From Siphonobacter aquaeclarae (GTDB lineage Bacteria; Bacteroidota; Bacteroidia; Cytophagales; Spirosomataceae): a stretch of 64,000 nucleotides of DNA. The stretch lies in assembly GCF_900103285.1 (NCBI RefSeq), contig NZ_FNGS01000005.1:120579-184578 (forward strand). The letters run 5' to 3'. Made by a program: the position numbers and the translations under genes. Positions 1 to 64,000 of this stretch are shown one piece after another; positions within the stretch are counted from its first letter, which is position 1; each line of letters opens with the position of its first letter. Below the pieces are notes generated by a model. It worked only from the letters and a program-made list of their open reading frames with translations. It was not told the DNA's origin and ran no database searches.

Positions 1-219
1 CACCGCTCCCGCCACGCTGGTTTCGACGTAGCTCAACCACCGGCTATCGCGCAGGCGGGGCAGCGGGCTCCCTTCTTTAATTTTAATTCAATATTCTCAT
101 GATCCAACTTTCTTTTTTACACCTATTCCTTCTTCAAAAGCCTCCAAACGCACTATTCAATCGAAAAAGTCCAAATAGTGTCCCGCTATCTCCGCGCTGT
201 TCCATAGGAAATTTGGCAA
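1..219. other. Left-edge intergenic DNA, no supportable gene
   Basis: The first 75 or so bases are GC-rich and could be the tail of a gene lying mostly outside the window; plus-strand frame 2 would end at a TAG at 28-30 and frame 1 at a TGA near 100. Neither tail is long enough to recognise. The rest is AT-rich leader DNA of the downstream operon. Confidence 0.4.
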
Positions 220-311
220 TTGGAAAATTTTCCAAAATAAACTGACCAAATCCCTTGCATACTTAATGCAAGTCCCTTTACATTTGTCGAAACTAAATAT
301 TTTAAAATATT
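220..311 (+). promoter_or_regulatory. Promoter region of the amino-sugar operon with three palindromes
   Basis: A Bacteroidota-type -7 box TACATTTG lies at 279-286. A 7-5-7 inverted repeat (CTTGCAT, spacer ACTTA, ATGCAAG) at 254-272 covers the expected -33 position, with a TTG at 255-257. Two further perfect 16-bp palindromes flank it: TTGGAAAATTTTCCAA at 220-235 and AATATTTTAAAATATT at 296-311. The 254-272 repeat is the best candidate operator, possibly for the ROK-family regulator at the end of this locus; that link is inference. Confidence 0.5.
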
Positions 312-416
312 AACTAAAACAGTCTTTGTGTGAATCATTCATAAAATAGACGAGAGAAAATCCTGATCAGATCTTTAATCCGTCTTTTTTATGCATGAGG
401 GGAAAGAAAGCTTGTT

Positions 417-1613
417 ATGAAGACAGCCTATATCGCGCAATACCGGGACAGCCTTTTGCAGGACGTTGTTCCGTTCTGGATGAAACACTCCATCGACCGG
501 GAGTGGGGCGGGTTCCTGACCTGTCTCGACCGGGACGGAGACGTCTACGATACCGACAAATTCATCTGGCTGCAATGCCGGGAAGTATGGTGCTTCTCCA
601 TGCTGTACAACCAGGTAGAACCCAAAGCCGAATGGCTCGACGCCGCCGTCCAGGGCGCCGAATTCCTCCGGAAATGCGGCCGGGATGAAGCCGGCAACTG
701 GTACTTCTCCCTCACCCGGGAAGGAAAGCCGCTCATTCAGCCCTATAATATTTTCTCGGATTGCTTCGCGACGATGGCATTCGGTCAGCTCTTCAAGGCG
801 ACCGGCAACCAGGACTACGCCGATATCGCGGTGGCAACCTTCCGGAATATCCTCGCCCGCCAGGACAATCCCAAAGGTCTCTATACCAAGGCAGTACCCG
901 GTACGCGGCCGCTTATCAGCTTTGCCCTGCCGATGATTCTCTGCAATCTGGTACTGGAAATCGAGCACCTGCTCGAGGTGGAACTGGTGGAGCGGGTCAT
1001 CGACGAAGGCATCCATGCCGTCATGGACGTATTTTACCAGCCGGAACACGGCCTGATTCTCGAAAACGTCAATCCGGATGGCTCTTTTTCAGATTCGTTT
1101 GAAGGCCGGACGGTAAACCCCGGTCACGGCCTGGAAGCCATGTGGTTTGTGATGGACCTTGCCGCCCGCCGCGGCGACGATGCCCTGATCCGTCGCGCTA
1201 CCGACCTCACTCTCAGTATTCTGGAGTATGGCTGGGACCAGGAACACGGCGGTATTTTCTACTTCCTGGATATCAGCGGGCATCCGCCGTTGCAACTGGA
1301 GTGGGACCAGAAACTCTGGTGGGTACACGTCGAAACCCTCGTCAGCCTTCTCAAAGGCTACCTCCATACCGGCGATAAACGCTGTATGGACTGGTTTGAG
1401 AAGGTACACGCCTATACCTTTGCCCACTTCCCCGACCCCGGACACGGGGAATGGTTTGGCTACCTCAACCGCCAGGGCGAGCCGCTGCTGTCGCTCAAGG
1501 GCGGAAAATGGAAAGGGTGTTTTCACATTCCCCGCGCGCTGTACCAGTGCTGGAAGACCCTCGAAGCCATCGTGGAAAAGGAAGAAGCGGGTAAAGTAGC
1601 TCAATTGTCCTGA
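417..1613 (+). CDS. N-acylglucosamine 2-epimerase (AGE family)
   Basis: The 398-residue product is a full-length AGE-family (alpha/alpha)6-barrel epimerase that should interconvert N-acetylmannosamine and N-acetylglucosamine in the cytoplasm. Family motifs are visible: the NPGHGLEAMW histidine motif in the middle, WDQKLWWVHVE with its catalytic-type histidine, and near the C-terminus KGGKWKGCFHIPR, which is very like the KGG..KGCFH.PR motif of mammalian renin-binding protein. That makes GlcNAc 2-epimerase more likely than cellobiose or mannose epimerase. It is the first gene of a tight plus-strand operon, 13 bp ahead of a sugar transporter, which fits ManNAc or sialic acid use. No sialate lyase is present in the window. 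Confidence 0.85.
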   Translation: MKTAYIAQYRDSLLQDVVPFWMKHSIDREWGGFLTCLDRDGDVYDTDKFIWLQCREVWCFSMLYNQVEPKAEWLDAAVQGAEFLRKCGRDEAGNWYFSLTREGKPLIQPYNIFSDCFATMAFGQLFKATGNQDYADIAVATFRNILARQDNPKGLYTKAVPGTRPLISFALPMILCNLVLEIEHLLEVELVERVIDEGIHAVMDVFYQPEHGLILENVNPDGSFSDSFEGRTVNPGHGLEAMWFVMDLAARRGDDALIRRATDLTLSILEYGWDQEHGGIFYFLDISGHPPLQLEWDQKLWWVHVETLVSLLKGYLHTGDKRCMDWFEKVHAYTFAHFPDPGHGEWFGYLNRQGEPLLSLKGGKWKGCFHIPRALYQCWKTLEAIVEKEEAGKVAQLS

Positions 1614-1626
1614 AAATTAACGCATT

Positions 1627-2850
1627 ATGGCTCCGATACCTGCCACCGTCCGCTTGTCCGATACTGCTGATACCCGGGAGAATTATACCCCGGCCCTGAT
1701 GACCATGGCTGTGCTGTACTTCATGATGGGTTTTATCACCTGTCTGAATGATACGCTCGTGCCGTATTTCAAGCGGGGCTTTACGCTGAGCTATTCGGAG
1801 TCGTCCCTCGTGCAGTTTTACTTTTTTCTGACCTACGGATTGATGTCGATTCCGGCTGGAAAGATCGTCGAACGCATTGGGTATCAGCGCGGTATTGTCA
1901 GTGGATTTGGTATTGCCGGTTTCGGAGCCCTGCTGTTTTTCCCGGCTGCGGGCCTGCATCAGTACGGCCTGTTTCTCGCAGCCCTGTTTATCGTGGCGGT
2001 AGGTATTGTCCTCCTTCAGGTAGCGGCCAACCCGTACATTACGGTATTGGGCCCGGCCCGGACGGCTTCGTCCCGGCTGGCGCTGATTCAGGGAGTAGGG
2101 TCACTCGGAACGACAACCGCGCCTCTCTTCGGCGCCTATTTCATTCTTTCTTCTCTTAAAGAAGCCTCCAGCGAGGCTGTCAAGTACCCGTACCTGGGCA
2201 TCGCCGCCACGCTGGCCCTGATTGCGGTAGTGGTGAGCCGGTTGCGACTGCCGGTTCTTTCTTCCGGAGAAACCGCCGAGGAAACGCCGGGCAAAGGCCT
2301 GTTTTCGTTCCGGAATTTCCGGTTCGGGCTGGGCGCCATCTTTGTCTATGTGGGCGCGGAGGTTTCTGTCGGAACATTTTTAACCAATTACCTGGCCGAC
2401 AGTCTGCAGATTTCCGAAAGCGACGCGAATACGTTTGTGGCGTTTTACTGGGGAAGTATGCTGGTCGGCCGCGTTGCCGGATCTTTCCTGCTTCGATCTC
2501 TAAACCCATCCGTCCTGCTGACGGGCACGGCTGCCGCTGCTGCGGCGCTGATTCTGGTTTCCGTTTCGGCTACAGGGTATGTAGCGGCATGGACGATGAT
2601 CGGTGTCGGCCTCTGCAACGCCACCATGTTCGCCATCGTGTTCTCGCTGTCGGTCGAAGGCCTCGGCGGGTACACGACGCGGGCGTCCGGCTGGCTGTCG
2701 ACCGCCATTGCCGGCGGCGCTGTGATTTCTTATGCGCAGGGCATCCTGAAAGACCATTACAGCTGGCCCGTGGCGTTTGTCGTCCCGGTGCTGTGCTACC
2801 TCTACCTTGTTTTTTACGGGGTAAACGGGCATCGCCCGTCTTCCCGCTGA
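1627..2850 (+). CDS. Sugar MFS transporter (FucP/FHS-like family)
   Basis: This 407-residue protein has about twelve hydrophobic segments and belongs to the major facilitator superfamily. The stretch LLQVAANPYITVLG and the early FMMGFITCLNDTLVP resemble the fucose/glucose/galactose symporter (FHS) branch, in which the conserved asparagines contribute to sugar and proton coupling. It would carry the monosaccharide released in the periplasm across the inner membrane. It starts 13 bp after the epimerase stop and ends 10 bp before the DUF4127 gene, so the three are almost certainly co-transcribed. The exact sugar cannot be read from the sequence; an N-acetyl sugar or sialic acid is inferred from the epimerase. 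Confidence 0.8.
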   Translation: MAPIPATVRLSDTADTRENYTPALMTMAVLYFMMGFITCLNDTLVPYFKRGFTLSYSESSLVQFYFFLTYGLMSIPAGKIVERIGYQRGIVSGFGIAGFGALLFFPAAGLHQYGLFLAALFIVAVGIVLLQVAANPYITVLGPARTASSRLALIQGVGSLGTTTAPLFGAYFILSSLKEASSEAVKYPYLGIAATLALIAVVVSRLRLPVLSSGETAEETPGKGLFSFRNFRFGLGAIFVYVGAEVSVGTFLTNYLADSLQISESDANTFVAFYWGSMLVGRVAGSFLLRSLNPSVLLTGTAAAAAALILVSVSATGYVAAWTMIGVGLCNATMFAIVFSLSVEGLGGYTTRASGWLSTAIAGGAVISYAQGILKDHYSWPVAFVVPVLCYLYLVFYGVNGHRPSSR

Positions 2851-2860
2851 CACCACCACT

Positions 2861-4417
2861 ATGAAAACCTTTTTTTCGATTGTCCTTTTCCTGTGCTGCC
2901 TGACCGTGCAGGCGCAGCAGAAAATGCGGATTTTGTTTGTACCTCTGGACGACCGTCCGCCCTGCCTGCAATTCACCGAGCGCATGGGGCAGATCGGTGG
3001 CGCCGAGGTCGTTTCTCCACCCAAAGAGCTGCTCGGGCGCTTCATGGATTTCGGGCAATCCGACCGGATCAATGCCTGGATCGCACAGCAGGACCTGAAG
3101 CGCTTTGACGCTGCCGTTCTTTGCCTCGATATGATGAGTTATGGCGGATTGGTTGGCTCGCGCGTCTTTCAAACGTCTGAAAAAGAAGCGCTTAAACGAC
3201 TGGATATCGTCCGGGAAATCCGGAAGAAAAATCCCGCCATCCGCATCTATGCCCAGAACGTGATCATGCGGCTGGCGCCAACGGCCGACGGCAAAAACGA
3301 AGCCTACCGTCAGAAACTGGCCGACTGGGCCGAGGTATGCGTCATTCCCTCGAAAAAAGAAGAAACCGCCGCACTCGAAAAAGCCATCCCGGCAGAAGCC
3401 CTGCAGCAATACAAAGACGCGCGCCGCCGCAACCTGGCCGTGAACCTGAAAGTGGTAGACCTCGTCAAAAACGGAACGATCCACTACCTTATTCTTTCTC
3501 AGGACGATGCCAAGCCGGTGGGTATCCACGTGGCCGACCGCGAGCGCCTGGTCGCGGAAGTAGCCAAATACAAGCTCGGCGCGAAAATCGCCGTTCAGCC
3601 GGGTACCGACGAAGTATCCATGCTGCTGCTCGCCCGGACGCTCAATGACTACCACCGGTATACGCCGACTGTCAAGGCCGTGTATTCTTCTGCCGAAATG
3701 GCCGCGAAGACCATGCCTTTTGAAGATAAACCGCTGAGCCAGACCGTCAGCTTTCATATCCGGGCGACCGGCGCCCGGGAAGTAGCCGACAAGGCCGAAC
3801 TGTATTTTTACGTATATGCGTCGAGGTTCGAGCCGGGGCGTGCCGTTTCCTTCGCCCGCGAAATCGCAGAAGCGGTGAAAGCGGGGAAGAAGGTAATCGT
3901 CGCCGACATCGACCCGAAAGGAAACGTTCAGGGCGGGGACTCGCTCTTTACCGAAGCCCTCCTGAAGGAAGGCGTGTTACCTGCCCTGAACGGTTATGCT
4001 TCCTGGAATACCGCCGGAAATACCATCGGAACGGCGTTGCCTCAGGGCGTTGTTTTCGGAATGGCCCAGAAATTCCTCCTCGGCCAGGCGGGCTATCGGG
4101 CCGGAGTATTATCCGCCCAGCACTGGTTTCTGTTGCACCGGGTGATGGACGACTACTACTTCCACAACGTCGTCCGGGCGCGCGCCAACCGGTACCTCCG
4201 CCAGGTCAACCGTAGCGCATACCTCATGACCGACGCCCAGCGGGCAGATGTCGAACGGTACTGCCTGGAGCAACTGACTCCGTACTTCCGGCGTGTGACC
4301 GACGCGTATTTCAAAAGCGGGAATGTATCCTGCGACCGCCCGACCGGCCTGCGTTTTCAACTACCCTGGAACCGCACGTTTGAGGCCGATATTGATTTTG
4401 ACCTGACTTGCCGCTAG
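2861..4417 (+). CDS. Exported DUF4127 family protein
   Basis: A clear signal peptide (MKTFFSIVLFLCCLTVQAQ) precedes a 518-residue DUF4127 protein. The family hallmarks are all here: VPLDDRPPC at the mature N-terminus, DMMSYGGLVGSR near residue 93, LSQDDAKPVGIH near 212, GTDEVSMLLLAR, VADIDPKGN with GGDSL, and ASWNTAGNTIG towards the C-terminus. The repeated acidic motifs look like an enzyme active site or metal site, but I know of no established reaction for the family. Its place between an inner-membrane sugar transporter and a SusC/SusD pair suggests a periplasmic step on the imported glycan. It could substitute for the missing glycosidase; that is inference. Confidence 0.8.
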   Translation: MKTFFSIVLFLCCLTVQAQQKMRILFVPLDDRPPCLQFTERMGQIGGAEVVSPPKELLGRFMDFGQSDRINAWIAQQDLKRFDAAVLCLDMMSYGGLVGSRVFQTSEKEALKRLDIVREIRKKNPAIRIYAQNVIMRLAPTADGKNEAYRQKLADWAEVCVIPSKKEETAALEKAIPAEALQQYKDARRRNLAVNLKVVDLVKNGTIHYLILSQDDAKPVGIHVADRERLVAEVAKYKLGAKIAVQPGTDEVSMLLLARTLNDYHRYTPTVKAVYSSAEMAAKTMPFEDKPLSQTVSFHIRATGAREVADKAELYFYVYASRFEPGRAVSFAREIAEAVKAGKKVIVADIDPKGNVQGGDSLFTEALLKEGVLPALNGYASWNTAGNTIGTALPQGVVFGMAQKFLLGQAGYRAGVLSAQHWFLLHRVMDDYYFHNVVRARANRYLRQVNRSAYLMTDAQRADVERYCLEQLTPYFRRVTDAYFKSGNVSCDRPTGLRFQLPWNRTFEADIDFDLTCR

Positions 4418-4436
4418 GCTGCCGCCGCCTGACGGA

Positions 4437-4458
4437 CCGGTCACCCTGCTGTGACCGG
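4437..4458 (+). promoter_or_regulatory. Intercistronic hairpin between DUF4127 and susC genes
   Basis: An 8-bp perfect inverted repeat, CCGGTCAC and GTGACCGG with a 6-base loop, lies in the 88-bp gap before the SusC-type gene. There is no T-tract, so it is more likely an mRNA stability or processing element than a terminator. Confidence 0.4.
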
Positions 4459-4505
4459 AGGACCTGCATTGCCTTACCTACTTTAAACCCTATCAAGATT
4501 CAGCT

Positions 4506-7500
4506 ATGAATAAATCCTGTACACGAAGCTGGCTGAGCGGCTGGCTGGTCGTATTGCTCGTGATGACCTGCTCCTTTTCCTTCGGGCAGGTGATCCGCGG
4601 GAAAGTAACAGACGCGAAAGGCAGCCCGCTGCCGGGCGTTTCCGTTCTGGTGAAAGGAACGGTAGTCGGAACGACGACTACCGCCGCCGGTACCTATGAA
4701 CTCAGATCGCCCCGGGCGGAAGGCGTACTGCTGTTCTCCTTTACCGGTATGGTGTCGAAAGAAGCCCCGTTTTCGGCGGCGATGACCGAAGTGAACGTCG
4801 TACTCGACGAAGACACAAAAAACCTGAAAGAACTGGTCGTCATCGGCTACGGTACCCAGAAGAAAGTCAACCTGACGGGCTCTGTGGCGGTTGTCGACGG
4901 TGAGATGATCAAGAACCGGCAGGTGGCCTCGACCTCCCTGGCGCTTCAGGGCGCGGCGCCGGGTGTGACGATCACGCAGCAGTCGGGCGTGCCGGGCGGC
5001 GACGCCGGTACCATCCGCATCCGCGGTATCGGCTCCATCAACGCCGGGCAGAATCCGCTCGTCCTGATCGATAACGTGGAAATGAGCCTGGACGCGATCG
5101 ATCCGAACAACGTTGAAACTATTTCTGTCCTGAAAGACGCCGCCGCCGCTGCCGTTTACGGTTCGCGTGCAGCCAACGGGGTCATCCTCGTGACGACCAA
5201 ACGCGGGCAGTCGGGCGTCAAAGTCAGCTACAATGCCTACCTGACCGGCCAGACGCCGACGGATCTTCCCCAGAAAGTCAGTGCCCTCGATCACATGAAA
5301 TTCTGGGATATTGCCCAGGTGAACAGCGGCCTGCCCGCAGCCTATACCCAGCAAATCGCGGATTACGAGGCGAAAGGCGCCGACAACTTCGCCCGGTTCA
5401 ATACCGACTGGAAGAAACTCGTTCTCACCAATAACGGGATGATGCAGAACCACAACCTCAGCGTATCTGCCGGAACCGATATTATCAAGGTCTTCGCGTC
5501 GGGCAGCTTCCTGAATCAGAACGGGTTGACAGCTAACACCAACTACAAGCGGACCGACTTCCGCTTCAATACCGATGTCGCGCTTTCGAAAAAACTGTCG
5601 GCGTCGATGGACCTGGTACTCAATAAGTCCAACCGTCTCTGGCCGGGGCAAAACACCCCTGACGGTATCATTCTGGCGATGCTGGGCCTTCCGGCCAACA
5701 TTCCCGGCCGTTTCAATACCGGTGAATGGGGCGAAGGTTGGTCGAACGCCAACCCGGCCGCCCAGGCCGAAGACGGCGGCTTCAACCGCAGCAAGACCGA
5801 TTCCCGTATTCTGAAAGGTACGCTGGTCTACAAGCCGGTCGACGGGCTTGAGCTCCTCGCCAGCTACAGCTCCAATTACTATACCACGCATCAGCGTCAG
5901 TTTACCGATCAGTATGCGATTTATACGCCGGACCTGGCAAACAACAAGCTGATCTATGCCCGGCCGTGGCCCGCGCTGAATTCGTTGTCGGACAATACCA
6001 CCGAAAACAACCAGAACCTGTTCCGGGTACAGGCGACGTACAACAAGTCCTTCGGCAAGCACAACCTGACCGTATTGGGTGGTTTCAGCACGGAAGATTT
6101 TTACACGAGCAATGTGAATACCTTCCGTCAGAACCTGCTTTCGCCGGATCGCCCGTACCTCGACAGCGGCGACCCCCTCGGGCAGACCATGAGCGGTGGC
6201 GAAAGCCGGTACTCCATGGTTTCGGCTTACGGACGGGTGAACTACAACTACAACGAGAAGTACCTCCTCGAAGTCAACGGGCGCTGGGATGCGTCCTCAC
6301 GCTTCCGGCAAAGCAACTGGTGGAAACTATTCCCTTCTGTGTCAGCGGGCTGGCGCTTGTCGGAAGAAGATTTCTGGAGCAGCATTGCCCCGGTGGTCAA
6401 CAACGCCAAAATCCGTGCTTCCTATGGTACGCTGGGCAACCAGAACCTGATCCGGAACGGCTCGGTGGATTACTATCCGACCTATGCTACCTTCTATTCC
6501 GGTACGGCGTATAACTATTATTTCAACGATGTCATCAACGCCGGGTATGCGCTGACGACGGCTTCGAACCCCAATATCCGCTGGGAAACGTCGAAAATCC
6601 TGGACGTCGGGCTCGACCTCGCTTTCCTGAAAAACCGGTTGAACGTAACGGCGGATTTCTTCCAGCGGGACATCGCCGATATGCTTCAACTCGTGCCGAT
6701 TCCGTCGTACGTCGGACTTGCCTCCCCGTTTGTGAATATGGGAACCATGCGGAATACCGGCTGGGAATTATCCCTTGGCTGGAAAGACAAGATCCGGGAC
6801 TTTTCCTACCAGGTTACGGCCAACCTTTCCGACGTGAAGAATACCCTGCAAAACAACGGCGGTACCCCGGTCATCAACGGTTCCCAGATCCAGCAGGAAG
6901 GATATGCGCTTAATTCTTATTATGGCTATATCGCCGACGGCCTCTTCCAGAGCGCCGAAGAGGTGAAAAACGCCCCCTTCCACTATGCCAACACGGCAGC
7001 GGGGGATATCCGCTACCGGGATATCAGCGGTCCGGCCGGCAAACCCGACGGCAAGATCGACAGTTACGACCGGGCGATTATCGGCAACAACTTCCCCCGG
7101 TACGAGTACAGCCTGAACCTCGGCGCTCAGTACAAGGGTTTTGACCTGACGGTGTTCTTCCAGGGCGTCGGCAAGCGGGATAATTACCTGTCCGGCACCG
7201 GATCGCAGCCGTTCTATTCGGCCAACTTCCAGGGGTCGATGTATGAGAGTCAGCGGGATTACTGGTCGCCCGAAAACACCGGAGCCTCCCTGCCGCGCCT
7301 GACGGCCAACAGCATCCCGAATAACTATGTTGTTTCGTCTTTCTGGGTACGGGACGCCTCGTACCTGCGCATGAAGAACCTCGTATTGGGCTATACGCTG
7401 CCGAAAATGGTATCCGACAAAATCCGCATCCGTTCGGCGCGGATCTACCTGAGCGGTCAGAACCTGTTTACGCTCACGAACTTCTTCAAGGGCTTCGACC

Positions 7501-7577
7501 CCGAGCAGATCGATACGGGCGGGCGTTTCTACCCGATCATGCGGACCTATACGGCTGGTATCAACCTTAACTTCTGA
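4506..7577 (+). CDS. SusC/RagA-type TonB-linked outer-membrane transporter
   Basis: The 1023-residue protein starts with a signal peptide and a carboxypeptidase-regulatory-like domain (VIRGKVTDAKGSPLPGVSV...). A TonB-box-like stretch and a plug domain follow, with the standard SusC signatures ELVVIGYGTQKK, GTIRIRGIGSI, VLKDAAAAAVYGSRAANG and VILVTTKRG. The remainder is a large beta-barrel ending in aromatic residues (YTAGINLNF). It should import a glycan or oligosaccharide across the outer membrane using TonB energy, capped by the SusD-like lipoprotein encoded 5 bp downstream. Length and motif order are normal. Confidence 0.93.
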   Translation: MNKSCTRSWLSGWLVVLLVMTCSFSFGQVIRGKVTDAKGSPLPGVSVLVKGTVVGTTTTAAGTYELRSPRAEGVLLFSFTGMVSKEAPFSAAMTEVNVVLDEDTKNLKELVVIGYGTQKKVNLTGSVAVVDGEMIKNRQVASTSLALQGAAPGVTITQQSGVPGGDAGTIRIRGIGSINAGQNPLVLIDNVEMSLDAIDPNNVETISVLKDAAAAAVYGSRAANGVILVTTKRGQSGVKVSYNAYLTGQTPTDLPQKVSALDHMKFWDIAQVNSGLPAAYTQQIADYEAKGADNFARFNTDWKKLVLTNNGMMQNHNLSVSAGTDIIKVFASGSFLNQNGLTANTNYKRTDFRFNTDVALSKKLSASMDLVLNKSNRLWPGQNTPDGIILAMLGLPANIPGRFNTGEWGEGWSNANPAAQAEDGGFNRSKTDSRILKGTLVYKPVDGLELLASYSSNYYTTHQRQFTDQYAIYTPDLANNKLIYARPWPALNSLSDNTTENNQNLFRVQATYNKSFGKHNLTVLGGFSTEDFYTSNVNTFRQNLLSPDRPYLDSGDPLGQTMSGGESRYSMVSAYGRVNYNYNEKYLLEVNGRWDASSRFRQSNWWKLFPSVSAGWRLSEEDFWSSIAPVVNNAKIRASYGTLGNQNLIRNGSVDYYPTYATFYSGTAYNYYFNDVINAGYALTTASNPNIRWETSKILDVGLDLAFLKNRLNVTADFFQRDIADMLQLVPIPSYVGLASPFVNMGTMRNTGWELSLGWKDKIRDFSYQVTANLSDVKNTLQNNGGTPVINGSQIQQEGYALNSYYGYIADGLFQSAEEVKNAPFHYANTAAGDIRYRDISGPAGKPDGKIDSYDRAIIGNNFPRYEYSLNLGAQYKGFDLTVFFQGVGKRDNYLSGTGSQPFYSANFQGSMYESQRDYWSPENTGASLPRLTANSIPNNYVVSSFWVRDASYLRMKNLVLGYTLPKMVSDKIRIRSARIYLSGQNLFTLTNFFKGFDPEQIDTGGRFYPIMRTYTAGINLNF

Positions 7578-7582
7578 GACCG

Positions 7583-9262
7583 ATGAAAAAGAACCTATAT
7601 ATCGCCGGAATCTGCCTTGGATTGCTGACAGGCTGCAACGACTACCTGACGGAAGCGCCGCTGTCGGCTCCGGCTACCGGCCAGTTTTTCAATAACCAGA
7701 CCGAAATGAACGCCGCGCTGACGGCCGTCTACAACTCGGTGTACTGGAATACCGGAAGCACGCCCTACCAGTCGATGATGGACGGATGGACGGATCTGGC
7801 GCTGCTTCGGGCGGTGGACCTCGGCGAGGGCAACTTCGACGTCTACAACGCCCATGCCAAGAACCTCTGGTCGCTGCCCTATGTCACGATTCAGCGGGCG
7901 AATACCCTGATCGACGGCATGGCAGTCGGGAAAAACAACGTTACGGCTGCGGCCTACGCCCGTATCGAAGCGGAAGCCCGCGTGCTTCGGGCGTATGCCT
8001 ATTTTTACCTGGTGAATCTTTTCGGAGACGTTCCCCTGATCAAAAAGCCGCTGACGCCGGACCAGTTTTATACCCAGACCCGTACGCCTAAGGCCGAAGT
8101 GATCCAGTTTATTTACCAGGAACTGGACGCCGCGGCGGCGAGCCTCGACTGGACGGCGACCGACCGCGGGCGCGTCAGTCGCTCGATGGCCCTCGGCCTC
8201 AAAGCCCGCACCGCGCTGTTCAATAAAGAGTATACGCTGGCAGCGGAAGCGGCCAAAAACGTCATCGACAACGCCGGTCTCGGTCTGAATCCGAAGTTCC
8301 AGGACCTCTTTACCCGTGCCGGTCAGATTCCGAATGCCGGTAAGGAAATCATGTTCGAAATCCTGCATACCGAAGCCGATGCCAACTCGATTACGTACCT
8401 GCCACTGGGGAGTATCTCCCGGGCGGCGGGCGGGCAGTCCGGCCGGTTCCCGCAGCAGCGTCTCGTGGATATGTTTGAAGCGAAAGACGGCAAGCGGATC
8501 GACGAGTCGACGGTCTATGATCCGAAAAACCCGCGCCTCAACCGGGACATGCGCCTGAAATACACCGTCGCGATTCCCGGTGATACCATCACGATGAACC
8601 AGATCACGTTTGTGTACGACGTGTACAAAAGCACGACGTCGTTCAAAAATGCCGATGGTACCTGGTCGACCAAAACCAATGCCGATTTCGACAATGCCTA
8701 TGGCCCGGCCAAAAGCGGCGTAGGTTTGCTACATGCGAAGTATACTTTTACGGCGGAAAATGCTTTCGCGTCGCGGGTACACTTCCTGCTGATGCGATAC
8801 GCCGAGATATTGCTGATGTATGCCGAGGCGAAAACAGAGCTCAACCAGATCGATGATTCGGTCTTCAAAGCTGTCAATCAGGTACGTAGCCGGGCCGGTC
8901 AGCCGGCTGCTCCGGCTACGCTGACACAGGCGAAGCTTCGCCAGCTGATCCGCCGGGAGCGCGTAGCCGAGCTGGCGATGGAAGGATTCCGCTGGTTCGA
9001 TATCCGGCGCTGGGGCATCGCCGATCAGGTCATGCCGGTGAAGGTAGTAGGAATAGCCAAAGACCCGGCCGTTGCACCGCCGGTTCCGAATTTCAAAGCA
9101 TCTGAAACAGCGGATCTGAACAATATTCCTTTATATGACGGCTCCGAGAACCTGCGTTTGATGCGGGAACAGCGCTATTGGTTCCCCAAACTGAACCTCC
9201 TGCCCGTTCCCCAGTCCGAGCGCGACATTAATCCGAAGCTGACGCAGAATGCGGACTGGTAA
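7583..9262 (+). CDS. SusD/RagB-type surface lipoprotein
   Basis: A 559-residue lipoprotein with lipobox LLTGC at residues 15-19, so it is anchored in the outer membrane. The SusD-family features are clear: the N-terminal helical TPR-like part with the RVLRAYAYFYLVNLFGDVPL motif, and the C-terminal RHS part with LMRYAEILLMYAEA and RRERVAELAMEGFRWFDIRRW. The C-terminus ...ERDINPKLTQNADW is also typical. It is the ligand-capturing partner of the preceding SusC gene. No glycoside hydrolase follows, which is unusual for such pairs. Confidence 0.93.
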   Translation: MKKNLYIAGICLGLLTGCNDYLTEAPLSAPATGQFFNNQTEMNAALTAVYNSVYWNTGSTPYQSMMDGWTDLALLRAVDLGEGNFDVYNAHAKNLWSLPYVTIQRANTLIDGMAVGKNNVTAAAYARIEAEARVLRAYAYFYLVNLFGDVPLIKKPLTPDQFYTQTRTPKAEVIQFIYQELDAAAASLDWTATDRGRVSRSMALGLKARTALFNKEYTLAAEAAKNVIDNAGLGLNPKFQDLFTRAGQIPNAGKEIMFEILHTEADANSITYLPLGSISRAAGGQSGRFPQQRLVDMFEAKDGKRIDESTVYDPKNPRLNRDMRLKYTVAIPGDTITMNQITFVYDVYKSTTSFKNADGTWSTKTNADFDNAYGPAKSGVGLLHAKYTFTAENAFASRVHFLLMRYAEILLMYAEAKTELNQIDDSVFKAVNQVRSRAGQPAAPATLTQAKLRQLIRRERVAELAMEGFRWFDIRRWGIADQVMPVKVVGIAKDPAVAPPVPNFKASETADLNNIPLYDGSENLRLMREQRYWFPKLNLLPVPQSERDINPKLTQNADW

Positions 9263-9267
9263 AAAGC

Positions 9268-9329
9268 AGTTTTCAGTTTTCGGTTTTCAGTTCGGACTTT
9301 CCAAAACTGAAAACCGAAAACTGGAAACC
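9268..9329. repeat. Hairpin repeat, copy 1 (TTTTCAG/TTTTCGG units)
   Basis: Two nearly perfect 25-base arms (9268-9292 and 9305-9329) are separated by 12 bases. Each arm is built from short units of the type GTTTTCA and GTTTTCG. The same unit pattern recurs in the hairpin at 11046-11125, on the other side of the oxidoreductase gene. It occupies the gap between the SusD gene and the oxidoreductase gene and may also act as a terminator or mRNA-stabilising hairpin. Confidence 0.8.
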
Positions 9330-9344
9330 GAAAACTAATTATCC

Positions 9345-11048
9345 ATGAACAGAAGAACCTTTGTCGAATACCTCGCCGCAGGAAGCGGGTGGATGGCCCT
9401 TCCGGGGGCGGCAATGGCTTCGGCTCCGGCCGGAGCTGTTGCGTTTGCGGGGAGTGAATACAAAGCCGATGTCGTCATTGCCGGAGGCGGGCTGGGTGGC
9501 TGTGCTGCCGCGCTGGCCGCACTCCGCAACGGCCTGACCGTGATCATGACCGAAGAAACCGACTGGATCGGCGGGCAGATTACCCAGCAGGGCGTACCGC
9601 CCGATGAACACCCCTGGATCGAAACCCACGGCGCGACCCAAACCTACCGCCGCTACCGGAATGCCGTTCGCGAATACTACCGGCAAAACTACCCGCTGAC
9701 AGAACAGGCCCGGCAGCGTCCGTACCTCAACCCGGGAGACGGTACCGTATCCAAAATCTGCCACGAGCCCCGCGTCGGACTGGCGGTACTCACTGCCATG
9801 CTCGCGCCCTATATCAGCGGGGGAAAGCTGACCATTCTGACCGAACACAAGGCGACTGGCGCCGATGTAACCGGCGATCAGGTAAGGTCTTTGAAAATCA
9901 GGGACCTTCGTACCGGCGCTCAGCGCGTACTCACTGCGCCCTATTTTGTGGACGCGACCGAACTGGGCGACCTCCTGCCGATGACCGGGACCGAGTTCGT
10001 CACCGGCGCGGAGTCGAAGAAAGATACCCGGGAACTGCATGCCCCCGAAAAAGCCGATCCGAATAACCAGCAGGCCTTTACCGTCTGCTTTGCGGTGGAC
10101 TACCTGAAAGGGGAAAACCACGTGATCGACCGCCCGAAAGAATATGGTTTCTGGCGGGATTTTGCGCCGGCGATGACGCCCGCCTGGTCGGGGAAACTCC
10201 TCGCTCTGGCGTATTCCAATCCGAAAACACTGGAGCCGAAGACCCTCGGTTTTCACCCCGAAGGCGTAGACATGGGCGCGGTGCTGAACCTGTGGAACTA
10301 CCGGCGGCTGATTCATAAAGAAAATTTCGCACCCGGGACGTTTCCGGGGGATATCTCCGTCGTCAACTGGCCTCAGAACGACTACTCCCTCGGCAACCTC
10401 GTCGGCGTAAGCGAAAAGGAATTTACCACGCACGTCAACCGCGCCAAACAGCTGAGTCTGTCGCTGCTGTACTGGCTGCAGACCGAAGCCCCGCGCCCCG
10501 ACGGCGGCCAGGGCTGGGCGGGCCTGCGCCTCCGGAAAGACCTGATGGGCACGGAAGACGGACTGGCGAAGTATCCGTATATCCGGGAGAGTCGCCGGAT
10601 CAAGGCGAAGTTTACCATTCTGGAAGAGCACGTAGGGGCCGACAACCGGGCGTTGGTAACGGGGAAGAAAGATGGAAACAAGGCGGCGGCATTTGCCGAC
10701 AGCGTCGGGGTAGGATATTACCACATCGACCTGCACCCCAGCTCCCGCGGAAACAATTACATCGACTTCGGATCGCTGCCGTTCCAGATTCCGCTGGGTG
10801 CGCTGCTGCCGCAACGGATGAAGAACCTGCTGCCGGCGAATAAAAACATCGGCACCACCCATATCACCAACGGATGCTACCGCCTCCACCCGGTGGAATG
10901 GAGCATCGGCGAGGCGGTAGGTATGCTGATCGCGTTTTCCCTCGAAAAGAAACTCGTCCCCGCCGCCGTCTATGACAACAAAAACCTCCTGTCCGACTTT
11001 CAGCAGAAGGTGAGGAGGGAGGGTGTGGAGACGGAGTGGAGGGAGTAG
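9345..11048 (+). CDS. FAD-dependent oxidoreductase (FAD_oxidored family)
   Basis: The 567-residue protein begins with a twin-arginine-like leader (MNRRTFVEYLAAGSGWMALPG) and then a dinucleotide-binding motif, VVIAGGGLGGCAAALAALR, followed by acidic/WIGGQ FAD contacts. The C-terminal part has ITNGCYRLHPVEWSIGEAVG, typical of the FAD_oxidored group often mislabelled as xanthan lyase. It probably oxidises or dehydrogenates a sugar or sugar acid in the periplasm after Tat export. Its substrate is unknown; membership of the amino-sugar locus suggests it acts on the imported glycan. Hairpin repeats abut both ends of the gene, and its TAG stop codon lies inside the downstream repeat. Confidence 0.82.
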   Translation: MNRRTFVEYLAAGSGWMALPGAAMASAPAGAVAFAGSEYKADVVIAGGGLGGCAAALAALRNGLTVIMTEETDWIGGQITQQGVPPDEHPWIETHGATQTYRRYRNAVREYYRQNYPLTEQARQRPYLNPGDGTVSKICHEPRVGLAVLTAMLAPYISGGKLTILTEHKATGADVTGDQVRSLKIRDLRTGAQRVLTAPYFVDATELGDLLPMTGTEFVTGAESKKDTRELHAPEKADPNNQQAFTVCFAVDYLKGENHVIDRPKEYGFWRDFAPAMTPAWSGKLLALAYSNPKTLEPKTLGFHPEGVDMGAVLNLWNYRRLIHKENFAPGTFPGDISVVNWPQNDYSLGNLVGVSEKEFTTHVNRAKQLSLSLLYWLQTEAPRPDGGQGWAGLRLRKDLMGTEDGLAKYPYIRESRRIKAKFTILEEHVGADNRALVTGKKDGNKAAAFADSVGVGYYHIDLHPSSRGNNYIDFGSLPFQIPLGALLPQRMKNLLPANKNIGTTHITNGCYRLHPVEWSIGEAVGMLIAFSLEKKLVPAAVYDNKNLLSDFQQKVRREGVETEWRE

Positions 11049-11125
11049 TTTTCAGTTTTCGGTTTACAGTTTTCGGTTGGGTTTTTGCCGAAAACAGAAA
11101 ACTGTAAACCGAAAACTGAAAACTA
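11046..11125. repeat. Hairpin repeat, copy 2 (perfect 29-bp arms)
   Basis: Perfect 29-base arms (11046-11074 and 11097-11125) surround a 22-base loop. Units are the same TTTTCAG/TTTTCGG type as in the copy at 9268. The left arm includes the oxidoreductase stop codon. It could fold as an extended hairpin in RNA and separate the oxidoreductase from the ROK regulator gene. Confidence 0.85.
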
Positions 11126-11150
11126 AGCTGTCTTTCGCGCGGAAGAAACT

Positions 11151-12368
11151 ATGTTTGGAAAAATTTCTGACGTGACGCGTATGAGTAAGCATTTTTCAAT
11201 GCCGAACACCGATTCTGAACAGTTAATCATCAGTTGTTTTGCCAACGAGGGAAATGCTACCATACCCGATCTGAGTAAAAAACTGTCGATCGGCGTACCG
11301 AAAGTCACCCAACTCGTCCAGAAGCTCATGCAGGACGGGGTAGTCAAGGATTACGGAAAAATTCAGTCGACCGGCGGCCGCAAACCCAACCTCTACGGGC
11401 TTGTGCCGGGGTCGGCCTTTTTTGTTGGCGTAGACGTCAAGCAGACTCATATTCTGATCGGTCTGATGGACAGCCAGAAGAACCTCATCGGGGTATCGGA
11501 GAAGCTGCCCTACCGGCTCGACAATACCCAAGAATCCCTTGACCAGCTCTGCGGACATATTCAGTCGTTCATTGCCGCGCAGGCCTTCCCGGATAAGATT
11601 CTCGGCATCGGTATCAACCTCTCCGGCCGGATCAATTATGCCACCGGGCACAGCTACTCCTTTTTTCATTTCGGGGACGAGCCCCTCAGCCAGATCATCG
11701 AAAAGCAGGTAGGGATACCGGTCATCCTGGAAAACGACTCCCGGGCGATGGCTTTCGGGGAGTTTTCGATGGGCATCGTGCAGGAGGAGAAGGACGTACT
11801 GTTCATCAACCTGGACTATGGTATTGCCGTCGGAATCCTGATGAACGGGCAGTTGTACTACGGAAAATCAGGCTATGCCGGCGAATTCGGGCACATGCCT
11901 ATTTTCGACAATGAACTCATCTGCCGTTGCGGGAAGAAAGGCTGTCTTGAAACGGAAGCCTCCGGCTGGGCGTTGACGCGGCTTTTCCGGGAAAAACTAA
12001 GCGAAGGCTCGTCGTCGGTACTGTCCCAGCGGAACATACCCGTCGAATCCGTCGAAATGGAAGACATCATCGACGCCGCCCTGAACGACGACGTACTGGC
12101 CATCGAACTCATCGCCAAAATAGGCGAGAACCTCGGCCGTGGTATCGCCGCGCTGATCAATATCTTCAATCCCGAACTGGTTGTACTCGGAGGCGGGCTG
12201 CTTGCTACCGGCGAGTACATCTGGCTGCCGATCCGCACGGCGATCAACAAGTATTCCTTGAGCCTTGTCAACAACGATACCCAGCTGCGGATGTCGGCCC
12301 TCGGTGAAAAGGCCGGAGTAGTAGGGGCTTGTCTGCTGATCCGGAATCATGTGCTGAAGATTGTCTAG
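11151..12368 (+). CDS. ROK-family transcriptional regulator
   Basis: A 405-residue NagC/Mlc-like protein. An N-terminal winged HTH (about residues 20-80, ...TIPDLSKKLSIGVPKVTQLVQKLMQDG...) precedes a ROK sugar-binding domain with VGVDVKQT (phosphate loop), LENDSRAMAFGE, EFGHMPI and the zinc motif CRCGKKGCLE. The HTH argues for a sugar-sensing regulator rather than a plain kinase. It closes the amino-sugar locus and most likely controls it, perhaps through the inverted repeat at 254-272. An upstream in-frame start was chosen at 11151; Met11 or Met17 are alternatives. Confidence 0.85.
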   Translation: MFGKISDVTRMSKHFSMPNTDSEQLIISCFANEGNATIPDLSKKLSIGVPKVTQLVQKLMQDGVVKDYGKIQSTGGRKPNLYGLVPGSAFFVGVDVKQTHILIGLMDSQKNLIGVSEKLPYRLDNTQESLDQLCGHIQSFIAAQAFPDKILGIGINLSGRINYATGHSYSFFHFGDEPLSQIIEKQVGIPVILENDSRAMAFGEFSMGIVQEEKDVLFINLDYGIAVGILMNGQLYYGKSGYAGEFGHMPIFDNELICRCGKKGCLETEASGWALTRLFREKLSEGSSSVLSQRNIPVESVEMEDIIDAALNDDVLAIELIAKIGENLGRGIAALINIFNPELVVLGGGLLATGEYIWLPIRTAINKYSLSLVNNDTQLRMSALGEKAGVVGACLLIRNHVLKIV

Positions 12369-12373
12369 CTGCC

Positions 12374-12427
12374 AGCACAAAAGCGAAAGGCGGGGAATCA
12401 CTCCCCGCCTTTCGCTTTTTAAGTGCT
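12374..12427. terminator. Strong bidirectional terminator
   Basis: A perfect 18-base stem (12379-12396 pairing with 12402-12419) with a 5-base loop ends in a T-run. The outer AGCAC/GTGCT bases also pair. It serves the convergent ROK gene and the minus-strand T9SS gene. Confidence 0.93.
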
Positions 12428-12437
12428 GAAGCTGTGT

Positions 12438-15400
12438 TTAATCGGCGTGTATCCGAACAGAGCCGAGCGAACGTCCTCCGGCAGTTTCGACGTGAATCAC
12501 CAGCGGTCCACGGGTGTTTTTCAATAAATCCTGAATCGCCCAAACCGAATTTTCCTGATCAATGAGAATGTCGCGGACGGCGACCTGCTGGCCGGATGTG
12601 TTGACTACCCGGATGCTGCCGGTCCCGCGGTATACGGGTGCGTTGAGGGACAGGTAAACTACGGGCGACGAAGTAGTCGGATTCGGATAGACGGATACAG
12701 GCCGCGCTTTGAACCCGTTGCATCCCACTGCTACCGACGCTGTTTTGCTGTAGACGGCGGTCCCGTCCCGGTCCACCATCTTCAACCGGTAATAATACGT
12801 GTCCGGCGACAAATCCCGCTGCGTGAATGCGTACCGGCTTCCCGATCCGCGGACGGATAGCTGACCCACTGGTCCAAATAGTGCGGGGGTAGCGGAAACA
12901 GAGCGTTCGATCACAAATGCGGAGGCATTTTCTTCGCTCGTGGTAGACCAGTCGAGCACGGCGGTGCACTCAGCCGCTTTGGCGGAGAAGTAAGCGAGTG
13001 TGACAGGAAGCGGGCCATCGCACGTGACACCTGTAAGCGTTACCTGCCCCTGCCGAATGACGCACGAAACAGCCAGCGACGCCCGGTATTGGTAAACTCC
13101 GTCGTTGGTACCGGAATAGTTCGCAAACGAAAGGCTGTTGTTTGTGGATAGTTCCTGTCCGTCCTTCGTCCAGGAGTAGGCTCCTGATATGCCGGGAAGG
13201 CTCAAGGTATATGCTTGTCCCAGGCACGGCGGAGTAGAGGGTGTCGGTTGCAACTGCGGAACAGGTGCCGTTGTGAATTGGGAAACTGCTGTGAGGCCGC
13301 AGTTATCGGTTACGCGGACGTCGTAGGCCGTGTTGACAGAAAGGGACATCAATACCGAAGATTCTGAGACAGTACCTTTATAAACATAGGCAGATTCCGG
13401 TTCTTCCGAACGTTTCAGTTCCATTTTAAACGGCCCGGCGCCTGCCAGCCGGAACGCCGCGCTCGCTGTTCCATTGGGCACGCCGACCCCGTTTTCGCAG
13501 TGCATACCAATGGCCTGGGCAACGACAGGCGGGCTGCCGGGCTGGACAAGGGTCAGTTCTGCAGGCGCCGAGGTTACGACGGGAGTCTCCAGGACAAGTT
13601 GATAGGTACCAGAGGGTATACCGGTCGGAATCGGAAAGAAATAAGTTCCGGCCGCCAGAGGGCAGGAACTGACCGCGTACGAAGTGCCGGCAGATGACAG
13701 CAACTTGACATCGGCCTGCGTAATGCCGCCGAAATTACCTCCCGCGTCCACCGTAAATCCGAGCGTGGATCCACCGCATGCGAAAGTCACCTTCACATTG
13801 CTGACCAGAATATTGGGTTTGACAATCAGACTTGTCAGGCTGTTGGCTGCTCCATATCCGCAGGTATTCACCAGCGACTCGATACCGAAAGACGTGTTTT
13901 GAGCCGGTTTCAGTACAAAAACCGAATCGGCGGATGCATACCACTTCGAGACCCGGTTCGAAAACAGGAGACGGGCAGGCAGCGTACCGGCTATTGTTAC
14001 CCGGAAGCGGGCCTGTTGACCATAGACCAGCTGGCCATTTGCCGGCGTAATCAAAGTGAGCGCGGCGACCGGCTTTGCCTGCACCAGCGCACGCAGGATC
14101 GCCGTCCGGGCGGGCGAGTTTTTGTCTTTTATCCGGAAGTAATACTCTCCCGGAGCGAGGTTGTCGGGGATGCGGACAGCGAGCGGCGAACTGGTCGTTG
14201 TCCCGAGTTCGTGGTATACCGAGTCGCTCTTCGCCGCGATTTCAAAAGCAAACTGGGTTCCGGCCGGGGCCATGGGCTGCGTCACAAAAACCGTACTGAA
14301 GGTAGTACCCGGACACAAATTTACCACTTTGGAGGCGATGAGCTCCGGCGCCATAATCCGGAAGGGCATCGCCGTAACAGTGAAAGGAGGACCGCTCGCC
14401 GTGCCTTGTCCACATGCATTTGAGACCTCTTTTACCCGGAATGTTGAAACCTGATTGGGAATGGGGTAAAGCCGTGCATACTGCCGGATGTCGGCGTCCT
14501 GCGGGTAGTCTTTTATGCCGTCTGTCAGCGTGAAGCGGTAGGGTTTGAAATTGGTGGAGGGGTTTACCGCAAGCGTCAGGCGTTCCCCATTGAGGACAGA
14601 CATCGCTTCACGGGCATCTGCATCCTTCTGGAAAATGCCGGGGGAGTCATTGACATAAGAACCTGACCGGTCGATTGACATAGAAGGTGGCGAAGTGGGA
14701 TAAATGCGCTTGATGTTACTTACGACAGTGCCGGACGAAACGCGGATCTGCATCGATCTGGGCAGCTGAATGGAAAGCGGGCTCGTCGTACCGGAAGCCA
14801 GCAGGGTGTCGAAAACGGCCGAAGCATCCGAGGAAGCGTATTTCGTCGTGCCGTAAACCGACCAGGTCAGTCCCGGCGTGATGTTTCCATACGTATGGAA
14901 CCATACTTTTGTCGCCCCGGGACAGGGAAACTGGTCGACAGAGTCGATCACCACTCCGTTTCCGATCGGAGGGCCTGCCAGGACCGGGTTCGGGATCGTC
15001 GTTGTACCGCAGGTATTGGTGGCTGAGACCACACCGACCGTCCCGCTTTTGTAAATGTATTGAACCGCCGTCGCGGCGATACAAGCTTTACATTCAATGG
15101 GTACCACATCGCCGGTTGTCAGCGTGATCTTGCTCGGCCCGCCACCCATATCATAGTAATTAAGGGTGACGTTTCGGGGGGCGTTGACAGTGACCGTCTC
15201 CCAGTCAAGAAAAAGAGGTCTTGGAAGCGAATTCAGGAAAAGGAACTGGTTCACCCGCATATAACCGTCCGTAGCCGGGGAAAGGGTCCTCACTTTCAGG
15301 AAGAACCGCCTGTCGGATATACCCTGGTACACGACAATGCTTGGCGCGGTCAGCAGCAACGTCCGGCCGCCGACGTTGGTCGCTTTCACAGAAGTGCGGA

Positions 15401-16721
15401 GTTGAATGCCTTGGTTCGGCAGCTCCCCGTAAAAATCCACCCAATATTCAGTGGCAGCTGTCGGACTGATATTCGACGAAATCGGTAACCGGATCTGATC
15501 GCCTGGGCAAAAGAGATTCTGCGGTATCGTATCGATCCGGATACCCGGAGGAACGGGGTAAGTGGCTGTTCCCGGAATAATCGTCGATTTTTCACATCCG
15601 CTCTGAAAACCGGATACCTGGAAACTGGCAGTCTGAATCAGTCCAATTGGAAAATTCAACGGCTCTCCGGCGGTAGATGCACCGTTTGACCAGGTGATGG
15701 AAAACGGCGCCAGGCCCGTGATCGTAGGGGTAATAGCAAATTGCTGCCCCGGTAAGGCTTCTGCCGTTCGTGTTTCAATCTGAATTTGCCCGGCGGGAGA
15801 TACCTTGACCGGCGTGGGTAATACCTCGGCCGTCACCTGCCCATCGGAGCTCATTGCCTGTACATAGAAGGAGTTTTGTGTCGGTATGTTTGGAGGTATT
15901 GTCGACTTGATCCGGCCGTTTTCCCATATCCCATCCGTATCAAAGCTGTTGGACAGCTCCGCCGGAGGCGTGATGTCCGGATTCTTCAACCAGAGCTTTA
16001 CCAGAAAGGGAGTGCCGTCGGCAATTGTTTTCCCGGCCGGCAGAGACAGTGAAATGTAAAAACTACTCCCCCGGCAAAGAGTGCCCGGAAATACGCCGGT
16101 TACCCGGGCGGGCGTATCGCCGATGGTCAGACTTGCACTGCCACTTCCGGTACCGTTACCGCAGTAGTTGGCAACCGACGCAATGGAATAGACAACGGAT
16201 TGATTCGGCGCGATGAGGGTTTGAATACTTCTGAGATCTTTCGGCCCTGTTTGTACCTGCAGCTGCGAGCCGTCGTTGAGTACAACGGTGGCGTAACCAC
16301 TACCGGCTCTTGCCAGAAATTCCAATTGTACCGGCTGTCCGGGATTGGCGTGTGTCGGGTTGACAGAGACGATAGAGACGGTTGGTACGGATGAAATCCT
16401 GTTGATTGTTTGTCGGATAGAAACGACAGGCGACGTGCTGGATACTGTCAGGTAGAAGTCGCCTGTAGCAGAAAGCGCGTCCGGTATCTGGATCGACCAT
16501 ACGCCGTTGTTCTGAACAGGGGTAACTTCCGTCTTTTGGGCCGACCATACGTCTTCGAATACGGCCTTGAACACATTGTCACTCCCGAAGGAGCCGCTGG
16601 TGGTGAAGGTAAGCGGAACGTTTGTGCAAACGTTGGCGGGGAGGGGGGAAAGCTGGATGGACTGCCCGTAGCAGGCAACCCCCAGCATGACCAGAATCAG
16701 GCTGGATAGATGGCGGAACAT
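12438..16721 (-). CDS. Giant T9SS-exported multi-domain surface protein
   Basis: The 1427-residue product starts with signal peptide MFRHLSSLILVMLGVACYGQ; I chose this Met because the longer frame adds 22 residues ahead of the signal. The body is a series of Ig/PKD-like beta modules, each closing with a Cys-Gly motif of the type NxCGxGxASG (NYCGNGTGSG, NACGQGTASG, NTCGYGAANS, DNCGLTA). Near the C-terminus an FN3-like block (DLSPDTYYYRLKMVDRDG) leads into a type A T9SS sorting domain (VYPNPTTSSPVVYLSL...). It should be secreted through the Por system and attached to the surface or released, as an adhesin or matrix protein. The binding partner is unknown. It is monocistronic. Confidence 0.85.
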   Translation of the reverse strand: MFRHLSSLILVMLGVACYGQSIQLSPLPANVCTNVPLTFTTSGSFGSDNVFKAVFEDVWSAQKTEVTPVQNNGVWSIQIPDALSATGDFYLTVSSTSPVVSIRQTINRISSVPTVSIVSVNPTHANPGQPVQLEFLARAGSGYATVVLNDGSQLQVQTGPKDLRSIQTLIAPNQSVVYSIASVANYCGNGTGSGSASLTIGDTPARVTGVFPGTLCRGSSFYISLSLPAGKTIADGTPFLVKLWLKNPDITPPAELSNSFDTDGIWENGRIKSTIPPNIPTQNSFYVQAMSSDGQVTAEVLPTPVKVSPAGQIQIETRTAEALPGQQFAITPTITGLAPFSITWSNGASTAGEPLNFPIGLIQTASFQVSGFQSGCEKSTIIPGTATYPVPPGIRIDTIPQNLFCPGDQIRLPISSNISPTAATEYWVDFYGELPNQGIQLRTSVKATNVGGRTLLLTAPSIVVYQGISDRRFFLKVRTLSPATDGYMRVNQFLFLNSLPRPLFLDWETVTVNAPRNVTLNYYDMGGGPSKITLTTGDVVPIECKACIAATAVQYIYKSGTVGVVSATNTCGTTTIPNPVLAGPPIGNGVVIDSVDQFPCPGATKVWFHTYGNITPGLTWSVYGTTKYASSDASAVFDTLLASGTTSPLSIQLPRSMQIRVSSGTVVSNIKRIYPTSPPSMSIDRSGSYVNDSPGIFQKDADAREAMSVLNGERLTLAVNPSTNFKPYRFTLTDGIKDYPQDADIRQYARLYPIPNQVSTFRVKEVSNACGQGTASGPPFTVTAMPFRIMAPELIASKVVNLCPGTTFSTVFVTQPMAPAGTQFAFEIAAKSDSVYHELGTTTSSPLAVRIPDNLAPGEYYFRIKDKNSPARTAILRALVQAKPVAALTLITPANGQLVYGQQARFRVTIAGTLPARLLFSNRVSKWYASADSVFVLKPAQNTSFGIESLVNTCGYGAANSLTSLIVKPNILVSNVKVTFACGGSTLGFTVDAGGNFGGITQADVKLLSSAGTSYAVSSCPLAAGTYFFPIPTGIPSGTYQLVLETPVVTSAPAELTLVQPGSPPVVAQAIGMHCENGVGVPNGTASAAFRLAGAGPFKMELKRSEEPESAYVYKGTVSESSVLMSLSVNTAYDVRVTDNCGLTAVSQFTTAPVPQLQPTPSTPPCLGQAYTLSLPGISGAYSWTKDGQELSTNNSLSFANYSGTNDGVYQYRASLAVSCVIRQGQVTLTGVTCDGPLPVTLAYFSAKAAECTAVLDWSTTSEENASAFVIERSVSATPALFGPVGQLSVRGSGSRYAFTQRDLSPDTYYYRLKMVDRDGTAVYSKTASVAVGCNGFKARPVSVYPNPTTSSPVVYLSLNAPVYRGTGSIRVVNTSGQQVAVRDILIDQENSVWAIQDLLKNTRGPLVIHVETAGGRSLGSVRIHAD

Positions 16722-16914
16722 AGTTTTAGTGAATTGGCGGACTTTGTCAGTCAAATATCTGATTTTCACCGGAACTAACAAGAACAAAAATCGGATATTC
16801 CAGGAAATGACAGAATTTTGTATGTAAACGGTCGATGGAAGTAGTTACGTTTTTGCCGGTACTGCCTGTTTTTCGGGATTTTTTCGCATAACTTGTCATT
16901 TGATCAATCTCCCT

Positions 16915-17370
16915 ATGTCTCTCACCTCCTTCGCTCTCGCCGAAATGCAGATACGGCGCCCCGTTTCAGTCGTTTTCGACGCTTTCACGGATCCTGCCGT
17001 GACCACCCGCTTCTGGTTTACCAAAAGCACCGGACCGCTGCTGGAAGGCGGAGAAACCACCTGGACCTGGGAGATGTATAACTTTTCGCTGCCCGTCCGC
17101 ACGCTCGCGCTCGAAGCCGGCAAGCGTCTTCGCGTTACCTGGGGAGAGGGGGAGACAGTAGAATGGACTTTCCGGGAGCTGGCGGATGGTTCCACTTTCG
17201 TCAGCGTACGTAACGACGGTATCTCTGCGGAGGACCTCGAAACCCTTGCCGGCAAAATCCGGAATTCCACCGAAGGTTTCACCCTCGTCCTGGCCGGCGC
17301 AAAGGCCTGGCTCGAACATTCGCTGGAACTGAACCTGGTCCGGGACCGCTTTCCGGAAGGACTTTCCTGA
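16915..17370 (+). CDS. SRPBCC/AHSA1-domain protein
   Basis: A 151-residue START-like (AHSA1) protein: RPVSVVFDAFTDPAVTTRFWFTKSTGPL is the typical opening, WTWEMYNFSLPVRTLAL the middle strand, and a C-terminal helix GFTLVLAGAKAWLEHSLELNLVRDRFP follows. These small proteins bind hydrophobic ligands; the specific role is unknown. I start at the ATG at 16915, since the frame can be extended only to a TTG at 16900. It ends 59 bp before the Nudix regulator gene. Confidence 0.85.
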   Translation: MSLTSFALAEMQIRRPVSVVFDAFTDPAVTTRFWFTKSTGPLLEGGETTWTWEMYNFSLPVRTLALEAGKRLRVTWGEGETVEWTFRELADGSTFVSVRNDGISAEDLETLAGKIRNSTEGFTLVLAGAKAWLEHSLELNLVRDRFPEGLS

Positions 17371-17400
17371 ACACGGGCGGGAGGTCTCGGGGAATCGTCC

Positions 17401-17408
17401 TATCTTTG
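17401..17408 (+). promoter_or_regulatory. -7 promoter box of the Nudix regulator gene
   Basis: TATCTTTG matches the Bacteroidota -7 consensus TAnnTTTG and lies 21 bases before the ATG at 17430. No clear -33 TTG is seen. Confidence 0.5.
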
Positions 17409-17429
17409 ACCGACCTCTGTTTTTCTTCC

Positions 17430-18134
17430 ATGATTGAGCAATACCAGGCACAGAAACCTTATTTAGTCGCACTTGACTCGATAATTTTCGGATTCGACGG
17501 CGAACAACTCAACGTCCTGCTCGTCAAGCGGGGCATCGAGGAGGATACCTGGTCGCTGATGGGCGGCTGGCTCCGGCCCGACGAAGGGCTTGCCGGCGCT
17601 GCCGAACGGATTCTCTTTGAACTGACCGGCCTGACCAATGTCTACCTCGAACAGCTTCATACGTTCGGCGAGCCCGACCGCGACCCGGTCACCCGGACGG
17701 TTTCCGTGGCCTACTTCGCGCTCGTCAACGTGGCCGACTTCGATTCGAAAATATCCGAAACCTACCAGGCCCGCTGGTTTTCCCTGTACGACCTGCCCCC
17801 GCTGCTGTTTGATCACGGCGAGATGGTAGACCTGGCGATCCGGCAGTTGCGGTACAAGGCGGCCCAGCATCCGATCGGATTTGAGCTGCTTCCGGAGAAA
17901 TTCACCATCCCTCAGCTGAAAAAGCTGTACGACGCGATTTATGACACCGATTTCGACAAGCGGAACTTCAGCCGGAAAATCCTGTCGACCAACCTGCTCA
18001 TCAAACTGGAGGAAAAACAGAAGGGTGTTTCCCGCCGGGGCGCCTATTTCTACCAGGTGGACCTCCCGAAATACCAGCAGTTGACGAAGTCGTTTCTGAA
18101 TTTCGTGCCTCACTCCGAAACCATCTTCTGGTAA
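17430..18134 (+). CDS. Nudix-fold (NrtR/AraR-like) sugar regulator, probably of xylose genes
   Basis: The 234-residue protein combines an N-terminal Nudix domain with a C-terminal winged HTH (KFTIPQLKKLYDAIYDTDFDKRNFSRKIL), the layout of NrtR-type regulators. The Nudix box GGWLRPDEGLAGAAERILFELTGL lacks the catalytic glutamates of the REUxEE core (here RILFEL), so it should bind a ligand without hydrolysing it. It sits directly upstream of xylA with a palindromic operator between them, so control of xylose use is the natural reading. In Bacteroides, a Nudix-family AraR controls arabinose genes in this way. Start chosen at the ATG 21 bases after the -7 box. Confidence 0.83.
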   Translation: MIEQYQAQKPYLVALDSIIFGFDGEQLNVLLVKRGIEEDTWSLMGGWLRPDEGLAGAAERILFELTGLTNVYLEQLHTFGEPDRDPVTRTVSVAYFALVNVADFDSKISETYQARWFSLYDLPPLLFDHGEMVDLAIRQLRYKAAQHPIGFELLPEKFTIPQLKKLYDAIYDTDFDKRNFSRKILSTNLLIKLEEKQKGVSRRGAYFYQVDLPKYQQLTKSFLNFVPHSETIFW

Positions 18135-18186
18135 GCCCGATGGGATTTTTTTCAGGAGATACGGTAGATTTCTTTGGTGGTTAAAA

Positions 18187-18211
18187 AATAAGTGTCATTT
18201 TTACACTCATT
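18187..18211. promoter_or_regulatory. Palindromic operator upstream of xylA
   Basis: A 25-bp interrupted palindrome reads AAT-a-AGTGT, 7-base T-rich spacer, ACACT-c-ATT. It lies 73 bp upstream of xylA and 52 bp after the regulator gene, the expected place for a Nudix-regulator site. Confidence 0.55.
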
Positions 18212-18284
18212 AAGAACGCGATAACCGGAAACCTCTTTATGGCGTTCGTTTAGTAGAAAGTCAACTACCTCAAAATCAGTTAAT

Positions 18285-19616
18285 ATGTCGAACATCGTTT
18301 TAGGCGATCAGGAATTTTTCCCCGGCATTGGCGCCATTGGGTTCGAAGGAACCAAGTCCAAAAACCCGCTTGCGTTCAAGTGGTACAACCCGGATCAGGT
18401 GATCGGCGGGAAGTCGCTTCGCGAGCAGCTTCGTTTTGCAATCAGCTATTGGCATACGTTCTGCGGAGCGGGTGGAGACCCCTTCGGACCGGGTACCCGG
18501 CAGTTTCCGTGGGACAACCACTCTGACGCCGTTGGCCGCGCCCGGCTCAAAATGGATGCCGCATTTGAATTCTTCACCAAAATCGGTGCGCCGTACTACT
18601 GTTTCCACGACGTGGATCTGGTGGACGAAGGCCCTTCCATCGCCGATTACGAATCACGCCTCCAGGCTGTCGTTGACTATGCAAAGCAGAAGCAGCAGGC
18701 CAGCGGCGTGAAGCTCCTGTGGGGAACGGCTAACGTCTTTTCCAACCCGCGGTACATGAACGGCGCGTCGACCAACCCGGATTTCTCGGTTGTTGCCTAT
18801 GCCGGTACGCAGGTAAAAAACGCCATCGATGCAACCATCGCCCTCGGCGGCGAAAACTACGTGTTCTGGGGTGGCCGCGAAGGCTATATGTCGCTCCTCA
18901 ATACGAATACCAAGCGGGAACTCGATCACCTCGCCCAATTCCTGACCATCGCCCGTGATTATGCCCGCAAGCAGGGCTTCAAGGGGACGTTCTTCATCGA
19001 GCCGAAGCCGATGGAACCGACCAAGCACCAGTACGATTACGACGCGGCTACCGTTATCGGTTTCCTGCGTCACTATGGGCTGGACAAGGATTTCCAACTG
19101 AATATTGAAGTCAACCACGCGACGCTCGCCGGCCATACGTTCGACCACGAACTTCAGATCGCAGCCGACGCCGGCATGCTCGGCAGCATCGATGCCAACC
19201 GCGGCGACTACCAGAACGGCTGGGATACCGATCAGTTCCCCATCAATGTCTATGAACTGGTCGAAGCGGCGCTTGTCATTATCCAGGCCGGCGGTATCCG
19301 TCCGGGTGGTATCAATTTCGACGCGAAAGTTCGTCGGAATTCTACCGACGTGGAAGACCTTTTCATCGCGCACATCAGCGGAATGGATGCCTTCGCACGG
19401 GCGTTCATCGTAGCCGACGCCATCCTCCGTGAATCCGATTACCTCGCATTCCGGAAAGAGCGCTACAGCTCATTCGATCAGGGGCAGGGCAAAGCTTTTG
19501 AAGAAGGCAAGCTGACCCTCGAAGACCTGCGCGCATACGCCATCGAAACCGGCGAACCCAAAGTCCGCAGCGGTAAGCAGGAATGGCTGGAAAGCATCAT
19601 CAACCAGTACATCTGA
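18285..19616 (+). CDS. xylA: Xylose isomerase
   Basis: A 443-residue class II xylose isomerase that converts D-xylose to D-xylulose in the cytoplasm. Catalytic His108 and Asp111 lie in CFHDVD. The metal-binding motifs are complete: VFWGGREGY at 193-201, FFIEPKP with Glu239 and Lys241, [17 protein letters not shown] with Glu275 and His278, and SIDANRGD with Asp303. Length is normal for the Bacteroidota type. It is followed at once by a terminator, so xylulokinase is not in the same transcript, and no xylB is found in the window. Regulation by the Nudix protein through the 18187 operator is inferred. Confidence 0.97.
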
Positions 19617-19639
19617 GTCTGATTGGTTTTTTCTTCCCG

Positions 19640-19671
19640 AAGACCGGAGGGGTTTCCTTCCGGTCTTTTTT
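19640..19671 (+). terminator. Terminator of xylA
   Basis: AAGACCGGA pairs with TCCGGTCTT (19640-19648 and 19659-19667) and ends in a T-run. Confidence 0.9.
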
Positions 19672-20131
19672 ATGAAACCAGGATGAAAACCGGCCGGGCA
19701 GTACGGCTACCATCCGCGACGGTAGGAAGGCATTGGCGGAATATATTTTCTAACAATGCATTCATTTTCTTCCTAAGGCCACTAATTAACATTAATTATA
19801 TAGGTATTTATTTTTGTATAATTTGTATCTAAATATCTTATTTTCAATAGGTTATATCTATTCTTTTTGAAGAATTAACAGGAAAAACCGATACTTGCCA
19901 CCGCTTGATGGAAACGGTGCTGTCGCCTGATCTGCCGCGTTTGCGAAGAAGAGGGCGACTTTAAAAAATGCGGCTGATCCCCGTCGCTGACCGGACCAAA
20001 CCAAACAAGCCATCTTCCCGCCATTGGGCAGGAATGATTATCTCCCCGAAACGAAAAAGCACTATCGGATACGCAGCGCGCACCCGACAGTAGTGATCCG
20101 CTGCATTCTGTCAGGCCTGCAGCGGTGGAAG
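19672..20131. other. Intergenic DNA without a supportable gene
   Basis: About 460 bp, strongly AT-rich between 19740 and 19880. A 98-codon minus-strand frame overlaps it but shows no domain and no convincing start. I see no tRNA-like fold or clear promoter. Confidence 0.5.
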
Positions 20132-20163
20132 AAAAGCCATCCTGGTTTCCGGGATGGCTTTTT
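20132..20163. terminator. Terminator of the minus-strand dehydrogenase-like gene
   Basis: AAAAGCCATCC (20132-20142) pairs perfectly with GGATGGCTTTT (20152-20162), with T-runs usable on either strand. Confidence 0.85.
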
Positions 20164-20185
20164 AGTGTCAAAAGGAAAGCCGGCT

Positions 20186-21343
20186 TCAGAGCAGCGCAGC
20201 CAGCGTCGGCATGACGCCCTGTACATCCAGCTGCTTCCGGTACTGCCGGATGAGGGCCGCCAGCAGGGGCGTATCTTCCAGCGCAGCAAGCGGCGTAATC
20301 CGCAGAAAGGCCAGCTGGTTTTCGTCCTGAATCCGGAGAATGTCTTCTTCCGGGAATGCTTCGCTGTCGAGCGCCCCGAGCCGCACCTGCCCGGCCAGGT
20401 AATGGCCATAACAGGCAAGGAGGAATGCGACGCGCCGGAAATCTCCGTCACGGGCCGACATATCCGGAATTGTACGGACGATGGTATCGGGCGCCGCCGT
20501 CAGCCAGGTATGAATCTCTTCTTCTCCTATATCTGCCATCAGCTGACCGAATACGCGCTCCCGGAATGCCTCCGAGGCCGCTCCGGCAGGTACTTCCGTC
20601 AGCGGCGCCAGATCGGTATCCAGAAAATCCTGCAGGTACTGCCGGAAAAACAGGTGGGAGAGCGCTTCGCCCGCTGTCCGGTACCCGGCCAGGAAGGCAG
20701 GAAATCCGAGCATGAAACGGGCTGTGGTTTCAAACCGGTGCAACAGGTCTTCGTAGGGCGCAATGTCGTCCACAAACAAAACCCCTTCCCAATCGGGATG
20801 GCCGGCACTAAAACGGTCTTCCACGATGGTATAGGCATCCGGGTACCCGGGAGCTCCATCGGGTCCGTGTAACAGGTAGTTAACGGACTTATTTATACGT
20901 AAAGATAGTGTATTCGGAAAGGTAACCGTTCCGGCGATCCAGGCCGCGAGGTCCGGATCTTCCTCGCCGGCAACCGCGAGAACTACGTTGCGCACGGCGT
21001 CACCGTTGCGGGATACGGCATCACGGGAAATGACCGTGAAGGGTCCTGCGCCGGTATGCCGGCGTTCGCGCAGTGCCTCAAGGAGGTAGCGCGCTACCCG
21101 GAGGTCGGAGAACGGGCCGTCCTCCAGAGAAACCGTAACTACCTGTACCTCAGGCGAGGTAGTGAGGGTATCTTCGTTTGAAACCGAAGCGCCGACAGCG
21201 CCCCAAACCGATGTTTCGCCGGGTTTCCGATGCGTATATCGGGTGGCAGGGTAATCGGTACCGAGGTGGACCACACTGGCCCTTGTATGTGCAGGCGACC
21301 TGAACAGGGCAGGTTCGCCGGTGAGTATCTCTTGCATCCTCAT
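20186..21343 (-). CDS. Degenerate mannitol dehydrogenase-family (PSLDR) protein
   Basis: From the chosen Met the product is 385 residues, roughly 90 shorter than ordinary polyol-specific long-chain dehydrogenases. The family is clear from GAGPFTVISRDAVSRNGDAVRN, LAAWIAGTVTFPNTLSLRI and VLFVDDIAPYEDLLHRF followed by FLAGYR. The catalytic Lys-x4-Asn-x2-His motif (KLRLLNGSH in active enzymes) aligns without gaps to LHRFETTAR, so Lys, Asn and His have become Leu, Thr and Arg. The N-terminal GxGxF dinucleotide motif is also gone (HLGTDYP), and the usual QDGLY segment is missing. It is probably not an active dehydrogenase. The open frame is intact, which suggests a retained non-catalytic role. Met at 21337 is an equally good start. 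Confidence 0.68.
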   Translation of the reverse strand: MRMQEILTGEPALFRSPAHTRASVVHLGTDYPATRYTHRKPGETSVWGAVGASVSNEDTLTTSPEVQVVTVSLEDGPFSDLRVARYLLEALRERRHTGAGPFTVISRDAVSRNGDAVRNVVLAVAGEEDPDLAAWIAGTVTFPNTLSLRINKSVNYLLHGPDGAPGYPDAYTIVEDRFSAGHPDWEGVLFVDDIAPYEDLLHRFETTARFMLGFPAFLAGYRTAGEALSHLFFRQYLQDFLDTDLAPLTEVPAGAASEAFRERVFGQLMADIGEEEIHTWLTAAPDTIVRTIPDMSARDGDFRRVAFLLACYGHYLAGQVRLGALDSEAFPEEDILRIQDENQLAFLRITPLAALEDTPLLAALIRQYRKQLDVQGVMPTLAALL

Positions 21344-21762
21344 CCTGATGTTAGTGCCAGTCCGGTTGTACAACCGAAGCAGCGTGATCAATAAAAACGA
21401 TAGGATTGACGGAATGCGCAGTATAAGCGCGTTCTTAAAAGCGGGCCGAAAAAGACAGAGACCCGATCGGACCAAACACGATGGCTTGTTGGTTGATGAA
21501 AACGTGTTCGTCCGAAGGCGGTGCAGCCGTATGGGGATACGGTAAACCGACGTCACAAAGGTAGGACGTTTCCGGGAAACGAAAAAACCGGATATGAGTA
21601 TTTCCGGGATAGAGACAGGTAATTATTAAAAAATTTCAATAATTTGATTGTCAATACATTAACCTTCTTTGAACAGTCAAATTTTCTCTTTTTGCAATCC
21701 AATGCAGGGAAACGCAGTAGATAAAAGTATTCAAAGATAAAATTGTCAGAAATAAGGATATG
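21344..21762. other. AT-rich intergenic DNA
   Basis: About 420 bp holding the leader of the dehydrogenase-like gene. The stretch 21620-21740 is very AT-rich with short inverted repeats. No gene or matching promoter motif is recognisable. Confidence 0.5.
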
Positions 21763-22389
21763 TCACTGCTTCGGGGATACCCGGTAAGCGCAGCGCCGCC
21801 CGCCGCTGAGCAGGTGATCTACCCGGCTGACCTCTGCATCGGAGCCGAGAGCTTCCCTGAAAACCGATAGCTCCGCTTTACAGAAATTCTGGCAGGCCGT
21901 TGCCGCCGCACAAATCGGGCAGTGATCTTCAATGAGGAGGAAATCTGCACCATCGGCTTCAACCCGCGCCATGTACCCCTCCCGGTCGCGCAGGCCGGAC
22001 AACGTCCGTACGCGATCCTCCAGCGTGGCCTGTCCGGCCATGGCTGCCTGGTATTTCTGACGGGCGTCGAGCGCCGACGCGTCAATCAGCGCCTGCAACC
22101 CTTCTTCCCCGAACAGCTCGCGGGTTTTCTGGATGAGGCGTACCGTCAGATCGGCGTGCGAATCAGGAAAACGGGCATGCCCGGCAGTAGTCAACGACCA
22201 GATCTGCTGCGGACGCCCGCGTCCCTTCGCTTCACTCCGGGCCTCTACTAACCCTTCGCCTGCGAGGCGCAGCAGCTGAAAACGTGCTCCTTCTGTGGTA
22301 ACGCCCATTTCGGTCGCCAGTACCGCCAGAGGCTGCGGACCTTTTGACTTCAATACCCATAATGCCCGCTCGTTGTCAGAAATATTCAT
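21763..22389 (-). CDS. SufR-like (COG2345) metal/Fe-S-sensing repressor
   Basis: A 208-residue protein with an N-terminal winged HTH (PLAVLATEMGVTTEGARFQLLRLAGEGLVEARSE) and the wing sequence KGRGRPQQIWSLT. The C-terminal half carries the cysteine pattern of this family, with DHCPICAAA, CQNFCKAEL and a distal GRRCAYRV that would ligate an Fe-S cluster or metal. It is transcribed divergently from the RND efflux operon, and a perfect palindrome abuts its start codon. Start taken at Met22 of the open frame (22389), since the extra residues would run through that palindrome. It probably represses itself and the efflux genes. Confidence 0.78.
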   Translation of the reverse strand: MNISDNERALWVLKSKGPQPLAVLATEMGVTTEGARFQLLRLAGEGLVEARSEAKGRGRPQQIWSLTTAGHARFPDSHADLTVRLIQKTRELFGEEGLQALIDASALDARQKYQAAMAGQATLEDRVRTLSGLRDREGYMARVEADGADFLLIEDHCPICAAATACQNFCKAELSVFREALGSDAEVSRVDHLLSGGRRCAYRVSPKQ

Positions 22390-22438
22390 AATAAACAAAG
22401 TGTTTATTTGGTTTAATAGAGCGAAGGTATTTACTTTG
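22390..22438. promoter_or_regulatory. Divergent operator/promoter between repressor and RND operon
   Basis: AATAAACA-AAG-TGTTTATT is a perfect 8-3-8 inverted repeat at 22390-22408, immediately upstream of the repressor ATG. A TTTG at 22407-22410 overlaps it and lies 20 bases before TTACTTTG at 22431-22438, one mismatch from the -7 consensus. Repressor binding here would cover the -33 element of the efflux promoter. Confidence 0.6.
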
Positions 22439-22516
22439 CCCGGGATATCCAACTGCAGAGCCGGAAATACCTACCCGGAACCAGAACCATTTTTCCCGTA
22501 AAAGCCAGCTGATTCT

Positions 22517-23602
22517 ATGAAAACACATTACCTGTTACCGGCCGTGGCAGCTTCGCTGCTGTCGGGCTGCGTGCCTCCTTCACCTGCCACGACGACAGAT
22601 ATACCGACCTATCCGGTACTGACGGTGACACTGGCAGACAGTCGCCGGACCATTGAATATCCGGCGACTATCCAGGGCTTCCGCAACGTCGAGGTGCGGC
22701 CCCGTATTGAAGGGTACATCGCCGGGATGTATGTCGACGAAGGCGCCGTCGTCCGCAAGGGGCAACTCCTGTTCCGGCTTCATGCGCCGACCTACGAGCA
22801 GGAAGCGATCCGGGCCGAAGCGGCCGTCAAAAGTGCCGAAGCGGCCGTCGGTACGGCGCGTATCCAGCTGCGCAAGACCGAACCCCTGGTAGCCCGGGGT
22901 ATTATCAGCGAGTTTGAAGGCGAAACGGCCCGCCAGGCCCTGGCAGCAAAGGAGGCAGACCTGGATCAGGCGCGTGCCGCTCTGCGCAATGCCCGCGTCA
23001 ACCTGGGGTATGCGCGGATTACCAGCCCGTCTGACGGCGTCATCGGGCGCCTGCCCTACAAAACCGGCAGCCTCGTCGGCAGCGCCGGCGAACCGCTGAC
23101 CGTCGTATCTGACATCTCCACGGTGTATGCATGGTTTTCATTCACCGAAAAGCAATTTCTGGAACTGACAACCGACGCCAGCCGCCTGCCGCCGGTGCGC
23201 CTGGTACTGGCTGATGGAAAGGAGTATTCCGAGACCGGTCGCGTCGAGACCACCGGCGGTCAGGTCGATACCGGTACCGGTACCATGAGCCTTCGGGCGG
23301 CATTCCGGAATCCGGCCGGGCGTGTCCGTTCGGGGAGTACGGCGACGGTGCGTATAGTGTACTCCGTTAAAGATGTGCTCGCTGTTCCTGCCGGAGCGAC
23401 CTTCGAGCTTCAGGGTAAAAAATTCGTGTTTTCCGTTGATTCTTCCGGCGTAGTGCATGCCCGCAGTATCTCGGTGGAAGAACTGCCCGCAGGGGATACC
23501 TTCCTGGTCAGCAGCGGCTTGACAGCCGGCGAGCGGATTGTCTCCGGCGGGTTGGGAAACCTGCGTGACGGCGACAAAATCCAGCCTAAGACAACCCGCT
23601 AA
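22517..23602 (+). CDS. RND efflux membrane-fusion lipoprotein (AcrA/MexA type)
   Basis: A 361-residue periplasmic adaptor with lipobox LLSGC at residues 14-18. It has the biotinyl-lipoyl half motif (RPRIEGYIAGMYVDEGAVVRKGQLLFRL), a short alpha-helical hairpin (about 95-165), the second lipoyl half (ITSPSDGVIGRLPYKTGSLV) and beta-barrel/membrane-proximal domains. It should link the inner-membrane pump encoded next to the outer-membrane channel that follows. First gene of a three-gene operon. Confidence 0.93.
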   Translation: MKTHYLLPAVAASLLSGCVPPSPATTTDIPTYPVLTVTLADSRRTIEYPATIQGFRNVEVRPRIEGYIAGMYVDEGAVVRKGQLLFRLHAPTYEQEAIRAEAAVKSAEAAVGTARIQLRKTEPLVARGIISEFEGETARQALAAKEADLDQARAALRNARVNLGYARITSPSDGVIGRLPYKTGSLVGSAGEPLTVVSDISTVYAWFSFTEKQFLELTTDASRLPPVRLVLADGKEYSETGRVETTGGQVDTGTGTMSLRAAFRNPAGRVRSGSTATVRIVYSVKDVLAVPAGATFELQGKKFVFSVDSSGVVHARSISVEELPAGDTFLVSSGLTAGERIVSGGLGNLRDGDKIQPKTTR

Positions 23603-23681
23603 TCCTTTTCAAAGGGCCGCTGAGGCCGGCGCCGGCTTAACCCGGCGCCCGGGACTACTCTGCCCAAATGCATCCAAAGCC

Positions 23682-26600
23682 ATGATTCAGAAATTTGTCG
23701 ATAACCCGGTACTGGCGACGGTCATTTCCGTCATCCTTGTGATTCTCGGGATATTGGGCCTGGCCACGCTGCCTGTCTCGCAGTACCCGGAAATCGCTCC
23801 GCCGACGGTCGAAGTAACGGCCGCGTATCAGGGCGCCAACGCAGAAGTAGTCATGAAAAGCGTCATTATTCCCCTCGAAGAACAGATCAACGGGGTAGAG
23901 CACATGACCTACATGACCTCCAAGGCCAGCAATGACGGAACGGCGCTGATTACCGTCAATTTTGAGCAGGGAACCGACCCCGATCTGGCGGCGGTCAACG
24001 TACAAAACCGGGTAGCGAAGGCGACGGGGTTGATGCCTGCCGAAGTCGTCCGCACCGGTATTACCACCACGAAAAAGCTGAACAGCGAGGTATTCGGCTT
24101 CCTGCTGTACAGTGAAAATCCGGCGTTTGACGAGAATTTTTTAGATAACTACTTGCGGATCAATTTGTTGCCGGAGCTGAAGCGGATACCCGGAGTAGGG
24201 GACGTGCAGGTATGGAGCGACCAGGCCTATTCCATGCGGATCTGGCTCCGGCCGGATGCGATGGCTTCTCACGGACTGGTACCCGACGACGTCGTCGCGG
24301 CGCTTGCCGAACAGAACATCGAAGCGTCCCCGGGCAAGCTGGGAGAAAACAGCCGCAAGACCTTTCAATATGTACTCAAGTATACCGGCCGGCTCGAAAA
24401 GCCGACGCAGTTCGAGGATATTGTCCTCCGCGCCAAAAGCGACGGGCGGTTGCTCCGCCTCCGGGACATCGCCCGCGTGGAGCTCGGGGCCTTCAACTAT
24501 GCCTCGGACCTGACCGCTCAGGGGTACCCGTCTTCCGGCGGAGCCATCAGCCAGACGGCCGGGTCGAATGCGCACGAAGTAGTGGGAAAGGTGGAAGAGA
24601 TATTCGAACGCGCAAAAGCCGATTTCCCGCCGGGTGTAAAGATCGCGACGTTCATCAACGTCAACAGCTTTCTCGACGCTTCCATTGCCAAGCTGATCCA
24701 GACGCTTTTCGAAGCCTTCCTGCTCGTTTTTGTAGTAGTATTTTTGTTTTTGCAGGACTTCCGGTCGACGCTCATTCCAGCCATCGCCGTGCCCGTTGCC
24801 ATCGTCGGGACGTTTTTCTTCCTCAAACTATTCGGCTTTACGCTGAACCTGCTGACGCTGTTTGCGCTGGTGCTGGCGATTGGTATTGTCGTGGATGATG
24901 CGATCGTGGTTGTCGAAGCCGTCCACGCCAAGCTCGATCAGGGCGCCCGCTCGGCACGCAAGGCTACGCTTCATGCCATGAGCGAAATCAGCACGGCGAT
25001 TGTCTCCATCACCCTGGTCATGTCGGCGGTATTTGTGCCTGTGACGTTTCTGACCGGTTCGGCAGGCGTATTTTACCAGCAATTCGGATTGACGCTCGCC
25101 GTGGCGATTCTCCTCTCTGCTGTTAATGCCCTGACGCTCAGTCCTGCCCTGTGCGCGCTTTTGCTCAGGCCTCACGACGAAAGCCACGCCGCCACCGGAT
25201 GGAAAGCCCGTTTTTTCGCCGCATTCAATGCCGGCTTCGAAGTGCTGACGCGCCGGTACGTGGATATTGTGCGAAACCTGATCGCGCGGAAATGGCTGGC
25301 CTTCGGTATGCTGGTCGTTTTTTCAGGATTGCTGGTGTATTTCCTCCGGACAACGCCAACCGGGTTTGTTCCCAACGAGGATTCCGGCGCTATCTACGGA
25401 GATATCATCCTGCCGCCGGCGTCGACGCTGGAACAAACGGCCCGGGTAGCCGATCAGGTCGACAGCCTCGCCCGGGCGATGCCGGAAGTAGCTGTTACCT
25501 CGCGGCTGGTGGGTATGAACCTCATCAGCGGGACCGGCGGTTCATACGGCGCGATGTTCATCGCCCTGAAACCCTGGAAGGAGCGTACCGGGCCCGGGCA
25601 GGATATTAACAGCCTGGTCGGACGGCTCTTTCAACTGACATCAACCATTCAGGGAGCGAAGATCATCTTTTTCGCCGCGCCGACGCTGCAGGGTTTTGGC
25701 AACAGCAGCGGCTTTGAGGTACAGCTGCAGGACAAAACCGGCGGTAGTTACCGGGGTTTCGGGGCGACGGTCGCCAAATTCACCGAAAGCCTCGGTAAAC
25801 GTCCTGAAATACAGTATGCTGCGACGCCCTACCATACCAACCTGCCGCAATACGAGATCCGGGTGGATGTGCCGAAGTGCAAGCAGGCCGGGATAGACGT
25901 CAACGGTTTACTCAGCACGATGCAGGGCTTTCTCGGCGGTATCTACGCATCCGACTTCAACCGATTCGGCAAACAATACAAGGTACTCCTGCAATCAGAA
26001 CCGGGTTTCCGGGCAGAGGAGGCCGATCTGAACCGGATCTACGTCCGTAACGACAAAGGTGAAATGGCGCCGGTCTCTGCCTTTCTCAGTCTGCACCGGA
26101 CCAGCGGACCGGAGTTTATCAACCGGTTTAACCTGTTTACATCGGCCGCGGTAACCGGTGCTCCCGCCGGCGGGTACAGTTCCGGCGACGCGATCCGCGC
26201 CATCCGCGAAGTAGCCGCCGAAACCCTGCCGCGGGGAACAAGCTTTGAGTTCAGTGCCCTGACGCGCGAGGAAATCAACAGCGGCGGGCAAACCTGGGTC
26301 ATTTTCGGGCTGTGCCTCCTCTTTGTGTACTTCCTCCTCAGTGCGCAGTACCGCAGTTATGTACTGCCGCTGTCGGTGCTGCTGTCGCTTCCGATCGGGC
26401 TGGTGGGTGCTTTCCTGTTTGCCCGTGTGGCAGGGTTGGACAATAATATCTTCCTGCAGATCAGCCTGGTGATGCTGATCGGATTGCTGGCGAAAAACGC
26501 GATCCTCGTCGTCGAGTTTTCGCTGCAACGCCGCCGCAGTGGTCTGGGCCTCGTCCGGGCAGCGATTGCCGGTGCTGTGGCGCGCTTCCGGCCGATTCTG

Positions 26601-26837
26601 ATGACGTCGTTTGCCTTCATTTTCGGCCTGCTTCCGCTGATGCTGGCGTCGGGCGTAGGAGCGCTGAGTAACCGGTCGATCGGCACGGCCGCGGTTGGCG
26701 GTATGCTCGTCGGTACCGTTTTTGGCCTGCTGGTAATTCCGGCGCTGTTTGTTGTGTTTCAGGCGCTCCACGAGCGGGTAAGCGGGACCGGTATAGTAGC
26801 CAAAACACAGGAGTATTCGAACGAAATCAACGAATGA
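23682..26837 (+). CDS. RND multidrug efflux permease (HAE1 family)
   Basis: A 1051-residue inner-membrane proton antiporter with twelve transmembrane helices and two large periplasmic loops. The start MIQKFVDNPVLATVISVILV is the standard N-terminus, so I reject the upstream extension that overlaps the adaptor gene. The proton-relay aspartates are in IGIVVDDAIVVVEAV and the relay lysine in GLLAKNAILVVEF. LPVSQYPEIAPPTVEV and ATYQG-like AAYQGANAEVV are typical of AcrB homologues. Substrates cannot be read from sequence. The last codons overlap the outer-membrane gene by ATGA, so translation is coupled. Confidence 0.95.
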   Translation: MIQKFVDNPVLATVISVILVILGILGLATLPVSQYPEIAPPTVEVTAAYQGANAEVVMKSVIIPLEEQINGVEHMTYMTSKASNDGTALITVNFEQGTDPDLAAVNVQNRVAKATGLMPAEVVRTGITTTKKLNSEVFGFLLYSENPAFDENFLDNYLRINLLPELKRIPGVGDVQVWSDQAYSMRIWLRPDAMASHGLVPDDVVAALAEQNIEASPGKLGENSRKTFQYVLKYTGRLEKPTQFEDIVLRAKSDGRLLRLRDIARVELGAFNYASDLTAQGYPSSGGAISQTAGSNAHEVVGKVEEIFERAKADFPPGVKIATFINVNSFLDASIAKLIQTLFEAFLLVFVVVFLFLQDFRSTLIPAIAVPVAIVGTFFFLKLFGFTLNLLTLFALVLAIGIVVDDAIVVVEAVHAKLDQGARSARKATLHAMSEISTAIVSITLVMSAVFVPVTFLTGSAGVFYQQFGLTLAVAILLSAVNALTLSPALCALLLRPHDESHAATGWKARFFAAFNAGFEVLTRRYVDIVRNLIARKWLAFGMLVVFSGLLVYFLRTTPTGFVPNEDSGAIYGDIILPPASTLEQTARVADQVDSLARAMPEVAVTSRLVGMNLISGTGGSYGAMFIALKPWKERTGPGQDINSLVGRLFQLTSTIQGAKIIFFAAPTLQGFGNSSGFEVQLQDKTGGSYRGFGATVAKFTESLGKRPEIQYAATPYHTNLPQYEIRVDVPKCKQAGIDVNGLLSTMQGFLGGIYASDFNRFGKQYKVLLQSEPGFRAEEADLNRIYVRNDKGEMAPVSAFLSLHRTSGPEFINRFNLFTSAAVTGAPAGGYSSGDAIRAIREVAAETLPRGTSFEFSALTREEINSGGQTWVIFGLCLLFVYFLLSAQYRSYVLPLSVLLSLPIGLVGAFLFARVAGLDNNIFLQISLVMLIGLLAKNAILVVEFSLQRRRSGLGLVRAAIAGAVARFRPILMTSFAFIFGLLPLMLASGVGALSNRSIGTAAVGGMLVGTVFGLLVIPALFVVFQALHERVSGTGIVAKTQEYSNEINE

Positions 26838-28216
26838 AACATACATTTTTCTGGATAGCTGTAGCCGGATGGGCGATAGTATCCTGCAAGGTTACCGAAC
26901 CGTACCGTCGTCCGGACGCGACCGCGTCCTATCGCGCAGTCTCCGCCGATACCACAGATGCCCTGAGCCTGGCAACCCGGCCGTGGCGAAGTTTCTTCAC
27001 CGATACCCTGCTGCAACGGTACATTGACCAAGGTATTCGTGAAAATCCGGACATGAAAATCGCGGTGGAACGCATGCAGGCGGCGTCGGCTACCGCCCGC
27101 CAGACCCGGCTGGCTTTTTTCCCGGAAGTCAATTCCTCCCTGTCGCTGAAACAATCACGACTGGCCTTTCCGCAGGGTTTCGGGCTTGTGACGAGTGCGA
27201 CGCAGTACGACGCGGGCCTCAGCATGGCCTGGGAAGCAGATATCTGGGGGAAACTACGCAGCAACCGGCGGGCGGCGCTCGCAGCCTGGCTGGGTACCGC
27301 GGCGGCGCGGCAGGCGGTGCAGAGTCGGCTCGTCGCTGATATTGCCGGGTTGTATTACCAGTTACTGGCGCTGGACAGCCAGCGGGAAATTCTCGAAAAA
27401 ACCATCGAAAACCGTGCGAAAGACGTCGGGAGTATGAAAGACCTCATGGCTTCGGGCCAGGTAACCGGCGCGGATGTTGCGCAGAGTGAGGCCGGATATG
27501 CGGCGGCGGTGGTCGCATTGCCGGACCTGAAGCGCCAGGTACGGGAAGCGGAAAATGCGCTGTGTCTGTTACTGGCCCAGCCGGCGGGGCCCGTCGTTCG
27601 CGGTAGTTTGAAAGAGCAGGCGATGCCGGAGGGACTATCGGCCGGCCTTCCGGCGCAGCTGCTGCAAAACCGGCCGGATGTTCAGGTAGCGGAGCTGAGT
27701 TTCCGGAATGCGTTTGAACTGACCAATGTCGCCCGGACGGCCTTTTACCCCTCCCTCACGCTGACCGCCGGCGGCGGATTTTCGAGCTTCGATTTTGCAC
27801 AGTGGTTTACTTCGGGAGGACTATTTGCCAACGTATTGGGCGGATTGACGCAGCCCGTATTCAAACGGGGCGAGAACAGGGCGCGGCTCGCCGTAGTAAC
27901 CGCCCGCCGGCAGGAAGCCTGGTGGCAGTTTACGCAGGTACTCCGGACAGCGGGAAACGAAGTATCCGATGCGCTGTACGCACTCGAATCGGCGAAAGAA
28001 AAGTATGCGGGGAGAGAGCAGCAACTGACCGCGCTGTCCAGGGCGGTGGAGTTCAACAAGGAGCTGCTCCGGTATAGCTCCGCAACCAACTATACAGATG
28101 TGTTGCTGTCGGAGCAGCAATTGCTGGCGGCGCAACTAAGCCGGACGGGCGACCGCCTCCAGCAATGGCAGGCAATTATCAGCCTCTACCGCGCGCTGGG
28201 CGGCGGAACACACTGA
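26834..28216 (+). CDS. RND outer-membrane efflux channel (OprM/NodT type)
   Basis: A 460-residue TolC-family lipoprotein (lipobox IVSC). It has two similar halves, each with a helical-barrel motif: LSMAWEADIWGKL with NRRAALAAWL in the first, and LQNRPDVQVAELSFRNAFELTNVARTAFYPSLTL with LTQPVFKRGENRARL in the second. It completes the tripartite pump. Its ATG overlaps the permease stop (ATGA at 26834). A long hairpin follows the gene. Confidence 0.93.
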   Translation: MKHTFFWIAVAGWAIVSCKVTEPYRRPDATASYRAVSADTTDALSLATRPWRSFFTDTLLQRYIDQGIRENPDMKIAVERMQAASATARQTRLAFFPEVNSSLSLKQSRLAFPQGFGLVTSATQYDAGLSMAWEADIWGKLRSNRRAALAAWLGTAAARQAVQSRLVADIAGLYYQLLALDSQREILEKTIENRAKDVGSMKDLMASGQVTGADVAQSEAGYAAAVVALPDLKRQVREAENALCLLLAQPAGPVVRGSLKEQAMPEGLSAGLPAQLLQNRPDVQVAELSFRNAFELTNVARTAFYPSLTLTAGGGFSSFDFAQWFTSGGLFANVLGGLTQPVFKRGENRARLAVVTARRQEAWWQFTQVLRTAGNEVSDALYALESAKEKYAGREQQLTALSRAVEFNKELLRYSSATNYTDVLLSEQQLLAAQLSRTGDRLQQWQAIISLYRALGGGTH

Positions 28217-28221
28217 CCTGA

Positions 28222-28296
28222 TTTTCTGTGCATTCTGTGCTTTATGTGAGAAAAAGAAAATTATGTTCTCACAGAAAGCACAGAATACACAGAAAG
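28222..28296. repeat. 31-bp inverted repeat between convergent genes (TTCTGTG units)
   Basis: Arms 28222-28252 and 28266-28296 match at 29 of 31 positions around a 13-base spacer. Each arm is three 9-base units of the TTCTGTGnn type, a second short-unit hairpin family distinct from the TTTTCAG family at 9268. It lies between convergent genes and probably acts as a bidirectional transcript end. Confidence 0.8.
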
Positions 28297-28298
28297 AA

Positions 28299-29600
28299 TC
28301 AGAAGATCAGCTTGCCCTTGTGCAGGACCGATTTGACCGGTGAAATCCGGGAGACGGCTTCGGCAGAGCACGTCGCGTTTACGAGTGCGATATCGGCGCG
28401 GTCACCGGCCTTCGGCCACTGGCGGTTGCCTTTGTCGTCGAGCGGAAGGATACCTCCGGTCGCTATTTTCAGGCTGCGGGACAGGTCGAACTCGGTGGAA
28501 TAGCCATACAACTGGGCCATGAGGTTGCATTTCTGCAGGACGCTGCCCGAGCCGAAGGTATTCCAATGGTCCACAATACTATCGTTTCCGGTCCATACCT
28601 CCACGCCGTGGCGTTGTAGTGCGGGAACCGGCATGATGAGTCCCCCGAAGGGAATCGTCGATATGACGCCTACGCCGGCGGCAGCCAGTTTCTGCGCGAT
28701 TTCCTCCAGTTTCGGTTTTTCCAGCCGACCGAGCACAAAGCAGTGGCTGAGGTAGGTCTTGCCCTTCAGTGCCGGGTTTTCTTCTACTTTCCGGATGAGG
28801 TATTCGACGGTCCGGATGCCGGATTCTCCGCCTTCATGCAGGTGAATATCAATGCCTTTGCCGTGATCGAGGGCGAGCTGTACGACAAAATCAAGCGGTT
28901 TTTCGACGCTGCCGTCGATCGCAAACGGATCGAGTCCGCCGATAAACCCGATGCTTTTCCGGGCGGCGGCTTCCTTCATCAGGCCGGCAGAGTCGGTGTA
29001 GTACAAGCCATGCTGTGGAAACGCCACCAGTTCGGCCGAAAAGGTATCCTTTTTGTTTTCGAGCGCTTTTTCGAGGTGATCGAGGGAACGAAGGCCTGAG
29101 GTAGGCTCGATATTGACGTGACTCCGCGCAAACGTCGAACCTTTTGATTGCAGGAGTTCGATCAGTTTTTCGGCTTTGAACGTCGAGTTTTTCAGCAATT
29201 CGGGCAGGTTCCGCTGCTCAAACGCGATCATGTCGCGGAGGGAACGGTTTTTGGCCGAACGGGCTTTCCACTGGTCGCCGTAATAGGTTTTATCCAGGTG
29301 AATGTGCATGTCCCGGAAGGCGGGCAGGGCAAGGGCGCCTTTGGCGTCGTGGCCTTTTCCGGAAGGATCGTTCGGGAGAATGGCGGTTATTTTTCCATCC
29401 CGGAGCTCGAGCGTCGCCAGCTCGGTGCGGGTGGCGGTGATGTCACCGTCTTCGGTGACGAAGCCTGTTTCCAGGCGCACGTTTTTCAGGCGGAAGGGCA
29501 TGTCGGCAGACTTTTCTTCGAGCCGGAAGCCGGTGGTACCGGCCAGCAGAATTGACGATTGTCGGATAAAGTCTTTGCGTGAAAGCGATTCAGCAAACAT
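28299..29600 (-). CDS. Amidohydrolase (cytosine deaminase-like)
   Basis: A 433-residue metal-dependent hydrolase. Visible metal ligands are the HIH of FRDMHIHLDKTYYG, the histidines of DIHLHEGGE and LSHCF, and the aspartate of WTGNDSIVDHW, in the order of the cytosine deaminase / N-isopropylammelide branch. The N-terminus SLSRKDFIRQSSILLAG resembles a twin-arginine-type leader with a Lys replacing the second Arg, so export is uncertain. Substrate unknown. It lies 81 bp downstream of an AraC-type regulator on the same strand and has its own -7 box. Confidence 0.83.
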   Translation of the reverse strand: MFAESLSRKDFIRQSSILLAGTTGFRLEEKSADMPFRLKNVRLETGFVTEDGDITATRTELATLELRDGKITAILPNDPSGKGHDAKGALALPAFRDMHIHLDKTYYGDQWKARSAKNRSLRDMIAFEQRNLPELLKNSTFKAEKLIELLQSKGSTFARSHVNIEPTSGLRSLDHLEKALENKKDTFSAELVAFPQHGLYYTDSAGLMKEAAARKSIGFIGGLDPFAIDGSVEKPLDFVVQLALDHGKGIDIHLHEGGESGIRTVEYLIRKVEENPALKGKTYLSHCFVLGRLEKPKLEEIAQKLAAAGVGVISTIPFGGLIMPVPALQRHGVEVWTGNDSIVDHWNTFGSGSVLQKCNLMAQLYGYSTEFDLSRSLKIATGGILPLDDKGNRQWPKAGDRADIALVNATCSAEAVSRISPVKSVLHKGKLIF

Positions 29601-29617
29601 CGTATCGGAATTTTTGA

Positions 29618-29625
29618 CAAAGGTA
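29618..29625 (-). promoter_or_regulatory. -7 promoter box of the amidohydrolase gene
   Basis: On the minus strand TACCTTTG matches TAnnTTTG exactly and lies 17 bases upstream of the ATG. Confidence 0.5.
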
Positions 29626-29680
29626 ATCCGGCGGCAAGGCGGCTTTCCGGTGTATTTTATTCCTCCTTTGGTAAAAATCC

Positions 29681-30514
29681 TTACTGTTCCCGGAATTCCC
29701 GCGGGGTAAGGCCGGTCTGGCTCTTGAAAAAGTGGGAGAAATTGGCGGCGTCTTCAAATCCGAGAGCAAAGGTGATTTCCTTCACGGAGAGGTCGGTTGT
29801 CTGAAGCAGGCGTCGGGCCTCCAAGACGATGCGGCTGCGGATAACCGATAGCGCCGTGACGCCCAGGTACTTCCGGCAGAGTATAGTGAGGTAGTTGGCG
29901 GTCAGGCCGAGTTGTTCCGCGTAGAAAGCGACGGTCTTTTCCTCGCGGAAACGGCTGTCTACCAGCGACTGATACCGGAGCAATACCGGCGTCATCCGGT
30001 AAACAGACAGCTCTTCGAACCGCTGCTCCGCTTCCCGCCCGATCAGCCGCGCGATCAACCGGCACCGGAGCAGCACGATTTCGGAGGAAACGGGCTGGCG
30101 GAGCAACTCTTCCCGAACCGCCATCAGCTCGGCACGAAGCAGGGCAAACGTTTCAGGAGAGAGCCCGAAAACCGGATGCCGGCGGTAGGGAATCACCGGC
30201 AGGTCGAGTGTTTCGAACGCTTCCCGGCGGATCATCAGCTGCCAGGCAACGAGGTCTTCCCCGAATGCCCAGGTATGGACCTGCCCGGGAAAAAGCAGAT
30301 GCAGTTGCCCCGGAGCGGTAGTATGGTCCGTAAAGTCAATGGTATGCGTTCCCGACCCGTTTTCCACCAGCAGGAAAAGAAAGAAATCGTGTTTGTGGGG
30401 TTTGTCGAAGTGCCGGCTCCCGCTCAGCTCATGAAAGGAAAAAAGACAATCGGGTTGCGTCTCAGACTGAAACGCGGTGATTGCCAGGGTCGGGAGATGA
30501 TCGGTCGGCTGCAT
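29681..30514 (-). CDS. AraC-family transcriptional regulator (cupin + HTH)
   Basis: A 277-residue activator with an N-terminal cupin ligand-binding domain (HKHDFFLFLLVENGSGTHTIDF, then LLFPGQVHTW) and a C-terminal double HTH (VAFYAEQLGLTANYLTILCRKYLG... EITFALGFEDAANFSHFFKSQTGLTPREFR). It lies directly upstream of the amidohydrolase and probably controls it. Confidence 0.9.
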   Translation of the reverse strand: MQPTDHLPTLAITAFQSETQPDCLFSFHELSGSRHFDKPHKHDFFLFLLVENGSGTHTIDFTDHTTAPGQLHLLFPGQVHTWAFGEDLVAWQLMIRREAFETLDLPVIPYRRHPVFGLSPETFALLRAELMAVREELLRQPVSSEIVLLRCRLIARLIGREAEQRFEELSVYRMTPVLLRYQSLVDSRFREEKTVAFYAEQLGLTANYLTILCRKYLGVTALSVIRSRIVLEARRLLQTTDLSVKEITFALGFEDAANFSHFFKSQTGLTPREFREQ

Positions 30515-30643
30515 GGACCGGAAGATACGTTATTCCGTTCGTTGGTAGCGACTGCCGCGGAAAATGCGAAGCAGTCGATTCTCCCCGCAATTGTACGAAG
30601 GAGCCGGTGCGGAGCACCTGCCGGATCTATACCAAAAATTATG

Positions 30644-30651
30644 TATGTTTG
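30644..30651 (+). promoter_or_regulatory. -7 promoter box of the mini-AraC gene
   Basis: TATGTTTG matches TAnnTTTG, 19 bases before the ATG at 30671. Confidence 0.5.
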
Positions 30652-30670
30652 GGTATTATCCACCTGACAT

Positions 30671-31045
30671 ATGCAAGTTTCCCGAAAAGAACAACTTACC
30701 CGCGATTACCTCGCGCTGGTAGACCGGCACCTGGACGACCTCCTCGCGCAGCGGGTATCGGAAATGCTGGAACTCAATCAGATAGCCGATACGCTGTGTG
30801 TGTCGCACAAGCACCTCATCGCCGTCGTCAAAGAAACACGCGGCGAACATCCGTGTCATTTCTACGTACAGAAGATCATTGAGCGGTCGAAAGAGCTGTT
30901 GCAGGATTCCGATCTTCCGGCCGCCGAAATCGCCCGGCTGCTGAGCTATGATCCTTCCAACTTTTCCAAGTTTTTCCGGAAATACGTAGGTAAAACACCT
31001 GGGCAGTTCCGGGCGGAAAGTACCGGCGTACTTCTTTCTGTCTAG
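30671..31045 (+). CDS. Stand-alone AraC-type DNA-binding protein
   Basis: Only 124 residues long: essentially the AraC HTH pair (LNQIADTLCVSHKHLIAVVKE and EIARLLSYDPSNFSKFFRKYVGKTPGQFR) with a short N-terminal helix and no sensory domain. It is like MarA/SoxS in size and may be controlled by its level rather than by a ligand. It precedes a same-strand SDR gene by 80 bp and is the likely regulator of it. Confidence 0.85.
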   Translation: MQVSRKEQLTRDYLALVDRHLDDLLAQRVSEMLELNQIADTLCVSHKHLIAVVKETRGEHPCHFYVQKIIERSKELLQDSDLPAAEIARLLSYDPSNFSKFFRKYVGKTPGQFRAESTGVLLSV

Positions 31046-31125
31046 CGAAAACTTCCGAAAAGTTCACCACGCTGCGACGGGTTCTGTCTTCCACTTTTGT
31101 GACGTAACTAATGTGTATTCCAGCC

Positions 31126-31881
31126 ATGTCACAACACACGATTCAGAACAAGGTCGTACTCATTGCCGGAGGTGCCAAGAACCTCGGAGGATTGCTCAGC
31201 CGGAACCTCGCCGCGCAGGGCGCGAAAATTGCCATTCACTACAACAGCGAAGCCACGCGAGCCGATGCGGAAGCGACCAAAGCGGCGATTGAAGCCCGTG
31301 GCGGGGAAGCGTTTCTCTTTCAAGCGGATCTGACCGATGTACGGCAGATTACCCGTTTCTTTGAGGAAACTAAAGCCCGTTTCGGCGGGATCGACATCGC
31401 GATCAATACCGTGGGCAAGGTCCTGAAAAAGCCTTATGTTGACACGACAGAAGAGGAGTATGATTCGATGTTTGACATCAATTCAAAAGTCGCCTACTTC
31501 TTCATTCAGGAAGCCGGAAAACAGCTCAACGATAACGGCAAAATCTGTACGATCGTGACCTCTCTGCTCGCCGCCTTTACCGGGTATTATTCGACGTACG
31601 AAGGCGGAAAAGCGCCGGTAGAACACTTTACCCGTGCGGCAGCGAAGGAATTCGGCGGCCGGGGTATTTCGGTGACGGCAGTAGCGCCCGGCCCGATGGA
31701 TACGCCGTTTTTCTACGGACAGGAAAGCGAGGATGCCGTGGCTTACCACAAGTCGGCATCGGCACTCGGTGGCCTGACGGATATCCGCGACATCGCGCCG
31801 CTGGTGCAGTTTCTGGTATCGGATGGTTGGTGGATTACCGGCCAGACGATCTTCGCCAACGGCGGGTATACGACACGCTGA
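31126..31881 (+). CDS. Short-chain dehydrogenase/reductase (SDR)
   Basis: A 251-residue classical SDR. The cofactor loop is GGAKNLGG (usual TGxxxGxG), the NTVG motif replaces NNAG, and the catalytic Ser-Tyr-Lys lies in TSLLAAFTGYYSTYEGGK. The sequence AIHYNSEATRAD after strand 2 favours NADP. Substrate unknown. Start taken at the Met before SQHTIQNK; a Met five codons upstream is possible. A terminator follows at once. Confidence 0.88.
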   Translation: MSQHTIQNKVVLIAGGAKNLGGLLSRNLAAQGAKIAIHYNSEATRADAEATKAAIEARGGEAFLFQADLTDVRQITRFFEETKARFGGIDIAINTVGKVLKKPYVDTTEEEYDSMFDINSKVAYFFIQEAGKQLNDNGKICTIVTSLLAAFTGYYSTYEGGKAPVEHFTRAAAKEFGGRGISVTAVAPGPMDTPFFYGQESEDAVAYHKSASALGGLTDIRDIAPLVQFLVSDGWWITGQTIFANGGYTTR

Positions 31882-31888
31882 CAAACGC

Positions 31889-31924
31889 ACGCCGGAGGGG
31901 AATTTGCCCGCTCCGGCGTTTTTT
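31889..31924 (+). terminator. Terminator after the SDR gene
   Basis: ACGCCGGAG pairs with CTCCGGCGT (31889-31897, 31911-31919), followed by a T6 run. It ends only 16 bases before the channel gene. Confidence 0.88.
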
Positions 31925-31940
31925 CGATAGGAGAATTTCC

Positions 31941-32603
31941 ATGAGCCTGGCCTTTTTCGCCAAACGGAAATACGAAATCCTGCTGCTGGCGCTGTGCCAG
32001 CATTTGTTCGTGGGAATTTTTCTGACAGATCTGGATTTCTACACCCGGGTTATCTGGCCGCTGAATATGCTGATTCTGGGCGCCGGAACCATTGGTTTGT
32101 TTTCGGGCAGGCATGCCTGGCGGCATCGGATCCGGAACCTTCATTTTGTCCTGATTCTGCTGCTGCCGGTCGGGATTCCTTTTTTCCGGGATGTACCCTG
32201 GTATTTTACGCTCCTGAATGTCAACTATGTCGTTTACTTCGCGTTCATTTTCGGAGATGTGCTGCGGTTTCTGATCCGGCCCGGATACATCAATACAGAT
32301 ATTCTTTCAGCCGCGGCGTGCGGTTACCTGCTCCTGATTGAGCTGTCTGTTTTTCTGCTTCAGTTTTGCCAGTACCGCTCCCCGGCTTCGTTTAAGGGTA
32401 TTGATACAACGAGCCCTGCTGCAATCTTCACCGATCTGGTCTATTTCTGTTCCATTACGTTTACCAGCATCGGTTTCGGAGATATTACGCCGGCTTCACA
32501 CGAGACCAAACTGATCACTTCCTTTATCGGTATTGCCGGGCAGTTTTATACGGTGGTGCTGGTGGGTATTCTGGTCAGTAAATTCTCGTCAGAGCGGCAA
32601 TAG
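31941..32603 (+). CDS. Six-TM potassium channel-like membrane protein
   Basis: The 220-residue product has five hydrophobic segments, then a pore loop with selectivity filter FTSIGFGDI, and a final TM segment (SFIGIAGQFYTVVLVGILVSKF). TSIGFGD matches the K+ channel TxGYGD filter. No charged S4 segment is seen, so it should not be voltage-gated, and there is no cytoplasmic RCK domain. I start at the ATG preceded by AGGAGAA; the frame runs further upstream but through the terminator hairpin. How it is transcribed just behind that terminator is unclear. Confidence 0.82.
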   Translation: MSLAFFAKRKYEILLLALCQHLFVGIFLTDLDFYTRVIWPLNMLILGAGTIGLFSGRHAWRHRIRNLHFVLILLLPVGIPFFRDVPWYFTLLNVNYVVYFAFIFGDVLRFLIRPGYINTDILSAAACGYLLLIELSVFLLQFCQYRSPASFKGIDTTSPAAIFTDLVYFCSITFTSIGFGDITPASHETKLITSFIGIAGQFYTVVLVGILVSKFSSERQ

Positions 32604-32641
32604 GAAAGGCCGTATGGCTCCGGGTAAGCACCCGGAAGCGC

Positions 32642-32687
32642 AAAAGGAGCAGCCCCGTCCAACCGAAGAGGGCTGCTCCTTTTTTTA
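32642..32687. terminator. Bidirectional terminator between channel and NmrA genes
   Basis: AAAGGAGCAGCCC pairs with GGGCTGCTCCTTT, followed by a T7 run; it separates convergent genes. Confidence 0.9.
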
Positions 32688-32693
32688 CAGGTG

Positions 32694-33572
32694 TCAGAAA
32701 CGTGCGGAAAACTCCTTCGCGAAGGTTTCGAGACGGATGGTTCCGTCGACCGGCGAACCGCTTTCTTCAAAATGCGCCAGCAGTCTGCCGCTGCGGAAGC
32801 CAACGCCCATCTCGGTATAAAGACCTGCTATTTCTTCGGGTACTCCCGCCTGGATCATGCCCCGGAGAGACTGTTCGTCGCTGAACTCCACCCAGGGCAG
32901 TCCCGGCCTGCCGATCGCATCGCCGATGGCCGAAGCGATTTCCTGCGGCGTGCGGACGTCGCTCACGATGTAGCGGACGTGCTTGCCGTCTCCCGGATGC
33001 TGCAACTCTTCTGCGGCAGCGGCGGCAATGTCTGCCGGGTGAACCAGCGCCAGCGGGAGGGAGGCCGGGAAGTTACCGCCCATGATACCGGGCCCCTGAA
33101 TCAGCGGAATATCATTGTAAAAATTGGTGTAGAAATAACCCGCCCGGAGGAAGGTTACCGCTACGCCATCCAGTTCAGCATACGCTTTTTCGATGGGGTA
33201 AAGACCGGCAATAGGACCGTTTCCGGAGGGAAGATCAGCGCCTACGCTGCTGAGCATGACGACACGTGTAATACCGGTTGCCCGGATCGCATCGGCAAAG
33301 GCTTTTCCGGCCGCGGCCGTATTGGCCAGCACATCGGCGCCGCCGAGGTTTGGCGGGGTCATGGCAAAGAGTGCGTCAGCGCCGCGGATGGCGCTTTCAA
33401 GAAAGGCGGCGTCACTCACGGAGCCGACCGCCGGTGTTGCGCCCAGCGCTTCAATCGCTGCCCGGCGACCGGGATTGCTGGTGATGACGGTAACCGTATG
33501 TCCGGCAGAAACGAGCGATTTGACGAGGTGGGTTCCGATATTTCCGAGGGAACCGGAGAGAGTAATTTTCAT
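32694..33572 (-). CDS. NmrA-like NAD(P)-binding protein (atypical SDR)
   Basis: A 292-residue Rossmann protein with N-terminal SGSLGNIGTHLVKSLVSAGHTVTV (GxxGxxG-type) and the NmrA-like pattern RVVMLSSVGAD and FLRAGYFYTN. Such proteins are quinone reductases (QOR2-like) or redox sensors. It is divergent from an HxlR regulator, an arrangement often seen for electrophile or quinone-response pairs. Confidence 0.85.
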   Translation of the reverse strand: MKITLSGSLGNIGTHLVKSLVSAGHTVTVITSNPGRRAAIEALGATPAVGSVSDAAFLESAIRGADALFAMTPPNLGGADVLANTAAAGKAFADAIRATGITRVVMLSSVGADLPSGNGPIAGLYPIEKAYAELDGVAVTFLRAGYFYTNFYNDIPLIQGPGIMGGNFPASLPLALVHPADIAAAAAEELQHPGDGKHVRYIVSDVRTPQEIASAIGDAIGRPGLPWVEFSDEQSLRGMIQAGVPEEIAGLYTEMGVGFRSGRLLAHFEESGSPVDGTIRLETFAKEFSARF

Positions 33573-33597
33573 GGTTTTGCTTTCGATTTTGACGCGG

Positions 33598-33641
33598 CAA
33601 AGGTATCTTTGGTACTTACTTTTTTACAAGTACTTACCCTA
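33598..33641. promoter_or_regulatory. Overlapping divergent promoters and HxlR-type operator
   Basis: Two exact -7 boxes overlap by 2 bp on opposite strands: TACCTTTG on the minus strand (33598-33605) for the NmrA gene and TATCTTTG on the plus strand (33604-33611) for the HxlR gene. Next to them GTACTTAC is directly repeated at 33612-33619 and 33630-33637, and GTACTT/AAGTAC form an inverted repeat at 33612-33633. Confidence 0.65.
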
Positions 33642-33653
33642 AAGTAGGTGCCT

Positions 33654-34046
33654 ATGACAGCGATCAAGGAAAGTTCGACCATCCAGCAGAACAAGCAGTT
33701 TGCGCTGGAACAGTGCCCGGTTACCTATGTAATGGAGAAAATCGGGGGGTACTGGAAGCCTATTATTCTGTATCATTTGTCGCAGGGCGACAAGCGCTAC
33801 AGTGAACTCCGCCGCGCCATTCCGGCGATTACGGAAAAAATGCTGATACAGCACCTGAAGCAGCTGGAAGTTGACGACCTCGTCCTCCGCGAATCGAAGC
33901 CGGTCGTGCCGCCGTTCGTGACCTACCGCCTGACGTCTTCGGGCCGGGGGCTGATTCCCGTCATCCAGGCCATGGCTGACTGGGCTTTCCGGGAGGTAAG
34001 GGGAGAGTTTGCGGACCGGATACACGCGTCCGCTTCAGAAGGCTGA
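33654..34046 (+). CDS. HxlR-family transcriptional regulator
   Basis: A 130-residue winged-HTH protein with the HxlR signature: CPVTYVMEKIGGYWKPIILYHLSQGDKRYSELRRAIPAITEKMLIQHLKQLEVDDLVLRE. The cysteine at residue 21 lies where YodB/HypR-type members carry their redox cysteine. It is divergent from the NmrA gene and very likely represses it and itself. The ATG is preferred over a GTG two codons upstream. Confidence 0.92.
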   Translation: MTAIKESSTIQQNKQFALEQCPVTYVMEKIGGYWKPIILYHLSQGDKRYSELRRAIPAITEKMLIQHLKQLEVDDLVLRESKPVVPPFVTYRLTSSGRGLIPVIQAMADWAFREVRGEFADRIHASASEG

Positions 34047-34140
34047 CGAAAGTATTGCATATTACTTTTTAACCTTATTGTAGTAAAAATTGCACAATGT
34101 TTCGCTAAAAATTTCGAACATTGCATGCAGGTTTATGTCA

Positions 34141-34514
34141 TACTTTTGTAATGAAGGAGTAATTGTTTGTAGGATTAAGTAATTAGTTCTTCCTACTTAT
34201 TGTGTTGCAGCTGTTTCGCTGTCGAACAGTATACAGGCTGTTCGGGTAGTGGAATTGGTTTCCTGCGTTCGGTCGCCGTCCGGAGAAGGAATACGGCCAT
34301 GCGTTGGGTCTGATACATTGCGTTGTCCGCGATACTACACCTCACAGTAGCTCTCAACCCTTGAAATTTCTGACAAAATTTGCTTTTCAGAAGAAAGCAG
34401 ATGTGGAATTATTGTGCCAATAATTGCCAGTCCTGATGTGTGATTCCTATTGCCGTATCTACATGGAAATACCGGTTAACAACACAAAAAAATACTCTGT
34501 TTTAAGTATTTTTT
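34141..34514 (+). ncRNA. Candidate non-coding transcript (promoter box to hairpin)
   Basis: TACTTTTG at 34141-34148 is an exact -7 box with a TTG 17 bases upstream, but no open frame with a recognisable product follows. About 370 bases on, AAAAAATACT and AGTATTTTTT (34487-34496, 34505-34514) form a terminator-like AT hairpin. A perfect 8-3-8 repeat (AATTATTG-TGC-CAATAATT) lies inside at 34407-34425. This is a prediction from signals only. Confidence 0.25.
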
Positions 34515-35010
34515 GATTAAAATGAAGCATTTACTTTTGCTTCGAAACGAGTTTGTTTGCTGATGAATCGCGCGATAGCGAGCGTGATTTTCAACCTATT
34601 CGACCGGTCGGAATGGTGAGCCTTCCGGTCTATGACGTTCCTGGCCGGCGCTGTTTTACGATGAGTTTGGCGCAATGAAAATGTCAGCAGATTCACGGCA
34701 GAAAAGTGACAGGATCCGCTAGTCCTTTGTTGTCCCGGGCGACGGGGTGATAAATCTGCCGAAGCTGCCTGATGGCGATGCACGAAGGTGAAACAGTGCT
34801 GGTCAGGTTTGTGTAACCGGTGATTGAAAACAGAGATCAGTGCCCACCCGAAGCGACTGACGGAACAAAAAAGTTAACCGGTGATAGTATCCTGACTGAA
34901 ACCTTAACCTGAAACAAATTTCCGGGAATCACTCCTTCCGCCTATGGTATGAATTTGCCTTTTGTGCGTATTTATATCCGTGAGTTGTTATCCCCAAATG
35001 GCTATATTGA
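34515..35010. other. Long leader of the LuxR-type gene, no supportable gene
   Basis: A second exact -7 box, TACTTTTG, lies at 34532-34539, 472 bases before the LuxR-type gene. An 88-codon minus-strand frame at 34517-34783 shows no domain and is rejected. The next gene may have a long 5' leader. Confidence 0.4.
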
Positions 35011-35649
35011 ATGGTGAAATTAACGCCTAAGCGTGCTGTCATCTTTGATGATCAGAGACTTTTTTCAGAATCCTTTTGTGTCGCGCTGCTGCGCCTCGGT
35101 ATGTTCGACGATGTGTCAGTTGTGCTATCGGACGGGGAGTTAGCAGGTCGCCTCCGGAACGAAGAAAAGGAAGAAATCTATTTTTTTGTCAGCGCGTCGA
35201 TCCGGAAAATCAATGTGTTTCATCTGGTTGAAGAAACCAGGCGTATTTTCCCCGCTGTGACGATTATTTTCTGCATGAACTCGGAGAACTACGGCGTTAT
35301 TTCCCGCGTACAACGCCTCGAAGCAAATGCCATTATCAGCAAGCGGGATTCATTCGGAGATCTGAAAAAATGCCTGGAACGGATCGGGGAAAAGGCCCTG
35401 ATCTGCTCGCCATCCATAGAAGCTGTTATTCATACTGCTGAAACCGAAGGCGTCTGTTATTTTACCGCGAGGGAGATAGAAGTACTCTTTCTTTTATATG
35501 AAGGAAAAAATACGGAACAGATTGCCGGAATCATGCACCTGAGCCGACACACCATCGCTACGCACAAACGAAACATGATGACAAAATCAAATACCCGGTC
35601 TATGGGCGAACTGCTCGCCTTTGCCCGCCGGTATTTCGATATTACATAA
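35011..35649 (+). CDS. LuxR-type regulator with degenerate receiver domain
   Basis: A 212-residue protein laid out like a NarL response regulator. Residues 8-125 follow the receiver fold: the acidic pair is present (FDDQRLF, residues 12-18) and the conserved lysine is Lys111 (ISKRD), but the strand that should end in the phospho-acceptor aspartate reads IYFFVSAS (56-63) and has no Asp. The C-terminal HTH (YFTAREIEVLFLLYEGKNTEQIAGIMHLSRHTIATHKRNMM) is intact. It is therefore likely phosphorylation-independent. No sensor kinase is adjacent. Confidence 0.83.
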   Translation: MVKLTPKRAVIFDDQRLFSESFCVALLRLGMFDDVSVVLSDGELAGRLRNEEKEEIYFFVSASIRKINVFHLVEETRRIFPAVTIIFCMNSENYGVISRVQRLEANAIISKRDSFGDLKKCLERIGEKALICSPSIEAVIHTAETEGVCYFTAREIEVLFLLYEGKNTEQIAGIMHLSRHTIATHKRNMMTKSNTRSMGELLAFARRYFDIT

Positions 35650-35787
35650 CGTTGGATAGGTTAAACATTCGTAACCGGAAAGGGAAGCGTTACTGACGCT
35701 TTCCTTTTTCCGTTTAATACCCATCGGGTTTGAAGAACTATTAAACTTGCCGATTTTCACTTTCTTGCGAAAAGAACCTCAAAACCG

Positions 35788-36237
35788 ATGCGAAAATTAA
35801 TACTTCTTTTTCTACTGACGGCGTGTGCGTCGCCGAAAGCCGAAACCGACGCCGTTCGCGCAATACTTGACTCCACACTCCGGGCCGATACCGATGCGAT
35901 GAACCGATACGACTGGAAAACGTCTGCGGCATTATTTACGGACGACGGCACCTATGCCGATCCCGGCAACGGCGTTTTCCAGCATGGCCGTACCGTACTC
36001 GACAGCGTAATGCAGGCGGTCGTTGCCGGACACCGGAAAGACAGCCTCCGGGCAGATATTCAATGGGAAACCGAATCGCTGGTGGTACGGGATACGACCG
36101 CGTATCACGTGGTCCGGCAGACTTATTCCGTCCGCCCCGGCAGCCGCGAGCCTTTCCGGGGTACTGCCCATTTCGTCCTGGTCTGGAAGAAGCGTCCGCA
36201 GTGGCGGGTTCACACCCTGATGACGTTTCCGGATTGA
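35788..36237 (+). CDS. Lipoprotein of the SnoaL/DUF4440 (NTF2-like) fold
   Basis: A 149-residue protein with lipobox LLTAC at residues 9-13. The body matches NTF2-like proteins (STLRADTDAMNRYDWKTSAALFTDDGTYADPGNGVFQHGRTVL... PQWRVHTLMTFPD). It is a small periplasmic cone-fold domain, usually ligand-binding or of unknown role. It is 71 bp upstream of the DUF1028 gene and may be in the same transcript. Confidence 0.78.
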   Translation: MRKLILLFLLTACASPKAETDAVRAILDSTLRADTDAMNRYDWKTSAALFTDDGTYADPGNGVFQHGRTVLDSVMQAVVAGHRKDSLRADIQWETESLVVRDTTAYHVVRQTYSVRPGSREPFRGTAHFVLVWKKRPQWRVHTLMTFPD

Positions 36238-36308
36238 GTCCGGCCATGTAAAATCGCTTTGCCGCCTCCGGATACCGGTTTTACTTTCCGGACGATATCC
36301 CCCGATAC

Positions 36309-37526
36309 ATGCGTCTACTCCGTTATGCCCTGCTTTGCCTCTCCCTGCCGCTGCACGCGCAAAACCTGCCGAGCCTGCTTCACGACCGGAATGTCCAGTC
36401 TACCTTCAGCATTGTGGCCTTTGATCCGCAGGCAGAAGAGTGGGGGATCGCCGTGGCGACCAACAACCTCGCCGTCGGCGCTTCCACAGCCTATATCCGG
36501 CCGGGTGTCGGCGCGTTTACGCTGATCGCTGAAACAGAACCGGCTTATGCCGCCAACGGATTTCGCCTGCTCGAACAGGGCCGGTCGATCGAAGAGGCCC
36601 TCGACTTCACCCGAAAGAAGGATACGCTCTCCTATCAACGGCAATTTGCCGGAGTCGATGCCGATGGGAATGTTTTTGCATTTACCGGTGAGTCGCTGCG
36701 CTACTGGAAGGGAACGGCAACCCATCGGACCGGTTTTCATTTTGCTGTACTGGGTAATCAGCTGGCGCCGGGCGTGACCGACCGGATGGCGGAGACTTTT
36801 GAAACCACGACCGGTACGCTCGCAACCCGCCTGCTCGCCGCGTTGCTGGCCGGCGAGCGTGCCGGCGGACAAATCAATGGAAAGCAATCAGCAGCGCTGC
36901 TCGTGAAAGGCGTCCGGCATGAATGGTATGAAGACATAGACCTGCGCGTTGACCACTCCCGGCATCCGTTTGAAGATCTCCGCCGACTGCTCGACTACTA
37001 CGAGGGGCGGGTACTGACGAACCGTGCCGCCTTCGCAGCCCGGAACGACAATCCCGCCCGGGCCCGCGGTTTCCTGGCCGAGGCAACCCGGAAAACGAAA
37101 GGCTGGTATGGTTTCTATGGCCGTATCGCCAAAGTACACTGGTTGCTGCAGGAGCCGGTTCCGGCCCGGAAACTAGTGCTGGAGGCGCTGCGGGCCGAAC
37201 CCCGCTGGAAAGAGAACCTGCCCGCTTTTTATGGAATATACGACGCGACGCTGGAAAGGCTGTACCCGGAAAAGAAGTTCACACTTGCAGACTGGACCCT
37301 GGCCGTCGACATGCTGATCGATGTCCGGCAGGCAGAAAAGGCCTTCGGACTGGCGGAACGAACGCTTGCCCGATTCCCCGAATCGCCGCAACTCTGGTAC
37401 CTGAAAGCCCTCGCCGCGAAGGAAACGGGGAGGCTCTCCGAAGCGCGCCGGGCCGCCGCCCGCGCCCTCGCACTGGATCCCGCGCATGCGGAAGCAGGAA
37501 AACTTGCCGGAGCGCTGTCTGACTAA
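36309..37526 (+). CDS. Exported DUF1028 (Ntn-hydrolase-like) protein with TPR tail
   Basis: The 405-residue product has a signal peptide (MRLLRYALLCLSLPLHAQ), then a DUF1028 domain at about 28-235: STFSIVAFDPQAEEWGIAVATNNLAVG, GVGAFTLIAETEPAYAANG, QRQFAGVDADGNV, FHFAVLGNQLAPGV and QSAALLVKG. The final 130 residues look like TPR helices (AEKAFGLAERTLARFPESPQLWYLKALAAKETGRLSEARRAAARAL). DUF1028 resembles Ntn hydrolases, but its substrate is not established. A strong terminator follows. Confidence 0.85.
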   Translation: MRLLRYALLCLSLPLHAQNLPSLLHDRNVQSTFSIVAFDPQAEEWGIAVATNNLAVGASTAYIRPGVGAFTLIAETEPAYAANGFRLLEQGRSIEEALDFTRKKDTLSYQRQFAGVDADGNVFAFTGESLRYWKGTATHRTGFHFAVLGNQLAPGVTDRMAETFETTTGTLATRLLAALLAGERAGGQINGKQSAALLVKGVRHEWYEDIDLRVDHSRHPFEDLRRLLDYYEGRVLTNRAAFAARNDNPARARGFLAEATRKTKGWYGFYGRIAKVHWLLQEPVPARKLVLEALRAEPRWKENLPAFYGIYDATLERLYPEKKFTLADWTLAVDMLIDVRQAEKAFGLAERTLARFPESPQLWYLKALAAKETGRLSEARRAAARALALDPAHAEAGKLAGALSD

Positions 37527-37530
37527 AAAG

Positions 37531-37559
37531 AAACGGCCGGGAAAAGTCTCCGGCCGTTT
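37531..37559. terminator. Terminator between convergent genes
   Basis: AAACGGCCGG pairs perfectly with CCGGCCGTTT around a 9-base loop. Confidence 0.85.
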
Positions 37560-37579
37560 GAGGCAACATTAAGCACGAA

Positions 37580-38803
37580 TTACTTGCTCATTTTGAAGAA
37601 GCCCATAACAGATTTTCCCTGTACCTGAGCGCCCTTCGTTCCTTTGGCAGCTGCGATGTCGACTTTGTAAATAAAGACACCGTCGTTGTTTTTGATCTGG
37701 ATGTAGACGTTTCCGTTTTCGACGATTGAACTGTACTTCATCCCGCCGGTATGGAGGGGGACGTCGGTGACGTAGGCCACCGTCTTGGCGTTGAGATCGA
37801 GCACTGCCAGGCGGACGTCGCGCGTGGTCCATTTGTCTGCCGCCGTATGGTCCTTGAAGCTGTAAATCTGCGCCAGGGCCTTGCCGCTGCCGACGTATTT
37901 CATGGAAGCGATTTTGTAACCGCCCGTTACCTGCTCGATGTTGAAGAAGTAGTCTTTGTCAAATTCCGTGGTACCGTTTTTGATCCGCATGACGGCCGAA
38001 GGCTTCGTCGTCGGGGCAGAACCCGAGGCAATGGCCGTCGGCGAGTACGTGTACATATCGCCGTTTTCGGTCAGGCTGAGCGCGTCGTTGCCGGCGTATA
38101 CCCCGATCGCTCCGGTGCGTGCATCCTTGAGGACCTTTTCCAGTTTCAGCCCCGGATAGGAGTAGACGGCGACATAGGCGGTGTCGGCATAGGCGGTTTC
38201 AAACGATGAATTTTTGATTTGGAAGAACGGCGCCCACAGCTTGTTGCCGATGACGCGCGCGTCGTTAAAATACGCCCATTCCTTTCCGTTTCCGGCTGCC
38301 TGGAAGACGTTGACTTTGGCCTCCCGGGTCACTTTCATCTGATTAGCGTTGATTTCGTAGACGGTCGCTTCGGCGGTGCCGTCGCGGGGAACGTACATCC
38401 CGACCATCAGGCTGTCGTTGATCGGGTTCCGGGCGTGGAGGCGGAGAATGGAAAACTCCCCGTTTTTCTTCGTCAGCAGTCCGGCCTGGTTGAGGGTATA
38501 CCCCGGAACGACGTTCGTTCCCTGGTAGGTAATGCTGAGCAGGGTTTTGCCGATTTGCTCATACATGCGGTAGCTTTTCTGTTCAATACCCTGGCCGACG
38601 GGTGAGAGTACGCCCGTCATCAGGTCTTTCGTCTGAAGTATGTAATCGGTTGATTCAGAGGCGCTCCCGTCAGCGGTGAGGGCCAGGACATAGGTGCTGT
38701 TGCCGTCGGTCAGATCGTCCGGGTTTACCTTGTCGGAGTCACTTTTACAGGCTGAAAAGCCCATGGCGATTGCCGCCGCGAGGACGGCGTGTACCTTTTT
38801 CAT
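37580..38803 (-). CDS. DUF4374 lipoprotein, partner of a TonB receptor
   Basis: A 407-residue lipoprotein (lipobox FSAC near residue 19) of the DUF4374 family. The features are STYVLALTADG near the mature N-terminus, beta-propeller-like repeats and a C-terminal VYIQIKNNDGVFIYKVD. Such genes are usually found directly downstream of TonB-dependent receptors for iron complexes, as here with a 13-bp gap. Its likely role is surface binding of the receptor's ligand. Confidence 0.83.
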   Translation of the reverse strand: MKKVHAVLAAAIAMGFSACKSDSDKVNPDDLTDGNSTYVLALTADGSASESTDYILQTKDLMTGVLSPVGQGIEQKSYRMYEQIGKTLLSITYQGTNVVPGYTLNQAGLLTKKNGEFSILRLHARNPINDSLMVGMYVPRDGTAEATVYEINANQMKVTREAKVNVFQAAGNGKEWAYFNDARVIGNKLWAPFFQIKNSSFETAYADTAYVAVYSYPGLKLEKVLKDARTGAIGVYAGNDALSLTENGDMYTYSPTAIASGSAPTTKPSAVMRIKNGTTEFDKDYFFNIEQVTGGYKIASMKYVGSGKALAQIYSFKDHTAADKWTTRDVRLAVLDLNAKTVAYVTDVPLHTGGMKYSSIVENGNVYIQIKNNDGVFIYKVDIAAAKGTKGAQVQGKSVMGFFKMSK

Positions 38804-38816
38804 GTGCAGAAATGAA

Positions 38817-41210
38817 TTAGAGTTTGTGAATAAAATACCTGACTTTCAGGTAGAAAGCCCGGCCAGGTTTTTGCATAAGGAAGTTGTCGTAGAGACGGGC
38901 GTCGGTCAGGTTGCGGCATTCAGCCGATACGTTGTACCGTCCGTTGCGGAGGGAATAGGTCGCCGAGAGATCGTGCGATAGCTGCTGCGGAATTTCGTTT
39001 TTGTCGGAACGGTAGCCCAGGCTCGGCCACTTGAGGTAGTATGGCGCGACGTAGTTGACGTGGTACGTCAGCCCGAAGCGGCTGCCTTCCGGCCCCGCTT
39101 TTTTCGTCTGGAAACCAAGGTTGGCGTTTCCAAAGAGGTAGGGAATGTTCGGAATCTGGTCTTTGTAAATGGCACTGACAACCTTGCTGGTTTCGGTTTC
39201 GTATTTGGTCGTGTTGATGAGGTACTGGTAGGTGGCGTTTGCGCCGGCGGTAAATCCATCGAGGAAGGAGTAGCGGATATCCGCGTCGAAGCCCGTATTC
39301 CGGACCCCGCGGACGTTGACCGACTGCGTCCGGTTGTCCGCCAGATCCACGCGGATGAAGTCGGAGGCTTCCCGGTAAATCAGGTTAGCCTCCACGCTTA
39401 GTTTGTGCCGCTGCCCGAACCGCCGGTTGAGCATCGCGCCCAAATTAAGATTGTGGCTTTTTTCCGGACGGAGGTTGCGGTTGGCCACGTGGTTGATGCC
39501 GTCTCCGAATAGCTCGTCTCCTTCCGGGAGGCGGAAAGTCTTTTCGTAGGAAAACTTCAACTGAAGCGGATCAGCGATAAAGTAAGTAGTAGCCAGGCCA
39601 AAGCCGGTAGATGATTTATTATTGAAAACCGGTACCCATCGTGGATTCGTGTAGATGTCCACCCGCTGCGTCGCTTCACCGCGGACTATGAATTGTTTGA
39701 CAAAGAGGGACGTCGACCAACGATCATTGTAATCCAGCTTGTAGCCCAGGCCCAGGACGTGTTTCCGGAGTATCTGCGGCTGCTGGTAGGATTCTTCCAG
39801 AGGGCGGAGGACATCGCTTCCTTTCCGGTCGAAGGTGGTGAAAACATAGTTGAGGCCGATCGACTGCCGGTCGCCCGGAGCATAATTCGCGCCGACCGTC
39901 GCAATGCCCGAATGATTCCGGAAACGGTACAGGCTGCGGCTGTTCTCGCCGCCGGGGACGTACTGACCGGCTTCGTTCCGGCTGTTGTCCTTGTATTCGC
40001 CGGCCCAGTTATAGACGCGGTTCAGGGTGTCGACATTTTGCGTGTGGCCGAGGTTGTACGAGCCATAGGCATTGAGATCCAGGCCTTTCAGAAACAGGTC
40101 CTTTTTCTGGTACTTGAAAGTTGGCATTACCGTCGTACTGGTTTGATACCACCCTCCGTACACTTTCGACATCTGTGCGGCTGTCTGTATTTCTTTCCGG
40201 TTTTGGGAGAGCACAAGACCGATCAGGAGACGATCCGCGAATTTCTTTCCGGTAAATCCGGCCTCTGCCTGCATGGTTTCCGAACGGTAGTTGTCGTGAA
40301 ACCGGCGCAGCCGCTGTTCCGGCCCTATGACGGATGTGACCAGGTCCGTGACCCCGGTATGTACCCGGTAGTTGTTGTCAGAGTAATTCTGAAACAGGTT
40401 TGCCAGCACCGTGAAACCGCTTTTGGCATGGGTATATGCGCCCGTTACCGCCGTCCGATGGGTATTGAAGGAGCCGTAGGAATAGGAAACGTCGAGGTAA
40501 TTCCGGGTCTTTTTATTGGTGATGATGTTGACGGCGCCCCCCAGCGCATCGGCGCCCAGCCAGATCGGGGTTACGCCTTTGTACACCTCGATGCGGTCGG
40601 CGAGGTTGACCGGTATGTTATTCAGCGTCAGCGATGAGCCGAAATTGTCCATCGGAATACCGTCCAGAAAGAATTTGACCTGGTTTCCGGAGAAGCCGTT
40701 GAGCGAGAAGTTGAAAGAGGAGCCCAGGCCGCCGTCCTCCCGGATACGCACACCGGCCGATTTGCCGAGTACCTGATTGAGGTCCTGCGTTGTGTTGTGA
40801 AGAGGCTTGGCGTCAATCGCAGTGATGTTGTATGCCTGGCGGGCGGCTTCCCGGGTTTCGGTCCGACCGGTTACCGAAACGGCGTCAAGGTCTCGGGAGA
40901 CCGGCTCCAGGCGGATATCAAGGCGGGCTTCTTCCCCGTTTTTCAGGCGAATTGCCTGCTGAACAGTCCGGTATCCGACATGTGAAAAAAGCACGGTATA
41001 TGTGCCGGCAGGGATTTTTTCGAGACGATACCGGCCGTTTTCCGCACTGGTAGTTCCGCGGTGATGGCCCTTCAGCGCGATGGTCGCACCGGGGAGCGAT
41101 TCGCTTTCCCCGGCCGTTATCCGCCCCGACAGGATAGCGGGAAGTTTCTGCTGCGCATAGCCGCACAGACACAGCGCTGACAGGGAGCCTGTCAGAAGCA
41201 ACCTCTTCAT
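38817..41210 (-). CDS. TonB-dependent outer-membrane receptor, probably for an iron complex
   Basis: A 797-residue receptor: signal peptide to about residue 19, a carboxypeptidase-regulatory-like domain (LSGRITAGESESLPGATIALKG), then a plug (TQDLNQVLGKSAGVRIREDGG... DRIEVYKGVTPIWLGADALGGAVNIIT) and a 22-strand barrel ending in ARAFYLKVRYFIHKL-type sequence. It lacks SusC-specific features. The DUF4374 partner and a metalloregulator-like palindrome upstream point to siderophore or heme uptake. Confidence 0.92.
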   Translation of the reverse strand: MKRLLLTGSLSALCLCGYAQQKLPAILSGRITAGESESLPGATIALKGHHRGTTSAENGRYRLEKIPAGTYTVLFSHVGYRTVQQAIRLKNGEEARLDIRLEPVSRDLDAVSVTGRTETREAARQAYNITAIDAKPLHNTTQDLNQVLGKSAGVRIREDGGLGSSFNFSLNGFSGNQVKFFLDGIPMDNFGSSLTLNNIPVNLADRIEVYKGVTPIWLGADALGGAVNIITNKKTRNYLDVSYSYGSFNTHRTAVTGAYTHAKSGFTVLANLFQNYSDNNYRVHTGVTDLVTSVIGPEQRLRRFHDNYRSETMQAEAGFTGKKFADRLLIGLVLSQNRKEIQTAAQMSKVYGGWYQTSTTVMPTFKYQKKDLFLKGLDLNAYGSYNLGHTQNVDTLNRVYNWAGEYKDNSRNEAGQYVPGGENSRSLYRFRNHSGIATVGANYAPGDRQSIGLNYVFTTFDRKGSDVLRPLEESYQQPQILRKHVLGLGYKLDYNDRWSTSLFVKQFIVRGEATQRVDIYTNPRWVPVFNNKSSTGFGLATTYFIADPLQLKFSYEKTFRLPEGDELFGDGINHVANRNLRPEKSHNLNLGAMLNRRFGQRHKLSVEANLIYREASDFIRVDLADNRTQSVNVRGVRNTGFDADIRYSFLDGFTAGANATYQYLINTTKYETETSKVVSAIYKDQIPNIPYLFGNANLGFQTKKAGPEGSRFGLTYHVNYVAPYYLKWPSLGYRSDKNEIPQQLSHDLSATYSLRNGRYNVSAECRNLTDARLYDNFLMQKPGRAFYLKVRYFIHKL

Positions 41211-41328
41211 GGAGTTCTTTTTTGGGTACGACGATCCCCTTTTTCAGGGGCGAGGCGGCCGCTGCAACAGCCGGTCTCTTCAATGACATGGCAAGGCTCC
41301 GATACCGGAATCCCTGTCAGATCGACCA

Positions 41329-41355
41329 CAAAGGAAATAATAATTTAGACTAAAT
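41329..41355 (-). promoter_or_regulatory. Promoter with metalloregulator-like palindrome for the TonB receptor
   Basis: ATTTAG-A-CTAAAT is a perfect 6-1-6 palindrome at 41343-41355. On the minus strand TTCCTTTG (41329-41336), one mismatch from the -7 consensus, lies just downstream. A repressor bound here would sit between -33 and -7. Its resemblance to DtxR/MntR or Fur-type sites is inference. Confidence 0.45.
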
Positions 41356-41470
41356 AAAAACAATAACCTGAAAAAGACACTGCTTATTCCGGCTTCGATT
41401 TAGGAAAGCTTCTGAAAATCAAGTAGATATAGATTGGGGAAAAGCCCGCGTGGTCGGGTGGGCCGGAGTG

Positions 41471-41500
41471 GCTTGCCGGCCTATCGATAGGCCGGCAAGC
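41471..41500. repeat. 30-bp perfect palindrome
   Basis: The half-site GCTTGCCGGCCTATC is followed by its exact reverse complement with no spacer, giving a 30-bp perfect palindrome centred on ATCGAT. No T-run adjoins it, so it is not a standard terminator. It lies in the gap between the cyclophilin-like remnant and the TonB receptor gene. Confidence 0.9.
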
Positions 41501-41577
41501 GATGGGAGGAAAGAGAACCGGAAAGCATGCTCAGTACGGTCTGTTTTAACGCTGTTTCGTATACGTTAGCCGGCGGG

Positions 41578-41729
41578 CTATTCGGCCTGCCGGATGCGCA
41601 CCGTGCCTTCCGGAAGCGTCACGGGCGGGCCGTCGATTCGTCCAAGGAATACGAGCCCGGTGGCGCGGAGGGGTTGTCGTACAGAACTCCCGTGAGAACC
41701 TGGTTACCGGAAACGATTCGGATTTTCAT
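41578..41729 (-). pseudogene. Remnant of a cyclophilin-like fold protein gene
   Basis: The minus strand begins MKIRIVSGNQVLTGVLYDNPSA, the standard N-terminus of Cyclophil_like proteins, then drifts to a stop. In the neighbouring frame the DNA continues RATGLVFLGRIDGPPVTLPEGTVRIRQAE and a TAG, which matches the C-terminal GLIxLGRID...V.IE of the same family. About 65 central codons are missing and the reading frame is shifted at the junction. The gene is therefore an internally deleted relic downstream of the acetyltransferase gene. Confidence 0.65.
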
Positions 41730-41784
41730 AACGCGGTTTTTGACGAAACCAGAAAAAAGACGATAAACACCGACAGCAGTCGTA

Positions 41785-42345
41785 TCATACCGAACGTATG
41801 ACTTTGGCAGGTACGCCGGCAACCACCGTATTGGGCGGAACATCCGCTGTCACGACTGCACCTGCGGCAACGATCGCATTTTCACCAATCGTAACGCCGG
41901 GGAGGACCGTTGCCGCTGCGCCGATCCATGCATTCCGGCCGATGTGAATGGGATGAGAGATCGTTGCCCTCCGTTCGGCTGGATTCAGCGGGTGGTTGGT
42001 AGTGATCAGGTTGACCTTCGGCCCGATCAGTACATTGTCTTCCAGGGTGATCCCGCCGCGGTCCATAAACGTGCAGGCGTGGTTGACGAAGACATTCTTT
42101 CCGATCCGGATGTTTTCCCCGAAATCCGTGTAAAAAGGCGGAATCAGGTAAAAGGAAGGATCAATTTCCTTTGCCGTGATTTCACTGAAAATTTCCCGGA
42201 CACGCGCCGGATCATCGCTTACCAGGGTATTGAGTTCGGCTGTTTTGCGGGTGGCCTTGGCGATTACGGCCGCCAGGGCCGGGTACCCGGGATCGTCGGG
42301 ATGGATGGTTTCTCCGGCCCGGTCCCGTTCAAAAATCGAGGGCAT
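41785..42345 (-). CDS. Sugar O-acetyltransferase (maltose/galactoside acetyltransferase-like)
   Basis: A 186-residue left-handed beta-helix hexapeptide acyltransferase. The N-terminal mac domain is followed by IRIGKNVFVNHACTFMDRGGITLEDNVLIGPKVNLITTNHPL, which contains the catalytic His of the NHPL motif, and by the C-terminal WIGAAATVLPGVTIGENAIVAAGAVVTADVPPNTVVAGVPAKVIR coils. It uses acetyl-CoA. It lies 98 bp downstream of an AraC regulator on the same strand. Confidence 0.92.
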   Translation of the reverse strand: MPSIFERDRAGETIHPDDPGYPALAAVIAKATRKTAELNTLVSDDPARVREIFSEITAKEIDPSFYLIPPFYTDFGENIRIGKNVFVNHACTFMDRGGITLEDNVLIGPKVNLITTNHPLNPAERRATISHPIHIGRNAWIGAAATVLPGVTIGENAIVAAGAVVTADVPPNTVVAGVPAKVIRSV

Positions 42346-42443
42346 AAAGCGGGTAGTTTGCGGTCATCACACGAATGACATGGCAAAGTTCCGCCGCTGT
42401 ACCCGGTTGCCGTTAACGGATATCAAACGGATGCCTAAGAATA

Positions 42444-43313
42444 TCAAACCTTCCGGTGCCGGATGTTGGTCGGCGTTTCTCCTGTGTACCGCTTGAAGAA
42501 ATTGTTGAAATACGTCGGGTATTCGAAGCCGAGGGAATAGGCAATTTCGGCGACGGGCCAGTCGGTATGCTGCAGCAGCGCCCTCGCTTCGGTTACGATC
42601 CGCTCGTTGATATGGGAGGTCGTGGGTTTGCCGGTGGTTTCCTTTACCGATCGGTTGAGGTAGTTGACGTGTACCGAGAGCCCGCCGGCATAGTCCTGCG
42701 CCGTCCGGAGGCGAAGCGGCTGTCCGGCGTTTTCGATCGGAAACTGCCGTTCGAGCAATTCAAAGAAGATACGTGTCAGCCGCGAAGATGCGTTCCGGCT
42801 TTCGGGAAGACTTTCAGACGGCTGAATTTTCAGCGCTTCATGAATAAGCAGGTGAATGAAATTGCGGATGAGGTCGTCCCTGAAGGCATATCCGGTAGCC
42901 TGCTCCTCAATCATCCGCTGGAAAAGAGAGCTGACATATTGCCGCTGCCCGTCGTTGAGACGGAAAATCGGCGTGCCGTCGAGCCGGAACAGCGGCGAAT
43001 GCAGCAGGCTCTCGGAACGCTCGCCCTGCCGGAAAAAGGACTCCGAAAACAGGCAGGCATAGCCGGTATAGGAAGTCGCGACGGTTTCCCAGGAATAGGG
43101 GATGTGCGGGTTGCCGAAAAAGAGCAGGCTGCCTTCGACGTCATAGCTCTTGTCGGAATAGTGAACAATGTTCCGCCCGTTGTTGAGGCAAATCTTGAAA
43201 AAATCCTTCCGCGCATAGTTCCGCATCACAGGCGAGTCACTGCAGATCTCGTATGCCCGGAATCCCCGGAGCTTCAGTTCCGACGCGAAGTCGGACGTTA
43301 CCTCTTGTTCCAT
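42444..43313 (-). CDS. AraC-family transcriptional regulator
   Basis: A 289-residue protein with an N-terminal sensory domain (FFKICLNNGRNIVHYSDKSYDVEGSLLFFGNPHIPYSWE) and a C-terminal AraC HTH pair (AQDYAGGLSVHVNYLNRSVKETTG... EIAYSLGFEYPTYFNNFFKRYTGETPTNIR). It is the likely regulator of the acetyltransferase and, formerly, of the cyclophilin-like gene. Confidence 0.9.
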   Translation of the reverse strand: MEQEVTSDFASELKLRGFRAYEICSDSPVMRNYARKDFFKICLNNGRNIVHYSDKSYDVEGSLLFFGNPHIPYSWETVATSYTGYACLFSESFFRQGERSESLLHSPLFRLDGTPIFRLNDGQRQYVSSLFQRMIEEQATGYAFRDDLIRNFIHLLIHEALKIQPSESLPESRNASSRLTRIFFELLERQFPIENAGQPLRLRTAQDYAGGLSVHVNYLNRSVKETTGKPTTSHINERIVTEARALLQHTDWPVAEIAYSLGFEYPTYFNNFFKRYTGETPTNIRHRKV

Positions 43314-43317
43314 GCAT

Positions 43318-43325
43318 CAAAGTTA
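43318..43325 (-). promoter_or_regulatory. -7 box almost adjacent to the AraC start codon
   Basis: On the minus strand TAACTTTG matches TAnnTTTG and ends 4 bases before the ATG. If used, transcription would start at or next to the start codon, giving a nearly leaderless mRNA. Confidence 0.4.
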
Positions 43326-43897
43326 AGAAAATCAAAACAATTCGCTTTGTCACCTGAGCAAAACCGGGGCCGGCCGGCCGGCAGTGGATGGGTGTCCTGC
43401 CGGAGTACGGTTATGTCCGTGTCTTTTCTGGAGAAGAGCCTTTTAAGGATAGCTGTTTCCGGGTATAAGACGGATATTTAAGCGTTACTTTTTGTTGATT
43501 AAGCGCCTGTTTTAACCATTAATTCAATGATGAAATGATATAACAAATGTCGATTTAAAATAGCAATACTATAGAAACAAAATGAATCGTTACTGAAAAA
43601 TAATTGTAACAAATAATCGACTATTACTGCAATTATGTTGTAAAAATACAGTTCATGGACTGTATTTTTATATCTGATTATCAGGTTTTTATGCTTGAAA
43701 TCGGATTTTTGCTGTAATTCTATTCTTTTTGAAAATTATCTCCTTATTCCTGTTTTTTAACTAACCAAATGCTATTAATTGGCATCTGTAAACCGCTGAT
43801 TGTTTCGGGTATTCTGTCTGTTATTATAGCTCTATTTATTTTTAAGGTGATGGGTTCATCGCTAGTAAAAACATGTTCAACTTTAAATCGGAAATGA
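43326..43897. other. AT-rich intergenic DNA upstream of the repeat-protein operon
   Basis: About 570 bp. The part from 43480 to 43760 is strikingly AT-rich. No gene or tRNA is visible. It presumably holds the promoter of the secreted repeat-protein genes, but no exact -7 consensus close to the start was found. Confidence 0.5.
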
Positions 43898-46800
43898 ATG
43901 ATGATCAGGTCTACTTTCTGTTCAAACAAAGGAGTGCACGGCGCATGCAGCAGGCATTGGCGGATGCTTCTCATGTCCGTTGCACTCCTTTTGCAATGGC
44001 TCCTTGTCGGTACCCTCTGGGCGCAGCAAAGCAAACTGACGCCGAACGTACTGACGTCGACGGCCATCGTCAACGGCGGCACGCCTTCCTTTGCCGTCAC
44101 ACAGACGAGCGCAACAACCGGACTTTCGTCCTGGGCCGGGTGCTCGTTCAACGGCGCGTGCCCGGCGCGGGTTATCGACAGCGACCTGGGTAACTATGCC
44201 CGAGCCAACGTCGTACTCGGCGGGTCAGCTTCGATTCGCGTCACGGATCCGGTAAACGATTACCAGGCCGGAAACTTCGCCGGCTTCGTTGTTAACCCCG
44301 GCGATCTGGGTGTCGGCGCCTTTTCGATTACCGTCCGGACCTACCTCGACGGGGTGGAGCGGGAGTCGAAAGTACTGTCCTCCGCGCTTTCGCTGGTGGA
44401 CCTTGGCGGCGCATACGAGGCCGGTTTTTTTACCACGCTTTCTTACGATGCCATTGCCATTACGTACAGCTATACCGGTATCGGCGCAGCCAATTTTGAC
44501 GTGTACTATGCTGTCATGCGCGCGTTCGCAGCGGGTCCTGCACTGACCTGCAACGCCAATACGGCGCTCACAGCGCCGGCGTACCCGGCTGTTATCGCCA
44601 CCGAGCATACCGGCGTAAGCGGGCTGTCGCTCTCGGTACTGGCCAATACGGGCAATGTGATCGACAACGATCCGGCAACCTATGCGTCGGTGACGACGAC
44701 CGTCGGACTCGTCGGAAACATCAGCCTGGCCGTGAAAGACGCGGTGACCGACTATCCCGCCGGTACGTTCGCCGGGTTCGATATTCAGAATACGTCCCTG
44801 CTCGACGTCAGCCTGCTCGGCGGTATTACCGTCACTACCTATAAGGATGGCGTATCGCAGGAAAGCCAGTCGGGCGCCGGGTTGCTGCTCGGTGCCGGGT
44901 TCCTGACCGCCTCTGGCCGGCAGGTAGTCGGTTTCGTGGCGACAAAAGCGTTCGACGAAATTCAGTTTACGATCAATCAGGGACTTATCTCTCTCGACCT
45001 GGGGCAGACGCGTATTTACGGCGCCGTGGTGAAGAAGTTCTGCGAAGGACCGGCGATGGCCTGTAACACGTCTACCTACCTCAACGAAAGTACTTATCCT
45101 GTCCTGATCAACAACCAACGCACGGGGATTTCCGGCGGAGCCGCCCTTGGCAGTGTAACCGGCCTGGGCAACCTGCTCGACGGAAATACGACCAACTATG
45201 CAAGCATCACCATCGGCGCCGGCGCCCTTACTTCCGGGTCCATTTCCGTCCGGAAAGAACTGACGCCCTGGCCTGCCGGAACGTTTGCCGGTTTTGACAT
45301 CAACAACCCGAGCCTGATCGGGGTTAATCTTCTCAGCGGGCTGACGGTCTCCCTGTACAATTCAGCCAGCGCAACACCGAATACGCCGGTGCAGACGGTA
45401 TCCGGGGGAAGCCTCGTTTCGCTGGCGAGTTCGCTGGCTTCCGGAACCGGCCGCCAGCTGGTAGGGCTGAATGCTACCGTGCCGTTTGATGAAATCCGGC
45501 TGACCATTACCCAGACCGCCAGCCTCTCCCTTGGTACCACGCAGGTATTCGGCGCGGTGATCCGGAAGTTCTGCGCCGGTCCGGCCCTTGCCTGTAATAC
45601 GCAGACCCGGCTGACAAATCCGGCTTTCCCGGTGTATGTCGACGGAGCGAATACCGGTATCACGTCTCTCGGTTGTGTCGGGTGTCAGATCAATGATTCT
45701 GAGCGGGTTACCGATGCTGATACGACAAACTATGCCACGGTTGTTCTCGTTGCCGGGGCGGCGTCTACCGCCCAGTTTGCCGTCGGAAACGCCCTCGATA
45801 CCTACCAGGCCGGTAGCTTCGCCGGGTTTGATGTGGAAGCGGGGACGCTGCTTTCAGGGGGTATTCTGAGCAGCATGACGGTTTCCCTTTATAACAATGG
45901 CGCGCTGGTTCAGTCGGGTACCGGCAACTCCCTGATCGTCGGCGCGACTTCGTCGTTGCTGACCGGCGTGAGCCGCCAAGTGGTGGGAATCGTCGCAACC
46001 GCTGATTTCGACGAGGTCAAGATTTCCTTCAGTCAGCTGGTCGGTGGAAACCTCGGAAATGTAAAGATCTATAACCTGGTCGTGCAGAAGTCCTGTCCGG
46101 GTTTGCTGACCTGTAACAATACCTTCTGGCTGAAGGCGCCGAAGTATCCGGCCGTAATCAACTCGGCGCGCAGCGGTATCACCGGCGCGGCGTGCGGGGC
46201 CTGTACGATCCAGGATATCTGGAATGTCGCGACAGGAGATGCGTCAAAATATGCCCGTATTCAGATTGCGGCTGGTTTCCTGTCGCAAGGCGCCATCAGC
46301 GTCGTGGATCCGTCCACTACCTATCCGGCGGGTTCCTACGCGGGTTTTGCTATCCGGGATGTCAATAATTTCCTGCAAGCTTCTTTGTTCGACGCCATTA
46401 CCATCGAAACCTACAACAATGGGGTGCTGATGGAATCCAAAACGGGTGGCAACCTGATCAACTTCGCTGTCATCATTCCCTGGCTGGGACCTGGCGCGGG
46501 TGTCTACAATGTTGGTTTTAAGACGACAAAAGACTTCGACGAAATCGTCATCAAGGTAGGCTCTGTGGGTGGCGCGCTGACGATTACCGACGTGTATTCG
46601 GCCTATGTCGACACGCGGGAAGTACCCGCGGGCAGCGTTTCCTGCCCATACCCGGACCTGACTCCGTCGCAGTTCTTTACCTCGCTTCAGTTGCTGCCGG
46701 GGCAGTCGGTTGACTACGTCGTGGCGGTCAGCAACGTCGGACCGATGGCAACCTCCGGTACGATCGAGTTCTTCGTGACCCGCTTCGGAACAGCTACCGG

Positions 46801-47089
46801 GCTGACGATTACGCCGAAGAGCGTATCCAGCGTCGTGATCGACGGCGAAACGTTCACTCTCAATAATGCCGAGTTCGACATCACGCAGGAAACGACGCGG
46901 TTTAAAATCGTATCCAAGTCCGGCGTCGTGATTCCCTCGTTGGGCGTCAAGTTCATCGGCTTCACCATCACCCGGGCAACAGGTACCCCCGGCTCCCTGA
47001 ATAACACGGTGACAATCACCAACGGAACCGGTGGAGGCGAAACCCCCACCAATAACAACGCCATCGCAAATACCGTCACCAAACTGTAA
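43898..47089 (+). CDS. Secreted protein with five tandem ~170-residue repeats
   Basis: The 1063-residue product has an N-terminal signal sequence (LLMSVALLLQWLLVGTLWAQ, residues 24-43). Translation may begin at Met1 or at Met23 (43964). Residues about 55-905 consist of five tandem repeats (starting near 55, 218, 388, 566 and 739). Each contains a YP..I...TGI.G opening, a NYA motif, a YPAGTFAGFDI-like core, a TV.TYNNGV strand, a RQVVG..AT..FDEI block and a C-GPALACN-like end. Residues 910-1063 look like a DUF11-type beta module. No T9SS sorting domain is present, although the next gene has one. I do not recognise the repeat family; a surface adhesin or matrix protein is a guess. Confidence 0.78.
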   Translation: MMIRSTFCSNKGVHGACSRHWRMLLMSVALLLQWLLVGTLWAQQSKLTPNVLTSTAIVNGGTPSFAVTQTSATTGLSSWAGCSFNGACPARVIDSDLGNYARANVVLGGSASIRVTDPVNDYQAGNFAGFVVNPGDLGVGAFSITVRTYLDGVERESKVLSSALSLVDLGGAYEAGFFTTLSYDAIAITYSYTGIGAANFDVYYAVMRAFAAGPALTCNANTALTAPAYPAVIATEHTGVSGLSLSVLANTGNVIDNDPATYASVTTTVGLVGNISLAVKDAVTDYPAGTFAGFDIQNTSLLDVSLLGGITVTTYKDGVSQESQSGAGLLLGAGFLTASGRQVVGFVATKAFDEIQFTINQGLISLDLGQTRIYGAVVKKFCEGPAMACNTSTYLNESTYPVLINNQRTGISGGAALGSVTGLGNLLDGNTTNYASITIGAGALTSGSISVRKELTPWPAGTFAGFDINNPSLIGVNLLSGLTVSLYNSASATPNTPVQTVSGGSLVSLASSLASGTGRQLVGLNATVPFDEIRLTITQTASLSLGTTQVFGAVIRKFCAGPALACNTQTRLTNPAFPVYVDGANTGITSLGCVGCQINDSERVTDADTTNYATVVLVAGAASTAQFAVGNALDTYQAGSFAGFDVEAGTLLSGGILSSMTVSLYNNGALVQSGTGNSLIVGATSSLLTGVSRQVVGIVATADFDEVKISFSQLVGGNLGNVKIYNLVVQKSCPGLLTCNNTFWLKAPKYPAVINSARSGITGAACGACTIQDIWNVATGDASKYARIQIAAGFLSQGAISVVDPSTTYPAGSYAGFAIRDVNNFLQASLFDAITIETYNNGVLMESKTGGNLINFAVIIPWLGPGAGVYNVGFKTTKDFDEIVIKVGSVGGALTITDVYSAYVDTREVPAGSVSCPYPDLTPSQFFTSLQLLPGQSVDYVVAVSNVGPMATSGTIEFFVTRFGTATGLTITPKSVSSVVIDGETFTLNNAEFDITQETTRFKIVSKSGVVIPSLGVKFIGFTITRATGTPGSLNNTVTITNGTGGGETPTNNNAIANTVTKL

Positions 47090-47094
47090 CGACA

Positions 47095-48156
47095 ATGACA
47101 CTCTCTTTCAAGCGTTTAGCCTTCTTCTTTCTTCTCTTCGGAGGAATCCTGGTTCGTGCGCAGGCGCAGTCCGGCGACCTGGAGGTCGTTTCGATCGATC
47201 CCGTACCCGCGACCCTTAACGTCAACGGCGCAGGAGAACTCCTGCTCGTCGTAAACCAGAACGGCCCGGGGACGCTGCCGACCGGCTCGGCGCGGGTGAC
47301 CATCACGATCAACACAGCGATTATCAACTGGGTGACGCCCTTTACAATCACCGACGGCTGCGGCAACCTGTGGTCGGTCTTCACCTCGGGCGTAACCGGC
47401 ACGACCACCACCGTCCAGATCCGGAACAGCCAGCCGCTGCCGAGCGGTACCGGCTGCGAAATCCACCTGCCGATCCGGGGCGTGGCAACGGGCTCGGCGG
47501 CTGTTACGGTCGGATCGACGGTCTTCGGAGCAGGTGTCAGCGACCCGGTAGGCACTAACCAGTCGGCTACGACGACGGTACTCGTCGAAGCGCCGACCCC
47601 TGTGACCCTGTCGCGGTTTCAGGCTACGGTCGTCGGTGCAGATGCACGCCTCGAGTGGACGACGAGCTCGGAACGGAACAACGCCTTCTTCGAAATACTC
47701 CATTCGGTCAACGGCAAAACCTTTGAATCGATCGGGAAAGTCTTCGGCAAGGGTACGACAAGCAGCAGGAATACCTACAGCTTTACCGATGTAGCACCGG
47801 ACAAGTCCCGTATTCATTACTATCGGCTGCGTCAGGTAGATAATGACGGAACGGCGTCGTTATCCGGAATACAATCTGTGCAGTTCGACAGTTACGTAGG
47901 ACTAGTCCTTTCTGCTTATGCTGATCCGGCCCGCAACGTACGGATACTGGTCGATTACGGGGACGATCAGCTCGCCGGTCGAGCAACGATCTCCCTGCTG
48001 GACCTGAGCGGCCGCCGGTTAGCGGTACGTCCGGTTGACCTTGCAAAAGGGAAAAACGAAGTGCGTCTGGAATCAGCCGGTCTCGCTTCCGGTCTGTACG
48101 TAATCCGGCTTGAAAACGAATCCAGGCCCACCTCCATACGGGTTGTAGTTCCTTAA
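47095..48156 (+). CDS. T9SS-sorted partner protein
   Basis: A 353-residue exported protein (signal LAFFFLLFGGILVRAQAQ). A DUF11/cadherin-like N-terminal beta module (VSIDPVPATLNVNGAGELLLVV...) is followed by VTLSRFQATVVGADARLEWTTSSERNNAFFEILHSVNGKTFESIG and HYYRLRQVDNDGT, the block that normally precedes a T9SS type A sorting domain, and by the sorting domain itself (ISLLDLSGRRLA... GLASGLYVIRLE). It begins 5 bp after the repeat-protein stop and so forms an operon with it. It shares its pre-CTD block with the giant protein at 12438-16721. Confidence 0.82.
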   Translation: MTLSFKRLAFFFLLFGGILVRAQAQSGDLEVVSIDPVPATLNVNGAGELLLVVNQNGPGTLPTGSARVTITINTAIINWVTPFTITDGCGNLWSVFTSGVTGTTTTVQIRNSQPLPSGTGCEIHLPIRGVATGSAAVTVGSTVFGAGVSDPVGTNQSATTTVLVEAPTPVTLSRFQATVVGADARLEWTTSSERNNAFFEILHSVNGKTFESIGKVFGKGTTSSRNTYSFTDVAPDKSRIHYYRLRQVDNDGTASLSGIQSVQFDSYVGLVLSAYADPARNVRILVDYGDDQLAGRATISLLDLSGRRLAVRPVDLAKGKNEVRLESAGLASGLYVIRLENESRPTSIRVVVP

Positions 48157-48191
48157 GAAAGTAATAAAAATCACTTTTTAACAATAAAACA

Positions 48192-48239
48192 GAGCAGGAA
48201 GCTGATTCTACAAAGAATCCGGCTTCTTGCTCGTTTTTA
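48192..48239 (+). terminator. Terminator of the repeat-protein operon
   Basis: GAGCAGGAAGC...GATTC pairs with GAATC...GCTTCTTGCTC, with small bulges, followed by GTTTTT. Confidence 0.8.
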
Positions 48240-48327
48240 TGCCGCAGAAATCCAAACATTTTTACTGTGAAACAGTTTGTTTTTTAAAGGAAAAATGGAA
48301 ATTTCTGTGCAACATCCCTGACATCAG

Positions 48328-48369
48328 AAGTGATTTCAGAATACCTGCGTATGCAATGGTGAATCACTT
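48328..48369. promoter_or_regulatory. Spaced inverted repeat upstream of HTH gene 1
   Basis: AAGTGATT (48328-48335) and AATCACTT (48362-48369) are exact complements 26 bases apart, 63 bp ahead of the first HTH/coiled-coil gene. It could be an operator for that protein; this is inference. Confidence 0.35.
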
Positions 48370-48431
48370 TCGCGTATGATGAATCGTACGGAATTTCTCC
48401 ACCGACTTGAACATTTAATGATGCCTGAATT

Positions 48432-48794
48432 ATGGAATTCAATCAAAATCATACGGGCTTTACCATCAGAAGAATATTAAAGTTGAAAGGTATTTCTGTT
48501 TCAGAAACAGCTAAGTTTCTGGGTATGTCGGTCAGCGGTGTATACGACATTTTCAAAAGGAAAAGTATAACGGACGATGCACTGCTTGAAAAAATAGCTG
48601 AATTGACGGAAGAACCGGTGGCTGAAATACTCAGCCACGATGCCTCCGGGCGTTTTCGTGAGGACGAAGACACCATTTCCAGTTACGAAAGGGCCATTTT
48701 TGAGTGGAAGACGGAGAATGAATTTCTGAAGGAACAGATTAAGGAGAAGGATTACCTGATCAAAATGCTGATTGAAAAAATGACTGGTAAGTAA
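48432..48794 (+). CDS. Small HTH protein with C-terminal coiled coil, paralogue 1
   Basis: A 120-residue protein. Residues 8-68 form a Cro/CI-like HTH (IRRILKLKGISVSETAKFLGMSVSGVYDIFKRKSITDDALLEKIAELT), and residues 88-120 a charged heptad helix (FEWKTENEFLKEQIKEKDYLIKMLIEKMTGK) able to dimerise. A close paralogue is encoded 0.9 kb downstream. It lies next to the secreted repeat-protein operon and may control it. No ligand domain is visible. Confidence 0.82.
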   Translation: MEFNQNHTGFTIRRILKLKGISVSETAKFLGMSVSGVYDIFKRKSITDDALLEKIAELTEEPVAEILSHDASGRFREDEDTISSYERAIFEWKTENEFLKEQIKEKDYLIKMLIEKMTGK

Positions 48795-49634
48795 GAAGGT
48801 ACAACAGTTTTAATGCATTTCAACAGAAAGAAAAGAACAGGGAAATAGATAATGATATTTATTTCTTTTGATCATTTGGAAGAGAATAATGGCAGGGTAT
48901 AGGATAAAATATTTTATATTTGGAGGTGCGACTATTGTTGTTTTATGTTGTGAATGAATGGCGGTAATAAATGCGGACTATAATACCCCTTGTTATATTT
49001 AGTTGAAAGGAATATGGTAAACCCTTAGCCTGCTGGGCTCTGGGTTTATTTTTTTGATAATTTCAAAATAACAAGTGATGAAATAAGCGGGAATGAAAAA
49101 TGCATTGGTATCTCGCTCGCGAGAGGTAAAATCAATCCGTAGGATACAATTAGGCAGGTCGCCGGTATGCTGCGCCGACAGGTAGAGCGGAGGGTGATTA
49201 TCCCCGGGCGGTGCCGAATCAGAAACCGCGATCTGCCGATTTTGCATCAAGGAAGCGCGCAAGAGTGTGTAGACAGTTTGTAGCAAAAACACTACAAAAA
49301 AACTACCGAAAAACGCTATTTATCTAAAATATAAGTACTAGGTCGTACTATCTGTTTTCTTTGTTCCACCTTTCGACAAATCTTACGAACCTAAAATGCT
49401 TCTTAATCTGACATGTTTTCTTCGAACACTCCTTTCGCCTCCGGAAGAGAGCCGGTTGCGGTAAGAGGCTGATCCGGCTTCCTGCCGCGGCATCCCGGAA
49501 TGATATGCTTCCGGTCGTGACTTTCTGCTTTACACCTTCTGCCGCCCGGTTCCGTCAAACCGAACGGGAAACCTGCTTCCCGTCAGAAGGAAAATCCTTC
49601 CACTTGTTGCTCGAGAAATGGGACGAGTACGCCT
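48795..49634. other. AT-rich spacer between the paralogous HTH genes
   Basis: About 840 bp without a supportable gene. A 97-codon minus-strand frame at 48999-49292 has no recognisable domain and odd composition. The region could hold a degraded gene, regulatory DNA or a small RNA; I see no clear promoter-terminator pair. Confidence 0.45.
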
Positions 49635-49653
49635 GAAAAAACTCCGTTTTTTC
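49635..49653. promoter_or_regulatory. Perfect inverted repeat upstream of HTH gene 2
   Basis: GAAAAAAC-TCC-GTTTTTTC is an exact 8-3-8 palindrome 36 bases before the ATG of the second HTH gene, a plausible autoregulatory site. Confidence 0.4.
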
Positions 49654-49689
49654 ACTTTTTCCACTTTGGCTCAACATTAATTGACATCT

Positions 49690-50034
49690 ATGGAACTCAA
49701 TCACATAGGCTTGAATATCAGGAGGATAATGAAGGACAAGGGGATTTCTGTCCTGAAAGCTTCCGCATTCCTCGGTATGTCCGTCAGCGGGGTGTATGAT
49801 ATCTTCAAACGGCAACTGATATCCGATAGCGCGCTACTTGAAAAGATCGGGCAGCTGACGAATGCTTCCCTGCTTGAAATCATGAATTACGGAGGAGAGA
49901 CCGGAAGCGACGAGATCGGCCAGCGGCAGACTTTGTTCGAATGGAGAAACGAAAACGAATTTCTGAAAGAACAGATCAAGGAAAAAGACTACCTGATCAA
50001 AATGCTGATAGAAAGCATGACAGACAGACGGTAA
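49690..50034 (+). CDS. Small HTH protein with C-terminal coiled coil, paralogue 2
   Basis: A 114-residue paralogue of the protein encoded at 48432. The HTH shares FLGMSVSGVYDIFKR and ALLEKI, and the C-terminal helix shares NEFLKEQIKEKDYLIKMLIE exactly. At DNA level these shared residues differ at many third codon positions, so the protein sequence is being conserved. The central linker differs. Start chosen at the ATG; a TTG three codons upstream is also in frame. Heterodimerisation with paralogue 1 is possible. Confidence 0.82.
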   Translation: MELNHIGLNIRRIMKDKGISVLKASAFLGMSVSGVYDIFKRQLISDSALLEKIGQLTNASLLEIMNYGGETGSDEIGQRQTLFEWRNENEFLKEQIKEKDYLIKMLIESMTDRR

Positions 50035-50116
50035 AAGGTCCTGGTCGGAAGGACCCGGCGCTACCGGAGCAGACCCTGGTGAAGTCTGTTCCTGACAGCG
50101 CCGCGACAGGATAGAC

Positions 50117-50151
50117 AAAAAATGCCGGGGCAGTTAGCTCCGGCTTTTTTT
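50117..50151 (+). terminator. Terminator after HTH gene 2
   Basis: A GCCGG/CCGGC stem, extended by A-run/T-run pairing, is followed by T7. Confidence 0.8.
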
Positions 50152-50347
50152 GCGGTCTTCGCGCCATAAAACGACGAAAAATACCTGTCAACTAGTGATT
50201 GTATTTTTCTAACAACTTTCAATGAATTAATGCTAATTTATATGATTTTTCGAATAGGGTAGGTTACATTTTGCCTTCCCGATTGATATGAGGGTGATTT
50301 CGGGAAATCGGAAAGAATTTCGACCCGGAAAAAGACATGATTTTTTC

Positions 50348-50400
50348 AGGGTTTTCTGACGGGGCGACCGCCATCTCCCCGATCCGCCTCAGAAAACCCT
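50348..50400. repeat. Two-tier inverted repeat, structured element
   Basis: Outer arms AGGGTTTTCTGA (50348-50359) and TCAGAAAACCCT (50389-50400) are perfect 12-bp complements. Inside them CGGGG (50360-50364) pairs with CCCCG (50377-50381). No T-run follows. It lies 170 bp ahead of the FISUMP gene, far from any stop codon. Confidence 0.75.
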
Positions 50401-50453
50401 ACCTGATACAGCCTTCAATTGTTTAGTGAACACTCGAATTCCATGAGTTGAGT

Positions 50454-50486
50454 AAGCCATCCTTGGTGAGGGTGGCTTCTTTGTTT
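50454..50486 (+). terminator. Terminator-like hairpin upstream of the FISUMP gene
   Basis: AAGCCATCC pairs with GGGTGGCTT (one G-T pair), followed by a T-rich stretch (TCTTTGTTTT). With no gene just upstream on this strand it may end a short leader or non-coding transcript. Confidence 0.5.
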
Positions 50487-50570
50487 TCCGGGGGATAAAT
50501 TTTTGAGTCCTGTGGCCGGTCTTCTTACCGAAACGGCGTATCTTTTCTTCCTGCTCTAACCGATTCGCCA

Positions 50571-51164
50571 ATGCGGATTCTTCCGGTTTTGTTGCTTAGT
50601 CTCCTGGGCGCTGTGGCACATGCCCAGACGGACGCGGGTCTCGTACGCGATCCGGACGGGAATTTGTATCCCTGGAAACGGATGCCGGACAACCGGCTGT
50701 GGCTGATGCGCAACCTCAATTTCGCCACGGAAGAATCCTGGTGGTATGAAAATGACCCGGCGAAAGGAGCCGATTACGGTCGCCTTTACACGTTTCGCGT
50801 GGCCCGGAACGTATGTACGCAGCTCGGCGAGGGGTGGCGCCTGCCGGCGCGTGAAGACTGGCTTGGGCTTGCCGCCGCGTTCGGCGGGGTGTTTCATCCG
50901 CAACAAGGTAACGGCGAAGCCGCTTTCCAGGCGCTGCTGAAAGGAGGAAAATCGGGATTCGAGGCGGCATTGGGAGGAGGCCGGCGCGCCGACGGATCGT
51001 TTGCCCGCGGGAACGCCCATGGCTTCTACTGGATGGATACGGAGGGAGAACCGGGAATGGCCTGGTTTCTGAACTTCGGCGCGGGGAGCGGCCGCCTGTT
51101 TGCACAAAACGACGGTGAAAAAGAAGCTGCTTTTTCCGTGCGCTGCGTGCGCGACGCCCCCTGA
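50571..51164 (+). CDS. Exported FISUMP-domain protein
   Basis: A 197-residue protein with signal peptide MRILPVLLLSLLGAVAHAQ and a Fibrobacter succinogenes major paralogous domain: DPDGNLYPWKRMPDNRLWLMRNLNF, DYGRLYTFRVARNVC, GWRLPAREDWLGLAAAFGG, GFEAALGGGRRADGSF and FYWMDTEGEPGMAWFLNF, closing with SVRCVRD. The fold is C-type-lectin-like; function is generally unknown but surface exposure is likely. Confidence 0.88.
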   Translation: MRILPVLLLSLLGAVAHAQTDAGLVRDPDGNLYPWKRMPDNRLWLMRNLNFATEESWWYENDPAKGADYGRLYTFRVARNVCTQLGEGWRLPAREDWLGLAAAFGGVFHPQQGNGEAAFQALLKGGKSGFEAALGGGRRADGSFARGNAHGFYWMDTEGEPGMAWFLNFGAGSGRLFAQNDGEKEAAFSVRCVRDAP

Positions 51165-51263
51165 TCTGACATTCGTCATTCCGGCGACTGCGAAGAATCA
51201 TTGAAGACGAAATGAATCCCGTGGTTCTTTGTGATGGAAACGCTATCCATCCGAAAGTCGCCT

Positions 51264-52298
51264 ATGATACCGAAAACCATGAAAGCTGCCGTGCTCCGCG
51301 CATTCGGCGCGCCGCTGGCCATCGAAGAAGTACCGGTCAGAGAACCCGGAGAAAATCAGGTACTCGTCAAAATTATCACCAGCGGTGTGTGCCATACCGA
51401 TCTGCACGCCTGTGAGGGCGACTGGCCCGTTAAACCCAAGCTGCCGCTTATTCCCGGACACGAGGGGGTAGGGTACGTCGTGGCATTGGGCAGGGGAGTT
51501 GATCAGGTCAAGGAGGGAGATATCGTCGGCGTGCCCTGGCTGTTCAGCGCCTGCGGCACGTGCGAGTACTGCATCACCGGCTGGGAAACCCTATGCGAAT
51601 CCCAGCAAAACGGCGGGTATAGCGTCGACGGCAGCTATGCCGAATATGTCGTTGCCGACGCCCGCTACGTGGCGCATTTTCCCGCCGGCGTCAACTTTGC
51701 AGAAATGGCGCCGATTACCTGCGCCGGCGTCACCGTCTACAAAGGCCTGAAAGAAACCGACACCAAACCCGGCGAATGGGTGGCTGTGTCGGGTGTGGGT
51801 GGTCTCGGTCACCTGGCGGTTCAATACGCCAAAGCCATGGGTTTGCACGTCGCGGCAATCGACGTGGCAGACGACAAGCTGGAATTGGCCCGTAAGCTTG
51901 GCGCTGACCTGACAGTCAACGCCCGCAAGGAAGATCCTGGCGCCTACCTCAGGAAAGAAACCGGCGGTATGCACGGGGTACTGGTGACGGCGGTATCGCC
52001 CATTGCATTTCAGCAGGGACTATCCGCGCTGCGACGAAAAGGGACTATTTCCCTCAACGGCCTGCCGCCGGGAAGCTTTGACCTGCCGATTTTTGATACG
52101 GTTCTCAACAGGTATACTGTACGCGGATCGATCGTTGGTACCCGGAAAGACATGCAGGAGGCGATTTCGTTTGCGGTGGAAGGAAAGGTAAAACCCACCG
52201 TTCACATGGCCCGGCTGGAAGACATCAACACGGTTTTCGAACAGATGAAAAAAGGAGAAATCGAAGGCCGCATCGTCCTGCAGATCGCAGAGCCCTGA
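51264..52298 (+). CDS. adhP: Zinc-dependent alcohol dehydrogenase (AdhP-like)
   Basis: The 344-residue product is a classical medium-chain alcohol dehydrogenase: catalytic zinc ligands in [16 protein letters not shown] and the later [12 protein letters not shown], the structural-zinc cysteines in SACGTCEYC plus WETLC, and the NAD-binding [19 protein letters not shown] followed by [12 protein letters not shown]. The opening [15 protein letters not shown] is the usual AdhP N-terminus, so I use the ATG at 51264 rather than the earlier in-frame Met. It oxidises primary alcohols or reduces aldehydes with NAD(H). Confidence 0.93.
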
Positions 52299-52314
52299 CA
52301 GACCCGTTGATTTT

Positions 52315-52353
52315 CAGACCCGTCGGCAAACTGCCGGCGGGTCTCTGTGTTTT
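52315..52353 (+). terminator. Terminator after the alcohol dehydrogenase gene
   Basis: CAGACCCGTCGGCA pairs with TGCCGGCGGGTCTCTG (one mismatch), followed by a short T-run. Confidence 0.8.
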
Positions 52354-52400
52354 CGCCCGCTGGAACGGCGTTTTCTCCTCTTCCCGAAAAACTGAAACAT

Positions 52401-54923
52401 ATGTATGTTGACCAGTCGACCGAAGAGGTCCTCCACGCACTGGGTACTGCCGAAAACGGATTGACAGCCGCCGCTGTCGCCGAGCGGCAAACCCGGTATG
52501 GATACAATGAAGTACCCGATGCCCGGAAGACGCCGGTCTGGAAACTGTTTCTTCATCAGTTTCAGGACTTTATGATTCTTGTGCTGATCGCGACGGCCGT
52601 GATCTCCGGGTTTCTGGGAGAACTGACAGATACCCTTATCATCGCCGCCATCATTCTGCTCAATGCCGTAATCGGGTTCGTGCAGGAGTTTCAGGCGGGA
52701 AAAGCGATGGAAGCGCTCCGGCAACTGGCCGGAACGAATGCGGTGGTACTGCGCGACGGGTCGGCCCGTACCGTGCCTGCCCGGGAGCTCGTTCCGGGAG
52801 ATGTGCTGCTTCTGGAAGCGGGAAACAGCGTTCCGGCGGATATCCGGCTACTCGTGGCTGAGCAACTGGTAGTCAACGAATCGAGCCTGACGGGTGAGTC
52901 ATTGCCGGTTTCCAAACAAACAGCGCCGCTGCCTGATGCCAGCCTGCTTCCCGGGGATCAGACCAATATGGCCTTCAAGGGAACGTTCGTGACGAAGGGG
53001 CGCGGGCGCGGGGTAGTGGTCAGAACCGGCGGAGAAACCGAACAGGGCAAAATTGCCGGATTTTTGCAGGAACCCGATGCCGCGACGCCTCTGCAGCGGA
53101 AGCTGGCGGCGTTCGGACGTACCCTGGTCTTCCTCATTCTCGGGATCTGCGCCGTCATCTTTCTGATCGGATACCTCCGGGGCGAAAGCGCCATCCGCAT
53201 GCTGATGACGGTGCTGTCGCTCGCCGTAGCCGTGATACCCGAAGCCCTGCCGGCCGTCATCACGATTTCTCTGGCGCTGGGGGCACGGAAAATGGTGCGT
53301 AAAAATGTGCTGATCCGGAAGCTCCCCGCCGTCGAAACCCTGGGTTCGGTCACGTGTATCTGCACCGATAAAACCGGGACGCTGACCCGTAATGAGATGG
53401 CGGTTGAGCGGATGGAAGGAGACGAGGAAGACTGGCTGCTCCGCGCGATGGCGCTCAACAACGACGTACAGCGCAATCCGGATGGTACGCTGACAGGCGA
53501 GGCTACAGAAATGGCGCTGTATGATTATGCCGAAAAAAAGGGCTTCTCCCGTCCGGAGGTAGAAAAAGAATACCCGCGGGTAACAGAAATTCCATTTGAT
53601 GCTGACCGGAAGTGTATGACGACCATCCACCGGGGCCCCGAAGGATACATCGTCCTGGTAAAAGGCGCGATGGATGTACTGGAGACAAAAGCCGCCACAG
53701 ACACAAGCATCTGGAAGGAAAAGCAGCAAAAAATGCTGGAAGACGGGCTCCGGGTACTCGGCTTCGCCATGAAGAAGGTACCGGAGCAACCCCCGGTCGA
53801 TAAGCCGGACGAGCTCGAGCGTGATTTGACCCTGCTTGGCATGGCAGGTATTATTGATCCGCCGAGAGAAGAAGCCGCCGGGGCGGTGAAAGAGTGTCAG
53901 GAAGCAGGAATCAAAACGGTGATGATAACGGGAGATCACCCCATTACCGCCGCGACAATTGCCCGGCGACTCGGTATTCTTGAAACGGGCGAAGCGGTTG
54001 TCAGCGGCGCCGAACTGGCGACTTTTTCTGCGGAAGACCTGGAAAAAAGGGCCGGCGGCATACGCGTGTATGCCCGCGTAACGCCGTCGCAAAAGCTGGA
54101 TATCGTTCGTGCTCTCCAGAAGCGGGGAGAGATCGTCGCCATGACGGGAGACGGGGTCAATGACGCGCCGGCGCTCAAACACGCCGATATCGGTATCGCG
54201 ATGGGCATCACGGGTACGGATGTATCCCGGGAAGTCGCGCACCTGATTTTACTGGATGATCATTTTGCGACGATTGTAGCCGCCGTCCGCGAAGGCCGGA
54301 CGATTTTCGGCAATATCCGGAAATTCATCCGCTATGTGCTGACAGGTAATACGGCGGAATTGCTGACCTTATTCCTGGCGCCGCTCCTGGGACTGCCGGT
54401 GCCGCTGCTGCCGATTCATATTCTCTGGATTAACCTTGTGACGGACGGACTGCCCGGTATCGCCCTGACCCGCGAGCGCGGCGAACCGGAGGCCATGAAG
54501 CGGCCGCCGCGAAATCCGGACCAGGGAATACTGGCCGGAGGATTGGGTATTCACGTCGCCTGGGTGGGTACTTTGCTCGCCGCGATCACGCTCGGAACGC
54601 AGGCATATGCCCTCCACGACGGGAACGCGCACGGGCAGACGATGGTCTTTACCGTCCTCTGCCTGGGGCAGCTGGCGCACGTCATGGCCATTCGTTCGGA
54701 AGAACGCTCGCTGTTCAGCCTCGGGTTGTGGACCAACAAACCCCTTCTCGGCAGTGTCGTGCTGACTGTCGGATTGCAGGCGGCGATTATTTACGTCCCT
54801 TTCCTCAATAACCTGTTTCACACACAACCGCTGAGCGCACGCGAACTGCTGATTACCGTCGGACTTGCGCTGCTGGTCTGGGTAGCCGTGGAAGTAGAAA
54901 AGGCCATCCGCCGTTCCCGGTAA
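52401..54923 (+). CDS. P-type ATPase, Ca2+-type (P2A)
   Basis: An 840-residue cation pump. It has an N-terminal cation-ATPase domain, the actuator motif LTGES at 163-167, the M4 ion-binding motif VIPEALP at about 279-284, the phosphorylation loop DKTGTLT with Asp323, and the hinge MTGDGVNDAPALKHADIGIAMG. M5 has LTGNTAELLTLF and M6 NLVTDGLPGIAL; these acidic and Asn residues match the SERCA/PMR1 calcium site better than a Na+/K+ or proton site. Start chosen at the Met following the ADH terminator. It exports Ca2+ or possibly Mn2+. Confidence 0.9.
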   Translation: MYVDQSTEEVLHALGTAENGLTAAAVAERQTRYGYNEVPDARKTPVWKLFLHQFQDFMILVLIATAVISGFLGELTDTLIIAAIILLNAVIGFVQEFQAGKAMEALRQLAGTNAVVLRDGSARTVPARELVPGDVLLLEAGNSVPADIRLLVAEQLVVNESSLTGESLPVSKQTAPLPDASLLPGDQTNMAFKGTFVTKGRGRGVVVRTGGETEQGKIAGFLQEPDAATPLQRKLAAFGRTLVFLILGICAVIFLIGYLRGESAIRMLMTVLSLAVAVIPEALPAVITISLALGARKMVRKNVLIRKLPAVETLGSVTCICTDKTGTLTRNEMAVERMEGDEEDWLLRAMALNNDVQRNPDGTLTGEATEMALYDYAEKKGFSRPEVEKEYPRVTEIPFDADRKCMTTIHRGPEGYIVLVKGAMDVLETKAATDTSIWKEKQQKMLEDGLRVLGFAMKKVPEQPPVDKPDELERDLTLLGMAGIIDPPREEAAGAVKECQEAGIKTVMITGDHPITAATIARRLGILETGEAVVSGAELATFSAEDLEKRAGGIRVYARVTPSQKLDIVRALQKRGEIVAMTGDGVNDAPALKHADIGIAMGITGTDVSREVAHLILLDDHFATIVAAVREGRTIFGNIRKFIRYVLTGNTAELLTLFLAPLLGLPVPLLPIHILWINLVTDGLPGIALTRERGEPEAMKRPPRNPDQGILAGGLGIHVAWVGTLLAAITLGTQAYALHDGNAHGQTMVFTVLCLGQLAHVMAIRSEERSLFSLGLWTNKPLLGSVVLTVGLQAAIIYVPFLNNLFHTQPLSARELLITVGLALLVWVAVEVEKAIRRSR

Positions 54924-54971
54924 AAGCCTGTGAGTCGAATATTCTCAATAGCTTATGACGACGTTCCGATC

Positions 54972-56687
54972 CTAGAGGGCAGAGGCCGTAATCCGGATGT
55001 CTGCCTGGGCAAAGGCCGCTTTTGATTTCCGGGCATAAACACGGGCTTCGGCGGTTTTGTGCTGCGCGCGGAGGCTTGCCGAGAGGCCGGTTTCTGACCA
55101 TCCGTTGTTCGGATTATGGACGAGGTCTTTCCGGTAAACTTCTTCGGCTTTTTTCCATTGCTTTTGTTTGACGAGCAGGGCTCCGAGGTAATGGCGGGCG
55201 GGCAGCGGCCAGTCCATCGGTTCCCGGTAGATCAGCGCATCTTCAGTTTGGACGGCTTCCTGCAGGGCGAGGACAGCTTTTGCGTTTGCTCCCTGCGCCG
55301 CTGCGAGTTCGCCTTCGAGGATTTTCTGCGCGATCAGGCAACTCTCTGCCGGGGCGTTGTAATAGCGGATTGCCAGCCCGGGGTTTTGCCGGGCCGTCTC
55401 CATCCAGGCAAGCAGGCGGGATGCTCCGGCCGTATCGCCCGTCCGCACCAATGCCATACCTGTGGCCCATTGATGCAGAAAATAGGCATAGGGCAGGGCA
55501 GGGTCGGGAGCGGGCTGACGAAGGATTTCTTCCCATTTTCCAAGGCGTACCAGCGCGAGTTCCGGCGTTGCATATACGTATTGAGCTACGAGCGAAAGGG
55601 TTTGGGGGCCTTTGAAAAACTCCGGAGAAACACTTTTACGGCAGCGATCAGCAAGGGTGGCGGTCAGCTTGGCCGCCCCCAGGTTCATTGCGCAATGGGT
55701 TTGAACATGGTAGTAATGCATCATCGGGCGCTGATACAGCTGCCGGATGGTGAGTTGAGGAGCGAGCGCATCGTACGCGGCGAAGTCATGGTCGGCAATA
55801 TCGTTAACCGCCACACCTTTTGAAAACTGGCCCGTCCGCGCATAGGTATGGCTAGCCATGTGGACCATGTGAGCGATGCCCGGAACCGTATTCCGGAGCG
55901 TTTCTGCACTGGGAATCGAAGCCTCCGGGTGGTGTGAGGCCTCCGTCAGGTGAATATGGTAGTGGAGCGCCGCCGGATGCTCCGGATGTTTCTTCAGAAT
56001 TTCGGTACAGAGAGACAGTACCTCCGGCGTCCAGGGCTTGGGTGTTCCGTCGGTATTCCAGAGGTCCCAGGGGTGGCAATTCATGACGGCATCGATGAAT
56101 AATACCTGTATATCAGCATCTTCCGGGTATTGCCGGGCGATGTCCCGCAGCGCGTCGGCATAGCCCGTATTGAGCTGTATCCGGCGTGCCTGCGTGGTAT
56201 CAGCCTCGTAGCGCACGCTCAGCGTATGCATCAGGGCCTGTTCCCGCGGGGTAGCATGCGCCGCGAACCGGTTCATCTTATCAACAACCGCCAGTACCCG
56301 CATCGGCATGCGGTAGGGAACGACGTTGATATTCGGACCCAGGGCCAGCGCTTCGCCCCAATACGCCATAGCAAGGGTGGAATCGAACCGGGCGGCTTCC
56401 TTAAACGAAGCGACAGCTTCGGTATAGTGGTAGCTGTAGTAGAAGCGAAGCCCCTGGCTGAAATAGAGCTGCGCGCTGTCGCTTCGGGTTGAAACGGCGT
56501 AGGTATGCTTCCCGCTTCCGGGAAAGAGCGGCGCGAACTTGCCGGCGCCGTCTGTCGTAAAGGCAGTAGGTACCGCCGGGCCGCACAGGGGGATGGCAAT
56601 ATCCCCGGAGTCGGTCAGCGGGCCTTTGGGTTGCCATCCGGCAGACAACAGCCCGGCGAGCAGGAGAAAAGCGCAGGTGTATTTCAT
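54972..56687 (-). CDS. Exported TPR protein with clustered histidines
   Basis: A 571-residue protein with a short signal peptide (MKYTCAFLLLAGLLSAG). Tetratricopeptide-like helices run from about residue 70 (YFSQGLRFYYSYHYTEAVASFKEAARFDSTLAMAYWGEALALG) to the end (KKAEEVYRKDLVHNPNNGWSETGLSASL). Within them are unusual His/Cys clusters: NCHPW at 203-207, HYHIHLTEASHHPE at 242-255, HMVHMASH at 273-280 and HYYHVQTHC at 324-332. This suggests a metal-binding or catalytic site inside the superhelix. I do not know a defined function. It is convergent with the P-type ATPase. Confidence 0.75.
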   Translation of the reverse strand: MKYTCAFLLLAGLLSAGWQPKGPLTDSGDIAIPLCGPAVPTAFTTDGAGKFAPLFPGSGKHTYAVSTRSDSAQLYFSQGLRFYYSYHYTEAVASFKEAARFDSTLAMAYWGEALALGPNINVVPYRMPMRVLAVVDKMNRFAAHATPREQALMHTLSVRYEADTTQARRIQLNTGYADALRDIARQYPEDADIQVLFIDAVMNCHPWDLWNTDGTPKPWTPEVLSLCTEILKKHPEHPAALHYHIHLTEASHHPEASIPSAETLRNTVPGIAHMVHMASHTYARTGQFSKGVAVNDIADHDFAAYDALAPQLTIRQLYQRPMMHYYHVQTHCAMNLGAAKLTATLADRCRKSVSPEFFKGPQTLSLVAQYVYATPELALVRLGKWEEILRQPAPDPALPYAYFLHQWATGMALVRTGDTAGASRLLAWMETARQNPGLAIRYYNAPAESCLIAQKILEGELAAAQGANAKAVLALQEAVQTEDALIYREPMDWPLPARHYLGALLVKQKQWKKAEEVYRKDLVHNPNNGWSETGLSASLRAQHKTAEARVYARKSKAAFAQADIRITASAL

Positions 56688-56787
56688 GGTTAAGGGCGAT
56701 GCAGTGAATTCGTATGGAAGGTACGAAACTCCTGATCGCCGGGAAACAACCTGTTCGGGAATTTACGCTGCGGTATCCGCGACCTCA

Positions 56788-56802
56788 GACCCCGGAGGGG
56801 TC
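56788..56802. repeat. Small GACCCC-GGA-GGGGTC hairpin, possible intergenic repeat
   Basis: A perfect 6-3-6 inverted repeat in the 177-bp gap between the TPR and SIP genes, followed by further CCCC/GGGG-rich sequence up to about 56840. It resembles short intergenic repeats common in Bacteroidota genomes; only one copy is in the window. Confidence 0.4.
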
Positions 56803-56864
56803 AAACCCCATTAACCCCGTGGCGTCAGCCCGGGGCCGGATCTGGTACTTCGTCCACTCCCGAC

Positions 56865-57578
56865 CTATAACCCCATCTTTCCCTCCAGCCAATATCCCTG
56901 ACTCCGTACCGTATGTCGTTGTTCTCTCAGGACGTTCCGGAATGTTCGGACGGAAGTCACGTTTCCCGTCAGCAGGTAGTGCGTGCCGCGCCAGTCCGGG
57001 TCGCGCAGGAGAGAAAGTGCACGGATCTGTTCTTCGTCGCGAAAAGCCTGACTTTTCGGAAAGATACTCACATTTTCCAACCCCAGCCGGGCTGGTACGT
57101 CGCGGTTACATTCCTCCAGTTCCAGCAGAAACTGAAACCGGTGACCATTCGCACGAAAGAGGGGAAAGAGGATGCTGGCCAATCCCAGCGAGGTTTCATC
57201 CCCGAAAACGACCTGATTTCGGACCGTAGGATCGTAGTGTTTCCATCCCCTGGGCATACTGATGCGGAGGCTGTCTCCGGTTTGGAGCCGGTTTGCCAGG
57301 TCGCTTCCCGGTCCGTGGCCATGCAGATGAAAGATAATATCCACCAGCCCTGCTGTGGTATCACTGTAAGACGGAGTGTAATTCCTGTATTCGGTGTCGC
57401 TCACGCGGATGGCTACGGCATGTCCCGGCTCAAAATTCATGGCGGAAATTGCGCCGCTAAACCGGATCCGCTTGATTTCGGGTGAAAGGTATTCGGTGGT
57501 CAACACCTGCATATGCGGCATGCGCGAGCCCATCAGGGACTCCATCGCATCGCCGATCCACTTCTTCATTGCTGGCAT
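56865..57578 (-). CDS. Siderophore-interacting protein (SIP), FAD-dependent ferric reductase-like
   Basis: The 237-residue protein has the SIP layout: an N-terminal FAD-binding beta-barrel with YRNYTPSYSD (RxYTxR-like; the usual second Arg is Ser) and IIFHLHGHGPGSDLANRLQTGDSLRISMPRG, then an NAD(P)H-binding domain with VVFGDETSLGLASI. It should reduce ferric siderophore in the cytoplasm. An AraC regulator gene lies 81 bp upstream on the same strand. The Met at 57569 is an alternative start. Confidence 0.82.
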   Translation of the reverse strand: MPAMKKWIGDAMESLMGSRMPHMQVLTTEYLSPEIKRIRFSGAISAMNFEPGHAVAIRVSDTEYRNYTPSYSDTTAGLVDIIFHLHGHGPGSDLANRLQTGDSLRISMPRGWKHYDPTVRNQVVFGDETSLGLASILFPLFRANGHRFQFLLELEECNRDVPARLGLENVSIFPKSQAFRDEEQIRALSLLRDPDWRGTHYLLTGNVTSVRTFRNVLREQRHTVRSQGYWLEGKMGL

Positions 57579-57659
57579 ACTACGGAACGTCTGAAATTGT
57601 CCCGCAAGCTGGTTCAAAAGGAAACGGCACTCAATGGAGCAACCGCCACAGGTAATGGA

Positions 57660-58511
57660 CTAATCGAGGTTTTTGGCGCGGAAAGTCTGCGCGGTCATAC
57701 CTGTGGCACGCGCAAACAGCCGCGAGAAGTATGCCGGATCGTCATACCCCAGCTCGCCGGCGATGAGTTTTACCGACCGGTCGGAATGATGAAGAAGCCG
57801 CTTAGCCTCCAGTATGACCCGGTTTCGGATATGATCGGATACGGGAAAGCCGGTCGCCGCACGGACACATTCGTTCAGGTACGGTACTGAAAGATGAAGG
57901 CTCTCTGCGTAGTCCGCCGGCCGTTTCAGCTTCCGGAAGTTCTTTTCCAGTATCCGCCGGAAGGCTTTGTATACCTGATCAAAACGGGACATTGCCGCGG
58001 GTTGTGCGGACATGTACTGCTCCAGTACCAGCCCGATAAACGCGTTGGCAGCATGTTGCAGGGTATGAAAAGAGTGAAGGTCTTTTGCCTGCTGATGCAA
58101 GGTCAGGCAAAAAGAGGCTGAAGTTCGGAGAAGCTCGAAATCGGCGTCTGTCAGCCGGACCGGCCGCGACGGAGGCAGGTCTTCCAGCAGTGTCAGGTAC
58201 TCCGGAGAAATGTTTTCCTCTGCTATTGCCAGTGTAAACAACTCCACGCCGTCCAGATTCAGAAGGCGGTGCACTTGTTGCGGCGAGACATAGTGGGCTG
58301 CTTTTCCTTCTATTTCAAAGGAAACAAAGTCAACCTCAAACGTCGAAGCCCCGCATTCATGCAACGCAAAAAAATAGAAATCATGCCGGTGCGCATGTCC
58401 GGCCCGGAGCAGGGTCTCGAAAAGCTCCGGTGCAGACCGGACGACGGTCAATCCGTTTTCAAACGGCTCTTTCAACGGTTCGACCGGTATGGAAACGCTT
58501 CGACGCGCCAT
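57660..58511 (-). CDS. AraC-family regulator upstream of the SIP gene
   Basis: A 283-residue AraC-type protein: sensory cupin-like part (HRHDFYFFALHECGASTFEVDF, VSPQQVHRLLNL), a central helical linker and the HTH pair (ADYAESLHLSVPYLNECVRAATG... LIAGELGYDDPAYFSRLFARATGMTAQTFR). Start taken at MARRSVS, since the longer frame overlaps the leader. It probably controls the SIP gene downstream. Confidence 0.88.
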   Translation of the reverse strand: MARRSVSIPVEPLKEPFENGLTVVRSAPELFETLLRAGHAHRHDFYFFALHECGASTFEVDFVSFEIEGKAAHYVSPQQVHRLLNLDGVELFTLAIAEENISPEYLTLLEDLPPSRPVRLTDADFELLRTSASFCLTLHQQAKDLHSFHTLQHAANAFIGLVLEQYMSAQPAAMSRFDQVYKAFRRILEKNFRKLKRPADYAESLHLSVPYLNECVRAATGFPVSDHIRNRVILEAKRLLHHSDRSVKLIAGELGYDDPAYFSRLFARATGMTAQTFRAKNLD

Positions 58512-58574
58512 GCGTAGTAGTTTGGAGGAAGCAAATATCAGACGGGAAATGCAGAAGGGCAATTCGCCAAAGGC

Positions 58575-58605
58575 ATGAAAAGCCGGCCAACAGCCGGCTT
58601 TTCAT
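58575..58605 (-). terminator. Terminator of the second RND operon
   Basis: A 13-base perfect stem (ATGAAAAGCCGGC and its complement) with a 5-base loop directly follows the channel gene on the minus strand. Confidence 0.88.
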
Positions 58606-58608
58606 GAA

Positions 58609-60045
58609 TTACCGTTGCCAGCCCCCGCCCAACGCCCTGTACAAATCCACCACCGCGTGAAACTGTGTCTTTTTCAACGTAATAAGGTCCAGCTCGGCCT
58701 GCAAAACGGAACGTTGTGCCGTAATGACCTCCAGGTACGACGCGTAGCCGGTTCCGAACAGGTTGTCGGACGTAGACGCCGCCTGCTTCAGGATATTGAC
58801 TTCTTCGGTTTTATAGCCGACAACACCCCTGAACCGCTCGATTCCGCTGAGATGCGTCGTGACTTCCGAAACGCCCCGGATCACCGACTGCCGGTACTGA
58901 AGATAAGCCTCCTGCGCCGCCGCTTCGTTGATCTTGAGGTTGGCTTTCAGCGCGCGACGGTTGAACACCGGAGCCGAAAGTCCGCCGAGAATACCTGTCG
59001 TGAGCGACTGCGGGTCTCCCAATACACCCAGCCGGAAGGCGCTCAGGCCAATGTAGGGCGAAAGCGTGAGCGACGGGTAGAAATCCAGTTGCGCGGCAGA
59101 AACGTCCAGATTCGCCGCGAACATTTGCTGCTCCGCAGCACGGATATCCGGTCGGTGACGGAGCAGCTGCGAAGGCAAACCCGCCGCCAGCGCCTCCGGC
59201 AACGGCAGGTTCCGGATCGAGCCGCCGCGCTGAATGGACTGCGGAAAGCGTCCCAACAAAAAATTAACCTGATTTTCTGCCTCCTGTATCGCCTGAAGTA
59301 CCTGGCCTTCGAGGCTCCGGGTATTCATGAGCTGCGCCCGGAACTGCTGTACCGCCAGCTCGGTGACGCGCCCGGCGGCTTTTTGTACTTCGACGAGTTC
59401 GACGGCCTTCTCCTGAAGGGATATATTCTCCCGGATGATTTCCAGCTCCCCATCCAGTGCCAGCAGGGTGTAGTAATGGCGGGATACTTCGCCGATGAGC
59501 CCCGTTACAATCAGATTACGACCTTCGACGCTTGCCAGCAGACGATGGTATGCTGCCTGACGCCGCTTCTTCAACTTGCCCCACAGGTCAATTTCCCAGG
59601 TGCTGCGCAGCCCGGCGAAATACTCCGGCGTCGGATCGGGAATACGACTGGATCCTTCGACATTCGGCGAAAGGTTGGTATCGTAATTTCCGACACCGTT
59701 CAGGGTATACTTACCGTATCTGTCGACCCCTGCCGTAGCTCCTGCCGATACCTGCGGAAGCAGCGCATTCCGGGCAATACCCCATTGCGCCTGGCTTATT
59801 TCGATACGCTGCGCGGCGATTTTCAGGTCGATGTTTCGCGTCAGCGCCGTATCGAGCAATGCCGTGAGTATCTCATCTGTCAGCAATAAGCGGTATGGAG
59901 TCGCAGCGCTGCCGGTCGTATCCCGCGAGCCGGAAAGATAGGTTTCCGGCAGTCTCAGGGTAGTATCGACCGATGGTATGGAAACCGTCCGGCACCCTGC
60001 GGCGAACAAGCAAAGGGCGACGGCGGCATAGCTTTTAGGATTCAT
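58609..60045 (-). CDS. RND outer-membrane efflux channel, second system
   Basis: A 478-residue TolC/NodT-family lipoprotein (lipobox FAAGC near residue 18). The double motif is LRSTWEIDLWGKLKKRRQAAYHRLLASVEGRN in the first half and LLRHRPDIRAAEQQMFAANLDVSAAQLDFYPSLTLSPYIG with LSAPVFNRRALKANLKI in the second. It ends with the usual LYRALGGGW. Its start overlaps the permease gene by 11 bp, so translation is coupled. Confidence 0.93.
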   Translation of the reverse strand: MNPKSYAAVALCLFAAGCRTVSIPSVDTTLRLPETYLSGSRDTTGSAATPYRLLLTDEILTALLDTALTRNIDLKIAAQRIEISQAQWGIARNALLPQVSAGATAGVDRYGKYTLNGVGNYDTNLSPNVEGSSRIPDPTPEYFAGLRSTWEIDLWGKLKKRRQAAYHRLLASVEGRNLIVTGLIGEVSRHYYTLLALDGELEIIRENISLQEKAVELVEVQKAAGRVTELAVQQFRAQLMNTRSLEGQVLQAIQEAENQVNFLLGRFPQSIQRGGSIRNLPLPEALAAGLPSQLLRHRPDIRAAEQQMFAANLDVSAAQLDFYPSLTLSPYIGLSAFRLGVLGDPQSLTTGILGGLSAPVFNRRALKANLKINEAAAQEAYLQYRQSVIRGVSEVTTHLSGIERFRGVVGYKTEEVNILKQAASTSDNLFGTGYASYLEVITAQRSVLQAELDLITLKKTQFHAVVDLYRALGGGWQR

Positions 60046-63000
60046 GAATAAGGGTATTTTTCGGAGAACGGGAAGCCGCTGAGCGCGTCTTTCCCGCGAA
60101 CATCACATACAGCCCGGGTACGATCACCAGGCCGAAAACAGTGCCGACGAGCATGCCGCCCGCCGCTGCCGTGCCAATGGAACGGTTGCCGAGCGCGCCC
60201 GCACCCGATGCGATGCACAGCGGTATGAGGCCCGCCACAAACGCGAAGGAGGTCATCAGAATCGGACGCAAACGGGCCACGGCTCCTTCAATCGCCGCCC
60301 GGAGCGCGGAAAGACCTTCTTTCTGCCGCTGATTGGCAAATTCGACGATGAGAATGGCGTTTTTGCCCAATAGTCCGATCAGCATGACGAGCGCTACCTG
60401 GGCGTAGATATTGTTCTGAAGACCAGCGAGTTTCAGAAACAGAAAGGCTCCGAATATCCCCGTCGGAAGGGAGAGCAGCACCGGCAGCGGCAGGAGTACG
60501 CTCTCATACTGGGCCACGAGCAGCAGGTAGACAAAAACCAGGCACAGCAGGAAAATATAGATGGCCTGGTTGCCCGACAGTACCTCTTCCCGCGACATGC
60601 CCGACCACGCAAACGTAAAGCCTTTGGGTAGTTTCTGCGCCGCTGTTTCTTCCACCGCTTTCAACGCGTCGCCGCTGCTGAATCCGGCCGACGCGTCGCC
60701 ATTGATCAGTGCCGACGTATACATGTTGTACCGCGTAAGCTGCTCAGGGCCGTATACTTTCTCCAGCCGGATGAAATTTGAAAACGGGACCATTTCTCCC
60801 TTTTCATTCTTCACGTGCATCGTCAGTACATCTTCCGGTTTCGTTCGAAATTCGGGCGAGGCCTGTACCATCACTTTGTACATCTGCCCGAAACGGATGA
60901 AGTTGGAAGCATAAAAACTACCCATCAACGTCTGAAGGGTATTCATTGCATTGTCGACCGAAACGCCTTTCTGCGCGGCCTTGTCGTAGTCGACGTGCAG
61001 CATAAACTGCGGGAAGGTCGGGTCGAAACTGGTAAAGACGGTTCCGATTTCCGGACGCTTCCGGAGTTCGTCCAGAAAAGCTTCGGTTACTTTTTTGGTA
61101 TGCTGAAGATCGCCCTTGCCGGTTTTGTCGAGCAGACGAAGCTCAAACCCGCTGGAGTTTCCGAAGCCGGGTACTGTCGGCGGTGAAAAAAACTGGATAC
61201 TTGCTCCCTGGATATGCCGGGTTTTCTGTTCGAGGAGGGTAACGATATCATCGACGGTCTCCTTCCGCTCGTCCCAGCTCTTCAGGTTTACCATTCCCAT
61301 GCCGTAGGAAGAGCCTGATCCGTCGGTCATCAGGCTGAACCCGGCGAGGGTGGAGACGTTTTCAACGGCATCCATGTTTGCCGCTACTTCCTGGATTTTG
61401 TCGAGGACTTCTTCGGTTCGTTTGACTGTCGCGCCTGCCGGGGTCGTCACATTGACGTAAATCATACCCTGGTCCTCGGTCGGAATAAAGCCGCTGGGTA
61501 AAACGGTATTGATGCCCCAGGTTCCGGCGCAGAAAAGCAGCAGCAAACCAAGCGTGACGGTTTTCCGGCCGGCAATTTTGCCGAGCAGTCCGCCATAGCC
61601 ATTCGTCAGGCGATCAAACCAGGCATTGAATCCATCGAAAAAACGGCCCAGCAGGTTTTTCTTACCTGCCGCGTGCGGCCGGAGCATCAGCGCACAAAGA
61701 GCCGGCGTCAGTGTCAGGGCGTTGAGGCCGGAGATGAGGATGGCAACCGCCAGCGTGAGCGAAAACTGCCGGTAAAAGATCCCCACCGGCCCGGAAAGAA
61801 AGGCAACCGGCACAAACACAGCCGACATGACGAGCGTAATTGCTACAATCGCACTGCGGATTTCCCGCATGGCAGCGAAGGTAGCCTCTACGGGCGACAG
61901 GTGTTCTTCGGTGATTTTGGCGTGAACGGCTTCGACGACCACGATACCATCGTCCACCACAATCCCAATCGCCAGAACGAGCGCAAACAGGGTCAGCAGA
62001 TTTACCGAAAAGCCGATGACGCTCATGAACGCAAACGTCCCGATCAGCGCCACGGGCACTACAAAGGCGCAGATGACGGTAGAGCGCCAGTCCTGCAAAA
62101 ACAAAAACACCACAATGAAGACGAGGATAAACGCTTCGAACAGCGTCCTGACGACTTCATGGATGGAGGCGTCAAGAAACCGGGAAACGTCGTACGCCAT
62201 GTTGTAGGTCATCCCTGGTGGAAACGTCTCCTTTTTCAGTTCGGCCATGCGGCTTTTTACGTTCTGAATGATTTCCCGTGCATTGGACCCCGGTCGCTGC
62301 TTGAGCATGATCGCGGCGGAGGGCCGTCCGTCTGTTTTGGAGAGTACATCGTAATCGAGAGAACCGAACTCTACATCCGCGACATCCTTGAGGCGAAGAA
62401 TAGACCCGCTCGGATCAGCCCGGAGGACAATATTTTCATACTGCTTAGGCTCGAAGAATTTACCCGTATACTTGAGTACATACTGCAGTACCTGCGGGGC
62501 GCGGTCAGCGCTTTCCCCTGCTTTTCCAGGAGCAGCTTCGACATTCTGCTGCCGGATGGCGTGGATGACGTCGTCGGGTGAGACGTTATAGGTTGTCAGA
62601 CGGTCAGGCTTCAGCCATACCCGCATGGAGTATTCCCGCGAGCCCATGATGTCGGCAAATCCGACGCCGTCGATGCGCTTGAGTTCGGCCAGGATATTGA
62701 TGTCGGCGAAGTTGTAAATGAACTTCTCGTCGATCGTCGAATCTTCACTGAAGATATTGAGGTACAGCAACATACTGTTTACCTCTTTTTCGGTAATAAC
62801 CCCGGCTTTGATGACTTCTTCCGGCAGCTCGTCAAGGACGGCAGTCACCCGGTTCTGCACGTTCATAGCGGCCAGATCAGGGTCGGTCCCTACTTCAAAG
62901 AATACCTGAATCAGTGTCGTACCGTCGTTTCCGGACACCGAGTTCATGTACACCATACCCGGAACGCCGTTGATGGCGCGTTCGAGCGGCGTGGCGACAG

Positions 63001-63178
63001 CTTTGGTACATACTTCCGCATTTGCGCCGGTGTACTTGGTGGTGACGGTCACCGATGGCGGAACGATATCCGGGAACTGTGTTACGGGCAGCCCGGTCAG
63101 TGCCAGTACGCCCAACAGTGTGATAATGATGGAGATAACGGACGACAAAAGCGGCCGTTTGATGAATATATCGAACAT
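60035..63178 (-). CDS. RND efflux permease, second system (HAE1 family)
   Basis: A 1047-residue AcrB-type proton antiporter: N-terminus MFDIFIKRPLLSSVISIIITLLGV, the proton-relay pair in IGIVVDDGIVVVEAV, the relay lysine in GLLGKNAILIVEF, and the porter-domain motifs NVQNRV and PGFGNSSGFELRL. It is homologous to the permease at 23682 but clearly diverged, so not a recent duplicate. It is preceded by the adaptor gene with a 15-bp gap. Confidence 0.95.
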   Translation of the reverse strand: MFDIFIKRPLLSSVISIIITLLGVLALTGLPVTQFPDIVPPSVTVTTKYTGANAEVCTKAVATPLERAINGVPGMVYMNSVSGNDGTTLIQVFFEVGTDPDLAAMNVQNRVTAVLDELPEEVIKAGVITEKEVNSMLLYLNIFSEDSTIDEKFIYNFADINILAELKRIDGVGFADIMGSREYSMRVWLKPDRLTTYNVSPDDVIHAIRQQNVEAAPGKAGESADRAPQVLQYVLKYTGKFFEPKQYENIVLRADPSGSILRLKDVADVEFGSLDYDVLSKTDGRPSAAIMLKQRPGSNAREIIQNVKSRMAELKKETFPPGMTYNMAYDVSRFLDASIHEVVRTLFEAFILVFIVVFLFLQDWRSTVICAFVVPVALIGTFAFMSVIGFSVNLLTLFALVLAIGIVVDDGIVVVEAVHAKITEEHLSPVEATFAAMREIRSAIVAITLVMSAVFVPVAFLSGPVGIFYRQFSLTLAVAILISGLNALTLTPALCALMLRPHAAGKKNLLGRFFDGFNAWFDRLTNGYGGLLGKIAGRKTVTLGLLLLFCAGTWGINTVLPSGFIPTEDQGMIYVNVTTPAGATVKRTEEVLDKIQEVAANMDAVENVSTLAGFSLMTDGSGSSYGMGMVNLKSWDERKETVDDIVTLLEQKTRHIQGASIQFFSPPTVPGFGNSSGFELRLLDKTGKGDLQHTKKVTEAFLDELRKRPEIGTVFTSFDPTFPQFMLHVDYDKAAQKGVSVDNAMNTLQTLMGSFYASNFIRFGQMYKVMVQASPEFRTKPEDVLTMHVKNEKGEMVPFSNFIRLEKVYGPEQLTRYNMYTSALINGDASAGFSSGDALKAVEETAAQKLPKGFTFAWSGMSREEVLSGNQAIYIFLLCLVFVYLLLVAQYESVLLPLPVLLSLPTGIFGAFLFLKLAGLQNNIYAQVALVMLIGLLGKNAILIVEFANQRQKEGLSALRAAIEGAVARLRPILMTSFAFVAGLIPLCIASGAGALGNRSIGTAAAGGMLVGTVFGLVIVPGLYVMFAGKTRSAASRSPKNTLIHES

Positions 63179-63193
63179 GAAATAGTCGGGAGG

Positions 63194-64000
63194 TTAGTGG
63201 ACGGCAGGGCTTTGCGGGAGATCGGCGAGGCTGTCTCCGGCGACTACCCGCGCCGTAATGGCTTCACCTTCCCGGATATTCTGAATGCCTTCGTAGACGA
63301 CACGGTCGCCGGCCTGCAACCCGGATTTCACCAGGTAGTGTTTACCCACCCGGTTTTGCGGGATGAAATGGCGGGATTTAACGCGACCCGTTTTGTCGAC
63401 CACATACACATAATTCCGGTCCTGAATCTCAAAAACGGCTTTTTGTGGTACGAGAATCGCATCCGGCACGACGGATATCAGGCGGATTTTTCCGGAAGAA
63501 CCGTGCTTCAGCAACTGGTCCGGATTGGCAAAACGGGCGCGGAAGGCAATCGTACCCGACTCGCCTTCAAACGTACTTTCCATCGCCTCGATGCGGCCTT
63601 TGATGGGGTAGAGGGTTTCGTCGGCGAGGAGAATCTCCACTTCCTGACCGCCTTTGCCGAGGAGGTTTTTGTTGTTTTTGACGAAACCGAGGTATTCCCG
63701 TTCCGAAACGTCGAAATAGGCGAAGACCTCCCGGATGTCTGACACGGTTGTCAGCAACGCTCCGGCTTCAATCAGGCTGCCGATTTTATACGGGATCCGG
63801 TTGATGACGCCATCGAACGGTGCGCGGATATGCGCCTGCGTGAGGCGCAGGGAGGCTGCTTCGAGCATGGAACGGGCCTCGTCGATGCCGGCCCGCGCCG
63901 CTTCCAGTTTCGCTTTGGCCAGCTCCATTTCGGATGGGGAAACGACGTTTTTGGCCAGCAGCAGTTTCACGCGGCTGACTTCTACTTCCGCCGTTTTGGC
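63194..64000 (-). CDS. RND membrane-fusion protein, second system (partial, cut by window end)
   Basis: The frame stays open to the right edge of the window, so only the C-terminal 268 or so residues are seen. They contain the end of the helical hairpin (EMELAKAKLEAARAGIDEARSMLEAASLRL), the lipoyl half motif IRAPFDGVINRIPYKIGSLIEAG, the beta-barrel (GRIEAMESTFEGESGTIAFRARFANPDQLLKHG) and the membrane-proximal domain. It is the adaptor for the following permease and channel. The N-terminus and promoter lie outside the window. Confidence 0.92.
   Translation of the reverse strand, partial: AKTAEVEVSRVKLLLAKNVVSPSEMELAKAKLEAARAGIDEARSMLEAASLRLTQAHIRAPFDGVINRIPYKIGSLIEAGALLTTVSDIREVFAYFDVSEREYLGFVKNNKNLLGKGGQEVEILLADETLYPIKGRIEAMESTFEGESGTIAFRARFANPDQLLKHGSSGKIRLISVVPDAILVPQKAVFEIQDRNYVYVVDKTGRVKSRHFIPQNRVGKHYLVKSGLQAGDRVVYEGIQNIREGEAITARVVAGDSLADLPQSPAVH

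Follow-up and report, generated by a model that had tools for sequence, protein, structure and literature searches.

Seven open reading frames lie on the + strand between positions 417 and 12368 of the window, the 64,000-nucleotide stretch of DNA analysed here, and were assigned from their coordinates and from family profile scans. In order, they encode a predicted N-acyl-D-glucosamine 2-epimerase (AGE, GlcNAc <-> ManNAc; 417..1613; equivalog NF052547, PF07221), an MFS protein from the group of the GluP, FucP and NagP sugar transporters (1627..2850; TIGR01272 gluP), a DUF4127 protein that is a candidate glycan-cleaving enzyme (2861..4417; PF13552, 2e-143), a SusC-type TonB-dependent transporter (4506..7577; TIGR04056, 4.4e-277), a SusD-type surface lipoprotein (7583..9262; PF07980, 1.5e-44; lipobox LTGC by eye), an FAD-dependent oxidoreductase (FADox, 9345..11048; PF12831, 4.9e-96; Tat-like N-terminus) and a ROK-family regulator with a winged HTH (11151..12368; PF00480, 1.2e-54; PF13412, 1.2e-5). 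The intergenic gaps are 13, 10, 88, 5, 82 and 102 bases, and the original observation of seven families on a single strand with short gaps is thus borne out by coordinates, spacing (5–102 bases) and profile scores. As expected of a PUL, SusC and SusD (TIGR04056 and PF07980) are adjacent, with a gap of 5 bases, but no glycoside hydrolase and no lyase turned up among the open reading frames and family matches of 417–12368.

On the left, a run of 1,111 N, either an assembly gap or a masked stretch, ends just before the first base of the window. Beyond this run are genes for SusD, SusC and FecR on the + strand, and for an ECF sigma factor and a PL8 polysaccharide lyase (PF02278, 7.7e-87) on the − strand. 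No sialidase was found among the seven block proteins and the eight left-hand proteins scanned (N run excepted), and the conserved left-hand glycosidase that had been named as possible counter-evidence was not seen either, the N run lying outside what can be read. To the right of the block are a 1,449-aa protein on the − strand, a NUDIX-type regulator and a xylose isomerase, all three named by eye.

The AGE protein scores 697.6 bits against NF052547 (cut-off 600), which agrees with the epimerase of renin-binding-protein/GlcNAc 2-epimerase type proposed originally, and 6.3e-74 against PF07221. The models for cellobiose 2-epimerase (81.7, cut-off 800) and mannose isomerase (44.8, cut-off 600) are far from their thresholds, and the closest PDB relatives, 6f04 (3.4e-165) and 2gz6 (1.9e-164), are both named GlcNAc 2-epimerase. 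This strong homology predicts an N-acyl-D-glucosamine 2-epimerase, for which no signal peptide was apparent by eye. The MFS transporter reaches 257.7 bits with the gluP model TIGR01272 (cut-off 202.55), the fucP and NagP models staying below their cut-offs, and for SusD the NanU and SusD exception models are likewise under cut-off (NanU NF033072, 40 bits versus 425).

To determine how constant the block is among relatives, we compared 24 DUF4127 loci in other genomes, leaving the window's own copy out of the counts. FADox, AGE and SusD are each present at 23 of these loci, SusC at 22, and the MFS transporter and ROK regulator at 18 each; one genome (G119) has DUF4127 without AGE and FADox. Among 222 genomes of the family, DUF4127 was found in 27, FADox in 80 and AGE in 62. 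The 27 DUF4127-positive genomes contain FADox in 24 cases and AGE in 26, against 56 and 36, respectively, of the 195 DUF4127-negative genomes. This indicates that the gene block is a real unit, with co-occurrence beyond chance. The neighbourhood comparison of DUF4127, AGE and SusC/D that had been suggested therefore shows common co-occurrence, and the locus looks, as proposed originally, like one for amino-sugar uptake. Twelve of the 24 loci also encode a GSDH protein of the PQQ type that carries cytochrome c and CBM6 domains. In one genome (G111), nagA (TIGR00221, 300.5 bits against a cut-off of 225.65) lies beyond ROK on the opposite strand, accompanied by a NagB-like and a NagP-like gene, both under cut-off.

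A conventional glycosidase often accompanies the block. The original observation of a locus with no glycosidase holds for the window copy but not for many of its relatives: at 9 of the 18 loci that share the six core genes, the gene directly 3' of FADox encodes a GH20 beta-hexosaminidase (three of the nine were family-scanned). The GH20-bearing loci include four of five same-genus genomes; the locus GH20 is confined to one clade, and the window's DUF4127 block falls outside it. At seven of the 18 loci (six Dyadobacter and one Adhaeribacter, the latter covered by sequence up to FADox only), the block contains no additional gene. Searches with tblastn of 11.5–12.5 kb stretches at six g32 and two g16 loci (overlapping earlier ones) detected no GH20, GHL10 or P713; the family scan of these stretches comprised nine of their ORFs, so that glycosidases of other families may occur outside the block. 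The window's own genome has five or six GH20 genes elsewhere, which share 28–46% identity with the six of nine locus GH20s that were compared, whereas the locus GH20s are 67–99% identical among themselves; it is therefore unlikely that the same gene was relocated from the locus in this genome.

The DUF4127 protein matches PF13552 with 478.9 bits (gathering 27), residues 24–511 covering positions 1–488 of the 489 in the model, and a signal peptide was recognised by eye. Its AlphaFold2 model has a pLDDT of 80.4 and a pTM of 0.83. An alignment of 14 sequences from three phyla has 29 invariant columns, among which D30, D216, D250, E251 and D349 lie at, or at most four residues from, predicted strand ends; the conserved R188, H299, D431, R439, E288, D289 and C-terminal PWxRxF do not directly follow a strand end. 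A fold search against PDB structures gave nothing convincing (best Foldseek match xylose isomerase, E 3.4e-4, TMq 0.22, rmsd 19.5), and the best PDB matches by sequence (PgaB deacetylase, E 0.89) and by profile (E 3) were at chance level. Other Pfam families each matched at most one of the 14 members scanned, and no profile match linked DUF4127 to any hydrolase. To our knowledge, it belongs neither to GH1 or GH4 nor to any other CAZy family. The terms DUF4127 and PF13552 were not found in the open-licence papers searched by name; the FADox family PF12831 is mentioned in one paper, PMC9045290. No occurrence in viral contigs was confirmed, and the one match in phages covers 13% of the query.

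DUF4127 also occurs outside Bacteroidota. An E. faecalis plasmid has the order IIA(lac/cel)-NanE-HAD-DUF4127-EIIC(lac/cel), which resembles the lactose/cellobiose-family PTS disaccharide operons of Lactobacillales, with DUF4127 between NanE/HAD and EIIC, an arrangement unlike that of the window block. In operons of this type a phospho-glycosidase is expected at the position held by DUF4127, and scanning of the neighbouring genes brought up no other glycosidase, nor was a IIB identified there. Carnobacterium has NanE-HAD-DUF4127-PTS IIC-RpiR, in 21 kb without an annotated glycosidase in an incomplete gene table, and in two Priestia records NanE is about 4 kb from DUF4127. In total, NanE is present in four of the plasmid contexts (8 of nine records) and absent from four, namely both Deinococcus, Alkaliphilus and Subdoligranulum. 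On Bacillota plasmids, DUF4127 is often beside the ManNAc-6-phosphate 2-epimerase NanE. In Deinococcus KNUC1210, DUF4127 adjoins a PF12831 oxidoreductase, and a GH20-like protein and NagZ are also present. In Mesobacillus, a member of the FADox subfamily is linked to NanE and a ROK protein.

The block can be compared with several known systems. In Bacteroides fragilis and Tannerella forsythia, the nan genes include a ManNAc-to-GlcNAc epimerase, an MFS inner-membrane transporter, a SusC/D-type outer-membrane pair and a co-induced hexosaminidase, nahA (PMC3969230); the name nanLET is used in PMC4747158. The window block shares with nanLET/NanOU the epimerase, the MFS transporter and the SusC/D-type pair, and its GH20-bearing relatives also a hexosaminidase. 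It differs in that a neuraminate lyase, a sialidase and a NanU-type SusD are absent from it and DUF4127 and FADox are additional. Like Sus-like Bacteroidota PULs, it combines SusC/SusD with sugar enzymes, a transporter and a regulator in one operon, but the window copy has no recognised glycosidase or lyase and its regulator is of the ROK family, whereas PUL regulators are commonly hybrid or ECF systems. The GlcNAc/chitobiose Nag loci (NagA, NagB, NagP, NagK, ROK/NagC) are similar in the ROK protein, in an MFS transporter of the same group, in the GH20 of relatives and in the nagA near the G111 locus; we know of no described Nag locus with AGE, DUF4127 or FADox among its components.

The reading that we prefer, to which we assign a probability of about 0.45, is that the seven genes form a single operon by which an oligosaccharide containing GlcNAc/ManNAc is imported and degraded, with DUF4127 as the most likely cleaving enzyme. 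The substrate sugar is likely GlcNAc/ManNAc. SusC/SusD would bring the oligosaccharide to the periplasm, where DUF4127 would most likely cleave it and so release an N-acetylhexosamine, for which ManNAc is the leading candidate. FADox, with its Tat-like signal here, may oxidise the sugar or a partner. The MFS transporter would carry the free amino sugar to the cytoplasm, where AGE would convert ManNAc to GlcNAc, which could then be fed into a Nag pathway controlled by the ROK protein; the compartments are predicted from signals recognised by eye. At loci with GH20, this enzyme may remove a GlcNAc cap, and DUF4127 may cut a bond that GH20 does not. The original proposal that DUF4127 and/or FADox replace a glycosidase survives in that DUF4127 is still a candidate, the link to a ManNAc(-6-P) 2-epimerase recurring in Bacillota, but loses ground to the GH20 genes at half of the six-core-gene loci and in the window's own genome.

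On sequence grounds, it is plausible that DUF4127 represents a new glycan-cleaving family releasing ManNAc units. In a broader and distinctly more tentative version, it would be the founding member of a glycan-cleaving family with a fold unseen in solved structures, acting on ManNAc-containing oligosaccharides (perhaps of bacterial wall, capsule or exopolysaccharide). It would be periplasmic in the SusC/D loci of Bacteroidota and a cytoplasmic phospho-glycosidase in Bacillota, feeding NanE after PTS phosphorylation, and an oxidised sugar of this pathway may be prepared or removed by FADox. The conserved Bacteroidota partners and the Bacillota PTS operons make the anonymous DUF4127 a concrete and cheaply testable candidate enzyme. 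If it cleaves GlcNAc/ManNAc oligosaccharides, it would be a missing enzyme for use of ManNAc glycans, and a new fold among carbohydrate-active enzymes.

The strongest alternative, possible but in our view rather doubtful, is that the locus scavenges amino sugars freed by glycosidases encoded elsewhere or by neighbours, DUF4127 modifying the sugar (e.g. by deacylation or isomerisation) rather than acting as a glycosidase, and SusC/D importing free sugars or short ones in the way that NanOU takes up sialic acid. The GH20 genes elsewhere in this genome and the presence of GH20 in the locus of one clade are consistent with it, and NanOU is a known example of a SusC/D pair that imports a free monosaccharide (PMC3969230). 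The low identity of the own GH20s to the six compared locus GH20s argues against it, as does the E. faecalis operon, where the genes scanned beside DUF4127 include no other glycosidase.

FADox invites a second alternative, in which it oxidises a sugar carbon (e.g. C3) and the keto-sugar is split by elimination through DUF4127 or another partner. Oxidation followed by keto-sugar elimination occurs in systems of Gfo/Idh/MocA proteins with 3-keto-disaccharide hydrolases. FADox, like AGE and SusD, is one of the most constant partners, the PQQ-type GSDH protein is present at half of these loci, and PF12831 proteins occur near DUF4127 in Deinococcus KNUC1210 and Priestia. FADox itself has the Tat-like N-terminus MNRRTFVEYLAAG, assigned by eye, and matches PF12831 with 323 bits (gathering 27); G47, G48, G49 and E70 are invariant in 12 aligned sequences. 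Nine relatives from five phyla are 50–71% identical in the alignment. However, the PF12831 proteins of Deinococcus and Priestia (25% and 23% identity) belong to another subfamily. FADox also occurs without DUF4127, in the 56 family genomes mentioned above and in seven of nine plasmid contexts (from 50 records), where it accompanies a LacI regulator and a sugar ABC transporter; joint action, in the preferred reading too, is therefore not obligatory. The one sequence of this arrangement inspected (L049) has no signal peptide, so this FADox would be separated from a periplasmic DUF4127, and the FADox structure model, with a pLDDT of 35.5, is uninformative on the active site. We consider this mechanism unlikely. 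The FADox subfamily, conserved across five phyla and tied to sugar transporters, is nevertheless a second target of interest.

It is very improbable that the block is a nanLET/NanOU-like locus for sialic acid from which the sialidase and the lyase have disappeared. Its AGE-type epimerase, MFS transporter and SusC/D pair are alike in kind to the Bacteroides/Tannerella nan genes (PMC3969230), and other sites of the genome give strong BNR_2 matches (C7:821527, 318 bits) that could be sialidases. The NanU model is far below its cut-off, and the genome has no match over cut-off to nanA TIGR00683 or PRK04147 NF003164, although these models pass in only 1 of 14 control genomes and may miss a Bacteroides-type NanL. 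The sole site that unites BNR_2 and DHDPS-family matches (L117) has apiosidase, GH43, BT_1020-like, SASA, PdxA and threonate-kinase-like genes, and we rejected it as a sialic acid locus, since the apiosidase/GH43/BT_1020-like content better fits RG-II pectin. Of the original alternatives, ManNAc or sialic acid, GlcNAc/ManNAc is likely, whereas sialic acid finds little support: there is no NanA-type match over cut-off and no NanU-type SusD, and the locus has neither a sialidase nor a lyase.

There is a still slimmer chance that the seven genes are the right-hand part of a larger locus for glycosaminoglycans, with PL8, about 9 kb to the left, as its lyase and the second SusC/D pair in between (its SusD ends 1.7 kb from AGE across a stretch that is partly N), but we rejected this candidate because PL8 is encoded on the other strand, next to an ECF sigma factor of its own, and has no match at the 24 other loci at E 1e-15, the left-hand coverage varying by locus. 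At 1e-10 there is one match, a 421-aa protein in L052 with 26% identity.

The seven open reading frames of the block (window 417-12368) have the predicted positions, all on the plus strand, and profile scans agree with the families of the original prediction: an N-acyl-D-glucosamine 2-epimerase (AGE), an MFS protein, a DUF4127 protein (PF13552), SusC, SusD, a FAD-dependent oxidoreductase (FADox, PF12831) and a ROK protein, with intergenic gaps of 13, 10, 88, 5, 82 and 102 bases. The block is a real, conserved Sus-type amino-sugar operon, with DUF4127 as an uncharacterised core enzyme. The best-founded part of its predicted function is the interconversion of GlcNAc and ManNAc, since AGE scores 697.6 bits, above the cut-off of 600, on the N-acyl-D-glucosamine 2-epimerase equivalog of NCBIfam, and the solved structures nearest to it are the GlcNAc 2-epimerases 6f04 and 2gz6. 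The MFS protein is over the cut-off of the gluP model and below those of fucP and NagP. Read by eye, a signal peptide is present in DUF4127 and SusC and absent from AGE, SusD bears a lipobox, and the N-terminus of FADox is Tat-like (MNRRTFVEYLAAG). The protein directly after ROK on the opposite strand (window 12438-16787, minus strand; 1,449 aa) looks adhesin-like by eye.

DUF4127 is present in 27 of the 222 genomes of the taxonomic family, and in a phylum-wide sample in one of 395 genomes, the window's own. Across the family, FADox was found in 80 genomes (E ≤ 1e-100) and AGE in 62 (E ≤ 1e-120); among the 27 genomes with DUF4127 the counts are 24 and 26, and among the 195 without it 56 and 36. 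The neighbourhood comparison proposed in the original prediction shows that DUF4127, AGE and SusC/D do co-occur. It comprised 24 DUF4127 loci of 15.5-21.5 kb each, one from Adhaeribacter and the rest from 23 of the family's 26 further genomes with DUF4127; G005, G029 and G201, with DUF4127 at contig ends, were left out, as were the stretches L014-L016, taken as the same loci as those of G145, G133 and G121. By BLAST, FADox, AGE and SusD each occur at 23 of these loci, SusC at 22, MFS and ROK at 18, GSDH (glucose/sorbosone dehydrogenase) at 12, GH20 at nine, a hydantoinase, a DcuC-like permease and GHL10 at five each, and the unnamed protein family P713 at two.

All six core genes (AGE, MFS, DUF4127, SusC, SusD and FADox) are found at 18 of the 24 loci, and the gene order of the window is kept in 17 of them; in the eighteenth, that of Adhaeribacter, DUF4127 and ROK lie on the opposite strand. 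The window's placement of ROK after FADox recurs in eight loci (six of Dyadobacter and two of genus g16); in the five loci of genus g5 ROK lies upstream of AGE, and it is absent from the stretch read in the four of genus g1. G119 has DUF4127 without AGE or FADox. In G002, a genome of the same genus, SusC and DUF4127 are each broken into two ORFs (L052, about 6201-10881), through either decay or sequencing errors.

The claim that the locus carries no glycosidase stands for the window and for sister loci but does not extend to all relatives. Seven of the 18 six-core loci, six of Dyadobacter and that of Adhaeribacter, hold no extra ORF of at least 90 aa inside the block, and in the two g16 loci P713 immediately precedes AGE. 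Downstream of the Dyadobacter and g16 loci, over 11.5-12.5 kb each, tblastn found no GH20, GHL10 or P713, the ORFs there being family-scanned in part; the Adhaeribacter negative covers the block up to FADox. In the other nine six-core loci, the gene immediately downstream of FADox, on the same strand, encodes a GH20 protein by BLAST, confirmed by family scan in three (PF00728, 7.8e-122 to 1.4e-124). These proteins are 67-99% identical among themselves. Five belong to genus g5 and four to the window's genus, in which the locus of one further genome is truncated by a contig end. Elsewhere in the window's own genome, seven PF00728 matches fall in five or six genes, none of them exceeding 46% identity to the GH20 proteins of the loci (six of the nine compared).

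In a tree of AGE, DUF4127, SusC, SusD and FADox from 22 loci (3,086 columns; IQ-TREE, LG+F+G4, ultrafast bootstrap), comprising the window, the 18 six-core loci and three of the five loci of a second arrangement described below, the GH20-bearing loci form a single clade with support of 100. The window lies outside this clade, its own position having weak support (40); its copy thus departs from its genus, and GH20 is the mark of one lineage. The form of the locus without a glycosidase is genuine and recurrent, and a partner glycosidase is common among its relatives.

The window occupies G000:C8:120579-184578. Its first base is directly preceded by 1,111 N with an identical 28-base word at both edges (L002:16441-17607, the stretch read there), as at an unresolved repeat or repeat-driven assembly gap. 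Left of the N run, the family scan identified SusD, SusC and FecR on the plus strand; on the minus strand it found an ECF sigma factor and a PL8 lyase that also bears CBM96 domains. None of the 24 other DUF4127 loci has a match to this PL8 at E 1e-15; at a threshold of 1e-10, one 421-aa protein of L052 matches it (26%). We take the lyase as a neighbour of the block.

No paper with the term DUF4127 or PF13552 was found among open-licence papers. An AlphaFold2 model of DUF4127 (five sequences) reached a pLDDT of 80.4 and a pTM of 0.83, and a PDB fold search with it returned no convincing chain, the top one being xylose isomerase (E 3.4e-4, TMq 0.22, rmsd 19.5). The model is backed by A0A346TNQ6, a 693-aa prediction in the viral structure library BFVD, because it matches the DUF4127 fold at TMq 0.80 (25% identity); this entry is either viral or a mislabelled DUF4127. 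An alignment of 14 sequences from three phyla has 29 invariant columns. Of these, D30, D216, D250, E251, D349 and the W-N-T motif (382-384) lie at or within four residues of predicted strand ends, placed as in a single active site, judging from the sequence and predicted secondary structure. Away from strand ends are R188, H299, D431, R439, a C-terminal PWxRxF motif, and two almost invariant residues, E288 and D289.

DUF4127 also occurs on plasmids (nine records, eight contexts read, H4 being left out). In Enterococcus faecalis the gene order is RpiR, IIA (lac/cel), NanE, HAD, DUF4127 and EIIC (lac/cel family), with no IIB identified among the genes scanned; in Carnobacterium it is NanE, HAD, DUF4127, PTS IIC and RpiR. 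Two Priestia records have a FAD oxidoreductase, GH38, ROK, an AXE1 esterase, DUF4127, ROK, manA, PTS IIC and NanE, and Deinococcus KNUC1210 has a GH20-like protein, an ABC transporter, a PF12831 oxidoreductase and DUF4127, with NagZ nearby. NanE thus accompanies DUF4127 in four of the eight records, from three lineages; no ManNAc epimerase was seen in the stretches of D. ficus, Alkaliphilus, Subdoligranulum and KNUC1210, and no sugar-uptake genes adjoin DUF4127 in those of D. ficus and Alkaliphilus. FADox relatives were found in 50 plasmid records; seven of nine contexts read have a LacI-family regulator and a sugar ABC transporter, the relative in Parabacteroides is accompanied by SusC/D, and that in Mesobacillus by NanE, a ROK protein, AXE1 and a P713 relative.

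A sialic-acid reading of the locus, one of two substrates suggested originally, is unlikely. The closest known arrangement is that of the nan genes, described in PMC3969230 as including an epimerase, NanT, NanOU and a hexosaminidase. In the mechanism we propose, whose observed part is the gene families, their order and their conservation at the sequence level, SusC/D would serve for import, DUF4127 would cleave in the periplasm and free ManNAc (or GlcNAc), MFS would import the freed amino sugar, AGE would, by homology, yield GlcNAc for the Nag pathway, and FADox would act on a sugar within the same path; we infer the catalytic steps other than that of AGE. The strongest argument for this mechanism comes from E. 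faecalis: among the genes scanned in its operon, DUF4127 alone is a candidate for the phospho-glycosidase slot. The strongest argument against it is the absence of NanE from half of the plasmid contexts read.

Beyond ROK, on the other strand, G111 carries a run of genes that begins with a Gfo/Idh/MocA-like one and ends with a second gene of that family; between them lie, in order, a NagB-like gene (147 bits against a cut-off of 236.9), nagA, which passes its cut-off, and a NagP-like gene (400 bits against 625). By look, G145 has similar genes. FADox without DUF4127 occurs in 56 family genomes, 20 of which were read: AGE and MFS adjoin it in three, GH20 lies directly or one ORF downstream in three, a locus-type SusD is near in two (in one of them as a fragment of 159 aa), and the remaining 12 have none of these four nearby. 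In three stretches with GH20 near and no DUF4127 (L086:6385-10091, L094:6797-10421, L101:8118-11679), a second FAD-oxidoreductase-like protein, recognised by eye, adjoins FADox.

The second arrangement (L049, L054, L055, L056 and L061; about 9-16 kb each) combines DUF4127 with a DcuC-like permease, a hydantoinase/oxoprolinase A and FADox (53-57% identical), and also holds a GHL10 protein, SusD, AGE and, in four of five, SusC. Permease and hydantoinase were scanned in L049, and the closest NCBIfam model to the hydantoinase is caprolactamase alpha, far under cut-off; the arrangement suggests a lactam or amide step. P713 (612-724 aa; L051:13398-15539, L062:4786-6960, L077:4983-6821) adjoins AGE in two genomes, and its Mesobacillus relative (26-28% identity, E 7e-26 and 6e-30) adjoins FADox, NanE and AXE1; two proteins scanned gave no Pfam match, and P713 is possibly another sugar enzyme. 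The GSDH near the block (e.g. L044:13839-16592, equal to L016:4134-6887) is PQQ-type, with PKD, cytochrome c and CBM6, and a different contig of the window's genome carries a copy with 65% identity. A further row of genes in that genome (L117, G000:C14:935000-954900), with an apiosidase, GH43, a BT_1020-like protein, a SASA esterase, Fe-ADH, a DHDPS-family protein, PdxA and a threonate-kinase-like protein, looks like a rhamnogalacturonan-II locus.
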